In this document: positions 1 to 64,000 of the stretch, piece after piece
How the letters are laid out: the number at the start of each line of letters is the position of its first letter
Position numbering within the stretch: the stretch's first letter is position 1
Assembly: GCA_027475525.1 (NCBI GenBank)
Contig: JAMWFC010000090.1
Coordinates: forward strand, 434,001-498,000
Reading direction: 5' to 3'
Source of the DNA: Macrolepiota albuminosa
Taxonomy: Eukaryota > Basidiomycota > Agaricomycetes > Agaricales > Agaricaceae
DNA: 64,000 nt
Made by a program: the position numbers and the translations under genes
The notes under the pieces: model-generated
Database searches by the model: none
Seen by the model: the letters and a program-made list of their open reading frames with translations, nothing else
Told to the model about the DNA's origin: nothing

Positions 1-845
1 AATAGCTCAGATTTTGTTACTGGAGCCATTCTTTCTCAGTAGTCAAAAGAGGATGGTAAGTGGCATCCTGTGGCCTTCTACTCCAAGAGTCTCAATGCCA
101 TGGAGCAAAATTATGAGATCCATGACAAGGAGATGCTGGCTATCATTTGGTCATTTGAGGAGTGGCAACATTTCCTTGAGGGTGCCAGGCATAAATTCAA
201 GGTGTGGACTGATCACAAGAACTTAGAGTACTTTCAGACGGCCAAGAAACTTAACTGCTGACAGGCTCAATGGTCCTTGTATCTGGCCAACTTTGACTTC
301 TCTCTGCATCACAAACCTGGACGGAGCATGGGCAAGCCAGATGTGCTTTCTAGGTGAGCAGATCATAGTTCAGGAGCTGGTGACAATGACAAGATTGTAT
401 TCTTGAAGCCAGAACTATTTACTATTCGTGCTCTAGAAGATGTGGTTGGCCAGGGAGAAGAAGTGAGCATCCTTCAAGACATTCAACAAGGTAACCAGGA
501 GGGTGCTCAAGAAGATCTGGTAGCTAAGGCTGCTATGGCTTTGCATGCTCGAGAGAAAACTGGAGTGAAGTCTGTTCGCACCAATGAGTGGTCGTTGGAG
601 AATGGTCTTCTCATTTTCTGGGGACGCATTTATGTTCCCAACCTGCCAGACCTTCAGAGGCAGATTATGGAGCAGCATCATGACTCTTGAGTTGCAGGAC
701 ATCCTGGCAGATAGAAGACACTGGAGCTGGTCTCATGGAATTACTGGTGGCCTCAAATGTCATAGTATATTGGCTCTTACACCTCCACCTATAACCTTTG
801 CCTTTGGACTAAGCCTCGTTGTCAGCCTCCTATGGGACAGCTGCT
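1..845 (+). pseudogene. Ty3/gypsy pol fragment (RNase H to integrase zinc finger), decayed
   Basis: The conceptual translation reads as the end of a Ty3-type reverse transcriptase polyprotein. The RNase H region has the order [33 protein letters not shown] and LHHKPG (about 70-340). A linker and the integrase H2C2 zinc finger follow, starting IYVPNLPDLQRQI with the HDS...GHPG pair (about 620-720) and breaking off after a PPMGQLL motif near 845. Stops fall where Arg or Trp is expected (near 259, 355, 688 and 710), several as TGA in place of CGA or CGG. The fragment enters from the left edge of the window. On the right it meets the minus-strand element directly; the last codons of that element's ORF lie in this sequence. 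It is a dead relic, and the family assignment is firm. Confidence 0.85.
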
Positions 846-2031
846 CTTCCCGAAGGGGACAGTCCACGTGTCAGGGCATGGCCCAGCAGAGTACGCCAGT
901 GAATGCGGTAAGCCCGATCCACTGCAATGCCGTATACCGAATTCATCATCCCTGGTCGACAGAAGTAGAGAACGTTCTGCGCCAGCTTGTCCAGATCAAA
1001 GGTGAAACGTACACCTTCGGAATCAAACCCAGAAAGCGTAAAAAACGGTCTTCTGGCTCGGTCCTTCCATCGCAGGTACCCGTCTGGGGTCGGCATGACC
1101 GCGATGTTCATGTGGTGGGATGATAGATCCAGAGGGGGCCCTTCCATCGCAGGTACCCGTCTGGGGTCGGCATGACCGCGATGTTCATGTGGTGGGATGA
1201 TAGATCCAGAGGGGGCGAAATGTGCTCGTACTCTGGTGAACACACCAGAGTCATCGTCCTATCCCTCACCGACGTATAATAGTTGATACTGATGCGCTGA
1301 AACTCGCGCAACAGATAATAGGCCTCAGTGCGCAAAGACACTGACATAAACTTGTTCTGCGAAAGCTCATAAAGCTTTCGCAACTGCTGGGGATTCATCG
1401 GGAATCCCCTCGGCACCACTCGATTCAACTCCTTTGAGGTATGGTGATACCTCTCTCCCTTTTCCTCCTCGTGCGCCTTCGCGGCCAAGGCTTCATCGCT
1501 CACAAATACTGTATTAGTGAGCCGGGAGTAATAGAAATGGCGGTCGAGTGCCCCGCCGTAGAACCAGTTGGACCGCTCCACCAGCGTCCCGCTGACAAAC
1601 ACCCCGAGGCCATCAGGAATATGGCCTGTGGCCTGCTCCTCCCGGTCTTTATCGACCTTTGCCTGCTGGGCGGCCTCGTGCTTTCTCCGAGCCTCCTTCT
1701 TGCGTTTCTTGTCTAAACGCACTCGGCGTTTAGCGGGGGTTTCTCCTTCCGAGGGGGTCTCATCTGATGACTCCCCATAATCACTCCCGTCGCTCGGTTC
1801 ATTCAGACCAAGCGCAGCCAACGTTAAGAGTCGCTCTTCGACCTCGGCGTCCGTCCTTGTGTCCTTTATGGGGACCGCGGACGCATACGCCCTCAGTGGT
1901 GCCTCGAACTGCACCACTGCTCCAAACCGCATCACAACTCTCTCCTTCATCTCGGGGCTCTCCCCCCTCTTCAGAGTACGTTCGTACTCTACAGCTTCGC
2001 TTTCCAGCATCAACACCGCCGGACTATCCAT
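830..2031 (-). pseudogene. Unrecognised ORF downstream of a retropepsin, interrupted by a 77-base duplication and truncated
   Basis: I do not recognise this protein. Reading leftward from the first ATG at 2031 (the frame is open from 2043) it gives an acidic, then Lys/Arg-rich, charged segment (about residues 75-150). A more globular part follows with YYLLREFQRISINYY and the conserved-looking block MPTPDGYLRWKDRARRPFF. A 77-base tandem duplication at 1063-1216 throws the frame; collapsing it joins the parts into one ORF of roughly 380 residues. That ORF runs into the neighbouring Ty3 relic and stops at 830, so the natural C-terminus is lost. It lies about 70 bases after the retropepsin ORF, where reverse transcriptase would be expected, and shows no reverse transcriptase motif. 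It may be an accessory protein of a non-autonomous element or unrelated cargo. Confidence 0.5.
1063..1216. repeat. 77-base perfect tandem duplication (copies 1063-1139 and 1140-1216)
   Basis: Two identical adjacent copies with period 77, beginning CCTTCCATCGCAGG. The length is not a multiple of three, so it shifts the frame of the minus-strand ORF; removing one copy restores it. It is one of seven duplications of this period in the window. Confidence 0.95.
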
Positions 2032-2103
2032 GGGCAAGCTCACACGAGCTTGCTCTTCATCCTCTCCATCCTCAACCGTAGGCGCTTTCTTGCCTCCGTC
2101 TAG

Positions 2104-2835
2104 TCAGTGTCGCCTGACTAGCACCTTCTTCTCTGTGGCGCGGTGTCGATGGAGACGTCCATCTCCATCATCTATGGTCACTCGCACTGCAGGGATAGTG
2201 GTGCCATCCACCACTATCTCATTCTTCTTGAAGTTCAGCAGAACGTTGTGCTTCCTCATATACGGCGTGCCTATAATCATGTCGTAACGATCAAAGTTCG
2301 CCACATCAAGGTACTCCCTCGTCCTTGATTTCGCACAGACGATACTCGCCTGCATACCAAACTGTACCGCAGCTCGGCTGCCCACAGTACCCAATTGAAG
2401 GAGTAGTGGCTCCTTCAACTCACTGACAGAAATATCGTGCACTTGGCAAAACTGGGGTGTCACCCCAGTAGTCGTACTACCTGAATCCCACAATGTCCAC
2501 GCCTTGTGGCCATTCACCTCAACGTACGACGCCAGGCACTCCTTATCCTTGCGCTTCAACACCGGTCTCACCAGCTTCTCTGGAGCCTTGCGAAGGTGTA
2601 CCTTATACACCTTAACATTGGCTGCTCCAATGGGACGGTCTAATGCGCTGACCGGGTAGTCCGTCAGAGCTCCCATGAACTCTGAGTCTGACTCCCGGGC
2701 GTAATAATCGTTGTCGTATACGTCAACCTCCACGTATTCATCATCCGACAACTCCTCTACCACAGAGGCGTTTTCATCCTCTGGTGCATCAGGTATGAGG
2801 TTCTCTACGAGCAAGCCCACAAAATAGCGCGACAC
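2104..2835 (-). CDS. Retropepsin-like aspartic protease of an LTR-type element
   Basis: 243 codons. After an acidic N-terminal stretch (about residues 15-60), the protease fold starts near residue 100 and holds the catalytic D-[ST]-G motif as LWDSGSTTTG (about residue 116). A flap-like region and the second strand motif DMIIGTPYMRKHNVLLNF (about residue 185) follow, in the style of fungal Ty3 proteases. Retropepsins act as homodimers that cut the Gag/Pol precursor inside the particle. The ORF is uninterrupted from its ATG at 2835 and lies between the capsid ORF and the unknown ORF on the same strand. There is about 250 bases of poorly coding sequence between capsid and protease, and I found no CCHC zinc knuckle there in any frame. 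Confidence 0.8.
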   Translation of the reverse strand: MSRYFVGLLVENLIPDAPEDENASVVEELSDDEYVEVDVYDNDYYARESDSEFMGALTDYPVSALDRPIGAANVKVYKVHLRKAPEKLVRPVLKRKDKECLASYVEVNGHKAWTLWDSGSTTTGVTPQFCQVHDISVSELKEPLLLQLGTVGSRAAVQFGMQASIVCAKSRTREYLDVANFDRYDMIIGTPYMRKHNVLLNFKKNEIVVDGTTIPAVRVTIDDGDGRLHRHRATEKKVLVRRH

Positions 2836-3082
2836 TTTGGGCTACATAGCTCAAAGGTTCGATCGGTAAACAAGGCCGAGCCTCGGAAGGTAGGCACCTT
2901 CTGGGCTTGTCGAAAGGAGATGGTGGGCAATACGAACCCGAGGTTCGTGGTAAGAGCAGCACCTCGGCAAGACCGACGCTTCCGGAGCGACCGGCCGGGG
3001 GACCGTAGGGATGCACCGGCACAGGATGCTCAGAGAGGTCCACGCCGAGAGGGTGTTCGACCGCATCAGGCTGCTGGTGAGG

Positions 3083-3835
3083 CTAAATTGCCGATTCCTC
3101 GATGGTATTTACTTCGGGCGATAGTCCGTCATCACAAATGAGGGACTCTCTCATTGCGTCAGGTATCCCCCGCAGGAAGGTATCAATCATTACCCAGTTA
3201 TCTGGGTAAATAGACATATTCTGTGCGTGGTCTATCAAGGTATCATAGAAACCTTGAACACCTAATCGTTCGGTGTAGGAGGTTGCAATGAACGCCTCCC
3301 GAGCATCCTGCATGGTGGATGCACTCACGAACCGGTTATATAATTCAAGGATTACATCCTTGAACGTCCATTGCTGTCGTGCACGATTGTAGTGCAAGAC
3401 ATGATGACGGAACCAGGCTTTGGCTGGTCCGTCCAGGAACTCCGGGAGCACGAACACACGTTCTCGATCCAGACGATCCCCCCCATACTGGCATGCTGCC
3501 AGATGGTTGCACACATCCATCGTCCAATTTTCCAAGTCGCTAAACTTGGACTCCCCTCTGTACGGTTGGATGTGTTTTGACTCCGCCTTACGCGGTTTGA
3601 TACCTTCGGGCAGGCGTAATGCTACGCCTACCGCATCGTCGATTATACTACTGAGGCGCTGGTGCATATTCTCAGTATACACCTTTGTCGCCTCAGTTAT
3701 TCCAGGCGTTTTATTTCTACCTTCCGCTGGAGGTACCACGGAAAATGCACGTACAGGTCGGTGACCTGTGTAGTGCACTTTCTCTGCACCCTTCCAATGC
3801 AGGGGGCTCTCCTGTCCCCCTAGCTCTTCTATCAC
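3083..3835 (-). CDS. Gag capsid-like domain of the same element
   Basis: The ORF covers about 250 codons and opens at a GTG. Residues about 85-230 match the retrotransposon Gag capsid pattern: QPYRGESKFSDLENWTMDVC, then GPAKAWFRHHV, then WTFKDVILELYNRF, and a C-terminal helix with FLRGIPDAMRESL. Such proteins assemble the virus-like particle around the RNA. The ORF sits one base back (-1 frame) from the end of the Gag N-terminal ORF once the 77-base duplication at 3877-4030 is collapsed. I see no canonical X XXY YYZ site at that junction, so this is more likely decay or an assembly fault than programmed frameshifting. Confidence 0.7.
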   Translation of the reverse strand: MIEELGGQESPLHWKGAEKVHYTGHRPVRAFSVVPPAEGRNKTPGITEATKVYTENMHQRLSSIIDDAVGVALRLPEGIKPRKAESKHIQPYRGESKFSDLENWTMDVCNHLAACQYGGDRLDRERVFVLPEFLDGPAKAWFRHHVLHYNRARQQWTFKDVILELYNRFVSASTMQDAREAFIATSYTERLGVQGFYDTLIDHAQNMSIYPDNWVMIDTFLRGIPDAMRESLICDDGLSPEVNTIEESAI

Positions 3836-3876
3836 CTGCTTTCCAGGGCCTCGGCTCGGATCCGCCGTGGGCGGGT

Positions 3877-4030
3877 CCCTCTCCTGGTGTCAGGCTGTCG
3901 TGTCCGTTGGACATATTGCCTTCTCATCTCGTCGATGGGCGTTATCCCATCGACCCTCTCCTGGTGTCAGGCTGTCGTGTCCGTTGGACATATTGCCTTC
4001 TCATCTCGTCGATGGGCGTTATCCCATCGA
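3877..4030. repeat. 77-base perfect tandem duplication (copies 3877-3953 and 3954-4030)
   Basis: Adjacent identical copies with period 77, starting CCCTCTCCTGGTGTC, at the 3' end of the Gag N-terminal reading frame. The duplication changes where that frame terminates. Confidence 0.95.
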
Positions 4031-5216
4031 ATACAATTCCCTGGTCGTCTATCCAGGAGTGCCCCTGGCGCTTCAGGTCTTGGTTCCGCATGCGCTGATA
4101 AGCTACTCTCTCCGCAAACTTATCAGCCAACGGCACTTGATTTGTCAGTGGAACATTCTCCACTGATTCCTGTTTTGTGTGAGGGTGCCTTGGCTCCCCC
4201 GCTTCGTGTAGGTTGCTATCTACCACAGGTATGGTAGACACCGATTCAGTTGTCGACAGAGGTCTCCTTTGCTGACCTCTGAATACATTCTGTCTTTGTG
4301 CTGCAGCGAACCTGGCAGCGAACTGCTCGTCAGACTCTCCTGCCTGCTGGGGCACATATATATTGCTCATTGCCTCTTCCAGATGGGGAGACAACTCTGG
4401 CTTTGCCACCGGGGGTATATTCGGGATCAAGTTTGCCCCCTCTGGAGTCGAGGCAGCTGATCCTCGATTAGCCTTGCGATACATATATGCTTGGGCTTCC
4501 AGCTCAAGAATCTGAATGTACAATGTAATGTATTCAACAGTATTCAATTGAGGTACATTTTCACCTCTAGCCTGTATCAACCGTATGTGCTTCAGTACAT
4601 ACAGTCCTAGTCGAGCACGCGTGGTATCCTTTGTAATGCTAGGGTATCTTTTCCATAGCATAGCACACTGAACCTGAAGGGTGGACTCACTCCGTCCACT
4701 CTCTTCGTCGTCAGACGTTTCATCTTCCCAATGTACTGCCGGCGTTCTTTGCTCAGGAATTGTCGTTTCCTGCGGCACTCCGGCTCCCTGCTGACGTTGC
4801 GTCATGGGAGTGGATTCAGTTGGAACTCTCCAACTGCCCGCCTCTTGCCTCGGCATCTTCCCCAGAAAGTACGATGAAGGTCTGCGACCTTCGATAGGTC
4901 CCTGAGCACTACTCCTGCTCTGGGATTGCCGCCCTGACCTCCCAGTCTGCATGGAAGATTCATGATCCCTGCCAAACTGCTGTTCCAGGTCTTCCACACT
5001 TGCCCCTGGTCTCGCTGCACCGCTTGGCACAGCTGTTGGCCACACTTCGCTCCATTGCGTCCCTCCTGGCATTCCCTGAGGCTGCCGGGAAGGCTCGGCC
5101 TCTGTATATTCTGACCTGGGACGACCCGGGTCAGTCACCGCAGATTGTGGATATGCCAACGACTGGTCGATGGTCTCACCATCGCGTGTCGGTTCAGTAG
5201 ATTGATTGGTCTCCAT
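3942..5216 (-). CDS. Gag N-terminal region (Gln/Ser-rich, coiled-coil-like)
   Basis: 424 codons from the ATG at 5216, rich in Gln, Arg, Ser and Pro in the first 150 residues. A more ordered region follows (about residues 175-250) with the heptad-like stretch YITLYIQILELEAQAYMYRK. The C-terminal part holds the block FAERVAYQRMRNQDLKRQG near residue 365. The position first after the putative LTR and ahead of capsid and protease fits Gag. Without one copy of the 77-base duplication the frame would run on to a TGA near 3834. It has no homologue I can name, so the call rests on order and composition. Confidence 0.5.
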   Translation of the reverse strand: METNQSTEPTRDGETIDQSLAYPQSAVTDPGRPRSEYTEAEPSRQPQGMPGGTQWSEVWPTAVPSGAARPGASVEDLEQQFGRDHESSMQTGRSGRQSQSRSSAQGPIEGRRPSSYFLGKMPRQEAGSWRVPTESTPMTQRQQGAGVPQETTIPEQRTPAVHWEDETSDDEESGRSESTLQVQCAMLWKRYPSITKDTTRARLGLYVLKHIRLIQARGENVPQLNTVEYITLYIQILELEAQAYMYRKANRGSAASTPEGANLIPNIPPVAKPELSPHLEEAMSNIYVPQQAGESDEQFAARFAAAQRQNVFRGQQRRPLSTTESVSTIPVVDSNLHEAGEPRHPHTKQESVENVPLTNQVPLADKFAERVAYQRMRNQDLKRQGHSWIDDQGIVFDGITPIDEMRRQYVQRTRQPDTRRGSMG

Positions 5217-5557
5217 CCAATCAAGTGTTGCTACGTCTCGTTTTACCCGGAAGCGTGCGTCAAAGAAGTTGATACACTGTTCGATGCAATCACAGTCTAG
5301 GCTATCAGTCTAGACCCGTAGTCTTTGTCCGTAGTATCAGAATTGAACCCGAAAGGTTCAAAAAAGTGAAACAAAGTCAAGTATATGGTTAGCCTTACGG
5401 TCACACCAACAGAACCAGATCGATATTCGATTCTAGTACTACGAGTATGACAGTAAAATTGGCTGCCTTATGTAAGGCAGCCAGCATGTATGTAGAGTAA
5501 TAATAATTAACTAATATAAGTGTATATTAATTAATTAACTAGGTATAATCTGTTACA
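5217..5557 (-). mobile_element. Putative 5' LTR/leader of the minus-strand Gag-protease element
   Basis: No ORF here. Read on the minus strand, the sequence starts TGTAACAGATTATACC at 5557, a TG start typical of LTRs, exactly where the Plavaka coding sequence stops. It contains an AT-rich stretch at 5490-5545 and an inverted repeat (CTGCCTTA/TAAGGCAG near 5462-5483). I could not fix the CA end of the LTR, a primer binding site or target duplications, so the extent is approximate. Confidence 0.45.
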
Positions 5558-7054
5558 CCACCTCTTCCATCTGTATTGCGAATGTCATGTGGAAGAAAAG
5601 CATATTGCCCAACAATTGGATACCCTTTTGCAGTCCCAAAACTTGAGAGCTTTGTCTTATCGGCATAAATAATAAGCGATAATAGTTTAGCTGCTGGGTT
5701 GTTTGGTATATGTGACTACAATAAAAGATAAATCTGTAAAAGTTTTATCTAGAGTGGGCAACATACCTGAGCCTCCCAGGCCTCATCACCTGTCCAGGGC
5801 TCGGTGACAAATTGCTCCCAAGCAGTTCCTGTCCACCTGTAATGTTTCTGTGCATCCCACACAATGTATGGTGATATTATAGGATCATCGACAACATTTT
5901 TGAGGGCCCAGTCCCATGGATCGCGCACACTTATCTCAAAGTCTCGTAAAACTCCCTTATACGGAACCTGATAGGACTGTTTCTTAAACTGACAAATTAT
6001 TGTTAAACAAATCCAACATGTAGATAATTAAAATAATACTCACTCGGGTTTGAAGCTCAGATGCTTTTTCCCAAGTCTTTTTCAACTCAGCACCATTTTT
6101 CAGGGTGAAAGATCTTCATTGTTGCACGCAAGCTCAGATGCTTTTTCCCAAGTCTTTTTCAACTCAGCACCATTTTTCAGGGTGAAAAGATCTTCATTGT
6201 TGCACGCAACAGCTCGATGGAATAACTTGATGAGGCGATCTAATTGAGACTTGTTAAGAGCTGCTTCAAGTCCCAGTTCTGCAATTTCGAAATCGAGTCG
6301 TGATTTAAAAGGCTTCCAAGGTTTGAAATCCGGAAGTGGCTTTGTTTTTTGAGGAAAGCAATGACTATACAATCCTATCTTAGTTGGTATACCTGAGTGT
6401 GGATGGTATTCTACTTTGAAGAGCTCTTCAACAGAATCCGAATCATCTAAGTCATGGACAGGTAAACTGTGAGCATCTTCAAAATCGTCAGCCTGTAAAA
6501 TAGCTTCATTCAGGCCTCTCTAAGAGAACTCAAGTCAAGCCATGAATATAATGATCAACTCGCGCTTACCTCTGCTTCATCTGTAAATGCAGGCACCAGT
6601 GACGCGTCATTAAAGTCAGATCCAGAACCACCCAGATTGGCATTTGCTATTACGATGGTGAGTGCATCAAGGATATTAGTAAGTAATTCAGTTATCAAAC
6701 ATTATCAGTGCATACCTATCCCATAACATCTGAATTGAGGCTCAATGGTAATATTAGTATCTGCTGCGTGCTCTCCTGGTGTGCGATGATACTCAGAACC
6801 ACGGCCTTTAAATGGGTTTTCCGAAACCACTATTAGCTTCCAGACTTGGGAAGAAGTCTTTAAGTTTTCACGTTACCTGTGCGTTGCATTAAGGAGTCAA
6901 ACCGTTCTAGAAACACTGCATCCTGTCGTGTTCGTTCTTGTCTTCCCAGGCAAGCTTTCCTGTGTGCCCCGATTCCCCGCCTCTTGCAAATTTCCCCACA
7001 AGTCTCGCACCTTGCATAGCCATATGGTGTTGACGGCGGAGGGGGGACGTTCAT
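5558..7054 (-). pseudogene. Plavaka-type DNA transposase, N-terminal half, cut by a retroelement insertion
   Basis: Spliced translation from the ATG at 7054 gives a family-typical N-terminal zinc finger (CETCGEICKRRGIGAHRKAC, residues about 16-35). Further exons near 6840-6722, 6645-6570 and 6495-6050 follow, with VEYHPHSGIPT and the Plavaka signature PFKSRLDFEIAEL. The next exon (5990-5767) has YKGVLRDFEISVRDPWDWAL, YIVWDAQKHYRW and FVTEPWTGDEAWEAQ. The last has IIYADKTKLSSFGTAKGYP and LPHDIRN and ends at 5558. Plavaka elements are basidiomycete cut-and-paste DNA transposons. Introns have good GT-AG ends (e.g. CAG/GTATGT near 5767). The C-terminal half is missing because the minus-strand retroelement begins at 5557. 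A 77-base duplication lies in the central exon. Confidence 0.85.
6055..6209. repeat. 77/78-base tandem duplication inside the Plavaka exon
   Basis: First copy 6055-6131 (77 bases), second 6132-6209 (78 bases). They are identical except for one extra A in the second copy (GTGAAAG versus GTGAAAAG). The exon reads through when only one copy is kept. Confidence 0.9.
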
Positions 7055-7186
7055 TGGAAAATACGATTACGATTCGAGAGGTAGGACAACCGTGACGAGG
7101 GACAGCGGACACGATTCAGACAAAGGTTTAATACATAATATTGTATAAAAAAAATTATGGCTCTAATTAGAATTACCGCCCATCTA

Positions 7187-7258
7187 ATCAGGCCTGATGA
7201 ACAAGGTTTGTCTGCCTGATTTGACCTAATCAGGTTTTGGGCCTGATAAGGGATCAGG
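7187..7258. repeat. Cluster of six CCTGAT/ATCAGG motifs (possible transposon subterminal repeats)
   Basis: The hexamer CCTGAT or its complement occurs at 7187, 7193, 7215, 7229, 7242 and 7253, in both orientations, within 72 bases. It lies 130-200 bases upstream of the Plavaka transposase start. Short motifs repeated in both orientations near an end are typical transposase-binding subterminal repeats of CACTA/Plavaka-like elements. I did not find the terminal inverted repeat itself. Confidence 0.5.
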
Positions 7259-7259
7259 G

Positions 7260-9035
7260 ATTTTTCCGACAGTTGTTGTGTTGTTTTTGGGGTATTATTT
7301 GCTTTCCAATTTCACCCAATTCTCCCAATATTCTTGGGGTTCTAGTTTATTTTAGTTGTCTTAGACATGTGTGGTTTCTTACATGTTTAAAATTCTGCAC
7401 TTTGTCATACTTATGTCAGTGTGCATGCTATAGTCCTAGGACTCCTCTCTTTTCTATAAGTTGTCTGCTGATCTCCAGCTTTGTAGTACCTAGTTGGTGC
7501 TCTGTGCACTTTTGCATGGACAGTCCTCTTGTATGTGAGAGTTTATCACAGGAGAGTTCTGTACTGATGCAAAATGGGATTGCTTACTCTATGTAAAGTA
7601 GTCTGAAATAGAATTTGGACTGAACTTTGTTATATTTTGACTCTCCAATTTCACAGAGTATGTGGGGCAGTAGTCACACTAGCACACACCTTGTAAAAGT
7701 GGTGTTATAATTTTAATTGTTTTAATTGAATGTAAACTTAAAAGTTTGCACTCGAAAGTTGGGTACAAATAGTATTAATACTAAAACCCAAAGTTAATCT
7801 AATTGCTCATAGGCCTAAGTAGTCTGCTCCTTAAAGACTCCAAGCCGTGGCAAGGCAATTACTTGCGCAACTCTCCCAAATTCCTCTCCCTTTTATACCG
7901 CCTCTTTCGATGCACAGACTGTCAAATCCCTCATGTGTTTCTATGCTGGCTCATGGCATTACCATGCCCAGATGGTCAGATAGTCGGTTATTGCCTTACT
8001 AAGCCTGGGCAGGTGGCTATTAGTTTTATGTGTGCTTACACCTTTTTCTGGCTTAACTCTTTTCCACTGTTTTTCCATCCTTCTTTTTCCATGTCTTGTC
8101 AAGCTTTTCTCCCTCCTGGTGCTTCTGGCCTCATTTTGTGGCCACGGTGGGTTGTTTTGAGTGGGTGGCAACACAGATTTGGGAAGTTGGAGGGTGGTTC
8201 AGAAGTTCATGGCTGGCTGACAAGTGACATCCAGGCTTTGGCAAGGTTTGATCTCAGATCTTCCCACCAAGCACTGCCACCTTATCAGCTGTTATGCTGC
8301 CATCAAACTCTGATTGCTGACTTCTCTCGCTACTATCTGTCCTCGGTCATCACCATTACATGTGTCTGGGTTTTCTGAGGTGGGTCTCCTGCGTCTACAG
8401 TTTTTGACACTTTATGCTTATAGTTTTCAGCATTCTTAAGGTATTCTGGGAGCCTTATCTATGACTTTTGCCTGCCTCATGTAGAGGCATGCGTATCAGT
8501 ACTCAGATAACCAACTTGAGAGCCTTATTGTGGCTACCCTCTATGAGTCCTCTGATTGGCCAGCTGGTGTCTTGGTCCACCAGAAGTGGCAGAGGTGCTT
8601 ATAATCATGTGCCTTCCTACAACCATGATGATGGTTTAGGTTCAAGTTACCCAGCTGACAATAGTACTAATAGATATTATTGAAGCATAGAAGCAGTAAA
8701 GTGAAAGAATGAAAGAAGAAATAAGGAAATGAATGAAGGGAGAAGGAAGAAATAAGGAGTAAAAGAGGGAAGACATGAGGAGTCCCCTGACAGACCTCCT
8801 CAAGGCTTGGAGAGTTTCAACCAAGGTTTTATTGGGTATTGGATAACAAGTCCCACACTCAGTGCATAAATGCATTTCCTATGGGTGGATCCAACTATTG
8901 ACTGGCTATGTACTGATTAACTGAACTCATGAATACTATCCTAGAATGCAGAGGTCGACTTTGTGGATTGTTTGTATTTCTGTCATGAGACCCCACCAAA
9001 AAAAATGAACACATATATACCTACCTGTATAGTAC
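7260..9035. other. Gene-free stretch with a dispersed retroelement repeat
   Basis: No convincing coding region: the longest open frame (7803-8378) has low-complexity, aromatic-rich content without recognisable motifs. Bases 8690-8800 (purine-rich, AGCAGTAAAGTGAAAG then ACATGAGGAGTCCC) are related, in reverse orientation, to 31650-31760. Both copies are therefore probably leader or LTR parts of one retroelement family. Confidence 0.5.
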
Positions 9036-9039
9036 ACAT

Positions 9040-9537
9040 ACCCTCAGTCAAGTATACGAAGACTGAGGGTGAGTTATACATATACCTATGCTGACACGAT
9101 ACTTACCTACCTTACCAGTGCACGTTACTTACTCGTGTGTATTTTGGTTCAGGTTGTAACATTTTACAGGGGTGAGGAAACTGCAATGGGTGTAAGCTAG
9201 CTAGACAATTGTAAAAGCAGACAGTAGGTTCTTCTAGAGAGATAGAGGCCGAATTTTGATCGGGGCGACGAAGTCAAAGAATAGGATCAACGACAATTCA
9301 AAAGTACATACACACATCTTGGCTAACAAAATACACAAACTACCCGCAAAGTCCTTCCTTTTTCCTTTCAACACACCACCTCCCTTCCACTTCTCATTCC
9401 AAAAATCCACCCTCCCCTCCCAAACTCAATTCAAAGCCACACCACCACCACACGCGCCTCGCTGAATGCGCACAAACAACACGTTCAACCTTGGTAACAC
9501 AAAACACAAACGCTTCAGAAAAAAACCCTAAAAAAGT
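9040..9537. repeat. Downstream flank of the transketolase duplication (partner about 34060-34539)
   Basis: Long near-identical stretches such as GGTGAGGAAACTGCAATGGG and TCTAGAGAGATAGAGGC are shared with the region after the intact gene copy. The duplicated unit therefore includes several hundred bases beyond the stop codon. No gene is seen in it. Confidence 0.8.
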
Positions 9538-11720
9538 TCAACCAGTACGAGAATAAAAAGTACCCTGATAAGCCATAAGCTGCTTAACCCTCGCCATGAT
9601 CGCTGCATTTCCAAAAAACAAAAAATGAGCAGTGTGCATAGAGATAGATATGAAACGAAACAAGAGGCGACGTACACTCTGGACTGAGACCCTAATAGGG
9701 TATCTGCTCCCACAAGGCTCCGCATCCTGGAATGAATGCGCATGTCAACGTCAACGTCGAGCTACTTGAGAGGAGACAAGGTGTACGTACCCTCACGCGT
9801 GCTGCCCATGTACCCGTATTTAAGTGTAAGGCGGCGTTCGAGGAGCCATGTACCGAGTTTAGACCCGAGCTACGAGTCGCGTCAATGTTCGCCCACGTGT
9901 GACACGAAGGAACGACCTACACCAGTCTTTTGATTGAACGACTCAACGACAAGCACAAACCCTGTCTTCCCAACCTTTTGCATCGTCTACGAAAATCCCC
10001 ACTCACATCAGTCAACACGAAGAAGCAGGAACAAAAGACAACATCGAAGCGCACCTCCTCATCAACCATATTCAAACTCGGTTTATTTACCAACCCGACA
10101 TCGAGCCCCTCCTTTCTAAGCCTAAGCACTGCATCCCAAGCTCTATACACCATCTCCCCAAACGTGACGATGTACTCCGCGGTACCCACTTGAAGCACCT
10201 CGTCTCTACCGGGGGTGAACTCGTACTTGTCGTCGAAGAACCGTGACCCGTCTTCGCGCAGGAGCCAGGGGACCTTGGAGCACGTGGAAAAGACGAAACG
10301 CAGACCGGGCTGGAAAAAGACTTTTTTGATGATGGCGATCATTTGTTGACCGTCGGCAGGGAAGTACAGCGCTGATTGTGCATCCGAGAGACCGTTGTCG
10401 GCGAAGAAGGAGTTGATGCCAAAGTGACAGGTGTTGTCGGCCATCTAAAGAGGTGGTTAACTTCAAACGTCAGTATGTCATGCAGCAAACGCACCTCGTC
10501 GACTGAACAGAGTCAATCGAAAATGAGCAGGACTCGGATAGAGAGAGAATACCCAAGAACCCACCTCCAGAATGTGAAAAATGACAAAGCACATTACATT
10601 TATTCAGCCTCGCCATCGTTACCTCACTAATGACCATCTCCAAGAACGCCGAGAACGTCGAGAACACGCCGACCTTGCCCTGCTCGAAGCCGAACCCAGC
10701 AGCCGCCGAAAAGTTTCCGCGCTCCATGGTACCGCTGGGCACAAACACCTCGGGGTGTTTCTGATGGATGACCTTGAGACCGGTAGAACCTTCGAGATCG
10801 CTGTCAATGACCATGACACGCCGCGCGGCTTCCTCTTTGGAGAGCGTGTCGAGGACGAGGTTGACAGCCCCCCCAAAGATGACACGCGTCGCGCCGACCT
10901 CCTTTGTCGAGCCAATGAACGTGTAGGGCTGCACGGAAGGTTTGATCAAACAGGAGAGCGACAAAAAAACCCCCACGTTTCTCGAAGTAGGCGAGCGCGG
11001 ACTTGACGGGGATCACATTGTGTCCGTGGGTTGAGCCTTCAATGTCTGGGATGCCCGAAGCCATTGTGCATTTGAGGATGACTAGGGAAGACGTGTGAGA
11101 TGATCAGAAAGCGGTGTGGGCTGGGACGTACGAGCAGTGGGACCATTGTGGGCGACAATGCTCATGACGCCCGCCCAGACGTCATCGATGTCCCCGCCAT
11201 TGGCGTTGAAGACGGTGAGCCCGTGCCCCTGTAGGGTCTTGGTGACGCTGTACCCTGTGAGATACTGCGAGGGGTGTCCAGCGATGGTGACATCATTATC
11301 GTCGATGATCAGCTTGATGTTGAGATTCTGGGCGACGGCGAGACGCGCGGCTTCGGCGTCGTTGCTGAGATCCGTCGGATCCGATACAAAAGACGACGTT
11401 GTCGCGATTGGCCAGAGCTACACCGTTGACGAGAGGCCTTTGGGTAAGCAGAGTTAGTCAGGCATGGTTTATTTCAACATGTGACCGAGGCGCCCCGAGG
11501 AGAATTTGACACCCGGAGTAAAGCCGAGCTCGGGGTGACCAGGGAGCTTGGAGTTGGCTTCGCGATAGTGTAGGAGCTGTGTGGCAGGAATAGAGCCCTC
11601 GAGAGCGGCAAGGAGATATTGTGTAGCGACGCGGTGGCCTTTTCTCGTGTTAGAAAGAAAATAAAAGCAGACGAGGGCATACCAGCTTGGGTAAAACTTC
11701 TTGGAAAAGGGCAATCGCGA
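9538..11720 (-). pseudogene. Transketolase-family pseudogene (5'-truncated second copy)
   Basis: Collinear with the intact copy at 34540-37090 at high identity from the stop codon (9538-9540) up to about 11720. There the similarity ends, so the first exons and the start codon are missing. Two 8-base deletions relative to the intact copy shift the frame. One lies near 11365, inside the thiamine-diphosphate motif GSDGSQQEGN; the other is near 10960, after YFEKRGGF. Later exons remain largely open, for example the block MADNTCHFGINSFFADNG from 10444 and its 8-base microexon upstream. It cannot encode a working enzyme. Confidence 0.9.
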
Positions 11721-11829
11721 GCACAGCTGTCAACTTTGGCATCGCATGACTCTGCAGAGATGAGCGACCGTGACGAATTACCGCTCATTAAGCACATATC
11801 ACTCCAGGGCCCTTGGCCGCAGACGACTC

Positions 11830-12565
11830 ATTTGAAATACTATTTTGTAATACCTATATAAACTCGCTACCATTGTTTACTCATTAGTTCTTCCCAATTG
11901 CAGAGCTTACAGCTGTTCTCTCTTGTGACCTCACCGTGACTCGCTGAGGTTGCAGGTTGACTGGTAATACATCCCTGTCATCCCTTTCTCGCTTAGTTCA
12001 TCCTCGAGTTACATGTGCCAGTTCAGTGCATCAAGGAAAAGCAATACACTCTGGCTCCTTGTAGAGTTACTCTGTTTTCAAGGAGGTCAGCCTTGTGGAA
12101 TGACATACCTGGCAATATCTGGACACATAGATCTTGGTGAAGCAAACAATGCTGCCGAAGTTGTGGAATTGGACCCCGAGGCTTCGCTCATAGTAAGAAG
12201 ACGACGATCCAGAAGAGATGGCAGGTCTAGACGCCGATCCAGAGGAGTGCGTAGACCAAAGAGGCCGAGGCTACGCTCATAGTGGCGCTATAATGATCCC
12301 TTCTTCAAGGCTTCTTCATCCTCAACTCAAAGCGATACTGAACCTAAGAGGAACTCTAGGAGCATCTTCTACTTCATGCTAGTGTTCTTTCATCTAGGAC
12401 TTGGAAGAGCGTCTTTTGTTCAAGTAGATGCTTCAGTGTCATAGTCTTAATTCTTGTTCGGACAATCTTATAACATGGATCCTGTGTCATCCTATCCTTC
12501 ATGAACCTTTTCTGTTGACCACGATATCTGTTCTGAGAATTCCGAATGACCGTCCGTCAACTTGA
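11830..12565. other. Gene-free flank of the LTR retrotransposon
   Basis: I see no supportable gene. The short Arg-rich open frame at 12013-12282 has no recognisable domain and low-complexity content. The last four bases, TTGA (12562-12565), are the left copy of the target duplication. Confidence 0.5.
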
Positions 12566-13559
12566 TGATACGACACTGTACCAGCAGTCAGGGACAAAAC
12601 ATGCACCAGAAGTCAAAATAAACATTTAATCATAGGCTGAAAACTGTAAGCCTCCTGGTAGCAGTCTCAACAAATATCTATCTCTGAAAATATCCCAACA
12701 AATACACAGAAAAGTACAGAACAACAGGCAGGGACCGGCTCAAACTATCAGCTCAACAATAGTCTAACCACTGTCATGGAGAGGAAAAGCATGGAAGCTG
12801 GTAATGGACGAAACAGGATTGGACGGAACAGGATGAAATTGGGAAATTATTATATTCATTCGATATTGTAATTCTCAATTTCATCATCAAATCAGTCAAT
12901 GTTCGGCAATGGACGGAATAGGATGAAATTGGGAAATTATTATATTCATTCAATATTATAATTCTCAATTTCATCGTCAAATCAGTCAATGTTCGATTTG
13001 ACAACAAGGAGGGGAAAAGGAAAGAAGTAGAGGATGCAGGGAGGCGCTCAAAGAGGAAAGAAGGATCCATGAATTAGATCAGGCTAAATGGAGCTCAAGC
13101 AAATGGAGAAGCGGCAATCAGAAACATCCGGAAGAATGGTGGAACGGGTGGCACTGAAACAGGCCTCCCAAAAGGGAAATTGGACTATCAAATACGTTCT
13201 GGAAGTGGAAGAGTTTCCGACAAAGAGTCATATGTAGATAGTGGTCTGTGCACCAGAAAAACAGTATAAATAGCCCAAGTTTAGTAGAGAATGGACAGGC
13301 AATTGATAGGCAAAGGCTCGGTGATTCCCAGGGAGTGAATCGCTTAGGCCGGAGTTTGTTAAGAAACCTCGACTTGTGGGAATATTATTATTCTCATTCA
13401 ATATTATAATTCCTCAAAACCTCGGCGTTTTGCAAGATTATTAAACGCAGTCAAGATAATAATTATCCCTTTCGTCATCAAAGTCAGTGTGAATTCAAGG
13501 TCATATTCTACACTAGCAAGCCCCAGAACTATCAAGTAATACTTCTACCAAGTACTACA
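12566..13559 (+). repeat. 5' LTR
   Basis: 994 bases, TGATACGAC...TACTACA. It contains an imperfect 90-base direct repeat (units starting GGACGGAA at 12821 and 12911) and a TATA box near its 3' half. It matches the 3' LTR with about four substitutions. Confidence 0.95.
13265..13271 (+). promoter_or_regulatory. TATA box in the LTR (TATAAAT)
   Basis: TATAAATAGCCC lies about 290 bases before the LTR end and is conserved in the 3' LTR near 23398. It is the likely core promoter for the genomic RNA. Confidence 0.6.
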
Positions 13560-13561
13560 TC

Positions 13562-13580
13562 TGGAGCCCACCGCGAGGGG
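13562..13580 (+). promoter_or_regulatory. Putative primer binding site
   Basis: TGGAGCCCACCGCGAGGGG starts two bases after the CA end of the 5' LTR. The leading TGG matches the complement of a tRNA CCA end. The donor tRNA was not identified. Confidence 0.55.
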
Positions 13581-13743
13581 CTTTGGTTTAGCAAGTGACC
13601 AACAAGTTACACCGACATCAAGCTCATCATTGTGGACCATCAAGTCCGGTTCACATCAAGTTTAATACAAGATTTCATTTGCACCAAGAGGGTCTACCCC
13701 AGAAAGACTAAAGAGAACCGTGCCTAAGCAACGGGTCAACATC

Positions 13744-15180
13744 ATGGAGCACGTCCGCAAGCCCGTAACCCGTAGCACCAAGACCACGACACTCAGTAGT
13801 GCCAGGGACCCAGAACAGATCTTGAGATCTAGCAGAAAGCGTACATCCAACAATATCAATATTTCAAGTATAAATACATCAAATACACAAAATCCAACAC
13901 AAAATATGCCTGCCGAAATAGTGAGACAAAAGCTGCCACTATCAACAAGTCGTGACGCTCCTCGGTTCACCCATACACAGCCTACAGAAGTACGGCGCTT
14001 CCTTCGAAAGATGGAGAGCCTCTTCAAGGCTGCAGGGATCAATGATGACCAGGAACGGAAGGACAAGTTGACGGAATATGTGGACGCTGAGACAGATAGT
14101 GAGTGGAGAGGGTTAGATAGCTTTGGGGACGAATCTACGTATGACAATTTTGTCAAAGAAATACAAAGTTCTTACCCTGAAGCAATCTCAGATGAGGGAA
14201 GCATGGCAGTGCTTGATCGGATCTGTCAAGAGCATGCACGTTTAGGGCAGCATGACACAGAAGAAATTCATGCGCTTGTTCGGAAATTCCGGGCTGAGGC
14301 AAAGAAGTTGACAGGGGTGCTAGGGAATGGAGCATTGGTGGACAAATTTACCAAGTGCTTCACACCAGCATTCCGTGAGCTAATCTTAGCACAAGCCTTG
14401 CAAAAGTACGGACATTACAGTGATGTATCTAGGAGACGACACAAAGATGACAGATATGATCTAAAAGAAGTTATAAATATCGTGTCTATTTTAGTCGACT
14501 CTGGAACATCGTTCCGAGATGATGAGGGAACAAAAGAGAGAGCTCTGGGGGTGATCAAGGTTAAGCAGGAGGTTGACCTGGAGACTGAGGGAAGGTTAGC
14601 CAACTTGCAGGATGGAGTCATGGCTCTGGGGAAGGAGATGAGCAGTCTGAGGGGGTTCATGCAGACAATGAATAATGAGTGGAAGGCAAAGAGTCAGGCT
14701 CCCATGCAGGGAAGTCTGCAGAATAGGATGGGGATGCCTGCTCAGGCCTTGCAGACTGTTCAGTTTCCAGGAGGCAACAGTTCAGCAGCAGGAATAAACT
14801 GTTATCATTGTTGGGAGTTGGGACACAGGACCAATGACTGTGAATACCTCAGGACTCAAGTCCAAGAGGGCAAGCTTATTCTTTTTGAAGGCAGGCCTAG
14901 GCTACCTTCTGGGGATCCTATCCCCAGGAGTCCACCTAATGTGTCTCCCAAAGAGAGGGTCAATGCTATCATGGATCCTAAGGCTGCTGCCTTCTATGGC
15001 TGGGTTGAAGAGCCAGTCACTGTTGTGCCTAGTGTGTCTACCTATGTGCAGGCAGTGCCCAAAGAGAAGGAGGATTTGGAGAAGAAGATAGAAGAACTGC
15101 AGAGCTTGGTGGCAAGTCTGATAACTACTAGGAGTCAGACTTATGAGAAGAGCCCCCAGCAGAAGCAGGAGGGTTTTTAG
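13744..15180 (+). CDS. gag: Gag (capsid/nucleocapsid) of the LTR retrotransposon
   Basis: 479 codons from the first ATG in frame (13744; the frame is open from 13720). The N-terminal 60 residues are basic and Thr/Ser/Asn-rich. The capsid-like region follows (about 75-240) with EVRRFLRKMESLFKAAG and DNFVKEIQSSYPEA. A coiled-coil-like stretch and a CCHC zinc knuckle CYHCWELGHRTNDC (about residue 360) come next. The C-terminus is a Glu/Lys-rich helix. Gag builds the particle and binds the RNA. The reading frame stops at TAG 15178-15180, directly preceded by the heptamer GGGTTTT, so a fraction of ribosomes probably continues in the -1 frame into the protease. Confidence 0.9.
   Translation: MEHVRKPVTRSTKTTTLSSARDPEQILRSSRKRTSNNINISSINTSNTQNPTQNMPAEIVRQKLPLSTSRDAPRFTHTQPTEVRRFLRKMESLFKAAGINDDQERKDKLTEYVDAETDSEWRGLDSFGDESTYDNFVKEIQSSYPEAISDEGSMAVLDRICQEHARLGQHDTEEIHALVRKFRAEAKKLTGVLGNGALVDKFTKCFTPAFRELILAQALQKYGHYSDVSRRRHKDDRYDLKEVINIVSILVDSGTSFRDDEGTKERALGVIKVKQEVDLETEGRLANLQDGVMALGKEMSSLRGFMQTMNNEWKAKSQAPMQGSLQNRMGMPAQALQTVQFPGGNSSAAGINCYHCWELGHRTNDCEYLRTQVQEGKLILFEGRPRLPSGDPIPRSPPNVSPKERVNAIMDPKAAAFYGWVEEPVTVVPSVSTYVQAVPKEKEDLEKKIEELQSLVASLITTRSQTYEKSPQQKQEGF
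15171..15177 (+). promoter_or_regulatory. -1 frameshift slippery site GGGTTTT (gag/pro)
   Basis: In gag phase the heptamer reads G GGT TTT, fitting X XXY YYZ, and the gag stop TAG follows at once. In the -1 frame translation continues TTA GAG AAC and joins the protease ORF without a stop. A possible stem (ATGGTG at 15192 with CACCAT about 35 bases on) lies about 14 bases downstream. Confidence 0.75.
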
Positions 15181-15191
15181 AGAACTCAAGG

Positions 15192-16196
15192 ATGGTGGCA
15201 GATGGAAGAGTCCAGCCTGAATTGAGGACACCATTACCACCTGAGAGTGATCTGAAAAGGCAAAGGGGAGTTATAGAAGTAGGCAAAGGGAACCTGCCCT
15301 TTGAGCAGGTGCCTGCTGTCAATGGAGAGAAAATAGTAAAATTTCAAAGTGACAAGAAAGAGTTGTATCAGCCCAGAGTATGGCAGAGAAGGGAGGATGA
15401 GATTGTCAGCAAAATATTGGACAATGAGGTGACAATTTCTACAAGGGAATTGTTGAAGGTGCCAGCCTTGCAGGAGGCTCTGGAGAAGACTTGGAGGAGG
15501 AGGGAAGGTGCTGCCAAGTGGACAGCTGCCAAGGTCTTTGCACAGGAGGATAGAAGTGCCTCTGTAATGAGCCAGGTCAATATAGATGACTTGCCTCAAC
15601 CAGGGTACCATATCTCTCAGAGTGAAGAAGAAGGGGTTCCAAAGGGATCAGTGGTTCATGAGGACTGTGTGGCTACCTTCTTGGAACAGCTTCCACCAGG
15701 GGATAGGCCAGAAGTGGTCTATGTGGCCAGAGACTTGCAAGTGTTGAGGTCTCTGTACCCTAGTGTGAATGACCAAGCTAAGGTGGAGGCTATATTGGAC
15801 AGTGGGTCTCAGATTGTGTGCATGGCTTTGGACAAGGCATTAAGTCTGAGATTGACTTGGGATCCTGATATAAGGTTGCGCATGGAGAGTGCCAATCAGC
15901 AGGTTAATGAGTCTTTGGGGATGGCCAAGAATGTGCCCTTCAAGTTTGCTGAGGGTTTCACAATATACTTGCAAGTGCATATATTTGAGAAACCTGCTTA
16001 TACAGTATTACTGGGGAGGCCATTTGATACAGCCACTGAGAGTAATGTGCAGAACTTGAAGGATGGTAGTGCAATCATCACTATCAGGGATCCTAATACT
16101 GGGAAGAGGACTGCACTGCCAACTTATGAGAGAGGCAAGGCACCCCCTGGTGGCAACAAGGAGGAGTTGGGAAAAGCTTCAGCCTTGAGGAGTTGA
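15192..16196 (+). CDS. pro: Protease (pro) ORF, expressed from gag by -1 frameshift
   Basis: The frame is open from the gag end (15177 in the -1 phase); the first ATG is 15192, but an internal start is not required. A 185-residue N-terminal extension precedes a retropepsin domain whose active site is ILDSGSQIVC (about residue 203). The second strand motif follows as AYTVLLGRPFDTATES (about residue 275). Retropepsin dimers process the polyprotein. The ORF ends at TGA 16194-16196 and overlaps the pol frame, which is again -1. The slippery heptamer GGGAAAA lies 18 bases before the stop. A separate pro frame between gag and pol resembles betaretroviral organisation. Confidence 0.85.
   Translation: MVADGRVQPELRTPLPPESDLKRQRGVIEVGKGNLPFEQVPAVNGEKIVKFQSDKKELYQPRVWQRREDEIVSKILDNEVTISTRELLKVPALQEALEKTWRRREGAAKWTAAKVFAQEDRSASVMSQVNIDDLPQPGYHISQSEEEGVPKGSVVHEDCVATFLEQLPPGDRPEVVYVARDLQVLRSLYPSVNDQAKVEAILDSGSQIVCMALDKALSLRLTWDPDIRLRMESANQQVNESLGMAKNVPFKFAEGFTIYLQVHIFEKPAYTVLLGRPFDTATESNVQNLKDGSAIITIRDPNTGKRTALPTYERGKAPPGGNKEELGKASALRS
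16169..16175 (+). promoter_or_regulatory. -1 frameshift slippery site GGGAAAA (pro/pol)
   Basis: In pro phase the heptamer reads G GGA AAA, a canonical X XXY YYZ site. The -1 frame continues AGC TTC AGC and stays open into reverse transcriptase. A nested stem follows after four bases: CAGCCT (16180-16185) can pair with AGGCTG (16212-16217), enclosing TTGATC-CCA-GATCAA (16193-16207). Confidence 0.8.
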
Positions 16197-19100
16197 TCCC
16201 AGATCAAGGAGAGGCTGCTGTGATGATAGAGGGGAGTGAGGAGGAAGGTTTCTGGATCAAGGGGTACTGTGTCAAGGAGAAGAGTTTTGAGCAGCAAGAA
16301 CTCAGAGATGTGTACTTGGCTGCTTACCATGCTACTGGAAGAGAAGGAGAAAGGACAGGGCAGTTGCTGGGAGCTTACCTGAATGGAGAGCTAGGCTACC
16401 TACCTGAAGAGTTAAAGAGTGGGGGGGAGAAAAGCCAGGAGGAAACTGTACAAGTGTTTGGGAAATATAAGCCTGTTGCCAAGAAAGTTAGACCTGTGTT
16501 GGGTACTACACCAGAGGAGTTCAGGATAGAAAGGAATATCACTGGGGATCCTTTGAAGGACATGCCACCTTTGAGTCCACATCCACCTGAATTCAGACCT
16601 ACTGGGAGGTACACAGAGGAGTGCAAACAGATTATTGACCAAGCACATGAAGGGGAGTTTCTGTGGCCAGAAGAGAGGAAGTTACTGCACCAGTTGATGA
16701 TGCAGCAGAATGAGGCCTTTGCATGGAATGACAGTCAGAAGGGGAAGTTCAAAGAGGAATACTTCCCACCTGTTGTTATGCCAGTAGTACCTCACCAGCC
16801 TTGGGTGTTGAAAAACAGACCCATACCTCCTGGGAAGTACAATGACCTGTGCAAGGAGATTAAGAGGAAGTTGGAAGCAGGGGTTTATGAGAGGTCAAAT
16901 TCCTCATATAGGTCACAATGGTTCGCTGTTCTGAAGAAGGATGGGAAAAGTCTAAGGCTTGTGCACAGTTTAGAACCTCTAAACAAAGTCACTATAGCTC
17001 ATTCTGGAGTACCTCCTGCTACAGAAGAACTGGCCAACCACTTTGCTGGAAGAGCATGTGGTGGGATGTGTGATCTCTATGTTGGATATGATGAAAGGAC
17101 TTTGGACCCTAAGTCTAGAGACTATACTACCTTTCAGACACCTTATGGAGCTCTGAGATTGGTGACATTGCCAATGGGATGGACTAATTCAGTTCCCATC
17201 TTCCATGATGATGTTACTTATATCTTGCAGGATGAGATACCTCATGTCACTTGGCCTTATATTGATGATGTTCCAATAAGAGGACCTGAGACTAGGTATG
17301 AGTTGGAAGGAGGAGGATATGAGACTATTGCAGAGAATAAAGGGATTAGGCGCTTTGTATGGGAACACTTGAACAATGTCAATAGAGTTGTTCATATGAG
17401 ACTATTGCAGAGAATAAAGGGATTAGGCGCTTTGTATGGGAGCACCTGAACAATGTCAATAGAGTTGTTCAGCGCATCAAGTATGCTGGAGGAACCTTCT
17501 CAGGGACTAAGTCTGTGCTATGTGCAGATGAAATCACTGTAGTGGGTCACTTGTGTTCTTATGAGGGGCGCAAGCCAGAGACAAAGAGATATGCAGTGGT
17601 CATGAGTTGGGGAGACTGCCGCAATGTCTCTGAGGTTAGGAAGTTCTTGGGAACTTGTGGTACCTTCAGGATGTTCATCCAGGACTATGCCAAGATCTCA
17701 GAGCCTATCAATAGGCTCACTAAAGATGATGTGGCTTTTGTCTGGGAGGAAGAACAGAAGGAGGCCATGAAGGAGATGAAGAGGAGGTTAGCAAGTTGTG
17801 CAGCTCTAAGACCTATAGACTATGAGTCTGAAGGAGCTGTCATCTTGGCAGTAGACACTTCTTGGATGGCTGTTGGGTTTGGGATCTTCCAAGAAGACAG
17901 TACAAATCCAAAACAGAGGACTTGTGCTAGACTGGGGTCCATTACCTTGAATGAGAGGGAGGCTAGGTTTTCACAACCTAAGAGAGAGTTGTATGGTCTT
18001 ATGAGGGCATTACAAGTTAGCAGTTATTGGTTACTAGGGTGCAGAAAGCTTATCATTGAGAGTGATGCTAAATACCTCAAGGGCATGCTGAGCAACCCAG
18101 GAATAGGACCTAATGCTACTATAATGCACTGGGTAGAAGCTGTACTTATGTATCACTTCACCTTGAGGCATGTGCCAGGAAAGACTTTCAGCATGGATGG
18201 TCTATCTCACAGGGAGAAGCAACCAGGAGATGAAGAGTATCCTCCTGTGGACTCATCTTTACTGGATGATCCAAAGCCAATGTCCTTTGAGTATCCAGAT
18301 GAGATTAACAAAGTACCTGGCTGGGAGGAACATGTGCCCCTCAAGTTAGAGGACTTCATGGATGAGATTGATACAAGAGGAGGCTACTTGTTAGCAGTCA
18401 CTCCAGAGGATGTACAGGAGGAAGTGGATTTGGGTAGAGACAGGGAGCAAGGGATAGCCTTGGGCTTACAAGAACAGAGCACTAAAGTAGGGACTACACT
18501 GAATCCAGTAGCAGTCTTAACTTTATCTACACTCTTGTTGCCAGAAAGGCCCTCTGCCTCTACTGTGGAAGAGTACCAGGAAGAGAGGAGAACTGAGAAG
18601 GGAAAATCCTTAGATAACCTCTTACCACTAGTACAGGATTGGCTTAGGCATCCTGGAAAGGTACCCAGAGAGGTGAAAGAAGGACAATTTCTAAAGTTTG
18701 CAAGGCAGTTCTTCTTTGATCTCAAGGGAAGGTTTTACAAGAGAGGAGAAGAGGGGAAGCACAAGCTAGTCATAGAGAAGGACAGGAGGATGTATATGCT
18801 AAAGTCTGCTCATGATGCACTTGGTCACAGAGGGACTTTTGCAACTAAGGCTTTACTGGAGGAGAGGTTTTGGTGGCCAGAAATGGAAGCTGATGTAAAG
18901 TGGTATATAGACACTTGTCATGCTTGCCAAGTAAGGCAGAAAGTTGCAGTGTGCAGGCAGCCTGTGGTAGCCTACACTCCCAGTATATTTGAAACCATAC
19001 ACTTGGATACCATGCACATGACACCAAGTTCAAATGGGTGCAAGTATATTGTACATGGGAGGTGCGCTTTAACCTCATGGATGGAAGGTAGACCTTTGAA

Positions 19101-20081
19101 GAAGGATAACCATAAGTTGATTGGGCAGTGGTTGTTTGAAGAAGTGATCTGCAGATGGGGCTGTATAAGCACCATTGTAACAGATAATGCTGGGCAGTTC
19201 ACAAAAGTGGTACATTGGCTATCTAAGAAGTATGGGATACAGGGCATAACTATTGCTCCCTATAATTCTAGAGCTAATGGGAGGATAGAGAGACCACATT
19301 GGGATGTGAGGCAGGCCTTGTATAAAGCCTGTGAAGACAGAACCAAGTGGTACTGGTTCTTTTGGCATGTAATGTGGGCAGACAGGATTACAGTTAGGAA
19401 GAGATTTGGGTGTTCCCCATTCTTCTTAGTAACTGGAGCACATCCTATACTACCCTTGGACTTAGTGGAAGCCACTTGGCTAGTAGACTGGCCTGATGGA
19501 CCAGTGTCTACGGAGCACATCCTATACTACCCTTGGACTTAGTGGAAGCCACTTGGCTAGTAGACTGGCCTGATGGACCAGTGTCTACAGAAGACTTAAT
19601 TGGCTTAAGAGCTCAAGCGCTGGCAAAGCACTACCAGCATGTGGAGGAAATGAGGGCTAGAGTCAGCAAGGAGAAGTTGAGATGGGCAGAGAACTTCACA
19701 AGGGAAAATGAAGCCTCTATCAAGGAGTACAAGTTCAAACCAAGAGACTTAGTACTGGTTAGAAACATAGTGGCAGCTAAATCTCTAAGTGGGAAAATGT
19801 CTGCGCGCTATTGGGGACCTATGGTGGTGTTGACTAGGACTAAGGGAGGCAACTATATAGTGGCAGAGTTGGATGGTACTGTATGGCAAGAAAGAGTAGC
19901 TGCCTTTAGGGTTATACCTTACAAGGCTAGGCAGCAAATCACTCTGCCTACTAGTATAGAGGAATGGATTGATATTACTCCTTCTAAGCTACAAGAGCTA
20001 AGAGAAGAGAAGAATGAGGGACAGGTGGAGGAAGATCTCTACCTCCGGGGCATACACCTAGGGGAAGAACAGGAAGAGTAA
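16193..20081 (+). CDS. pol: Pol: reverse transcriptase, RNase H, integrase (two 77-base duplications break the frame)
   Basis: Collapsing the duplications at 17317-17470 and 19435-19588 gives one ORF of about 1240 codons. The RT region shows KNRPIPPGKYNDL, FAVLKKDGKSLRLVHSLEPL, FQTPYGALRLVTLPMGWTNS and the catalytic YIDD at about 17260. RNase H follows (LAVDTSWMAVGFGIFQED, 17845 onward; KRELYGLMRAL; LRHVPGKTFSMDGLSH). Integrase has the H2C2 finger (HDALGHRGT...CHACQ, 18811-18930) and the D, D, E residues in LDTMHM, VTDNAGQF and RIERPHWDV. The C-terminal part has MSARYWGPMVVL. Translation most likely starts by -1 frameshift from pro; the nominal TTG at 16193 is not a real start. All catalytic motifs look intact. 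Confidence 0.93.
17317..17470. repeat. 77-base tandem duplication in RT (two mismatches)
   Basis: Copies 17317-17393 and 17394-17470, starting ATATGAGACTATTG. They differ at two positions (GGGAACACTT versus GGGAGCACCT). This shifts the pol frame just after the YIDD motif; one copy removed restores it. Confidence 0.93.
19435..19588. repeat. 77-base perfect tandem duplication in integrase
   Basis: Copies 19435-19511 and 19512-19588, starting GGAGCACATCC. They cause a stop at 19540-19542; collapsing one copy joins the integrase core to its C-terminal domain. Confidence 0.95.
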
Positions 20082-21219
20082 CTCAGTCTTCCTGTCCCTA
20101 GAGCTCTGGGGTAGCTGGCAAAAGAGGGAAACACCTGGTAGTATTGTACTAGCTACTACAGTGGGTACAAGTAAACTACCAGGGAACGAGAGGAGACACG
20201 ACGGCGCGTCATCACGAAGTTGCTGAGAAACGTAACCACGTGCTAGTCACGTTGATGTCAGCCTGGGCGCCTGCCTTGGTAATCAAATCGTTGGTGCACC
20301 TGCTTATGTAACGTTGTCACGCATAACTAAGCACGTGTTTACATCAACAATTAAATACATCGACATGCAAATATTATTGTCAATGTATTGAGCATGTGGG
20401 AACTAAGTTGGCTGATGTGGGTCTTGAAATGGTGGAAAACATGGCAAAAGATGTATTAGTTGGACTACAGACAGGATGCAGTGTCTAAGGCGTAACGCAA
20501 AGAATTGGAGATGTTATGCAAAATGCGCTAAGTCAGAGTCGAACACAGGGTCAGCAGAACTGCTGATGGGAGCCCGGTGAGACAAAGACGTAAAAGTCAG
20601 AAGGGGATACCCTGCAACTGTTGTCTGCGCATGCGCGAGTAAGACGTCAAAAAGGGACACACGGGAATAAAAATGGGTGCAGGACACGGGAAAGAGTTCT
20701 GAGACAGCCGGAGTGTCTCAGACACGTCCAAATACTGCAAATGGAGTAGACCGTTCCGTCGTTCCGCGTGATCGGAAAGGTGAGGTGGATAGAGAGTTGC
20801 GAAGGAGAAGTAGCAAGCTGGCCAGAAGAAAAACTGAGAGCAAGTACAGAGAGGCAGGGTGTAAGGGAGAACACAGCAAGTAACGTCAGTGTGGGGGAAC
20901 AAAGAGTTACCCCACACGATCAGCTAAAAATGAAAGCGAGTAGTGGGGATCATGGTCCGAAAGATGGGAGGCAAACAGAAGCAGCCTTCTCTGGATGATC
21001 GGAACGAAAGAGAGAGGCTGTGACGAAAATAGAGAGCCAAGTAAAGAAGGAAAAGAAGTGATGGCAGAGAACAGATCATCGGATCAGCAGGGCTGATCAT
21101 GATCGATCAAGAAGACTTACATCACGCACACATCAAGCCAATTAAAGGCGTTGAACTCAAGTTATTGCACGCAGAAAGCAAGTTTATTAGGCTACGGAGT
21201 AGTAACAATACTATTGTAA
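20082..21219. other. Noncoding stretch between pol and the antisense gene
   Basis: I see no ORF with recognisable content on either strand; the short open frames (e.g. 20597-20917, minus) look random. It presumably forms the 3' untranslated part of the genomic RNA and the downstream region of the antisense gene. Confidence 0.6.
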
Positions 21220-22486
21220 CTACAAAGTAGCCTCAATAGCATTGTTTACCTCGTCAATCTTGGAATCTGGCCCAAGGATTTCAACATCCGGGCTTTCGAC
21301 GGCTGGCTGGGAGAACAGAGTAAGGGAGTGCGAGACGGAGCAGAACAAGTGGGAAGGACGAACCGACTTGGAAGGAGAGCCGACTTGAAGCTCTCCGATG
21401 CGGATCTCTGCATCGGAAAGAGCCTGGTTATCGAGTACGGTCTGAATGGCCTCGCGACGCGTGACAAGTTGTTTGAAGCGCTGTTGAGCAATGTCCAGCG
21501 TAAAAAGTTGCTGGCACACGGCGTCGTCGAGTACCTGAAGGTAGTCACGTAAGGTGGTGCGGGAGACTTTGCTGTCCTTAGCCAGAATTCTGTCGGTTTC
21601 GTCGAGTAAGGTTTGGGCACACGAGCCGTTGGGGCGGTACGAAGCTAGGGTAGCAAGAATCAAGACAGTTTTATGTAATGAGAAAAAGAGACGCACCAAC
21701 AGAGGATTGAAACCGTGGCCTCTTGGCATCAGGTGCTGCCTCAGGTGTGGGCTGGAGAGAGAGCGAAAAATGCGCAAAACGCGTAAATAATTCGTCGATT
21801 TGTATTTCTAGAAATAGAAAACAAGCTCACGTCGTTAGTCTTGCGCTTGGCAGGACGAGGGGATGACACACTCATCATTTCCACGTCGCTGTCACGCTCT
21901 TGGCGGCGGTCACGGGCACGACGAGCCTCATCACGGCGGCGGGTCTGGAAAGGAAGGGAGAAATTAGAAAAGAAGTGGATGGGGGGAAAATGCAAAGAGT
22001 GACCTCAGCGCGCTCTTTAGCAGCAGCTTGTTTGGCAGCTTCTTCGGCACGCTTGTCATTGATTAATTTCAAGATGCTGTCAGCAAAAATACACCAGTTT
22101 TTGAGGTTGGAAGAGGTCTGGAGGAGGCGACGCTCGATGCGGTCCTGGACTTTATAGAGAACATCATAAAGGCCACACTGCTCGGCAATGGCAGGGAAGT
22201 CCGAGTGATCAATGAAGATCTGGGGACAATGTGCAAAAAGTTAAACTTAGAACAAGAGCCAAAATTAGACATGACGCACAAGTTCGGCAGCTCCGAGATG
22301 CCGGGACACTAGAGTAGAGGACTCTTTTGCAAGAGCTTCCTCACAAAGGCGGGTGACAGCAGTGCCAAAAGCAGCAATGTGCTTGATGGACTTAATCTGT
22401 TGATCCTTATCACGGATAATGGCATTCTCAAGGAGAGAGTAGGGGTCGGTACCAAGGGATCTTTTGGGACCAGTAGGAGGAGCCAT
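21220..22486 (-). CDS. Antisense six-exon gene inside the retrotransposon, unknown function
   Basis: Exons (minus): 22280-22486, 22004-22219, 21831-21944, 21697-21751, 21364-21644 and 21220-21306. Together they give an uninterrupted 319-residue protein; every intron is GT-AG (5' sites GTGCGT, GTCACT, GTGAGC, GTGCGT, GTTCGT) and 51-66 bases long. The protein begins MAPPTGPKRSLG. It has a helical N-terminal half, an Ala/Glu/Arg-rich coiled-coil-like segment (EEAAKQAAAKERAE, then TRRRDEARRARDRRQERD), a basic nuclear-localisation-like DAKRPRF, a second helical region (TTLRDYLQVLDDAVCQQLF) and an acidic tail. No family is recognised. The gene reads opposite to pol and starts about 210 bases inside the 3' LTR. 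Clean splicing and frame argue for selection, either as an element accessory gene or captured host sequence. Confidence 0.75.
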
Positions 22487-22684
22487 GGGGGATGGTGAAC
22501 TAGGGATGTAGGGGATGATAGGAGGGGTTTAAATGGCCTTTGAGGTGACAGGGAGGACGGCAAAAACATGCAAAAGAAACCTACAAACCTTGCAGGAGGG
22601 CTGGACGAAAATTTTGATATGATGGCAGAGAAATGGAACTTGACCTAATCTGGAACTGTGAATGACTGAGGACAGTCTTTATTT

Positions 22685-22697
22685 GGTGGGGGGGAGA
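22685..22697 (+). promoter_or_regulatory. Polypurine tract before the 3' LTR
   Basis: The G-rich run GGTGGGGGGGAGA ends immediately at the LTR start, the expected primer for plus-strand DNA synthesis. Confidence 0.8.
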
Positions 22698-23691
22698 TGA
22701 TACGACGCTGTACCAGCAGTCAGAGACAAAACATGCACCAGAAGTCAAAATAAACATTTAATTATAGGCTGAAAACTGTAAGCCTCCTGGTAGCAGTCTC
22801 AACAAATATCTATCTCTGAAAATATCCCAACAAATACACAGAAAAGTACAGAACAACAGGCAGGGACCGGCTCAAACTATCAGCTCAACAATAGTCTAAC
22901 CACTGTCATGGAGAGGAAAAGCATGGAAGCTGGTAATGGACGAAACAGGATTGGACGGAACAGGATGAAATTGGGAAATTATTATATTCATTCGATATTG
23001 TAATTCTCAATTTCATCATCAAATCAGTCAATGTTCGGCAATGGACGGAATAGGATGAAATTGGGAAATTATTATATTCATTCAATATTATAATTCTCAA
23101 TTTCATCGTCAAATCAGTCAATGTTTGATTTGACAACAAGGAGGGGAAAAGGAAAGAAGTAGAGGATGCAGGGAGGCGCTCAAAGAGGAAAGAAGGATCC
23201 ATGAATTAGATCAGGCTAAATGGAGCTCAAGCAAATGGAGAAGCGGCAATCAGAAACATCCGGAAGAATGGTGGAACGGGTGGCACTGAAACAGGCCTCC
23301 CAAAAGGGAAATTGGACTATCAAATACGTTCTGGAAGTGGAAGAGTTTCCGACAAAGAGTCATATGTAGATAGTGGTCTGTGCACCAGAAAAACAGTATA
23401 AATAGCCCAAGTTTAGTAGAGAATGGACAGGCAATTGATAGGCAAAGGCTCGGTGATTCCCAGGGAGTGAATCGCTTAGGCCGGAGTTTGTTAAGAAACC
23501 TCGACTTGTGGGAATATTATTATTCTCATTCAATATTATAATTCCTCAAAACCTCGGCGTTTTGCAAGATTATTAAACGCAGTCAAGATAATAATTATCC
23601 CTTTCGTCATCAAAGTCAGTGTGAATTCAAGGTCATATTCTACACTAGCAAGCCCCAGAACTATCAAGTAATACTTCTACCAAGTACTACA
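22698..23691 (+). repeat. 3' LTR
   Basis: 994 bases, the same ends and internal 90-base repeat as the 5' LTR, followed by the TTGA target duplication at 23692-23695. Confidence 0.95.
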
Positions 23692-23889
23692 TTGAGCTTG
23701 TTATAGGTACTCTCTGCTTCTTCTGCGCTGATTTTTCCCCTCAGGAGATGCATACCATCTGTCAGACTGTTACGGCAACCTTGATGCAGCCAATGCATCA
23801 TGTTCAAGGATAAAATACCCTTCAACGTGACATGTGTGCAATAGGGACGATCCTCTTATAATGACAAACTTCTCGCCCACCATGTATCT

Positions 23890-25186
23890 TCATTCAACTG
23901 TAGCGTTATAACCCTTGCAAGGCTTCTTTACCTGACCAGTTTCGTCGACTATGTCTGAAGCCGCGGCTACTTGGGTCAACTGGCCTTCAGAATCTTTTCG
24001 TCCAGCAGCACCTTGTGGGATGTTGAATTCAAGAGAAATATTGGTGGTATTAATCCTATCTTCGTTCGAGTTTCTCCGGCGAGCGCCCAGTAAAACCATG
24101 TAAAAGCAGATAGAAGTGATTGGGGACAGCTGGAAATACAATGAGCATGGAACTTCCGAGAGGTATACAACTGTGTCGCTAACCAAACTCTTTACGATGA
24201 AGAAAGCATCTGTTCCGGTGAGATAGAGGGAGAGAAAGAGGGCCATACCAACCACGTAAATGGCCCCGGAATGTGCGACCACGCGTGCCACACGTCGTAA
24301 ATGGTTATCTGTTGTGTAGTACTTCGAGACTTCTTTTTCCATGAGCCATAGCCGGAATGCCAGCAGGCCTGCAGAGAAAAGGTCATGGAAAGTCTAGACG
24401 CTCAATAAAAATGTATACCTGTGGATATTGCATTCCCGGCAATGGAACTTCCAAGAAATGCCGCACTTAGATGATCTGAAAGATTGCTAAAGAAAATATT
24501 TGGACTGTTCTGGATCTTGGTCCAGGTCCAAACTACGACAAATCCAGTTCCTTATAGAGGTATCAAGGACGATTTCCTATGCAGTTTTAATGCTCTGACC
24601 AACTGTTGTCGCCAATAGCAAGGCAGGAAGGACAATTATTAGAATGGAGGACCACACGAGATAACATCGGTACAGCTAGAGTGATGAGAGAGGAGAGAAC
24701 ACGTAGACCAATCTTCACTTACAACAATAGCATCTCCCAAGATCATTTGCATGAACTGTACAGTGCGGTCAAAAGTAGAGCTCCAAGACCCAATAAAGAA
24801 TGCGACAGGCTGGTCCAAAATATTGCGATGCATGACGAAAGCATACATAAGACGGTAAATGGTGATGACCATACTCTTCAAAATAACTATCAAAATCCGG
24901 AACGAGAGTGCACGCTTTCATGACTTACCATAGTACTCAATACAAAGAGCAAACATGCCATTGTAAGCATAGTGTAATTAATCCTGCGTGACGGAGGGCG
25001 ATTCCAGAGAATGTCGTGAAAAGTTACACCGAACATATACACTGAGAAACCTGTTGACATTATAATGAGGCACAACGACTAGGACATCGTGAAAATGGCA
25101 GAATTACCATATAAAATACCCTGTAAAGGAGCGGACACTGCTACAGAGGAGACCAGAAGGTTTTGGCCGTCGGATGGCTGAGCCAT
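23890..25186 (-). CDS. Agaricomycete 7-TM membrane protein of unknown function
   Basis: Spliced from the ATG at 25186 (MAQPSDGQNLLVSS). Exons yield successive hydrophobic segments: GFSVYMFGVTFHDILW, INYTMLTMACLLFVLSTM, VQFMQMILGDAIVV, YRCYLVWSSILIIVLPALLL, FLGSSIAGNAISTG then LLAFRLWLMEKE, RVARVVAHSGAIYVVGMAL and a last helix with ITSICFYMVLLGAR. The C-terminal tail is hydrophilic and Glu/Lys-rich. Intron ends are mostly good GT-AG. This order (LYR-Y-VW after TM4, AHSGAIY at TM6) is that of a large agaric family of seven-helix proteins with no assigned ligand. The gene at 42489-43773 is a paralogue. It appears intact. The extracellular loop between TM4 and TM5 is the least certain part of the model. 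Confidence 0.7.
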
Positions 25187-26401
25187 GGAATCTGAGAACG
25201 GAAGATAAAAATTGTTACAGGATATATAAACCCGGCGCTCCAAGGACTGATCTCAAACTGTCGTTTTAGACCATTTGATACAGCTTCATTGTGGAGGGAC
25301 CGGTATCGTTGATGCGCATCGTCATGGAAAGGTAAAATGTAAAATCCGAGATGCTTATTAATTTCGATCCTTGAGCTCCTCTTCGCGGGCCACTAGAAGT
25401 AAGTCTTGCAAGTATCGACAATTGCTTGAGAGAGAAACTCCATCTTTGGGATTGTCTTCAGGTAGAAAAATCAGTCATTCCATGATGAGTACAAGCATCA
25501 TCTCTACTCGAAACTGATCAGAAGGCGGGTGGAGAAGGGATTTAGATTTTGTTGTCAGATAACACCCGAGTTGAACGCATCGGCGCGCCATACACCGAAA
25601 GTCCCTATTCTCGTGAGGTATTCTGAGCAATTTATTATACACAATATTCCAAATCAATCGGTATACCATAACTTACCCTAACAATACCAATTACAATCGC
25701 AGCTTGTATGGAAACCAATGAATATGCAAAGCCCAATGCATGACATGTCGCATCACAAACTTTCTCATGCAATGGAAGATAGAATAGGGGAAAGTTAGAT
25801 ACCCTTGTTGTACCATTTGGTTATATGCTCCCAGGCCATTTGCCACGTATTGATGGTTCTGAAACATTGTTGGAGACATGCTTGGAGGTGGCTGGTTAAC
25901 ACCCTGGGGTTTGAGTAGCGTGGTCCGCACGAACCTCCATTGCCTCTCCGGGGTCCTGGTAGTTTAAGGGTTGTAGCTAGCGTATTTTACCTTTTCCTCG
26001 GCTCAGCAGCTCTCTGAGTTCTCTAGACTACACCTTTACTTGGTCTCTGATATTTCTTCACTTCTTTTTAGGCCTAATAATGAAAACTGCTGTTTTTGGA
26101 GGTTGTAGTCGAGGTTGACGTGCAGACATAGAGGGCGCAGGCGGATTCATGCACCATAGGTTGGATGATTGCATTGGTTATGTGTCAACGACGACGGCTA
26201 TCTTGTTCATATACTGTCCTCGTAGAGAATAAGTGTCTTGTTCGCACTTAAGAGGATGGTTGGATTATTATTTGTATATATGTCTACCAATTACAGTCTA
26301 ATTACATCAGGAGGAAAGGCCCAAGCGCGAGAACAGCTTTCTGTCATCAAATCAATAGAAGAGTGAGAAAGCTTTCCTTCCCTTCAGTAATTGACGCTCC
26401 C
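25187..26401. other. Intergenic, no supportable gene
   Basis: Short open frames on the minus strand (25475-25669, 25691-25930) have no recognisable domain. From about 26230 the sequence is shared, in inverted orientation, with the upstream flank of NLR gene B (63651-64000), so the duplicated unit includes the promoter region. Confidence 0.5.
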
Positions 26402-29400
26402 ATGCAGAATATCAACACAAACCAAATGCAACGCGGGTTGAGGATGTTATCTTTAGGTACGCTCTTTTGACCATGGATCGCGATTACTAACGTCATTGGA
26501 ATGATAATCCAGATGACGGTGGTGTACGTGGACTGTCTGAGCTTATCATTCTCCGAGAAATCATGTTTCGTCTTATGCGCCTGGAGAACGCTAGCTCTCT
26601 GCCTAAGCCTTGTGATTATTTCGATATAATCGGTGGGGCTGGAACAGGAGGGTATGTGACAAGGTTCTCTACAAAATCGGATGTTCAATAATAGTATATC
26701 AGAGTAATTGCGTTGATGCTTGGTCGACTTCGGATGCCTATTGATGTGGCCAATGAGAAGTATGTCTTGTTCAGCAAGGAGGTCTACTCTGATGTCAAGA
26801 AACGGAGCCGTCGGGGTGAGAAGTTCAAAGCAACTGTCTTTGAGTCTAGCATGAGAGATATTGTACAATCTGCTGGATTTTCAGTGGATGTCATGATGCA
26901 AGAGGATGATCCTGTCTGCAGGAGGTACTTTAGTCTTTTTCATTGCTGCTTCTCAGCTGACACTGTACCATATAAAAGTTTTGTGGTGGCTCTTCCTTCT
27001 GCCAATATGACACCTCGTATATTCAGAACATATGAGGTACCAGCCAATCCAGGGTATGATTGTAGTGTGGTGCAAGCTGCTCGTGCTACCACTGCCACTC
27101 CTGATTTCTTTAAATATGTCTCTATTGTTTCTGGTGGAGTTCCTGAAACCTTTGTAGGTGCAAGTTTGGGTTATAGCAATCCAACCAACCTTGTTCTGAA
27201 AGAGGCTGTGATGGTTTTTGGTCTTTTTCAATCAGTAGCATGTTTGGTCAGCATAGGAGCAGGGCATCCTGGTCATGTTTTCTGGGAGCCTACTAAAGTT
27301 ATTGGCAAAAAAATGACAGGACTTCTTCATCAAATAGCTACTAATTGTGAAGAAGTAGCTGAGAATCTTGGAGAGAATTTTATGCAGATGCCTGGGTTGT
27401 TTTACAGATTCAATGTTGATCAAGGGCTTCAAAAGATGGCTTTGGATGATTGGAATAGGCAGGGAGAAATTCAAACACATTCTCTGTCCTATCTACAGAA
27501 GGCCAAAGTCACACAGGAAATAAACAATCTTACAGATACTTTATATAGTTGTCTTCAAAAGACTACTCTTGGAGTTTTGAGTAAGATATTCTAGTTAGTT
27601 GATGATATTATTTGCTAACAGTTATTAGAAGGTGGATCTATGCCTACTAGTCTTTCTAACCAACAAATGTCTTCTCATATTCTTGCACCAGTTCTTCTTC
27701 CTGTTATTCCTCCTCCATCTCCACTGTTTACTGGAAGAGTGGATATTCTGCTGCATCTTGACAAGTGCTTTGATCCTCATCAATCTTCATTAAAAATGGA
27801 AATGCAGCAATGTTGTGTGCTGCATGGCTTGGGTGGAGCTGGAAAGACACAAATTGCACGGCAATTTTGTCATAAATTCAAAAACAGGTATGAGACAGTT
27901 ATATTTTTCCCATAATATGGTTTTATTTAACCAACTAGATTTTCTTCTATATATATGATAGATGCTAGTTCCAAAGCATCAATCAAGCAGTTTTTGACTT
28001 TACTTGCTCAGAGTGTTAATTTGGCTGATACAACATCTGATGCTGCTCTTTTATGGCTTTGTCATCAAAAAAAAGAATGGTTAATGTTTTTTGATAATGC
28101 TGATGATCCTGATGTTGCTTTACAAGAATTCTTTCCAAAATGCAGTCATGGAAATATTCTTATAACAAGCAGAAATGAAACATTAAAACTGTGTGCACCT
28201 AGAAACCATTATAAAATTGGAGAATTAATAGCTGAAGACTCATTGGAAGCTTTTTATAAAGCCAGTCAGAGGCAAAAAACTGAACAAGCAGCTGTGACTG
28301 AGCTTGTTCAAGAACTGGGCTATTTGGCATTAGCTATTGTTCAGGCAGGAAGCTATCTCTTTCTTAATCAACATATTCAAGTAAAGCAGTATTGTGAAAG
28401 GTTAAAAAAAAATAAAATGCAATATTTAGCAACAACTACAAAGCAGACAATTGATAACTATCAACTTTCTGTTTTTGCTACATGGGATCTGAGCTATCAG
28501 AAGCTAAATAAACAAGCAAAGGCACTTCTTATGTTATGTAGTGTGTTACACCATTCTAAAATACCTGTTTCAATTCTTGAAAGAGCTTGGAAAAAGCTAT
28601 TTGATACTCATGAAATAGAGAATGAAAAATTACATAAACTTTTTAAACTGTTTGAGAGAAAGTGGCTTGATACTCATAAAGTAAACACTCAAGAATTATA
28701 TAATTTTCTTGAAATATTTATAACAAATGATAAAAATTGGAGTAATGAACTACTTGAAAAAGCTGTTGATATGCTCAGATTATATTCATTGGTAGAAATA
28801 AGAGAAAAAGGAGATATAATGTTAGAAATTCACCCACTTGCTCATAATTGGACTTTTCAATTATTATCAAGAGAAGAGCAGGAAAAAGCTAAACAATGTG
28901 CACAACAACTGTTTTATTTTGTAGGAAATAAAAAAGTGTCATACAATGATGCAGCTCAATGGGTACTGCATATACAGACATTAATGAGTTTTCTAAATTA
29001 TAAATGTGACAACTACAAATTTTCAGAGAAATTTGTCAACATTTTTTGGGCTGCATACTTTTGGAATGATGCAGAGTACCTTCAGTTGCAAGTAGTTGAA
29101 GAGTATAAAAAAGTACTAGGAAATAGCCATTCAGGTACTATTCAAGCCATATCTAACCTTGCTGCAATATTTTGGCAAGGTGGAAAACTGGAGAAGGCTG
29201 AAAAGCTTCATCAAAAAGTGTTGACAATCAGGAGAGAAGCATTTGGAAGCAGTTATCCAGACACTATTGAAGCCATGTCTAACTTTGCTGCAACATTTAG
29301 ACAAAGTGGAAAGCTAGAGGAGGCTGAAAAGCTTGATCGAGAAGTGTTGACAATTAGGAAAGAAGCACTTGGAAGCAATCATCCAGACACTATTGAAGCC

Positions 29401-30903
29401 ATGTCTTACCTTGCTGCAACATTCAGACAAAGTGGAAAGCTAGAAGAGGCTGAAAAGCTTCATCAAGAAGTGTTGACAGTCAGAAAAGAAGCATTTGGAA
29501 GCAGTCATCCAGCCACTATTCAAGCCATGTCTTACCTTGCTGCAACATTTTGGCAAGGTGGAAAACTCAAGGAGGCTGAAAAGCTTAAACAAAAAGTGTT
29601 GACAGTCAGGAAAGAAGCATTGGGAAGTAGTCATCCAGACACTATTCAAGCCATGTCTTACCTTGCTGCAACATTCAGACAAAGTGGAAAGCTGGAGGAG
29701 GCTGAAAAGCTTGATTGAGAAGTGTTGACAGTTAGAAAAGAAGCATTTGGAAGCAGTCATCCAGCCACTATTCAAGCTATATCTAACCTTGCTGCAACAT
29801 TCAGACAAAGTGGAAAGCTGGAGGAGGCTGAAAAACTTGATCGAGAAGTGTTGACAGTCAAGAAAGAAGCATTTGGAAGCAGTCATCCAGACACTATTCA
29901 AGCCATGTCTTACCTTGCTGCAACATTCAGACAAAGTGGAAAGCTGGGGGAGGCTGAAAAGCTTGAACAAGAAGTGTTGGCAGTCAGGAAAGAAGCATTT
30001 GGAAGCAGTTATCCAGACACTATTGAAGCCATGTCTAACTTTGCTGCAACATTTAGACAAAGTGGAAAGCTAGAGGAGGCTGAAAAGCTTGATCGAGAAG
30101 TGTTGACAATTAGGAAAGAAGCACTTGGAAGCAATCATCCAGACACTATTGAAGCCATGTCTTACCTTGCTGCAACATTCAGACAAAGTGGAAAGCTAGA
30201 AGAGGCTGAAAAGCTTCATCAAGAAGTGTTGACAGTCAGGAAAGAAACATTTGGAAGCAGTCATTCAGCCACTATTCAAGCCATGTCTAACCTTGCTGCA
30301 ACATTCAGATACAGTGGCAAGCTGGAAGAGGCTGAAAAGCTTGATCAAGAAGTATTGACAGTCAGGAAAGAAGCATTTGGAAGCAGTCATCCAGACACTA
30401 TTCAAGCCATGTCTTACCTTGCTGCAACATTTAGATACAGTGGAAAGCTGGAGGAGGCTGAAAAGCTTGATCGAGAAGTGTTGGAGGTTAGGAAAGAAGC
30501 ATTTGGGAGCAGTCATCCAGCCACTATTCAAGCCATGTCTAACCTTGCTGCAACATTCAGACAAGGTGGAAAACTCAAGGAGGCTGAAAAGCTTGAACAA
30601 AAAGTGTTGATGGTCAGAAAAGAAGCATTTGGAAGCAGTCATCCAGCCACTATTCAAGCCATGTCTAATCTTGCTGCAACATTCAGACAAAGTGGAAAAC
30701 TGGAGGAGGCTGAAAAGCTTGATCAAGAAGTGTTGACAGTCAGGAAAGAAGCATTTGGAAGCAGTCATCCAGATACTATTCAAGCCATGTCTAACCTTGC
30801 TACAACATTTAGACAAAGTAGAAAGCTGGAGGAGGCTGAAAAGCTTGAACAAGAAGCATTGAGATTAAGAAAGAAGCAGTTGAAAGTAGTTATTAAAATC
30901 TAG
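26402..30903 (+). CDS. NLR-type gene A: pseudo-patatin / NB-ARC / TPR, with one premature stop
   Basis: Exons 26402-26456, 26513-26651, 26703-26924, 26979-27580, 27629-27887 and 27939-30903 give a continuous 1413-residue frame apart from one TGA. The patatin-like domain (residues 1-339) has the oxyanion loop LSLDDGGVRG, then GGAGTGG where GxSxG is usual, and FVGASLGYSNP where the catalytic Asp is usual. NB-ARC follows with the P-loop GLGGAGKTQI, Walker B-like WLMFFDNADDP, GNILITSRN and LGYLALAIVQAGSYL. Fourteen TPR units of 42 residues close the protein. Patatin/NB-ARC/TPR proteins are fungal STAND receptors, thought to sense non-self and trigger cell death. TGA at 29716-29718 replaces the CGA of sister repeats, leaving about 1018 residues unless it is read through. 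The 27580/27629 splice is the least certain. Confidence 0.85.
29119..30890 (+). repeat. Array of 14 TPR repeats, 126-base period
   Basis: Each unit encodes 42 residues on the pattern SSHPDTIQAMSYLAATFRQS then GKLEEAEKLDREVLTVRKEA, the TPR form of kinesin light chain-like fungal NLRs. A two-unit block near 29243-29484 recurs virtually identically 756 bases (six units) later, near 29999-30240. Confidence 0.95.
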
Positions 30904-32270
30904 TTTAAGTTATTTCTACCTATATACAAAATCATTCTATACCATTGAAAAATAATTTTTTTCCCTCATTATACATATATATTTGGCTATCAAATTGAAA
31001 TTTACTTAATGCATTGTTTGTTGTATTCTTTTTTTATTTAGTATATTTTTATAAACAAGCATATTCTATTTTTTTACATTTTTTACTTTAAGACATATGT
31101 TGAAACAATGTCAAAGCCTTAAATCACACAATAGAATCAGATCAGAATAATATAATATAATATAATAATTATATTGACTCTGGAGAACTCCTAGCCACAA
31201 CACTTGCAAATCATGAAGCTTGGAAAAACTGTGCTTGCAGGAAGTGTAAAGAACTAAGACATAGAAGATGTTAAAATTCACATAACTGTAGCATTCTAGC
31301 ACAACTCTACATGAGCAGGCTTTATAAAGAATGGAGTTCATATTTACTTTAGAAAATGCAATCAACCAACAATATAGAACAACAATAGCTACATGATAAC
31401 AAAAAGCTTTTTAAAAAATGCTTTTGAGTCTTTACCAAGCAAGTAGAGAATATAGCAGAAGACATTCAGGAGCAGGAATATAGTTTAGCCACAACAACCT
31501 GAGAAACAAAGCCATCTGCCTCCCACACTATATAGCCCAGATCAATGATATAGGAGAGGCAATAGTTATCCTAGAAGCAGCTTGCTTAGTTCTGAACACA
31601 TAAGTTACTTCTTGTTGTTGTTGATACTGTTCTAATATACTTTGAATTTCCTGTCAGGGACTCCTCATGTCTTTTCTTTTTCACTCTTTATTCCTTCCTT
31701 CTTTTTTTTTATTTCTTATTTTATTCTTTCACTTTACTGCTTCTATTCTTTCAACACTATTTATTAATGCTACTTTTAGCCTTTGAGGTGCTCTGGTTCT
31801 TTAGCTATCATTCAGACAAGTGTGGCTCCTTCAACATTGCATACAGACTGTTTATATAAGCCAGACTTTGCCTTCCTGACTTTCAAAGTCTAAAGTTTTC
31901 CTCGCTTATTTGTGCAATTGTTTGTTTAGGCAATTTTTGATTTTTATAAGGTTTTATTGTCCTGTACAGTTGTTTCCTGTACTTCTGAGGCTCCAGAAGC
32001 ATTAGTCCTGGCATAGAAATTTTCTAGACTTGTTTTCTTTAAATCTTCATTTGCCAGATGAGTAATTATTGTAATATTGTTAGTATATACTCTAATATAC
32101 TTTTGATCTCCCTCTGCCAGCTGTGTGACTGAGCCATAGCCTCCAGAGGTTGCCATTACAGCAGCACCAGTCTCTACATCTTGGTCTGGGAGCTCTCTTT
32201 AGCCTGCTTGAACCTTCTCTTGCTCCTTTAGGTCTCTCCACCACTGGATTGCCTCCTGCCCCTCTATTGT
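30904..32270. other. AT-rich, gene-free region with retroelement leader remnants
   Basis: 30904-31640 is strongly AT-rich without coding potential. 31650-31760 (pyrimidine-rich, GGGACTCCTCATGTC then CTTTCACTTTACTGCTTCTA) is the inverted partner of the repeat at 8690-8800 and probably belongs to an LTR or leader. Confidence 0.5.
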
Positions 32271-32274
32271 TTCT

Positions 32275-32625
32275 ATGATCCAGCCAGCTCCTCCAAGTGC
32301 CTCCTTGGACATTTCTGCCCCCCAGGATGAGGCCTGGAATTGCCTGCTTGCTCTGGAGACTCAGGTGCAAACTACTCAAGCTTTCTTCACTTTCCACACT
32401 GCCAAACTGGCTGGATTGCATCAGGCCACAGACACTATCACTCTCTCTCTTCAGGCCCTCCTAGAGCACTTCCCTTTTGTTCTTACCCCCATCTCCAGCC
32501 ACCTCCAGTTAGGACTAACACATCTCCAGTCCAATCTCACCCAGGACCTCCAGGACCTCCATGAATTCCTCCAGAGTGAGATTGACATTGCCAACAAGGC
32601 CTACTTCAAGCACACTAACCTTTGA
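32275..32625 (+). CDS. Small ORF, possible Gag N-terminal fragment
   Basis: 116 codons starting MIQPAPPSASLDISAP. It is Leu/Thr/Gln-rich with heptad-like spacing (HLQLGLTHLQSNLTQDLQDL) and ends with a normal stop. I do not recognise a domain. It lies downstream of the LTR-like repeat at 31650-31760, the usual position for gag. That is the only support for the call. Confidence 0.3.
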   Translation: MIQPAPPSASLDISAPQDEAWNCLLALETQVQTTQAFFTFHTAKLAGLHQATDTITLSLQALLEHFPFVLTPISSHLQLGLTHLQSNLTQDLQDLHEFLQSEIDIANKAYFKHTNL

Positions 32626-32885
32626 TGAGACCCCATGCTTTACTGGACTACTAGAACCCTGATCTGGCTTGATCAACAAAATTTCTGGACATAATACCCC
32701 TCCATGAAGCTTGACTACAAATGTTTTAGCCTCTCAAGAATGTCCAGAAGGTATATTTTCATATGCCACCCCAAGGATTTTGTGCAAAGACAACAAATTC
32801 CACATGAAAGTTATGGGTAATAAATTGAGATGCAATACGTGAGTTCACTGCAAATACTGATACATAAAATGCTGGGCTTACTCAC

Positions 32886-33768
32886 CGGCCATGAAAGCAC
32901 TTCTCTTTGCATCATACACCTGATCCTTCAGGGTTCTCAATGCTCGATTGTCAATGATCCCTAAGTCAAATATCCCATCTTGAAGTGGGTTCTTGATCTG
33001 GCAGTGCCACTCCCTTCACACTCAAGCCTGGTAGAGAATGAGCACTTTTATGCCATCTGCTCCTTCATTTCATAGTTTATAATTAGTGAGTCGGAAGAAA
33101 AAGGTATGCATGGCATCCACCATGTTATTAGGCCACTTTTCTTGAACGATGTGTTCTAGGAAATTGGTGGAAACAATACACACTTGTTCCCAGGACAGAT
33201 CCTCATCCTGAGTTGCCCTTCCTCTGGCTTTAAAATTCACCACCGGTTTCAACGCTAGAATATCATCTTCTTTCGCCAACGTGAAAACGTCATTAGAGGC
33301 AACCAATTCATTTTTGGCCGCTTCGGCCCTGCCTTCTTGAGTGAAGTAATCTAACTCAATATACTCTCGCTCCCTCAGCTTCTTGATAGCGAAGCGCACA
33401 GGCGGATATTCTATCACCTCAGGAACTGGTTTTCCGGCTACTAGGTTCGGCCCTCCGTCCTCACTTGCGGGCGATTGAGCTCTCGACCGCGCAGATCGAA
33501 GGGTATGTTCCTCATCTTGGCTCCTTGGAGGTTCTTCTCTCGCATTCCCTTGATCTCTCAACTCTGCTTCTCTCTCTTCTTGCTCCGCTTCCCACACAGC
33601 TTTTCTACGTTCTAAAGCTTCTTTCCAGGAGTCCAATAGGATTCCAGCAGCTTGTCCATTAGTCATTCCCTTTCTACCATGCTTCACGGCTTGTCTGGTG
33701 AAACTGAACTCGTCTTTCGAGAAATCTGGGGGAACCTCAGTGTGTGGGTTTACCGTGAGAGTGATCAT
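32886..33768 (-). pseudogene. Decayed gene of a widespread agaric family of unknown function
   Basis: From the ATG at 33768 (MITLTVNPHTEVPPDF) an open frame of 232 codons holds FSFTRQAVKHGRKGMTNG, an Arg/Glu-rich helix (RRKAVWEAEQEEREAELRD), YPPVRFAIKKLREREYIELD and DEDLSWEQVCIVSTNFLEHI. This order is common to many basidiomycete hypothetical proteins of unknown function. After TGA at 33070 the same frame continues to resemble coding sequence (REWHCQIKNPLQDGIFDLGI, then LRTLKDQVYDAKRSAFMAG and a GTGAGT donor near 32885). It is broken by two further TGA codons, so the copy is probably dead. C-to-T changes of Arg codons would explain the stops. Confidence 0.55.
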
Positions 33769-34539
33769 TATAGAACCCAGATGTGTGTGCAGCTAAACTT
33801 AACTCTGTCTCAAAAGAAAGATAATTTTCTTTACTGCGGGAAGACGCGATGCTAAGAACTGAGGGTGGGAGTCGCAGGGAAAAAGAGATTCCCGTGACGA
33901 CACAGCCACCCTCATTCAAAGACCACGCCCTTTCCAACGCTCGAACCTCGCTGCTGACAGGGCAACCAACCTCGGTCTCGCCGTGCGTCGCAGCGGCCCA
34001 TCCTTTTTGATTATACATATGCCTACGCCAGACCACAATACTTCTGCCTACCTTACAAGTACACGTTACTTACTTGTGTGTATTTAGGTAGGGTTGAAGT
34101 CAGCCAAGTATACAAAGACTGAGGTACACAATACTCACTCGTGTGTATTTCGGCTCAGGTTGTAACATTTTACGGGGGTGAGGAAACTGCAATGGGTGTA
34201 AGCTAGCTAAACAATCGTCAAAGCAGACAGCAGGTTATTCTAGAGAGATAGAGGCTGCCTTCTGGTCGGGACGACGAAGTCAAAGAATGGAATCAACAAC
34301 AATTCAAAAGTACAGACACACATCTTGACTAATAAACACCTATTATTAATACACAAACTACCCTCAAAGTCCTTCCTCTCGACACAACACCTCCCTTCCT
34401 CGTCTCATTCCAAGAATCCACCCCCTCCCAACCTCAACTCAAAGCCACACCACCACCACACGCGCCTCGCTTCGATGCGCACAAACAACGCGTTCAACCT
34501 TTAGTACACAAACGCTTCAGAAAAAAACCCTAAAAAAGT

Positions 34540-37090
34540 TCAACCAGTACGAGAATAAAAAGTACCCTGATAAGCCATAAGCTGCTTAACCCTCGCCATG
34601 ATCGCTGCATTTCCCAAAAAAAAAATGAGCACTGGATAAGAAAACCTATACGAAAGGAAAAAAAGAGGCGACGTACACTCTGGATCAAGACCCTGATAAG
34701 GTATCTGCTCCCACAAGCCTCCGCATCCTGGAATGAATGCGCACGTCAGCGTCAACGTCGAGCTACTTAAGAGGAGACAAGGTGTACGTACCCTCGCGCG
34801 TGCTGCCCATGTACCCGTATTTGGGTGTAAGACGGCGTTCGAGGAGCCATGTACCAAATTTAGACCCGAGCTACGAGTCGTGTCAATGTTCGCCCACGTG
34901 TGACAGCAAGGAACAACCTACACCAGTCTTTTGATTGAACGACTCAACGACGAGCACAAACCCTGTCTTCCCAACCTTCTGCATCGTCTACGAAAACCCC
35001 ACTCGCATCAGCCAACACGAAGAATAAAGAACAAAAGACGACATCGAAGCGCACCTCCTCATCAACCATATTCAAGCTCGGTTTATTTACCAACCCGACA
35101 TCGAGCCCCTCCTTTCTAAGCCGAAGCACCGCATCCCAAGCTCTATACACCATCTCTCCAAACGCGACGATGTAGCCTGCGGTACCCACTTGGAGCACCT
35201 CGTCTTTGCCAGGGGTGAACTCGTACTTGTCGTCGAAGAACCGCGACCCGTCTTCGCGCAGGAGCCAGGGGACCTTGGAGCGCGTGGAAAAGACGAAACG
35301 CAAACCGGGCTGGAAAAAGACTTTTTTGATGATGGCGATCATTTGTTGACCGTCAGCAGGGAAATAGAGCGCTGATTGTGCATCCGAAAGACCGTTGTCG
35401 GCAAAGAAAGAATTGACGCCGAAGTGACAGGTGTTGTCGGCCATCTAAAGAGGTGGTTAAATTCAAGCGTCAGTATGTCATGCAACAAACGCACCTCGTC
35501 GACTGAATAGAGTCAACTCGGAAATGAGCAGGACTCGGATAGAGAGAGAATACCCAAGAACCCACCTCCAGAATGTGAAAAATGGCAAAGCACATTACAT
35601 TTATTCAGCCTCGCCATCGTTACCTCACTAATGACCATCTCCAAGAACGCCGAGAACGTCGAAAACACGCCGACCTTGCCCTGCTCGAAGCCGAACCCAG
35701 CAGCCGCCGAAAAATTTCCGCGCTCCATGATACCGCTGGGCACAAACACCTCGGGGTGTTTCTGATGGATGACCTTGAGACCGGTGGATCCTTCGAGATC
35801 GCTGTCAATGACCATGACGCGCCGCGCGGCTTCCTCTTTAGAGAGCGTGTCGAGGACGAGGTTGACAGCCTCCCCGAAGATGACACGCGTCGCGCCGACC
35901 TCCTTTGTCGAGCCAATGAACGTGTAGGGCTGAACAGAAGGCTTGATCGAAGAGTAGAGCGACGAAAAGTCTGGGAACCCCCCACGTTTCTCGAAGTAGG
36001 CGAGCGCGGACTTGACGGGGATCACGTCGTGTCCGTGGGTGGAGCCTTCGATATCTGGGATACCCGGAGCCATTGTGCGTTTGAGGATGACTAGGAAAGT
36101 CGTGTTAGATGATTAGAAAGCTGTGTGGGCTGGGACGTACGAGCAGTAGGACCATTGTGGGCGACGATGCTCATGACGCCCGCCCAGACGTCATCGATGT
36201 CCTCGCCGTTGGCGTTGAAGACGGTGAGCCCGTGCCCCTGTAGGGTCTTGGTGACGCTGTACCCTGCGAGATACTGCGAAGGGTGTCCAGCGATGGTGAC
36301 ATCATTATCGTCGATGATCAGCTTGATGTTGAGCTTCTGTGCGACGGCGAGGCGCGCGGCTTCGGCGTCGTTGCCTTCCTGCTGAGATCCGTCAGATCCG
36401 AGACAAAAGACGACGTTGTCGCGGTTGGCCAAAGCTACGCCGTTGACGAGAGGCCTTTGTGTAAGCAGAGTTAGTCAGGCATGGTTTATTTCAAGAAAAA
36501 GAGAACACCTACCACATGTGGCCGAGGCGTCCCGAGGAGAATTTGACACCCGGAGTAAAGCCGAGCTCGGGGTGACCAGGGAGCTTGGAATTGGCTTCGC
36601 GATAGTGTAGGAGCTGTGTAGCGGGAATAGAGCCCTCGAGAGCGGCAAGGAGGTATTGTGTAGCGACGCGGTGGCCTTTTTTTCGTATTAGAAAGAAAAT
36701 GAAAGCAGACTAGGGCATACCAGCTTCGTCAAATATGACAGGATAAAACTTCTTGGAGTGGTTGAAAAGGGCGAGGAGAATACATACTTCAGGGGCGGTA
36801 TCGTAAGCGCCGCCTTGATTGAAATGAGAAACACGATGTGAATGACGACGACGATGATACCTGTGTGTCCACTGACACCACGGGCAGCGCCCGTTGCAGT
36901 GAAGAGCACGATGGCATCACGGAAAAGCTGAATATTCGCCTCAAGCGTCTTTTTCTCCTGCGCACTGAGCTTCTTGGTGGGATCAAGAGCAAGTCTACAC
37001 GCAATGAGCGTCGTCATCGTGGGCGACGACGCAGGAGACATACTTTGTGTCAAACTTGGACAGATCGATGGGGAACTCAGCAAAGGACAT
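34540..37090 (-). CDS. Transketolase-family thiamine-diphosphate enzyme
   Basis: Starts at ATG 37090 (MSFAEFPIDLSKFDTK), with at least eleven exons and about 650 residues. Motifs in order: LALDPTKKLSAQEKKTLEAN, SGHTGGAYDTAPE (the cofactor-site HTGG), RLGHMW, the thiamine-diphosphate motif GSDGSQQEGNDAEAARLA, IDDNDVTIAGHPSQYL, then the pyrimidine-binding part (YTFIGSTKEVGATRVIFGEA, GFGFEQGKVGVFSTFSAF, MADNTCHFGVNSFFADNG) and a C-terminal domain ending FYSRTG. Such enzymes move two-carbon ketol units; dihydroxyacetone synthase is one possible specificity. Splice ends are clean. An 8-base microexon TCGACGAG lies between the GGAG/GTGGGT donor and the MADNTC exon. A truncated copy lies at 9538-11720. 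The substrate is inferred only. Confidence 0.85.
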
Positions 37091-37179
37091 GGTGGGAGCA
37101 AAGGATGATAATTAACAAATGATCGGACACTATATACTGATTCAGAGACATTTCTCGGGACTCGGGTACAACAGACGAG

Positions 37180-37360
37180 CTGCGCTGCGTGCCTTCGGCA
37201 CGCAGCTAGCATCTCGTTGGGGGCTTCGCCCCCAAACCCCCCCCAACTAAGCCTCCACCCTAACCTCACTTCGTTCGGTTAGGGCTCCAAGTATGTATAA
37301 GTAATTCAGCCTCCACCTTAACCTCACTTCGTTCGGTTAAGGCTCCAAGTATGTATTTCT
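37180..37360. repeat. Short inverted repeats ahead of the satellite
   Basis: Hairpin-capable stretches: CTGCGTGCC-ttc-GGCACGCAG, GGGGGC-ttc-GCCCCC, and CCCTAACC...GGTTAGGG around CTCACTTCGTTC. The last is the progenitor-like form of the satellite hairpin that follows. Confidence 0.7.
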
Positions 37361-37380
37361 CAAGTCAGTGCTCAATCCTG

Positions 37381-37840
37381 GCCTCAACCTCACTTCGTTC
37401 GGTTAAGGCCTCGGTATTTCCCAACTCAGTGCTCAATCCCGGCCTCAACCTCACTTCGTTCGGTTAAGGCCTCGGTATTTCCCAACTCAGTGCTCAATCC
37501 CGGCCTCAACCTCACTTCGTTCGGTTAAGGCCTCGGTATTTCCCAACTCAGTGCTCAATCCCGGCCTCAACCTCACTTCGTTCGGTTAAGGCCTCGGTAT
37601 TTCCCAACTCAGTGCTCAATCCCGGCCTCAACCTCACTTCGTTCGGTTAAGGCCTCGGTATTTCCCAACTCAGTGCTCAATCCCGGCCTCAACCTCACTT
37701 CGTTCGGTTAAGGCCTCGGTATTTCCCAACTCAGTGCTCAATCCCGGCCTCAACCTCACTTCGTTCGGTTAAGGCCTCGGTATTTCCCAACTCAGTGCTC
37801 AATCCCGGCCTCAACCTCACTTCGTTCGGTTAAGGCACTC
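37381..37840. repeat. 61-base tandem satellite with a hairpin in each unit
   Basis: Eight occurrences of GCCTCAACCTCACTTCGTTC at 37381, 37442, 37503, 37564, 37625, 37686, 37747 and 37808, exactly 61 bases apart and nearly identical. Each can fold through GCCTcAACC with GGTTaAGGC. Two diverged forms precede the array. No coding function is seen. Confidence 0.95.
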
Positions 37841-37849
37841 GGTACAAAC

Positions 37850-39356
37850 TTGTCAAAGTATTATTGTAAGCTGAATTGAATTTTTCAGATTTTTTAAACA
37901 TTTATCACTCTTAAAAAAATCAGTGTATCAGTAGCCTTTAAGTTTTTTCTGATTTTTCATTGATTTTTCTGGAAGTTTTTGAGTATTTTCTACCAAGATC
38001 TACTGGAAAACATACTAAAAAGACAATTCTTTGTTCAATCTTTTTGTTTTTCAACTCAAGTCTTAAATTCAACTTCAATACTATTATTAATTTGTTGATA
38101 TTTTATGTTCTGAGTAGTTAAAAGCTCAAATACAATCTCAACCTTACTTTTTTCGGTGCAAGAAATTGAGCTCAAATTTGACTTCAACTCATTCAAATAT
38201 TAACATTACATTGTTTAATATATAAAACATTAATTTATTAACTTTGCACTATATGAATCTTCAATAAAATATGCTCAGGACATACATACATTGGGTGCAG
38301 AGAATGACATTCTTTTGTAATCCAATTAATTTCAGAATTTGATTTAAATAGTTTTGTTACAAAACATTTTGACTGAACTTAGAAAAATAAGAAAAATTGC
38401 CACAGGAAGCTAGTTCTGGTTCTTAGGCTTAAAAATGACCAATATAGTCCCTCCAATACCTTTGAGAGCATTAGATCAAGTGTCATTCAAAATCTAATTA
38501 CAATATTTTTTTAATAATTTTGACAGAAAGATTTAAATAAAAATCTGAACTTAATTGCATTATTTTCACTGTATTTTTACATTGTTTTGGCAAAAAATAT
38601 CATTCCTGCACCCAGTGATAAAGAGAGGAACCAACAAAAAAACAAAAATGATTGCAGAACATGTGTATCATGCAAATTAATGCTAAACAATGGAAAGAGC
38701 CGAAAATCTGATGTGCACAGCCACAATTTCAAAGTCAGCTTATTTGATAAGCTGCTGACAAAGATTAGCTAAGATTTTGATATTCTGACAAATCTTAGGT
38801 CAGCAGTGCCAAAAAAGGATGAAGTTCACACGGGTTGTCCCATAATATATAGATGAACGTTTGAGCTTATTATAGCAAATTCCGACGTCTGCAAGGAAAA
38901 AAAAAGTCAGCACAAGTTTCAAAAAACTGGCAGCAGAAGAATCAGAGAACCGAGATCGACACGGCTCTCACCCAAGAGGGGAGCGCTTCAGACGGCACTT
39001 CCTAAGCTTTCGGTGAAGGATCATCAGCAGAAGAAATGGAAAGCAACTTACCGCGACTGCCGACCAAGAAAAAAAAATACAGAGGATTTAAGAAAAGCAT
39101 TGAGACTCCGACAGACTCCGCCTGAAATGCATGCCTGCTGTCTCCAATTTGGACATTATGTTTCGGATAACTGCCAAAAGGTATGTAACAAAAACTCACA
39201 TCACAGGTGCACCCATAATTCTATTTTTTTGCCTTCATACAGGTTTTTCCTCATTGCACAGGAAGCAGCGTGATAGCCGACCACCGACGAGCGTCTTTGC
39301 AGCCACGTAATCGCGCGGAGGTGCAGCGGCGTCGACAAAATAACGAATTTAACAGG
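37850..39356. other. AT-rich gene-free region
   Basis: Up to about 38800 the sequence is very AT-rich with no coding signal. Short frames at 38587-38772 and 39013-39273 have no recognisable motif. An upstream exon of the AT-hook gene could lie near its right end but is not resolved. Confidence 0.5.
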
Positions 39357-41378
39357 ATGGAAATGCCGAATGGAGGCTTTGTCCCGAACGAACAGGCACC
39401 ACCAGCCAGCACGACTGGGGAGCAGAGCACTACCGCTGCCGCTGTGCCGGGCAGCGAGCCTGCCCCTAAGCGCAGGCCCGGCCGGCCCAAGGGGAGCACG
39501 AAGAAGAATCTTGCGGGCGAGGGGCCTGTGGCGAGGGTGAAGCGGCCGGTGGGACGCCCAAGGAAGGACGGCTTCCCTGCTGGGTCGGTCGGACCGCCGC
39601 GCCCCCGCCCCAAGCCTGCAACGGTCGGTGAATTAATTTAATTAATTATTTTCTTGCTAAATTGTGCAGGCGCCGCCGTGGCCGCAGCAACAGTTCTCGT
39701 ACCAACTGGCCATTGACCCAAATCTCCAAAGCCCAGGCCCCGCTGCCGACGACTGGCCTGTCCTTGCCCGCACCAACCCCAATGCCTTCCTCGCTGCCCT
39801 GCTCGCTGCCCTCACCGCTCCCAACCCCGTCTCCACCGCCGGCCCCACCGTCGAGGAGGCCTTCAAGTCCCATCTCAACTCCCTCACCCCCGTCTCCAGC
39901 CAGCATCAGCCTATTCCCTCTCTCTACAGCATACTCAAGACATTTTGGCTCCCTTCGTCCCCGGCCTATTTCAGCCTCACCGCCAGCGCCAGCACCGCTC
40001 GCACTCCTTCGGAGCACCGGTTCCTGTATTGGGACCCCCAGCCTCTCGTCTTCAATGGCATCGCATGCCCCGGCTGCGCCACGCCACTTGTCAACCAGGG
40101 TCGCATCTCCACAGGACCAATTAAAATTTACGACATCGAGAAACCCTTCTTTGTCATCGGCTGCGAATACGTCTGTCGCTCCGCCCACTGTCTTGCAGCC
40201 TTCCCAGACGGCCGCAAATTCGCCAGCACAGACGCCTCGATCTTCCGAGCCCTCCCAGCGAAACTGAAAGACGAGTTTCCTGCACGTCTGCTCTGCGCCG
40301 ACACCGACAGCGGTAGCGGACCCAATGTCTGGAACTGGAGCCCCTGGGGCGTCAGTCTCAGTCTGTGGAACCTCGTGCGCGCCTGTTTGAGGTCCGGCAT
40401 GAGGAAGGAAGCCATACTGCAGCTCTTCGAGGCCGTGCAGAGGGGTGTGCCCGAGGACGAGCCTGTGCAGCGGCAGGGCGCTGGTGCGAGTGTAAGTGTG
40501 GGTGCGACTGGAAAGCATGTTTCAGAGGGAGCAACAGAGGCGCAGCGTGATGCTGCCCCAGGCGAGGGCGGAGGGCCGCCAGCGGGAAACGTACAGGGCG
40601 AAGGCGAGATGAACCACGTAAGTGTTCGTGTCGCTGCCATCGTGAGCGTGGAAATGACTGAACGGTGCAGGAATTTGTGCAGACGTTCATCGATGCGTAT
40701 CATGACGCGTGGAAAGCCAACAATGGTGCGGCGCAGCCGCAGCCGCAACCGCAACCGCAGCCTCCGCCTGCGTCGAGCGCGTCGGCGGGTACCCCGGGCA
40801 GGGCAAGTAGCACGCCGCCGCAGCCGCAGCCTGCACAACTCAAAAGCCCGTCCAACCCACCCCAGCCGCAGGTGTTCGACTACATAAAATCGCTCGCTAA
40901 CTACCCATACGGGGTGTACTCGTACTTGCCGACAACGCCCCCGCCCGTCTCCATATCCGCATCCGCGTCCACCTCGGCGCAGTCGCCGTCCCAACCTCCC
41001 GCTCCCGCTCCTGCTCCCACCTCTGTCCCCACCTCTGCCCCCGTCCCTGCCCCCCTCCCCGTACCCGTCTCCGTCTCCGCGGCGGACTCTGTCTCTCCGC
41101 CGACACCCGGCACCTCCGCCTCCGCGTCCACGTCGCTGAAGCGCCCGTACCCGTTCGCCCCTGACGACGGTGCTGGCGCGGGTGTCGGTGGGACGAGCGG
41201 TGTGATGGATTCCAGCAAGCGCAGCCCGAGGCATTGTTGTAAATGCGGCAGCCAGGACTGTAAAGGCAAGGGCGGCCGCAGCTTTTGTGCGAATGGGTGC
41301 CAGGATTGTGGAAAGTTGGAGTGTAGAGGGAGGAATAGTAGGAGACCGGATAAGAAGTGTAGTGAGGGCTGGGTGTAG
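39357..41378 (+). CDS. AT-hook protein with a Cys-rich C-terminus (DUF6729-like core)
   Basis: Exons 39357-39623, 39670-40617 and 40671-41378 give about 640 residues. The first ATG is used, but the frame is open back to 39270. The N-terminus has two AT-hooks (KRRPGRPKGST and KRPVGRPRKDG), which bind the minor groove of AT-rich DNA. The core has paired cysteines CPGC...CRSAHC around FFVIGCEYVC, reminiscent of the DUF6729 zinc-binding region of agaric proteins. A long low-complexity Pro/Gln/Ser/Ala linker follows. The C-terminus is a cysteine cluster, CCKCGSQDC then CANGCQDCGKLEC and RRPDKKC, repeatedly seen in basidiomycete proteins. GC content is far above that of the AT-rich flank. Function is unknown; nuclear DNA binding is inferred. 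Confidence 0.7.
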
Positions 41379-42488
41379 GTGTTGCCAGAGATCGTGTGTG
41401 TTTTGTTTTTTGTGTGTGTTTTTAATTGGTGCTCTTGGTGCTTTTGATGTGATGTTTCCTCTTCCTCTTTTTTTTTTCGTTTTTTAAGTACTTGTTGTTG
41501 TATCAGAGTCAATACATCCATGTTTTTGAAATGAGTGTGTATCACTGTCTTTTGTCCTGCTATTCTGAAGTTCGTTTCCCTTTCCGTTATGCACGACCGT
41601 GCGGTCCGGTCATGCGATCAAGTTACCCGGGGTTGAGTTTTCTGATTCTGTCACAAACGGCTGTATATCGGAGATGTCATCGCATCAACAACTCGACCTC
41701 GACCATTTTTAGATTGCCAAGAGTCTGTTTCTCCGTTTCTCTTTATTTGCTTTACCCTTACCCTTGTGGTCACGCGTACGATGATACATTGTGGATCCTC
41801 TGCTGTTCTTTGCTTCTCCTTCACGGCGGTGTCTGATCATCATCGATTTTGCTTCTACCAAATTACAGTATGCGTCATGGACGCAATGTCAGTGCACGTT
41901 CGATTCGGGAATTACAAGCAAGGAAACAGTTGTCGTGCAACCGGAGTTGCAGGGACACGGTTGTGCACTGCGTGTCGAGAGGAGAGTGGGTCTGGTCTTA
42001 AGCATGAGGGAAGTGATTTGCAGTCGGTTGAGTCTGCATTGAGCTTGGTGCGGGCGTGACTTCTTTTTGAGTAGGTCTAGCGGAGATAGGTACGATGTGA
42101 TGCAGATGAGCAACATCAAGGACAGATAGGAGACGACGTGTACGGGAAATGCACGAGAAGCCCTTGGATGTCGGTGATCTGAGATGAATCTCCGTATCGT
42201 TTGGCCTGCTCTCAACCTGTGGACGGGATGCAAGTAACTGCTTTCAGTGCCTCAGAGTACGGGTGTACTACAAGGCTGAGGGAGTGCAAAATTCGAGTGC
42301 AAGTAAATATATGGATCATTTAAAGATGCTTCAACCACACCGGTGCAAATTTTTCTGTCGCTCTTACTATGTCCCCGATGATGATGGAATTTCAAGCTAG
42401 AACTCGGTATGCGCATTTAAAGACGTCTCAAGCGACTTGGTAGATGCGTGGCTTCTGTCTGGTTCCGTTACAGTCAGCTCCTGCAAGG
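41379..42488. other. Intergenic, no supportable gene
   Basis: Only short overlapping open frames without motifs (e.g. 41492-41836 and 41766-42059). 41379-41500 is the T-rich 3' region of the preceding gene. Confidence 0.5.
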
Positions 42489-43773
42489 ATGACCTCTGCT
42501 CTGGATTATGCATTTGCGTTGTCTGCTCCCCTGCATGGAATCATCTATGGTGATCTCCACCCCTACGCGTCCAGATTTGCCGCTCATTGTTCTGTTCTTT
42601 GGATCACCTAGGGTTTTCCATATACATGTTTGGTGTAACCTTGACCACCCTTCTCCAAAGACGAAGGTCATCTGGAAAGGTCAATTACTTCATGATAACA
42701 GCAGCCTGTCTTTTCTTTATCCTCAGCTCTGTTGTAAGTAATAGATCCTCGACACTCGTAATGCGTGAAATCACTGATGCTCTGATTATTAGCACATGGG
42801 GATCGATATTTATCGGGAAATCCGTGGGTTGGTCGAACATCGTGATACACCCGGCGGTCCTCCTGCATACTTTGTTGGTGGTGGGAACTCTAGCTGGTTT
42901 TTTCTTGTCCTCATATATGGAATTGAAACACTCATCGGAGACGTCATTGTTGTGAGTGGATCTACATGCGCCATGAAAGCAAGAAGTTGATCAAAGCAGA
43001 TATATCGATGCTATGTCGTCTGGTCGTCCTTCTGGATTATAAGTGTACCTGTACTTCTGTGGCTAGCCACGCTCTGTGAGTCAGTTTATGAATTTCAAGT
43101 CGAGTCCGTGTCTGACGCCTCCTCATTTATAGGCCTTGGTGTCATAGGGTTGTGGGATTTAATTCACGATGCCAGCTTGGTGTCTGTTAGCTTTCCACAG
43201 TGGCCGAATCGAGTATCTGATGCTTTTTTCGCCACTACTTTGGTTGGGAATGGCCTTGCTACAGGTAAGCAGGATATCCCAAGATGTGGTTGTCCTGGAC
43301 ATTACAAAAAATGCGCAGGTCTTCTGGCGTATAGATTGTGGGCCGTGAACCATGAAACTTCAAGGTATTACTCTACGGTGGACAAAACTCTTCTCCATAT
43401 TGCATGTGTCGTAATCGATTCTGGAGTCTTGTACTCTGTTTCTGTGATGCTTGTTCTTATTCTACAAAAGTCGCCGCAATCGTCTGGATCGCTTCTGGTA
43501 TTTGATTTAGTAAATATCTGTCCAACAGTTCCATCATTTCGCATCGACTGATCATCGTAACCAGACCGCACCTATCATACCTCTGTGCTTCTACATGATA
43601 ATCACACGCGCCACTCGCCGCGAGACGACGTCAGACAATGACTCAAAACATCGTACAATGAACACCAATACTCGTGTTGCAGGCTTAAACAGTGCAGAAA
43701 CAATTGTTATTAGGGGTGTGGAACAACCCAGGTTGCGGGACAACAGTGATATCGTGTCTACTAGTGTGTGAAT
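42489..43773 (+). CDS. Agaricomycete 7-TM membrane protein, paralogue of 23890-25186
   Basis: Starts at ATG 42489 (MTSALDYAFALSAPLHGIIY), then through introns GFSIYMFGVTLTTLL, VNYFMITAACLFFILSSV, a loop with VEHRDTPGGPPAYF, LVLIYGIETLIGDVIV, IYRCYVVWSSFWIISVPVLL, VSDAFFATTLVGNGLATG, LLAYRLWAVNHETSRYYST and CVVIDSGVLYSVSVMLV. The final exon (from about 43606) has TAPIIPLCFYMIITRATRRE and a hydrophilic tail ending at TGA 43771-43773. Helix order and spacing match the paralogue on the minus strand, with moderate divergence. No ligand or partner is known. It appears intact; the start of the loop exon near 42795 is uncertain. Confidence 0.7.
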
Positions 43774-44128
43774 TCTCCTAGAAGGCTTACATTTGCAAGC
43801 AGGTGTCAATTGTTTTTTTCCTTTATGTAAATTCCGTACCTTATTTACCCCATGACTGATCTGTGTATCCTATAATTGCTTGCTAGAATCTTTAAATACT
43901 TACTTAACTCGTTAAAATTTATGACTTAGTCAGATTTAAATAGCTCAGAGGTGCTCTGCGCTGCTCATCAGCTCTCTCTTTATAATAATTCGATTCATAC
44001 TCATACTTAGGGCCTAGGGTTCATATCCCCGGAATCAACATCAACAAAGAATATGATTAAATAATTTCAACGTCTTCCAACCTATTATAAGCTTCTAATC
44101 ACCTCTCAACCATCCCCAATTCAACATC

Positions 44129-46901
44129 ATGGCTCATACGCAATCATCCCGCGAAATTATCAATGTTCAGGTCTGTGCAACGCGTCTTGCACCAACTTAT
44201 GCTGAAACCAATATAGGCTGGTCAAGCAGGAAACCAAGTATGTGTCGTTCAACATGGACCCACCATCGATCGTCGCGTCCTGTGAATGTCCTGAAAATAA
44301 GTCTTAGGTCGGGGAGACGTTTTGGAATATGCTCCTAGCAGAGCACGGGCTCGATGAGCAAGGTGTGAGTATCCCTTCAAATACACCTTTGTTTCCACGA
44401 ACTCTACGGTGATGTTGATATGTCGAGGTAGATGTACAAAGGATCGGACGACCTGCAGCTTGCGAGGGTGAGCGGCATGCTTCTCTACTAATTGAATGGC
44501 TGGAGTATTGTAATTGCAAGGCTGGCGTGTACTTTTCTGAGGTGGAGGGTCTGGGCGGCAAGGGTAGTAAATTCGTGCCGAGGAGTATTCAAATCGATCT
44601 CGAGGCAGGTGTATGCAATAAGGTGAGCGTGACTCTCTCTATTGTTTTGCATGTTTGATTCCCTAATTCCTTGCAGCTCCGGAGCGGCCCATTGGGCAAT
44701 CTGTTTCGCCCAGACACGTTTATCACGGGTGAATCTGGCGCTGGAAATAACTGGGCCAAGGGATGTGAGTGTGAAATCGACGTCTGTGTACTCTATGTCT
44801 GACCGTGGCGGGTTTGTATAGTCTACACTGAGGGTACGCCACACTCTTATTGACATTTGCATCAATTCTGACCCTTTGACCCTTTGATAATCATAGGTGC
44901 CGAACTTATTGATTCGATCTTGGTATGCGGAGATTTACTGCTATCCTGCGTTTTGCTGATACAGAAGCAGGACGTTGTCAGGCGACAGGGTGAAGCGTGT
45001 GACTCTCTTCAAGGCTTCCAAATCGTTCACTCCCTCGGCGGTGGTACTGGCGCTGGCTTAGGAAGTCTTCTACTTTCCAAGATTCGAGAGGTGATTACTA
45101 CTCATCTGCCCTTCGTCTAAGGCTCATGCAGTCGTACAGGAATACCCTGATCGTATGCTGTCAACATTTTCGGTTATTCCTTCTGTCAAAGTGGGTCTTT
45201 GGACAGTAATAAATCATGATCTTTGTCGCTTAGCTTCACTATAGGTGTCTGAAACTATTGTCGAGGTAAGTTTCTTCTGTCTACAGCTCTATCAATGATC
45301 TATCAATCACTTTGATAGCCTTACAATGCTATGCTTTCCTTGCACCAACTGGTTGACAATGGTGATCTTACATTTTGCATCGACAATGAAGCACTGTAAG
45401 CCTTGTTCCCCGTACTATAGGATGGTAAACTCATGCGAGTTTTGGTTAGGTATGACATCAATACTAAAACTCTCAAGATTGCCAGCCCCACCTTTAAGCA
45501 TCTTAACGATGTGGGTTGTCCTGCCTGTATTTGTCCTCTATGCCCATTTGACACCAAAAAGCTCATAGCACGAGTGATGTGTGGAGTTAGCACCAGTCTA
45601 CGGTTCCCAGGCCAACTCAACGGGTTTGTGGCGGGACCTCGTGATGATGGGTAAACGCTAACAAATACCTGCATAGTGACTTGAGGAAACTTGGGATGAA
45701 TCTTGTTCCGTTCCCTCGGGTACGTTTCCTGGCCTTGATCTTCACGAGTCGGACTGATGCTTTCCAAGCTTCACTTTCTCATGCCGAGTTATGCACCGTT
45801 CTACAACAACCAATCTAGAGCATTCGAGCGGTTCTCAGTCCCCGAACTTACCAAGGCGTACGTATCCAGTCGTCAAATCGATGATGTTTAGTTAGAGTTT
45901 TTCGATAGTCTCTTTGACCGGAGGAACCTCCTAGTGGCATGTACCCCGGAACATGGGTATGTCGTGCAGTCTGTCACGAAAGGAATCAACTCTGATGTAA
46001 ATGCACAATCTAGTCGTTATTTGACTGCCGCGACCATTTTCCGCGGCAAAATTTCATCGAGAGAAGTAAGTGGCGAGTTTGCGAATATAGGCCCCGATGT
46101 CATTCGTTGTCCTACAGGCAGAAGTAGGTTGAATACCTACATTGAATCGAACCGACCGTTTGATACGTATTTGCGTGCTACATAGGTGTCTGTACGTGAT
46201 TTGCAGACGAGGAACTCTTCGCGCTTCGTCGAGTGGGTCTTGCTCTTGAATCAGTGAGAATTAACTGGGTTGAGCTTATGTTTGCAGATGGATACCTGGT
46301 AACGTCTCTGTGTCGCTGGTATCCGTACCTCCTGTAGGCCAGAGTCAGGTATGGCTTTAGTCGTCTTTTTGAAGCAGTTGGGCAGTAGAAGTTGATTTTC
46401 CATCTCCTGTAGTCGGCCATTGGCTTGTCCAATTCGACGGCCATTCAAGAAGTCTTCAAGCGTACTGCTGAGACGGTACGTTTTAATCCTTTCTCAATGA
46501 TCCTATCGCCTTTTGGCAACCGTATGGTTCTTTATTAACTTTTTTTCTTTAGTTCGCCTCGATGTTTAGGCGCAAGGCCTTCCTGCATTGGTAAGCTTGT
46601 GTTGTATAATCGAGTCTTCTCTAGCTGACTTGCATTTTAAAGGTATACTGGAGAAGGCATGGACATTATGGAGTTTAGTGAGGCTGAGAGCAACACTCAT
46701 GATCTGATGTATGTATTGCATCTCATTATTAAAGCCTGGTATGCGAAGCTGACTTGACGTTGTTGATAGTTCCGAATACCAACAGGCGAGTTATTCTTTT
46801 CGATATATCTTCGGTGACCAGCTAACTTTCTCATTTTATAGTATCAAGAGGCGACCGTCGAAGACGATGCAGAGGAAGAAGTTGAAAAGACTGCTGAATA
46901 A
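44129..46901 (+). CDS. Divergent beta-tubulin paralogue
   Basis: More than twenty small exons yield an uninterrupted tubulin. The first reads [14 protein letters not shown], then AGQAGNQ. The sequence continues with [45 protein letters not shown], the GTP-binding loop as [84 protein letters not shown], and the terminal exons [20 protein letters not shown] and [20 protein letters not shown]. Canonical fungal beta-tubulins start MREI and are far more conserved. Here the N-terminus is extended by seven residues and many usually invariant positions differ. Intron ends are good throughout (e.g. 44171, 44365 and 44623 donors). This is an intact but fast-evolving second beta-tubulin; it may have a specialised role. 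Confidence 0.9.
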
Positions 46902-47536
46902 CACACTGGGTCAGTTAGGTTTTGGGCCTTGTAGATTGCTTCATTTTCCCTACCCGATTGATTATTCTAAGACGGATGTATAATCTTTGATCTCAAGTTT
47001 TTTTTCGTCTTGTTTTTTAGACTATTCTAATGTCTTCATACCTGAACGTCGAAACTTTCCATGTCAAGTTTTTCTGGATGTTCTTCTCAATCTAGATTCT
47101 CATCTTCCTTCTGGACTTATTCGAGCGTGGTTCAATATGTTTCGCCGAGGTTTTGCCCTCTGTGAGACTGCGACCGTCATATCTGACCACTAATCATAGC
47201 TCATTTTCTGGCGTACATGAGTTTTTCTCATGATGACCCTTCTATATTGATAATCTTCAGAAGAACGAATCCATACATAGCACTGTATTCCTGCTTACCG
47301 TGTGTCGTTGCAACTATCTGCCACAATCTCAGACCATCATTACATTAACCTCGGTGTGCCATGGGGAAGTATGTTGGTCAGCTGAATCCTACTCGGCATG
47401 TCGGCGCTATACCGACTGATCAGTCCCGTTCGCCCCCTTAGCCTGGATATGGCCAAAGGTTCCCATGAAATGTGTTAAATCGAGTCGTGCATCTACCTTA
47501 AATTGAAGTCACTTATACCGACGAAACAACACGGTC
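46902..47536. other. Intergenic between tubulin and the DUF1479 gene
   Basis: No gene is seen; the open frame at 46987-47193 has no motif. The region presumably holds the tubulin terminator and the promoter of the next gene. Confidence 0.5.
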
Positions 47537-49269
47537 ATGTCTACGCCCACTCGACTCCCTGCTCGCTTTGCCGATTTGAAACAGGAAATCGCAGGCCTGT
47601 ATCCTAACTTTCGAGAACGTGTTACCCAGGCGTGGGGTGAGATTATTGCTCAGCTCAAAGTTGTCAACGCAGAAATCGCCCAAGCGGGTCCTGATGTCAG
47701 TTCGTCAGCTCGATGCGTATCCATGTCTTAATTTCAAATGAATACAGTACATTCCTCAAGTCAAATTCACTGATTTGGACAAGCTTGGAACGGACGAGAT
47801 TGATAAAATTAGAAGAAGAGGGAGCGTCGTTATACGTGACGTGGTCAACGACGTAGAAGCAATCCGATGGAAGACTCAACTAGAAGAGTTTGTCAAAGCT
47901 AATCCTGATGTGATTGGTAGGCCTGATCCTCAAATGCACCAAGCGTGGAGCTGATGCGCGTCGATCCTTCTAGGTAGTCCTGAGAACGACAAGCAGTTCT
48001 ATATGCTCTAGTCAGTTACTGAAGAACTTTAAAGCTTTATTCTTACTGCCTTGTGTTCTAGTTGGACGAAGTCGCAAGTGGAAGCGCGTTCTCATCCTAA
48101 CATGCTGAAAGCCTCTGCATGGTTGAACAACCTTTACCATACTAAGACAAACGATGGACCCATTGAAGGAGTCGACCTTTCCACACCTCTCACATACGCA
48201 GATCGTTTCCGTATCAGACGCCCAGGTATTTCTTGGGCATTACATCCTCCCCATGTCGATGGTGAGGGAATGCTCAATTGTCTTACTTCACCTCGTTTTA
48301 AATGGTTTGAAGGTGGCACTATCGAACGATGGGAAGACCCTACTTTTCGAGAGTGTTTCTCCGACATCTTGTCTGGTAATTGGCGCTCACATGATCCGTA
48401 CGAGTTGAAGGGACGTCTTAATGCTTCGACCTCAAGGTATAACCGTCCTAACCAGGTCAGAATCCTGGATTCATACAAGATAGAATGGCTCTGATATCTG
48501 ATATAGGCGAGTGTCTTTAGAACTTTCCAAGGCTGGCTAGCAATGAGGTACGAAGATACTTGAATGTATAGCCCTAAGTCTAATGTACTTGATCGAAATT
48601 TCTAGCGAGACGGCACCAACGCAAGGGACCCTCAGGGTGTACCCCGACGTGCTCCTGTCAAATTCATACCTTATTTTACGTCCTTTCTTCCGGCCCAAAG
48701 TTTCTGCTGGTTCTCCCGATTTCTTGAACCTAGAAAACTGGGAATTCGGTAACCGAATATCATGATCTGTTCAGCAGTGTTTCACGTCCAATATTCTACT
48801 CAGATATTTCAAGTCCTGATTTCCCAGGCATCTATCCCAAGGACAACGGTTATTATGGCCCTCGGCCGACGCCCGAAATGCATCCTCATCTCGAACTCGA
48901 GAAAACTATGACATCGGTGCCTAAAGTCTATCCAGGGGATACCGTATTCTGGCATTGTGATGTCATCCATTCGGTAGAACACGAACACACCGGGACTGGA
49001 GATTCTGCAGGTACAATTGATCCCATATCTCGGTGCACCGAGGCGAAGCTAACTTGATTATCTTAGTCATGTACATTCCTGCTGTTCCACTTACACCACT
49101 CAACCAGAAATACGTCGAGCGACAGAGGGAAACATTCTTGAAGGGCCAGTGCCCTCCTGATTTCCCTAAAGGACCCGGCGAAGCCACCTTCATCGGAGTT
49201 GGGAAGACGGATGATATTCTTTCGCCAGTTGGAAGGAGGGCAATGGGATTACCCATCTCTGTTGCTTGA
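47537..49269 (+). CDS. DUF1479 family protein (YbiU/Gig2-like, 2-oxoglutarate dioxygenase fold)
   Basis: Starts at ATG 47537 ([18 protein letters not shown]). Exons include 47537-47695 and 47748-47916, then later ones joined through good GT-AG sites. The order is typical of the family: [131 protein letters not shown], and [20 protein letters not shown] near the end. The HVD and distal His fit a jelly-roll Fe(II)-binding site. Family members are widespread in fungi and bacteria, and their substrate is not established. The gene appears complete and lies in the single-copy island next to SDHAF3. Confidence 0.85.
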
Positions 49270-49494
49270 CATTTTCATGTCAGAATTTTAAAGCGTCAAA
49301 CTGAATGTATTGGTCTTTTACTTTAAATAAAATAGACTTACGTCTATTGTCCACAAATGCCATCGCACACTAGGTTTGTCGAGTCCGTGGAAAGGCGACG
49401 GTTACTGACGGCCCGGGTGATGATCGATCCTTGTGCAAACAAGTGCACGCGGTCGACCATCCAAAGACCGTCAAATTCTTCACTACCCCGGACA

Positions 49495-50054
49495 ATGCGC
49501 CACTCATTGATACGCCTCGCTCAATCAGTGACAACAAAGCCGTTAAATTTGCAAGAGGCAAGCGCTACCCTCCTTCCTCCTATTCCGTAAGTTTCGGGCT
49601 ACGAGTTACATTTTTACTGGCTTCACATGAACAGTTTGTATCGTCGACTCCTACGAGCCCATCGCTCGTTGCCTAGAGAGATGCGCAATCTAGGAGATGA
49701 ATACGTTAAAGCTGGTAATCAATGGTATATTTCCTATCCGAGGTTGATTTGATGTCGTATTTTGCAGAATTTCGCCGGCACAAAGAAGTTACTAATCCAG
49801 CGTACATCATTGGGTTCCTGTCACAGTGGAAGGTGTATCTAGATCATCTTCCTCAGGATGGGAACGGGGAAAGTTTTACTGGGAAGAAACTAGATCCTAC
49901 GGTGTTTGAGAAGGCAAGTGCTCCAATGTCGTGCCGGCCTTATCCAAAAACTCACGACGTCAATTAGATGTCTGCGGAACAGCTCGGGCAGCTTTACGAA
50001 CTTATGCATGCTACGAAGGATGTATGGAAACCTATACAAAAACAAGACTCATAA
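49495..50054 (+). CDS. SDHAF3: Succinate dehydrogenase assembly factor 3 (LYR protein)
   Basis: Exons 49495-49586, 49635-49714, 49768-49913 and 49968-50054 give about 134 residues. The N-terminus MRHSLIRLAQSVTTKPLNL is basic with no acidic residue, as in a mitochondrial presequence. The LYR motif follows in PLYRRLLRAHRSLP, then REMRNLGDEYVKAEFRRHK, AYIIGFLSQWKVYLDHL and MSAEQLGQLYELMHATKDVW. This is the ACN9/SDHAF3 pattern; the yeast and animal proteins help the iron-sulfur subunit of complex II mature in the matrix. The third intron starts GCAAGT after GAGAAG, a GC-AG intron, with ATTAG at its end. The reading frame is complete and the length fits the family. Confidence 0.92.
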
Positions 50055-50261
50055 CTGCGTTTTACTATGTTTTCAAAAGCTCAAGCTCAGTTGTAGTGAT
50101 TTTACATGTTCTTGTCCAAAGCCACGCTGGCTACAGTGACTTCCCCATTTTACCCTCTGTCCTTTCTCATGCCGCTGTCGTACGTCACATGGACATGTCT
50201 TACTTCTTTATAAGAGTACATCTTCACATATCACCTCATCTCCTTTTCCGCCGTTTCCGTC

Positions 50262-51112
50262 ATGGATGAAACAGCTGCTGTGCGTTGCAGCAAACTTCCT
50301 TCTTCTGACATTCATGTCTCAGCCCTTAACAGACCATAGCCACCAATGTCTCTCCATACTCCGATCTTCCGCCAATTTGTAGCAAGTTTTTCGAAGCAAA
50401 AGCACGTAAAGGTTCGATCTTATATTCAGGTCATTCTGCGGGATTCCGCTGAGTTTTTTCCTAGGTTTGACCTTCGATCAGATTGCGACAGCTCTTGGCA
50501 AGGATGAAGTTTGGGTTGCAGCTGCGTTCTATGGCCAGGTGTGATTGTCGATTTGATCGTGAGATATACGTTGACTGTTGAGCAGGCGAAGATGACCTCC
50601 GAAGAGTTGAAGAACCTTTCCCGGATTTTGGGTATTACGACTTCAGCATCTCTTGGTGCTCTTGGAGATCACTGGTGGCCCAATCGTGGTCTAGGACCCA
50701 TGCCTCCTACTGATCCAGTCATCTATCGATTGTATGAGGTGTGTTAAATTTGTTGCTGCCTGTAGTTTTTGAGTTTGATTATCTTCAGGGTGTCCTCGTC
50801 TACGGTCATGCAATCAAGGTAAATTTTAAAGGTGTTTTCATTCCACATTTAACAAACTAAATTGCTACAGGCCGTCATCCACGAGAAGGTGTTTTTCTTT
50901 TTCCATTCTTACTACTTACAGCCAACCTTGACTTGCCCTAGTTTGGAGATGGTATTATGTCGATGATCGATTGCACTGTTAATGTCGTGAAGAAACCCGA
51001 CCCGAACGGCGACCGCGTCGTCCTCACTTTCGAGTGCGTTGACATTCATTCTCAGCTCAATCGATTCTCACAATATTGTAGTGGGAAGTTTTTACCATAC
51101 AAAACGTGGTGA
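50262..51112 (+). CDS. cynS: Cyanate hydratase (cyanase)
   Basis: First exon 50262-50279 (MDETAA), second 50333-50411, then small exons to TGA 51110-51112. The protein has an N-terminal helical domain ([20 protein letters not shown], then [20 protein letters not shown]). The highly conserved C-terminal catalytic domain follows: [54 protein letters not shown] and FDGKFLPYTKW. The Arg and Glu of YRLYE and the Ser of IMSMID match the three catalytic residues known for cyanase. The enzyme converts cyanate and bicarbonate to ammonia and carbon dioxide in the cytosol. The very short first exon is inferred from splice sites and phase, since other starts give the wrong frame. Confidence 0.93.
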
Positions 51113-51540
51113 AAAGCACAGGGTAGCAAGTCTGAATGACATGAGTTGTTTTTCGTAAAGCGAAGGGTTTCCCTTTTCAAATCAGATTATTTTCTTTGTT
51201 TCCTTCACGCAACGCGTGCTTCGCCTCGTGTTCCTTTCGCCATCAAATTCAAACACGGAAACAAAGGTACCCACAGGAACCGACCACGTGTATATCATCC
51301 ACGAGCACTATCGCCAATGACGAACAAAGAACTCTACTCGAAAGAGCCAAAGAGAATAATGGTCTGGAAAGCTATCTTTCTCATTAATCCGAATTCATTT
51401 ATAGGCTTCGATTTCTGCCCGAGAAATTATAGATCCTACTAACATCCTGTGCACTCTGTTGATCAGTTGTGTTTTCCTCGCCTCTGTTATTCCCTTTCAC
51501 ATTCTCTGATAATTACTTAACAACGCGGCCTAGCGCTAAC
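51113..51540. other. Intergenic
   Basis: No supportable gene. The open frames here (51146-51442) show no motif. Confidence 0.5.
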
Positions 51541-52883
51541 ATGAATTCCTATGTAATGGTGAGACAAATTTCACATTGCTTATCGCGAACTTATAGATAT
51601 CAACGTTTGATTCAGAATAAGAATAATGCTTTGGACGTGTACAACGATCCTCTGATGACCATGCTCTTGTCTATGGACTCGACCTCCACATTCTTTGACC
51701 CATTCGGACCGACTCCCTTTCCTTGGGCGCTTGGTCCGAAGCTCCAGCCGATATATGACGAATCCATACCAGCACAACCTCGAGCATTCACACAGGCACA
51801 GTTTGACTCGCTTAAATACGACCTTGCAAGCCCCATCCCATCTCCGTGCACTTCCTTTTTTGAGATTGAGGATGATACGACTAAGTATGAGACATGTTAT
51901 GATGAGTTGGCGAAGACCGAGGTGTGTTCCCTCCCATGCTTCATCGCAACTCCCGGCCAATCTACATATATAGCATATCGAGCCTGTTATCGACGAGCCA
52001 GTAGCGGCCCCCTCTTCTGAATCCACCTTGCCTCTCACTACTCTGGAGTTCGTCTTTGATGATGCAAATATGTTGCCGAATATCTTTTTTGATGATCTTT
52101 GGGAACATATGAATACTGGTGGTTCTGAACACTCCGCTGCCTCTCCTTGCCCCTCGACTTCAACAACTTATTTATCTTCAACGGCGAGCTCAGGTCCTAT
52201 ATCAACGCCGACGCCGCCTACTTCCACGTTTACTTTTTCCTGTCCCGCACCGGAGCTGGACAACCCAGCCTTCTGCTTTGATCTTTGGGCTGACGAAACG
52301 GACTTGAGTTTTGTTGATGATAATCCCAAGGACGGTGATTACCAACCGTCGGTGACTCGTAACAAGTACCGTGAGGCTCCACGAAAGAGGGGTGTCAAGA
52401 AGCAAACAGTTCACTATCAACAGCTCCCGACGCAAATGGACCTTTTCTCTACGCCATCACTCGATAGTCCTGTATTGAAGACCGAGCACAAGAGGAAAGC
52501 ACCAATGGTATGATTGACTTCTAGCTACGACACCAATCAACCCTCACCATTCTTTTTAGACACACGACACGAAGCGTCAAAAGGTCGACCCCGCAGTTGT
52601 ATGTCGCATCAAAGGATGCCGTCATATTTCCAAGACCCGCTTTGAATGCTTCAAACACCGCGAGACCCATTTCCCTGGTCGCTTTCGCTGCCCACACCCC
52701 GACTGCCTCAAAATCTTTGTACGCAGCTCTTCCCTTGCTCGACATCTCAAGCGTCCGCGAAACGTAAAGTGCAGCTCATACGCTGGTAGTCAATTGGAAT
52801 GGGGTGTAGGTCTGACAAAGTTTGCCCTGCGTCCTCCTGCATGGCTTGAGCCTGGTTTTCTTGACGATATAACTGAATTATGA
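51541..52883 (+). CDS. C2H2 zinc-finger protein, probable transcription factor
   Basis: Three exons: from the ATG at 51541 (51646 or 51661 are alternative starts) to 51921, then 51972-52508, and 52560-52883. The first two code a long low-complexity Ser/Thr/Pro and Asp/Glu-rich region typical of an activation domain, with a basic patch REAPRKRGVKKQ. The last exon holds two zinc fingers: CRIKGCRHISKTRFECFKHR and then CPHPDCLKIFVRSSSLARHL. It ends shortly after with PAWLEPGFLDDITEL. The donor/acceptor pairs GAG/GTGTGT with ATATAG, and ATG/GTATGA with TTTTAG, keep phase 0. Target genes cannot be inferred. The single-domain layout at the C-terminus is common in agaric regulators. Confidence 0.75.
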
Positions 52884-53451
52884 GCCATTTGCATCCGAGT
52901 CTGCAGCTTTGCACGATTGCTGTTAGTACCGTACGTACATTCCTTTTATGAATCACATTGATTATATGTACTATACCGTAGTAGCTAATACTCGTTAGAT
53001 CATCCTTGGTATATCCTTAATTTCATTGTATATGCGAGTCTAATTCTATACCATGGCTTCGAGCGCTCATGTCTGTTTATGTGAGACCATCGACACTCCT
53101 GATTTATCGCACTCATATCATATTATGACACTTCAGACGCGACTAGCTGTCAGGTTCTCCACATCAATATAGTTTTGACTATTCCAGAATTTGTCCCCAT
53201 AGTCTGGAGCACTCTACATCAGCGTTGCGGCTAAGCTGGGAGCGAGCTACGCGGTACTTTTTTCTACCAGAGGCGACGACAGAGTTATAACATTTGTAGC
53301 AAGATCCGCACGTGACATTACTTCCATCCCCTGTCCAGTGTCTTTTTTTTTCCTTCTTTGTTTCCTACAATTCTGCAGTTCTCCCTTTGTTTTACTTTTT
53401 CTGCACACGACTTCTTGTTTCTGCCCTTTTTCGTCGGTCATTACTCCTGAG
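52884..53451. other. Intergenic
   Basis: No gene seen; T-rich stretches at 53340-53420 probably lie in the promoter or leader of the next gene. Confidence 0.5.
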
Positions 53452-54704
53452 ATGCTGGCCATTTCAAATTCTTGCTCTTCTTCCTCGACCTCGCTCTTCA
53501 GCTCTGGTTTATCGTCTTCAAGCTCACACACCGATTTCTCACCACCTCAATCGCCTACCTTGGATCCCAGGAAGCCAACTGAATATCCGAGGCGTGGAAC
53601 GATTTCAAAGATATGCGAAGCGCCCCTTTTTATCTGCGAAGCTACTCCTCGTCAGTCTTCCTGGAAACGAACTTTGGACCTATCCGATGTCAGCCACGAT
53701 GTTGGTTATGAATCTGACAGAGAGTCTCGTGATATGCCGGTATATTCAGCCAAAAAACCTGCTCGGAAGGGTGGTTTCCAGTCTGGGTCGCGACTAGCTC
53801 ACTCGGCATTGCCTAGAGAAGTCAGCTCTCATTATATTCTCTTGGTGACTTTGTCCACTTACAATTGTCGAACATACAGTTTGATCCTTGCATCAATATG
53901 TCTTCTGTTTGTCCTCTAAAGCCTCAACTTCTACCGGTCGTTGGTCTAGATTCTCCGTCTCCTATCCTACTTCCAGGTCCTGCCCATCCTTCTGATTTCA
54001 AGGTGTACCTACCCCAGCGTGATAATAAGAAAATGTCGCCTTTGAAGATCTTTGAAGCTCCTGGTTTGACCTGCCCTAACTCTCCTTCGCGTGTAAACAT
54101 GGCTGTTAGGAATAGCGAAGCTGTTGACATGTCGAACTTCTGTGTTTCGCCGACAATTTCGAGATCAAAGAAGGCGGCGAGCGGCATCGGACTCGGACTA
54201 CCGTCAGTGCTTTGTCGCCCACATCCTTTCAAAGAAGCAAACAAACGGCCGGTCTCAATTGATGCTCCCTCACTACGACAAGAGAGTATGAAGAGATCTG
54301 ATAGCTGCGCTCAGGAGTCGTTTTCTCTCCATCTTGCAGGATTAGGCATCATCACAGGCGCCAGAAGATTCTTGAGGACCCACCGGTATCCTAAGCGCCA
54401 TTTGTATGACATACCGGAGCACGTTTCGCCCAAATTCAAGTGCAAGACTGTGCCCATGGGCGAGTCTCACTCTTCTACCTCGACTGCAGGTTTGTCCCCG
54501 GTGGCACGCGATCTTTCTAAGCTGAAACGACTTCACTCGCCCCTCCTCAATGCATGCAAGAAGCCGTTGCAGTGGTTTAGCTCCAGGTCACCCCTCATGG
54601 AACCTCGAACTTCACCTGTTATTGTTCATGATGATGTACAGCAGATCATGAATTGTGCACCTCACAATAGCGTAGGTTCATCAAAGGCCGCAACTCTGTT
54701 TTAG
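53452..54704 (+). CDS. Ser/Pro-rich protein of unknown function
   Basis: Two exons, 53452-53820 and 53880-54704, joined in phase 0 (GAA/GTCAGC ... ACATACAG/TTT), give about 397 residues. It begins with a Ser-rich low-complexity run (MLAISNSCSSSSTSLF). Basic, proline-dotted segments follow, such as RPVSIDAPSLRQESMKR, GARRFLRTHRYPKRHLYDIP and KLKRLHSPLLNACKKPLQWF. There is no signal peptide, membrane segment or recognised domain. Long SP and TP spacing suggests a disordered phosphoprotein, but this is inference. Codon phase and splice ends support a real gene. Confidence 0.6.
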
Positions 54705-56680
54705 AGATATACTTGTTATCCAACCAGTGGTCTGGCCATGCCGTGTAAGCCAGTGTCTTTACTGTAGAACTTGATACATTTTCAGTAGACAATAAAGACG
54801 ATTTATACAGGTATGAAATGATCATCAGTTGAGACAACAATCTCCACCGTGCCAGGTTTGGTTTCATTCACTCCCTAGTGACGAATGCCCGATCAATAGA
54901 ACGATACAGAAAGAGTGGCGTATATTTTGAAACGTGACTAAGGCGTGACCAGAATCGGTTGACTGACAACTCACGCGTATATATCTATACAGTACGGTTG
55001 TGCACTTCGTGGTTTGAGCGATTCAAGGATATGGCCGGCAGGGACAGAAGAACGCGTGGACGGTTGGGTACTTCGGTCCCCATGACGCATGCGTCCGTGT
55101 TCACTCTTCAAGCTTCAACCCTCGTCCCTGGTACCCCCTGTGGTGGGACCCCGGAGTTGAGACGGTAGGAGAGCATGCAGAGGGACCAGGAACCCCGGCA
55201 GCCAGCGGCTTGGCGGCCTCGCAGTAGGCAGTGGAGGACTTCGGCCAGGATGCGGCAGGCACCCACCCACGGCCAGCCTTGGGCGGCTAAGCACGACAGG
55301 TCGCACCGTTTGGGAAGGGACCTCCGCCACGGGCGGAGAAAACGATATCCACGATGCGCTTCTGACCCCCTCGGCGGTAGACGCGTTTATGCATAACACC
55401 GTGCTTGCTTTCCAGGCCAGCCCTGCGCAAGTGGTACCGGAAACACTGAGGCAACAGTCACGCTGATCTCAGTCGACACCGCGTTTGGGAAGGATACGCT
55501 ACTCCGGTTCGTCGTGTCCCGACGGGGGATGGGGCCCATCATTGTCTGAGAACCCCTTCGATCAACGGGTCTCCCTTGGACTTGTGCCCCCGGATTGGGA
55601 TGGTTAAGAGAACCCTGATGGTCAGGTTGTTATGTTAACGGAAGCCCAATTGAAGAGTTTTCTGCAAACTTATGGCAGAGATGTATCCAGACAGGGTATG
55701 TTGTTCACCGATTGCTACAGCACATTCCTTTTTCGCTACCATCCTTTCTCGCTGTTGTGGCAGCTTGGGCAAAGCATAAATTGCGTTTGACTCGAATTTG
55801 GCTTATATGCCGTCCGGGCTTATTGTGCTCTTGTGTGTGTGCTTCGGCGTATTACATCATTTGGGCTCATCATGCCGTCTGATTTGAATTGGCTTATAGC
55901 GCCTTTTTGTGTATGTTCATGGCGCTCAGTTTATTATGCCGTATGATGTGAGACGGTGCTTCATGGCATTTACTCCGAGGTCGAGAACTCAACCAGATTA
56001 GCGTTTATTTGTGGACAAATAGTTATATATTCGTTCACTTAAGTTCTATTTGCGTGACTTCCTTTCATTTGGTCGTCTCGCGGAGGCTTACATTTTCACA
56101 GCCTTACAGGCGCATCTGCAGGACATCCAAAGGCATGGTTTTGATAGCACACCTCCCGTGTTTGTACTGGCAACTGACTAGACCCTGAGAAGGCCCTATT
56201 TCTGTTCATTCGGTGTCAGCGAGATGTATAGACAGAGACCGTCTATCCCTACTTTTCCGCGCTTCGATAGAAGCCAATCTCGAGCCCCAGGAATTTTCCT
56301 GGGTGAGGATGCGGGGGATGCAACATCACGCCACAATCGCACTATGCATGGCTGACCTCCTGCAGTAGGACGTCAGTTTCCATTCGCGGACAAGGTGTTC
56401 CCACACAAAGTTAAGTGAGCACTGGAGGCAGGTATGTTAGAATACATCCCTTTAAACCTGCTGACTGACGAAGCATGTCGTCGTGCCGTGAGGGAGCCTC
56501 CTGTCAAAGGTATGCCATGTCTCTGTGCCTCCATCTGAGGATATAGGGGACATGCATCACGTGGGCTCGGCTACACCGCCTTAAAATGTTTTTTATTTTC
56601 TCCACCACACCTCAGTTCATACTGCATTGACGCGCACGACACTGAGTGATATTGGATCTACCTAGATCTCAAATTTGCAC
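54705..56680. other. Gene-free region with a GC-rich block
   Basis: 55100-55560 is strikingly GC-rich (GTTGAGACGGTAGGAG, GGCACCCACCCACGGCC) against AT-rich surroundings and may be an untranslated end of a non-LTR element. This is not provable here. 55790-55990 contains degenerate direct repeats around TTGGCTTATA and ATGCCGT. No ORF can be supported. Confidence 0.4.
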
Positions 56681-56685
56681 GTCAA

Positions 56686-57292
56686 TTGCTGACACCTCTA
56701 GCTCTGGAATCTGCATTCGTTATATCCAATGGGAAGCTCCACTTGCTGAACGCTTCCTTTGATGTTTTGAAGGAACATAAGCTTTCATTTGATGACTGGA
56801 TAAGTGCGAGGACCAATCTTGTAGCTGCTATGCATAAACACCTCCACGCCAATGGGGATACAGGAGCAGGAGGTCCCATTGCTCTGGAAATTGCAGCCTC
56901 GTTTGAGGGCCATTTTTCTTATTTGAAGAATTTGCTGGACACCAAAGTTCAATATGAAGTGCTATTTGATTATGACCGTCGTTTATGATCTTTATTTGTT
57001 CTGGACTCACACACCTTTTGGATGGATGATTTTCACACACATGTGCGGCAGGAATGTCTTAACCAACAGCACATGGCTAGGGTTGCATGTCTGGACAATA
57101 GACTCTCGTTGATGGAGTTCTTTCTGGCCAAGACCAAAGTTAAGGATGGATGAGGCACCTCCTCCTTTCCTGTCATGGATCTGTTCACCAAGCCACTCTT
57201 GAAATTTTGATTGGAAAAGCTTATAAACAAAATGGATATAACTCAATTAAATTGATCCAACAAAATTTGATGAGGCAATAAGTTCAGGGGGA
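56686..57292 (+). pseudogene. Retroelement-associated fragment ahead of a copia-type LTR
   Basis: An open frame ending at 56988 reads LESAFVISNGKLHLLNASFD then FDDWISARTNLVAAMHKHL and GGPIALEIAASFEGHFSYLK. I do not recognise it. It begins without a convincing start and is followed by further out-of-frame coding-like sequence, including DLFTKPLLKF near 57180, weakly like the end of a copia RNase H. The segment ends in a purine tract GGGGGAG at 57286-57292, immediately before an LTR-like sequence. A truncated 3' end of a Ty1/copia element is the best guess. Confidence 0.35.
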
Positions 57293-57509
57293 GTGTTGAG
57301 GATTGAGACCTCCTGCCTAATTTGTCATATTTTTTTCTTTGATTACTGATACTACAATTTTCTGAGCTATTCTGCTTTATCATACCTCATCTGTTTACCG
57401 CTTTGTTGGTTACATCTGAGGTATGTTTCTACTTACATTAATAACCAACCTCACTTATATTTATAAACATCTTACTCTACAGTTCCAACTTACATTTATT
57501 TTTCCAACA
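57293..57509 (+). repeat. Copia-type LTR, 217 bases (probable 3' LTR)
   Basis: Begins TGTTGAGG and ends TTCCAACA, with TGTTG/CAACA short inverted ends, and follows a purine tract directly. The size and ends suit Ty1/copia. It lies only 62 bases from the 3' end of NLR gene B, on the opposite strand. Confidence 0.55.
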
Positions 57510-57571
57510 GGTAGAGTATCAAATAAAGTTGTTTATCACTTTATTGATTACATCTGAGTCATTACTTATAT

Positions 57572-60500
57572 CTATTTTTCCAACACTTTTTGCTGAAGAT
57601 TCTCTGCCTCCTCTAGTTTTCCACCTTGCTTAAATATTGAAGCCAGGTCAGACATGGCTTGTGGCTTGAATAGTATCTGGATGACTGTCTCCAAATGCTT
57701 CATTTCTGACTTTCAGCACTTTTTGTTGAAGATTCTCAGCTTTTTCTAGTTTTCCACTTAGCTTAAATATTACCACCAGGTAAGACATGGCTTGAATAGT
57801 GGCTGGATGACTGTCTCCAAATACTTTACTTCTGACTTTCAGCACATTTTGTTGAAGATTCTCAGCCTCCTCTAGTTTCCCACCTTCCACAAATATTACA
57901 GCAAGGTAAAACATGGCTTGAATAGTGTCTGGATGACTGTCTCCAAATACTTTACTTCTGACTTCCAGCACTTTTTGTTGAAAATTCTCAGCTACCTCTA
58001 GTTTTCCACCTTTCATAGATATTGCAACAAGGTGAGACATAGCTTCAAGAGTTCTTGGATGACTGTCTCCAAATACTTCACTTCTGACTTTCAGCACTTT
58101 TTGTTCAAGATTCTCAGCCTCCTCTTGTTTTTCACTTCGATTCAATGTTACAGCAAGGTCAGACATAGCTTGAAGAGTTTCTGGATGATTGTCTCCAAAT
58201 ACCTCACTGCTCACTTTGAGCACTTTTTGTTGAAGATTCTCAGCCTCTTCTAGTTGTCCACCTTCTACAAATATTACAGCAAGGTTCAACATGGCTTGAA
58301 TAGTAGCTGGATGATTGTCTCCAAATGCTTCACTCCTGACTTTCAGCACTTTTTGTTGAAGATTCTCAGCTTCCACCAATTTTCCACTTTGCATAAATAT
58401 TAAAGCCAGGTCAGACATGGCTTGAATAGTAGCTGGATGATTGTCTCCAAATGCTTTATTCCTGACTTTCAGCACTTTTTGTTGAAGATTCTCAGCTTTC
58501 TCTAGTTGTCCACTTAGTCTCAATGATATAGCAAGGTCTGACATAGCTTGAAGAGTTTCTGGATGATTGTCTCCAAATACCTCACTGCTCACTTTCAGCA
58601 CTTTTTGTTGAAGATTCTCAGCCTCTTCTAGTTGTCCACCTTCTGCAAATATTACAGCAAGGTTCAACATGGCTTGGATAGTGTCTGGATGACTGTCTCC
58701 AAATACTTCACTCCTGACTTTCAGCACTTTTTGTTGAAGATTCTCAGCCTCCTCTTGTTTCCTACTTTGATTCAATGTTATAGCAAGGTTAGACATAGCC
58801 TCAAGAGTTTCTGGATGATTATCTCCAAATATCTCACTCCTCACTTTCAGCACTTTTTGTTGAAGATTCTCAGCCCCTCAAGAGTTTCTGGATGATTATC
58901 TCCAAATATCTCACTCCTCACTTTCAGCACTTTTTGTTGAAGATTCTCAGCCTCCTCTTGTTTTCTACTTTGATTCAATGTTACAGCAAGGTTAGACATA
59001 GCCTCAAGAGTTTCTGGATGATTATCTCCAAATATCTCACTCCTCACTTTCAGCACTTTTTGTTGAAGATTCTCAGCCTTCTCTAGTTGTCCACCTTCTT
59101 CAAATATTGCAGCAAGGTTCAACATGGCATGAATAGTAGCTAGATGATTTTCTCCAAATATCTTACTCCTCAATTTCAGCACTTTTTGTTGAAGATTCTC
59201 AGCTTTCTCTAGTTGTCCACTTAGTCTTAATGTTACAGCAAGGTTAGACATAGCTTCAAGAGTCTTTGGATGATTATCTCCAAATATCTCACTCCTCACT
59301 TTCAGCACTTTTTGTTGAAGATTCTCAGCCTCCTCTTGTTTTCTACTTTGATTCAATGTTACAGCAAGGTTAGACATAGCCTCAAGAGTTTCTGGATGAT
59401 TATCTCCAAATATCTCACTCCTCACTTTCAGCACTTTTTGTTGAAGATTCTCAGCCGCCTCTAGTTTTCCACCTCGCCCAAATGTTATAGCAAGGTTAAA
59501 CATGGCTTGAATAGTGTCTGGATGACTGTCTCCAAATACTTCACTCCTGACTTTCAGCACTTTTTGTTGAAGATTCTCAGCCTCCTCATAGTGTCTGGAT
59601 GACTGTCTCCAAATACTTCACTCCTGACTTTCAGCACTTTTTGTTGAAGATTCTCAGCCTCCTCTTGTTTTCTACTGTGATTTAATGTTACAGCAAGGTT
59701 AGACATAGCCTCAAGAGTTTCTGGATGATTATCTCCAAATATCTCACTCCTCACTTTCAGCACTTTTTGTTGAAGATTCTCAGCCTTCTCTAGTTGTCCA
59801 CCTTCTTCAAATATTGCAGCAAGGTTCAACATGGCATGAATAGTAGCTAGATGATTATCTCCAAATATCTCACTCCTCACTTTCAGCACTTTTTGTTGAA
59901 GATTCTCAGCTTTCTCTAGTTGTCCACTTAGTCTCAATGTTACAGCAAGGTTAGACATAGCTTCAAGAGTCTTTGGATGATTATCTCCAAATATCTCACT
60001 CCTCACTTTCAGCACTTTTTGTTGAAGATTCTCAGCCTTCTCTAGTTGTCCACCTTCTTCAAATATTGCAGCAAGGTTCAACATGGCATGAATAGTAGCT
60101 AGATGATTATCTCCAAATATCTCACTCCTCACTTTCAGCACTTTTTGTTGAAGATTCTCAGCTTTCTCTAGTTGTCCACTTAGTCTCAATGTTACAGCAA
60201 GATTAGACATAGCTTCAAGAGTCTTTGGATGATTATCTCCAAATATCTCACTCCTCACTTTCAGCACTTTTTGTTGAAGATTCTCAGCCTCCTCTTGTTT
60301 TCTACTTTGATTCAATATTACAGCAAGGTTAGACATAGCCTCAAGAGTTTCTAAATGATTATCTCCAAATATCTCACTCCTTACTTTCAGCACTTTTTGT
60401 TGAAGATTCTCAGCCTCCTCTTGTTTTCTACTGTGATTCAACGTTACAGCAAGGTTAGACATAGCCTCAAGAGTTTCTGGATGATTATCTCCAAATATCT

Positions 60501-63500
60501 CACTTCTCACTTTCAGCACTTTTTGTTGAAGATTCTCAGCCTCCTCTTGTTTTCTACTTTGATTCAATGTTACAGCAAGGTTAGACATAGCCTCAAGAGT
60601 TTCTGGATGATTATATCCAAATATCTTACTCCTCACTTTCAGCACTTTTTGTTGAAGATTCTCAGCCTCCTCTAGTTGTCCACCTTCCATAAATATTGCA
60701 GCAAGTTTCAACATGGCTTGAATAGTGTCTGGATGACTGTCTCCAAATACTTTGCTTTTGATTTCCAGCACTTTTTGTTGAAGATTCTCAGCCTTCTCTA
60801 GTTTTCCACTTAGTCTCAATGATACAGCAAGGTTAGACATAGCTTTAAGAGTTTCTGGATGATTGTCTCCAAATATCTCACTCTTTACTTTCAGCACTTT
60901 TTGTTGAAGATTCTCAGCCTCTTTTAATTTTTTACTTTCCCGAAATATTTCAGCAAGAACAGACAAGCCCTCAATAGTATGTGGATGGTTATTTCCAAAC
61001 ACTTCTTTATGCTCTTCAAGTACTTGCTGCATAAGATGCTCTGCATCATTCCAAAAGTGTGTAGTGTAAAAAATTTTAAGAGGTGTTAATACAAATTTGT
61101 CCTTGTCACATTTATAATTCAAAAAACCCATTAATGATTGTACATGCAGTACAAATTGGGCTGCATCATTATATGACATTTCTTTATCTCTTAAGCAATA
61201 AAACAGTTGTTGTGCACATTGCTTGGCTTTTTTCTGCTCTTCTTTTGATAATGATTGAAAGGCCCAACTATGAGCAAGTGAATGAATCTCCAATAGCATA
61301 ACTCCTTTTCCTCTTTTTTCTACTAATGAATATGAACTTAGCATCCCAACTGCTTCATCAAGTAAGTCATTACTCCAATTTTCATCATTTTTTACAAACT
61401 TTGTAAGAAAGTTATATAATTCTTGAGTATCCACTTTATCAGTATCAGAGAGGTTTCTCCAAGCTTTTTCCAGCATCAATATAGGTATTTTAGAATTGTG
61501 TAACACACTACATAACATAAGAAGTGCCTTTGCTTGTTCATTTAGCTTCTGATAGCTCAAATTCCATGTGGCAAAAACAGATTTTTCATAATTATCAATT
61601 CTCTGATTTGTAAGTTTTGTTAAATATGTCATTTTATCTTGTTTTAACCTTTCAAGATACTCTTTTACTTCAGTTTCATTATGAATAAAGAGATAGCTTC
61701 CTGCTTGAACAATAGCTAATGCAAAATAACCCAGTTCTTGAAGAAGCTCATTCACAGCTATTTGCTCAGTTTTTTCTCTTTGACTAGCTTTATAAAAAAC
61801 CTCCAATGAGTCTTCAGCTATCAATTCTCCAATTTTATAATGGTTTTTAGGTGCACATATTTTTGTTCCTTCATTTCTGCTTGTTATAATAATATTTCCA
61901 TGACTGCATTTTGGAAAGTATTCTTGCAAAACAATACTAGGATCATCAGCACCATCAAAAAGCATTAACCATTCCTTTTTCTGATAATAAAGCCATAAAA
62001 GAGCAGCAGCAGGTGTAGTATCAGGCAAATTGGCACTCTGAGCAAGTACAGTTAAACACTGCTCAATTGTGGCTTTGGAGCTAGCATCTATCATATATAT
62101 AGAGGAAAACCTAGTTGATTAAATTAAATTATAACATGTGGAAAATATAACTGTCTCATACCTTGTTCCAAATTTCTTACAAAATTCCAATGTAATTTGT
62201 GTCTTTCCAGCTCCACCCAAGCCATGTAGCACACAATGCTGCTGCTCTTGCATTTTCAATGAAGATTGATCAGGATCAAAACACTTTTCAAGATGCAACA
62301 AAATATCTGCTCTGCCGGTGAAAAGTTGAGATGGAGAAGGAACAATAGGAAGAAGAACTGGTGCAGATATATAAGAAGATGTTTGTTCAATAGAAAAACT
62401 GATAGGCATAGTTCCACCTTTTAATAACTGTCAGCAAATAATACAATCAACTAAGTAAAGTATCTTACTCAAAACTCCAAGAGTGGTTTTCTGAACACAA
62501 CCATGTAAAGCATTTGTAAGACTATTGATTTCCTGTATAACTTTGGGCTTTTGTAAATAGGACAGAGAATGTGTTTTAATTTCTCCATGCCTATTCCAAT
62601 CATCCAAGGCCATCTTTTGAAACCCTTGTTCTACATTGAGTCTGTAAAACAGCCCAGGTGTCTGCACAAATTTCTCTCCAAAATTCTCAGCTAGCCTTTC
62701 ACAATTAGTTGCTATTTGACGAAGAAGTTCTATCATTTTTTTGTCAATGCCATTGGTAGGCTCCCAAAAAATAACACCAGGATGCCCTGCTCCTATACTG
62801 ACCAAACATGCTACTGATTGAAAAGGGCCAGAAACCATTACAGCCTCTTTCAGAACAAGGTCGGTTGGGTTGCTATAACCCAAATTTGCACCTACAAAGG
62901 TCTCATAAACTCCATCAGAATCAATAGAGACATGTTTGAAAAGATCAGGAGCAGCAGTAGTAGCACGGGCAGCTTGCAACACACTGCAATCATAACCTGG
63001 ATTGGCTGATACCTCATATGTTCTGAAGATACGAGGTGTCATATTAGCAGAAGGGAGAGCCACCACAAAACTTTAAGTGGTACAGTGTCAGCTGAGAAGC
63101 AGAAATGGAAAAGACCAGAGTACCTTCTGCAGACAGGATCATCCTCTTTCATCATGACATCCTCTGCAAATCCAGCAGATTGTATAATGCCTCTCATGCC
63201 AGACTCAAAGACAGTTGCTTTGAACTTCTCGCCCCGACGACTCCATTTCTTGACATCAGAGTAGACCTCCTTGCTGAATGATACATACTCCTTAATGGCC
63301 ATGTCAATAGGCATACGGAGTCGACCAAGCATCAAAGCGATTACTCTGATATACATACCATTATTAAACATTCAATTTTGTAGAGAACCTTGTCACATAC
63401 CCTCCTGTTCCAGCCCCACCGATTATATCGAAATAATCGCAAGGCTTAGGCGGAGAGCTAGCATTCTCCAGGTGCATAAGACGAAACATGATTTCTTGGA

Positions 63501-63650
63501 GAATGATAAGCTCAGACAATCCACGTACACCACCGTCATCTGGATTATTATTCCGATGACGTTAGTAATCGCGATCCATGGTCAAAAGAGCGTACCCAAA
63601 GATAACATCCTCAATCCGCGTTGCATTTGGTTTGTGTTGATATTCTGCAT
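57572..63650 (-). CDS. NLR-type gene B: pseudo-patatin / NB-ARC / TPR, inverted paralogue of gene A
   Basis: Same plan as gene A on the other strand. Exons 63596-63650, 63401-63539, 63124-63345 and 62469-63070 have identical lengths to those of gene A (55, 139, 222, 602). The patatin-like part has DDGGVRG, GGAGTGG and FVGANLGYSNP, again lacking the catalytic Ser and Asp. NB-ARC (P-loop GLGGAGKTQI, WLMLFDGADDP, GNIIITSRN, LGYFALAIVQAGSYLF) lies in an exon ending at 62162 and one beginning at 62110. About 26 TPR units follow. Two 77-base duplications break the TPR frame. A 7-base duplication at 57655-57668 causes a stop at 57648; without it the frame would reach 57572. The patatin/NB-ARC junction lacks the acceptor AG usable in gene A, so this copy may be split or defective. 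Confidence 0.8.
58801..58954. repeat. 77-base tandem duplication in the TPR array
   Basis: Copies 58801-58877 and 58878-58954, starting TCAAGAGTTTCTGG. The second copy runs on into a differing repeat unit. It shifts the frame; one copy removed restores it. Confidence 0.9.
59511..59664. repeat. 77-base tandem duplication in the TPR array
   Basis: Copies 59511-59587 and 59588-59664, starting ATAGTGTCTGGATG. Same effect on the frame as the one at 58801. Confidence 0.9.
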
Positions 63651-64000
63651 GGGAGCGTCAATTACTGAAGGGAAGGAAAGCTTTCTCACTCTTCGATTGA
63701 TTTATGACAGAAAGCTGTTCTCGCGCTTGGGCCTTTGCTCCTGAAAAAAGCAACGATTTGTAATTGGTAGACTATAATTGGTAGATGTAGCGGTTCGGGT
63801 TCTCGCTATGGAAATGACTGGCAGTACCAGAGCCTCCTCCACTCTGCGTAACGGGTCACAGTATAGCAACGATGTATGTAGTAATGGGACAGGTAGTCCA
63901 ACTTCGTCGAGTGCAATTCCGACGTGTTCCATTTTAGGCAAAACGTTACAGTAGACCTATATACAAATAATCCAACCATCCTCTTGAAGTGCGAACAAGA
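63651..64000. repeat. Upstream flank of gene B, inverted copy of 26230-26401
   Basis: Shared blocks include GGAGCGTCAATTACTGAAGG next to the start codon and ATAATCCAACCATCCTCTT at the window edge. An unrelated insertion of roughly 170 bases (about 63785-63955) separates them in this copy. No other gene is visible. Confidence 0.8.

Follow-up and report, generated by a model that had tools for sequence, protein, structure and literature searches.

A Ty3-type retrotransposon with gag, pro and pol in successive frames

The window (the whole 64,000-nt stretch of DNA analysed here) contains an 11.1-kb Ty3-type (Metaviridae) LTR retrotransposon of an agaric at positions 12566-23691 (Table 1). Its TG...CA LTRs, which are 99.6% identical over 997 aligned nt, are flanked by a short target duplication, and its domains follow the order PR-RT-RNase H-IN, with the protease located in pro. 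For the pol of copy L025, the best match among solved structures is Ty3 Gag-Pol (7q5b, E 3.1e-28, residues 231-670), and the integrase lies at 812-1047 of the same protein. Two tandem 77-bp duplications, at 17317-17470 and 19435-19588, interrupt pol in the window copy; they look like assembly artefacts and went unmentioned in the original prediction.

Table 1. Features of the retrotransposon in the window.
Feature	Position	Strand	Remarks
Target site duplication TTGA	left copy 12562-12565, right copy 23692-23695		read directly
5' LTR	12566-13559	+	994 nt, TG...CA
Primer binding site (TGGAGCCCACC...)	13562-13579	+	putative, inferred from position; 2 nt past 5' LTR
gag	13744-15180	+	ORF 13666-15180, ATG 13744, stop TAG; C-terminus ...KQEGF
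pro ORF	15147-16196	+	stop TGA; would be entered at 15171 via shift
gag/pro slippery site G_GGT_TTT	15171-15177	+	TAG gag stop directly 3'
Possible stimulator after gag/pro site	15184-15248	+	6-nt spacer; fold z -2.38
Aspartic protease domain	about 15762-16025	+	within pro
pol (RT-RNase H-integrase)	16130-20081	+	-1 relative to pro
pro/pol slippery site G_GGA_AAA	16169-16175	+	18 nt ahead of pro stop TGA
Two-part stem-loop	16180-16217	+	4 nt past site; stem 16180-16186/16211-16217, hairpin 16193-16198/16202-16207
Polypurine tract	22685-22697	+	upstream of 3' LTR; read directly
3' LTR	22698-23691	+	994 nt

The ORF coordinates bear out the original prediction that gag, pro and pol each lie in the -1 frame of the preceding ORF. 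The two heptamers on which that prediction was built, GGGTTTT adjoining the gag stop and GGGAAAA shortly upstream of the pro stop, are likewise found at the positions and in the phase proposed. GGGTTTT is the sole canonical in-phase heptamer in gag, while pro contains GGGAAAA and one other. Codon resampling puts the chance of a canonical in-phase heptamer at p 0.017 for the 11-codon gag stretch and p 0.039 for the 22-codon pro stretch, and the joint chance of both at about 0.0007, conservation evidence not counted.

Both sites are conserved among copies of the element

All 20 of the copies of this element (family A) that were compared at length, out of 48 matches in the genome, retain both heptamers and both phases with zero net indel between the sites. 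Whole-genome pattern searches, which allowed up to 3 mismatches and gave 0 matches with a reversed control, found the gag/pro heptamer kept in 49 of 51 family A junctions and the pro/pol heptamer in 46 of 48. The family A copies are young, and their agreement alone is weak evidence. The three successive -1 ORFs are under selection as such: third-position variable sites, scored in 150-nt windows, shift in coordinate class from 0 through 2 to 1 across the two sites. In family A, canonical X_XXY_YYZ heptamers stand in phase at both overlaps.

Heptamers in two related families

A second family in the genome, family B, has about 60% amino acid identity to family A in pro and keeps the -1/-1 layout. 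Ahead of its gag stop it carries G_GAT_TTT, a relaxed heptamer form that is present in 45/45 of the family B gag/pro junctions found. Its pro/pol site, A_GCA_AAA_UUU, departs from the canonical heptamer and lies in an overlap (AGC AAA ATT TT) where the open frames share just 13 nt; both its AAA codon and the stem that follows have homologues in family A. Both heptamers and their phases are thus kept in the family A copies, family B keeps the layout with a non-canonical pro/pol site, and in other fungi the protein ends fit the heptamers (see below).

A third family of this genome, family C, has pro and pol related to those of family A, and in both families pol is in the -1 frame and the site is 18 nt ahead of the stop. 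Unlike family A, it has gag fused with pro (about 887 codons) and so is without a gag/pro shift, and its site reads GTGTTTT. The -1 placement of pol was seen in 9 of the 11 family C loci examined; in L039 gag-pro and pol share one frame with a stop between them, and in L037 pol is in another frame. According to the original prediction, finding full-length relatives whose three ORFs share one frame would speak against it; none was found as such, family C being the nearest case.

RNA structure downstream of the slippery sites

The predicted stem CAGCCT/AGGCTG around a hairpin, four bases past the pro/pol site, is present in the sequence. When its 38 nt are folded by themselves, it is the structure of lowest energy (-14.2 kcal/mol); over 65 nt of family A its energy is ordinary (z -0.17) and a competing fold is more stable. 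We rejected this 65-nt minimum-energy fold as a conserved structure because its pairs are lost in family B. The stem, on the other hand, is retained in family B with two-sided changes. Of 35 six-bp hairpins in family A pro and early pol within the ungapped A-B alignment, two are retained in family B with two-sided changes: the pro/pol hairpin shows two such changes and the other hairpin one.

Across seven sequences picked for ungapped alignment (the window copy, L057, L058, L029, L031, L054 and L056), the stem is paired in 95.6% of cells, compared with at most 55% when it is slid. This count omits the other family A copies, L042, family B loci that scarcely differ from the ones included, L059 and L060 (which have an indel in the stem) and L061 (the sequence of which departs past the first arm of the hairpin). 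In the last three, which are decayed A-like loci, the stem or its register is not kept, and L026, one among the 20 family A copies, breaks the closing pair of the hairpin. In a shuffle control, the number of both-sided pair changes (4) was not unusual, being reached in 212 of 500 shuffles, while the cells paired and the covariation score were matched in none of the 500. The double changes in the stem fall on essentially one branch. Overall, a 3' RNA structure at the pro/pol site is conserved, on a small sequence set. For the fold downstream of the gag/pro site, z is -2.38 in family A and -1.22 in family B, in a region that is not alignable between the two.

Relatives in other fungi and environmental DNA

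Relatives from other fungi and metagenomes are represented by proteins only, so that heptamers there are deduced from amino acids. In Termitomyces, Tephrocybe and Arthromyces, nine natural gag C-termini, counted out of 17 gag relatives, are GF or DF. The best 120 environmental gag proteins among 261 relatives of P0136 include 116 that end in [GD]F plus 0-1 residue, against a background of 0.96% for [DGN]F in six-residue windows. The residue ahead of [GD]F is encodable by a G-ending codon in 125/125 gag relatives (129 examined) and 108/108 pro relatives (120 examined), compared with 56/70 in an internal control. For pro relatives with [GD]F, the distance from F to the stop is exactly 6 codons in 103 of 108, and KF is kept in 4 pro relatives. 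Among viral contigs, one search gave a single match, L043, which proved on inspection to be a chance match in a phage-like contig, and a profile search gave none.

Proposed decoding and its alternatives

These observations make it highly probable, as far as sequence can tell, that double -1 slippage yields Gag, Gag-Pro and Gag-Pro-Pol from one RNA. Most ribosomes would read the genomic RNA as Gag, while a fraction would slip -1 at G_GGU_UUU, directly ahead of the gag stop codon, and produce Gag-Pro. A fraction of these Gag-Pro ribosomes would then slip -1 a second time at G_GGA_AAA, aided by the stem-loop that lies four bases further on, to give Gag-Pro-Pol. Such a double slip would set a three-step ratio of capsid to protease to polymerase, as in betaretroviruses. 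The sequence itself gives the frames, the two sites with their conservation and the compensated stem, while we infer the slipping, its rate, and its stimulation by the stem and the stop codon. Both shifts are very likely real and old, since several sets of sequence comparisons agree with two programmed -1 shifts: the conserved sites and phases among copies, the codon-phase switch, the layout of family B and its compensated stem, and the gag and pro C-termini of the relatives.

Pro, and perhaps Pol, might instead be made without slipping, by ribosomes that terminate and then reinitiate at an AUG close by. In family A, the pro frame has an ATG 11 nt past the gag stop, and many environmental pro proteins start at a conserved M(A/M/I)AATR, although a gene caller would place their starts at an early AUG anyway. 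We nevertheless regard reinitiation as improbable: the equivalent ATG is AGG in L031, one of 8 family B loci, and reinitiation would explain neither why the heptamers are in phase, nor why a G-ending codon can precede the [GD]F ending in every matching gag relative, nor the near-constant 6-codon distance in pro relatives. Less probable still is that splicing brings the frames together in the mature mRNA. Relative P0125 is recorded as a gag-pro fusion, presumably via a predicted intron, and one GT..AG pair at the family A gag/pro junction (15032-15180) passes a loose donor/branch/acceptor filter. However, with one sequence scanned for each, 0 pairs pass at the family A pro/pol junction or at either family B junction, and introns leave the heptamers and their conservation unexplained; we set splicing across the junctions aside as unconvincing.

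Frame-breaking 77-bp duplications do occur in this assembly, but neither junction contains one, and the junctions are identical in dozens of copies spread over many contigs, with relatives in other fungi fitting them; assembly error or single-copy decay as the source of the two junctions is thus refuted. A further alternative, which is compatible with double slippage in family A, is that family B crosses pro/pol otherwise, by a P-site slip on A_AAA or another route, so that double canonical slippage would not be general. The AGC AAA ATT TT overlap with its shared open frame would permit this, and AAA TTT would fit the KF of the 4 pro relatives. We consider this route rather unlikely, as the homology of the AAA codon and stem to those of family A makes the same event on a weaker site the simpler explanation.

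Comparison with known systems

The betaretroviral arrangement to which the layout was originally likened is mirrored here: MMTV and JSRV also have two slippery sites, a pro ORF of its own and a -1 step both from gag to pro and from pro to pol (PMC1224870). The element differs from betaretroviruses in being fungal and Ty3-type, in having a gag/pro site that abuts the stop, in stimulators not shown to be pseudoknots and in being without a long sense ORF past pol (plus-strand ORFs of at least 80 aa in 20082-22000 are 82, 110, 81 and 96 aa). No dUTPase domain was found with pro, a Pfam scan of its ORF giving aspartyl protease models only. Ty3/gypsy elements with a single gag-pol -1 shift were reported in a 2003 survey, as described in PMC5009743, and insect CsRn1-like elements likewise have one such shift (PMC2582038). 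The element shares with these a -1 shift downstream of gag and a Ty3-type pol, but has two shifts and a separate pro ORF. Dictyostelium Skipper was considered as a possible double-shift element and set aside, having two ORFs according to PMC5006619. Among the open-licence papers searched, we found no LTR retrotransposon, fungal or other, described with a double shift.

A broader reading, which we consider likely, is that an agaric Ty3-type lineage independently reached betaretrovirus-like -1/-1 decoding, with a gag/pro site coupled to the stop (0 or 1 codon) and a pro/pol site usually 18 nt before the pro stop. Heptamers would have been exchanged (GGGTTTT and GGATTTT at gag/pro; GGGAAAA, probably GGATTTT, AGCAAAA and GTGTTTT at pro/pol) with no change in position or phase, and relative to the gag-pro-fused sister family in the same genome the gag/pro shift would have been gained or lost. 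If reporters bear this out, fungal retrotransposons arrived separately at the betaretroviral means of setting a Gag : Gag-Pro : Gag-Pro-Pol ratio. This sequence set, which comprises two families with a double shift and one with a single shift from the same genome along with more than 200 gag/pro relatives, mostly environmental, makes slippery-site turnover and frameshift gain or loss directly testable.

The gag/pro site also has a parallel in PEMV, a plant RNA virus without sequence relation to the Gag-Pro of the retrotransposon. Dianthovirus sites are similar to the PEMV site. The feature in common is a G_GAU_UUU or G_GGU_UUU site with a stop codon either directly after it or one codon further on. 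In PEMV, changing the stop just 3' of G_GAU_UUU to sense has a drastic effect, and G_GGU_UUU is listed among the shiftiest heptamers with mammalian ribosomes (both PMC5009743). The stop-adjacent gag/pro sites form a natural series on how a termination codon next to the heptamer affects slipping.

Three successive frames in one element

The Ty3-type LTR retrotransposon of the window (12566-23691), which with its close copies makes up family A, carries gag, pro and pol with a -1 step in frame from each ORF to the next, as the original prediction had proposed, and both heptamers that it named lie at the ends of gag and pro in the expected phase. The element extends beyond this region to LTRs, a target duplication, a primer-site position and a purine tract; its LTRs are 99.6% identical over 997 aligned nt, and each holds a 90-bp tandem duplication. 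By Pfam, pro of this copy is an aspartyl protease, and its pol matches RNase H and integrase zinc-binding models, with a weak reverse transcriptase match. For pol of another copy, L025, the nearest solved structure is Ty3 Gag-Pol, and the domain order is RT-RNase H-integrase.

Features of the element and of the surrounding window (window coordinates)
Feature	Position	Remark
5' LTR	12566-13559	994 nt
3' LTR	22698-23691	994 nt
90-bp tandem duplication in each LTR	12820-12995, 22952-23127	
Target duplication		TTGA, flanks the element on both sides
Primer-site position		2 nt 3' of 5' LTR
Purine tract		5' of 3' LTR
gag stop	15178-15180	TAG
gag/pro site, GGGTTTT	15171-15177	phase G_GGT_TTT, next codon TAG
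pro	15147-16196	
pol	from 16130	
pro/pol site, GGGAAAA	16169-16175	phase G_GGA_AAA, TGA after 18 nt
Two-part stem	16180-16186/16211-16217	inner hairpin 16193-16198/16202-16207
Antisense gene	20084-22690	minus strand
Antisense gene ORFs	21220-21807, 21875-22240, from ~22486	minus strand; the last is the first exon-like ORF
77-bp duplications in pol	17317-17470, 19435-19588	
Other 77-bp duplications	1063-1216, 3877-4030, 6053-6209, 58799-58957, 59511-59664	
126-bp (42-codon) arrays	29137-30890, 57584-61005	~14 and ~27 copies
61-bp unit	37316-37844	8.6 repeats, 97% match

GGGTTTT is the sole canonical heptamer in phase within the 478 codons of gag, and pro has one further in-phase canonical heptamer apart from GGGAAAA. 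Codon resampling put the chance of such a heptamer in stretches sized as the overlaps at 0.017 for gag/pro and 0.039 for pro/pol, with a joint chance of about 0.0007.

Both sites are kept among family A copies

The genome contains at least 48 DNA matches to window 15000-16400, and 20 family A copies were retrieved at length. All 20 keep both heptamers in phase, with TAG 0 nt after the first site and TGA 18 nt after the second, no net indel between the two, and pro open for 349-350 codons. Pol is a single open frame of 1257-1265 codons in 12 of these copies and shorter (360-1158) in the other 8. When two more diverged loci, L057 and L058, were added, variable sites at codon positions 1, 2 and 3 numbered 80, 65 and 241 in gag, 43, 29 and 68 in pro, and 17, 3 and 49 in pol. 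In 150-nt windows the third-position coordinate class is first 0, then 2, then 1, switching around the two heptamers, and it is mixed in windows adjoining the gag/pro junction and in a few within pro. All three frames are in use and under constraint. A whole-genome pattern search found GGGTTTT in 49 of 51 gag/pro junctions and GGGAAAA in 46 of 48 pro/pol junctions of family A, fractions that are upper estimates because conserved junctions are found more readily under a limit of 3 mismatches; as a control, the pattern was reversed, which gave 0 matches in the same search.

Frame steps in two further families

Protein search with pro identified a family B in the same genome, with about 58-60% amino-acid identity to A in pro, a pro ORF of 350 codons, and gags only ~34-45% identical to those of A (tblastn). 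Among the eight B loci retrieved, the gag/pro -1 step is present as overlapping ORFs in seven and the pro/pol step in five, the remaining loci having further interruptions. The family B gag/pro junction reads AAG GAT TTT TGA, placing G_GAT_TTT directly before the stop as in A, and this heptamer is kept in 45 of 45 pattern matches. At pro/pol the shared open frame spans 13 nt, AGC AAA ATT TT, which is not of the form X_XXY_YYZ; its AAA aligns with the AAA of the A site, and AGCAAAATTTT is kept in 46 of 49 pattern matches. These junctions (e.g. L029:1948-1960) are conserved with a non-canonical A_GCA_AAA_TTT_TRA, and 4 relatives also have KF close to the end of pro.

In many copies of family C (L044-L049 and other loci), gag and pro are fused in a single ORF of ~887 codons. 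Related full-length copies with all three ORFs in one frame had been named as evidence against a double shift. In one C locus, L039, a stop separates gag-pro from a pol that lies in its frame, but pol is in -1 in 9 of 11 loci (6/6 in one set and 3/5 in an earlier set); in L037 it lies in the other frame. At the place of the shift the C loci share GTGTTTT, with the same 18-nt distance to the stop that A has. The first three bases of GTGTTTT misfit a canonical heptamer. The pro/pol shift is thus common to A, B and C, and the gag/pro shift was observed in A and B. Sites, phase and mostly the distance to stop codons are kept across families.

Protein ends in other fungi and environmental relatives

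The search with pro returned 291 relatives; the 120 listed include pro as a protein of its own in Tephrocybe rancida, Termitomyces, Arthromyces matolae and Tricholoma furcatifolium, alongside a large environmental group of ~385 aa. A search with gag, in which only candidates with most shared words were scored, gave at least 17 relatives, with three Termitomyces proteins 81-85% identical to the window gag and other Termitomyces, Tephrocybe and Arthromyces relatives at 40-53%; by this pattern the host is probably related to Termitomyces. In the named fungi, all nine natural gag ends near the expected place are GF or DF: KQEGF (three Termitomyces), NEKDF (two Tephrocybe, Arthromyces), HAKGF (Tephrocybe), and SSKDF and NSKDF (Termitomyces). 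The other 8 of the 17 comprise a recorded gag-pro fusion (P0125), two proteins labelled partial (P0132, P0134), one with a short C-terminus (P0137), and four environmental proteins, of which P0127 ends otherwise, P0128 is an exception ending in EGI, and P0135 and P0136 end in SGFN and ADFQ. The Tephrocybe gag P0126 and pro P0001 have neighbouring locus tags (DXG01_002738, 002739) and come from contigs recorded with equal length.

With P0136 as query at least 261 relatives were found, and 116 of the best 120, query counted, have GF or DF followed by 0-1 residue at the C-terminus; [DGN]F occurs in 0.96% of six-residue windows. If the heptamer starts with G, the residue preceding [GD]F needs a G-ending codon. 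Read at the protein level, in sequences many of which are interrelated, this rule holds in 125/125 gag relatives that carry the motif (of 129 examined, the best 120 and the 9 named) and in 108/108 pro relatives that do (of 120 examined). As an internal control, 70 [DG]F that lie inside the same gags were compared; 14 of them violate the rule, and the residues it excludes make up 14-21% of these gags. The distance from F to the stop is exactly 6 codons in 103 of the 108 pro relatives, which equals the 18 nt of A and C. When the tail was defined more strictly, 112 of the 120 pro relatives were readable, with 103 DF, 2 GF, 1 NF, 4 KF and 2 with none.

A stem after the pro/pol site is kept between families

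The two-part stem after the pro/pol site, also part of the original prediction, is kept between A and B in an ungapped alignment. In the 7 distinct sequences chosen, 95.6% of its cells are paired, dropping to 30-55% when the partners are slid. Both sides have changed in 4 of 13 pairs, a number reached by 212/500 shuffles; the percentage paired, doubly changed cells and covariation score are each reached by 0/500, statistics inflated by the relatedness of the sequences. Three double changes distinguish A from B, and the fourth is confined to a single B locus. Two of those three sit in the inner hairpin, where the change in the first pair falls on Leu and Gln positions and is synonymous; in B the outermost stem pair does not form. 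Among 35 six-bp hairpins of A pro and early pol in the ungapped alignment, the predicted stem alone is kept in B with two two-sided changes; a single other hairpin is kept, and it has one such change.

The stem is the minimum-energy fold of its own 38 nt in both families (-14.2 kcal/mol in A, -12.4 in B), but over 65 nt the fold energy of A is unremarkable (z -0.17) and that of B only modestly low (z -1.92). Also speaking against the stem, five A copies close the hairpin with U-G and one (L026) has lost this closing pair, and in three decayed A-like loci (L059-L061) the stem is not kept in register. B does not keep the minimum-energy fold that competes with the stem in A, and this fold was ruled out as a conserved structure. 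Downstream of the gag/pro site, a stem is possible in A after 6 nt (z -2.38; B, z -1.22), in a region where A and B are not alignable.

Proposed slippage and its alternatives

These observations suggest that ribosomes would slip -1 at both sites, yielding Gag, Gag-Pro and Gag-Pro-Pol in falling amounts. The first shift may be stimulated by the adjacent stop codon and perhaps also a stem, and the second by the two-part stem. On mammalian ribosomes G_GGU_UUU is reported to be one of the most shift-prone heptamers, and replacing the stop that directly follows G_GAU_UUU in pea enation mosaic virus by a sense codon is described as having a drastic effect on shifting (PMC5009743). Reinitiation could possibly replace slippage at these junctions, as could splicing, but each explains less than slippage does.

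Single -1 shifts are described as common in animal LTR elements and present in fungal ones (PMC5009743). The predicted likeness to betaretroviruses agrees with their reported -1/-1 layout (PMC1224870); the window element would work like their scheme, yet is not itself a betaretrovirus. Searches of an open-licence library turned up no account of a fungal Ty3-type element with two shifts.

Duplications of 77 bp interrupt pol

Two tandem duplications of 77 bp interrupt pol of the window copy. Where the first lies, 20 of 20 other copies contain a single unit and the window copy two; at the second, 19 of 20 have one unit and L019 aligns differently. The window has five exact and two near-exact 77-bp duplications, two of them inside a 126-bp repeat array, and at least one occurs in 14 of 34 other loci scanned (216 kb; L009, L014-L019, L026, L028, L030, L038-L041). 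No other period recurs at unrelated places. Because the exact 77-bp period does so, the duplications are probably an assembly artefact, with k = 77 overlaps left unmerged, rather than biology. They may explain several apparent pol frame breaks in other copies and, if real, the artefact would put false frameshifts into genes of this genome.

Other features of the window

Between pol and the 3' LTR lies an antisense, apparently intron-containing gene with no match in Pfam. The stretch recurs at about 20 other places with 73-96% DNA identity, many of them retrieved element copies, and its central ORF is stop-free in 25 of 42 matches; in the copies L009, L022, L026 and L028 the 3' LTR follows ~205-260 nt after pol. 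Plant Retand elements are reported to carry antisense ORFs (PMC11963269), which this gene resembles, but its host is a fungus, not a plant. Elsewhere, the two 126-bp arrays give the impression, from their sequence, of recently amplified TPR-type repeats, and a 61-bp unit forms a further tandem array.
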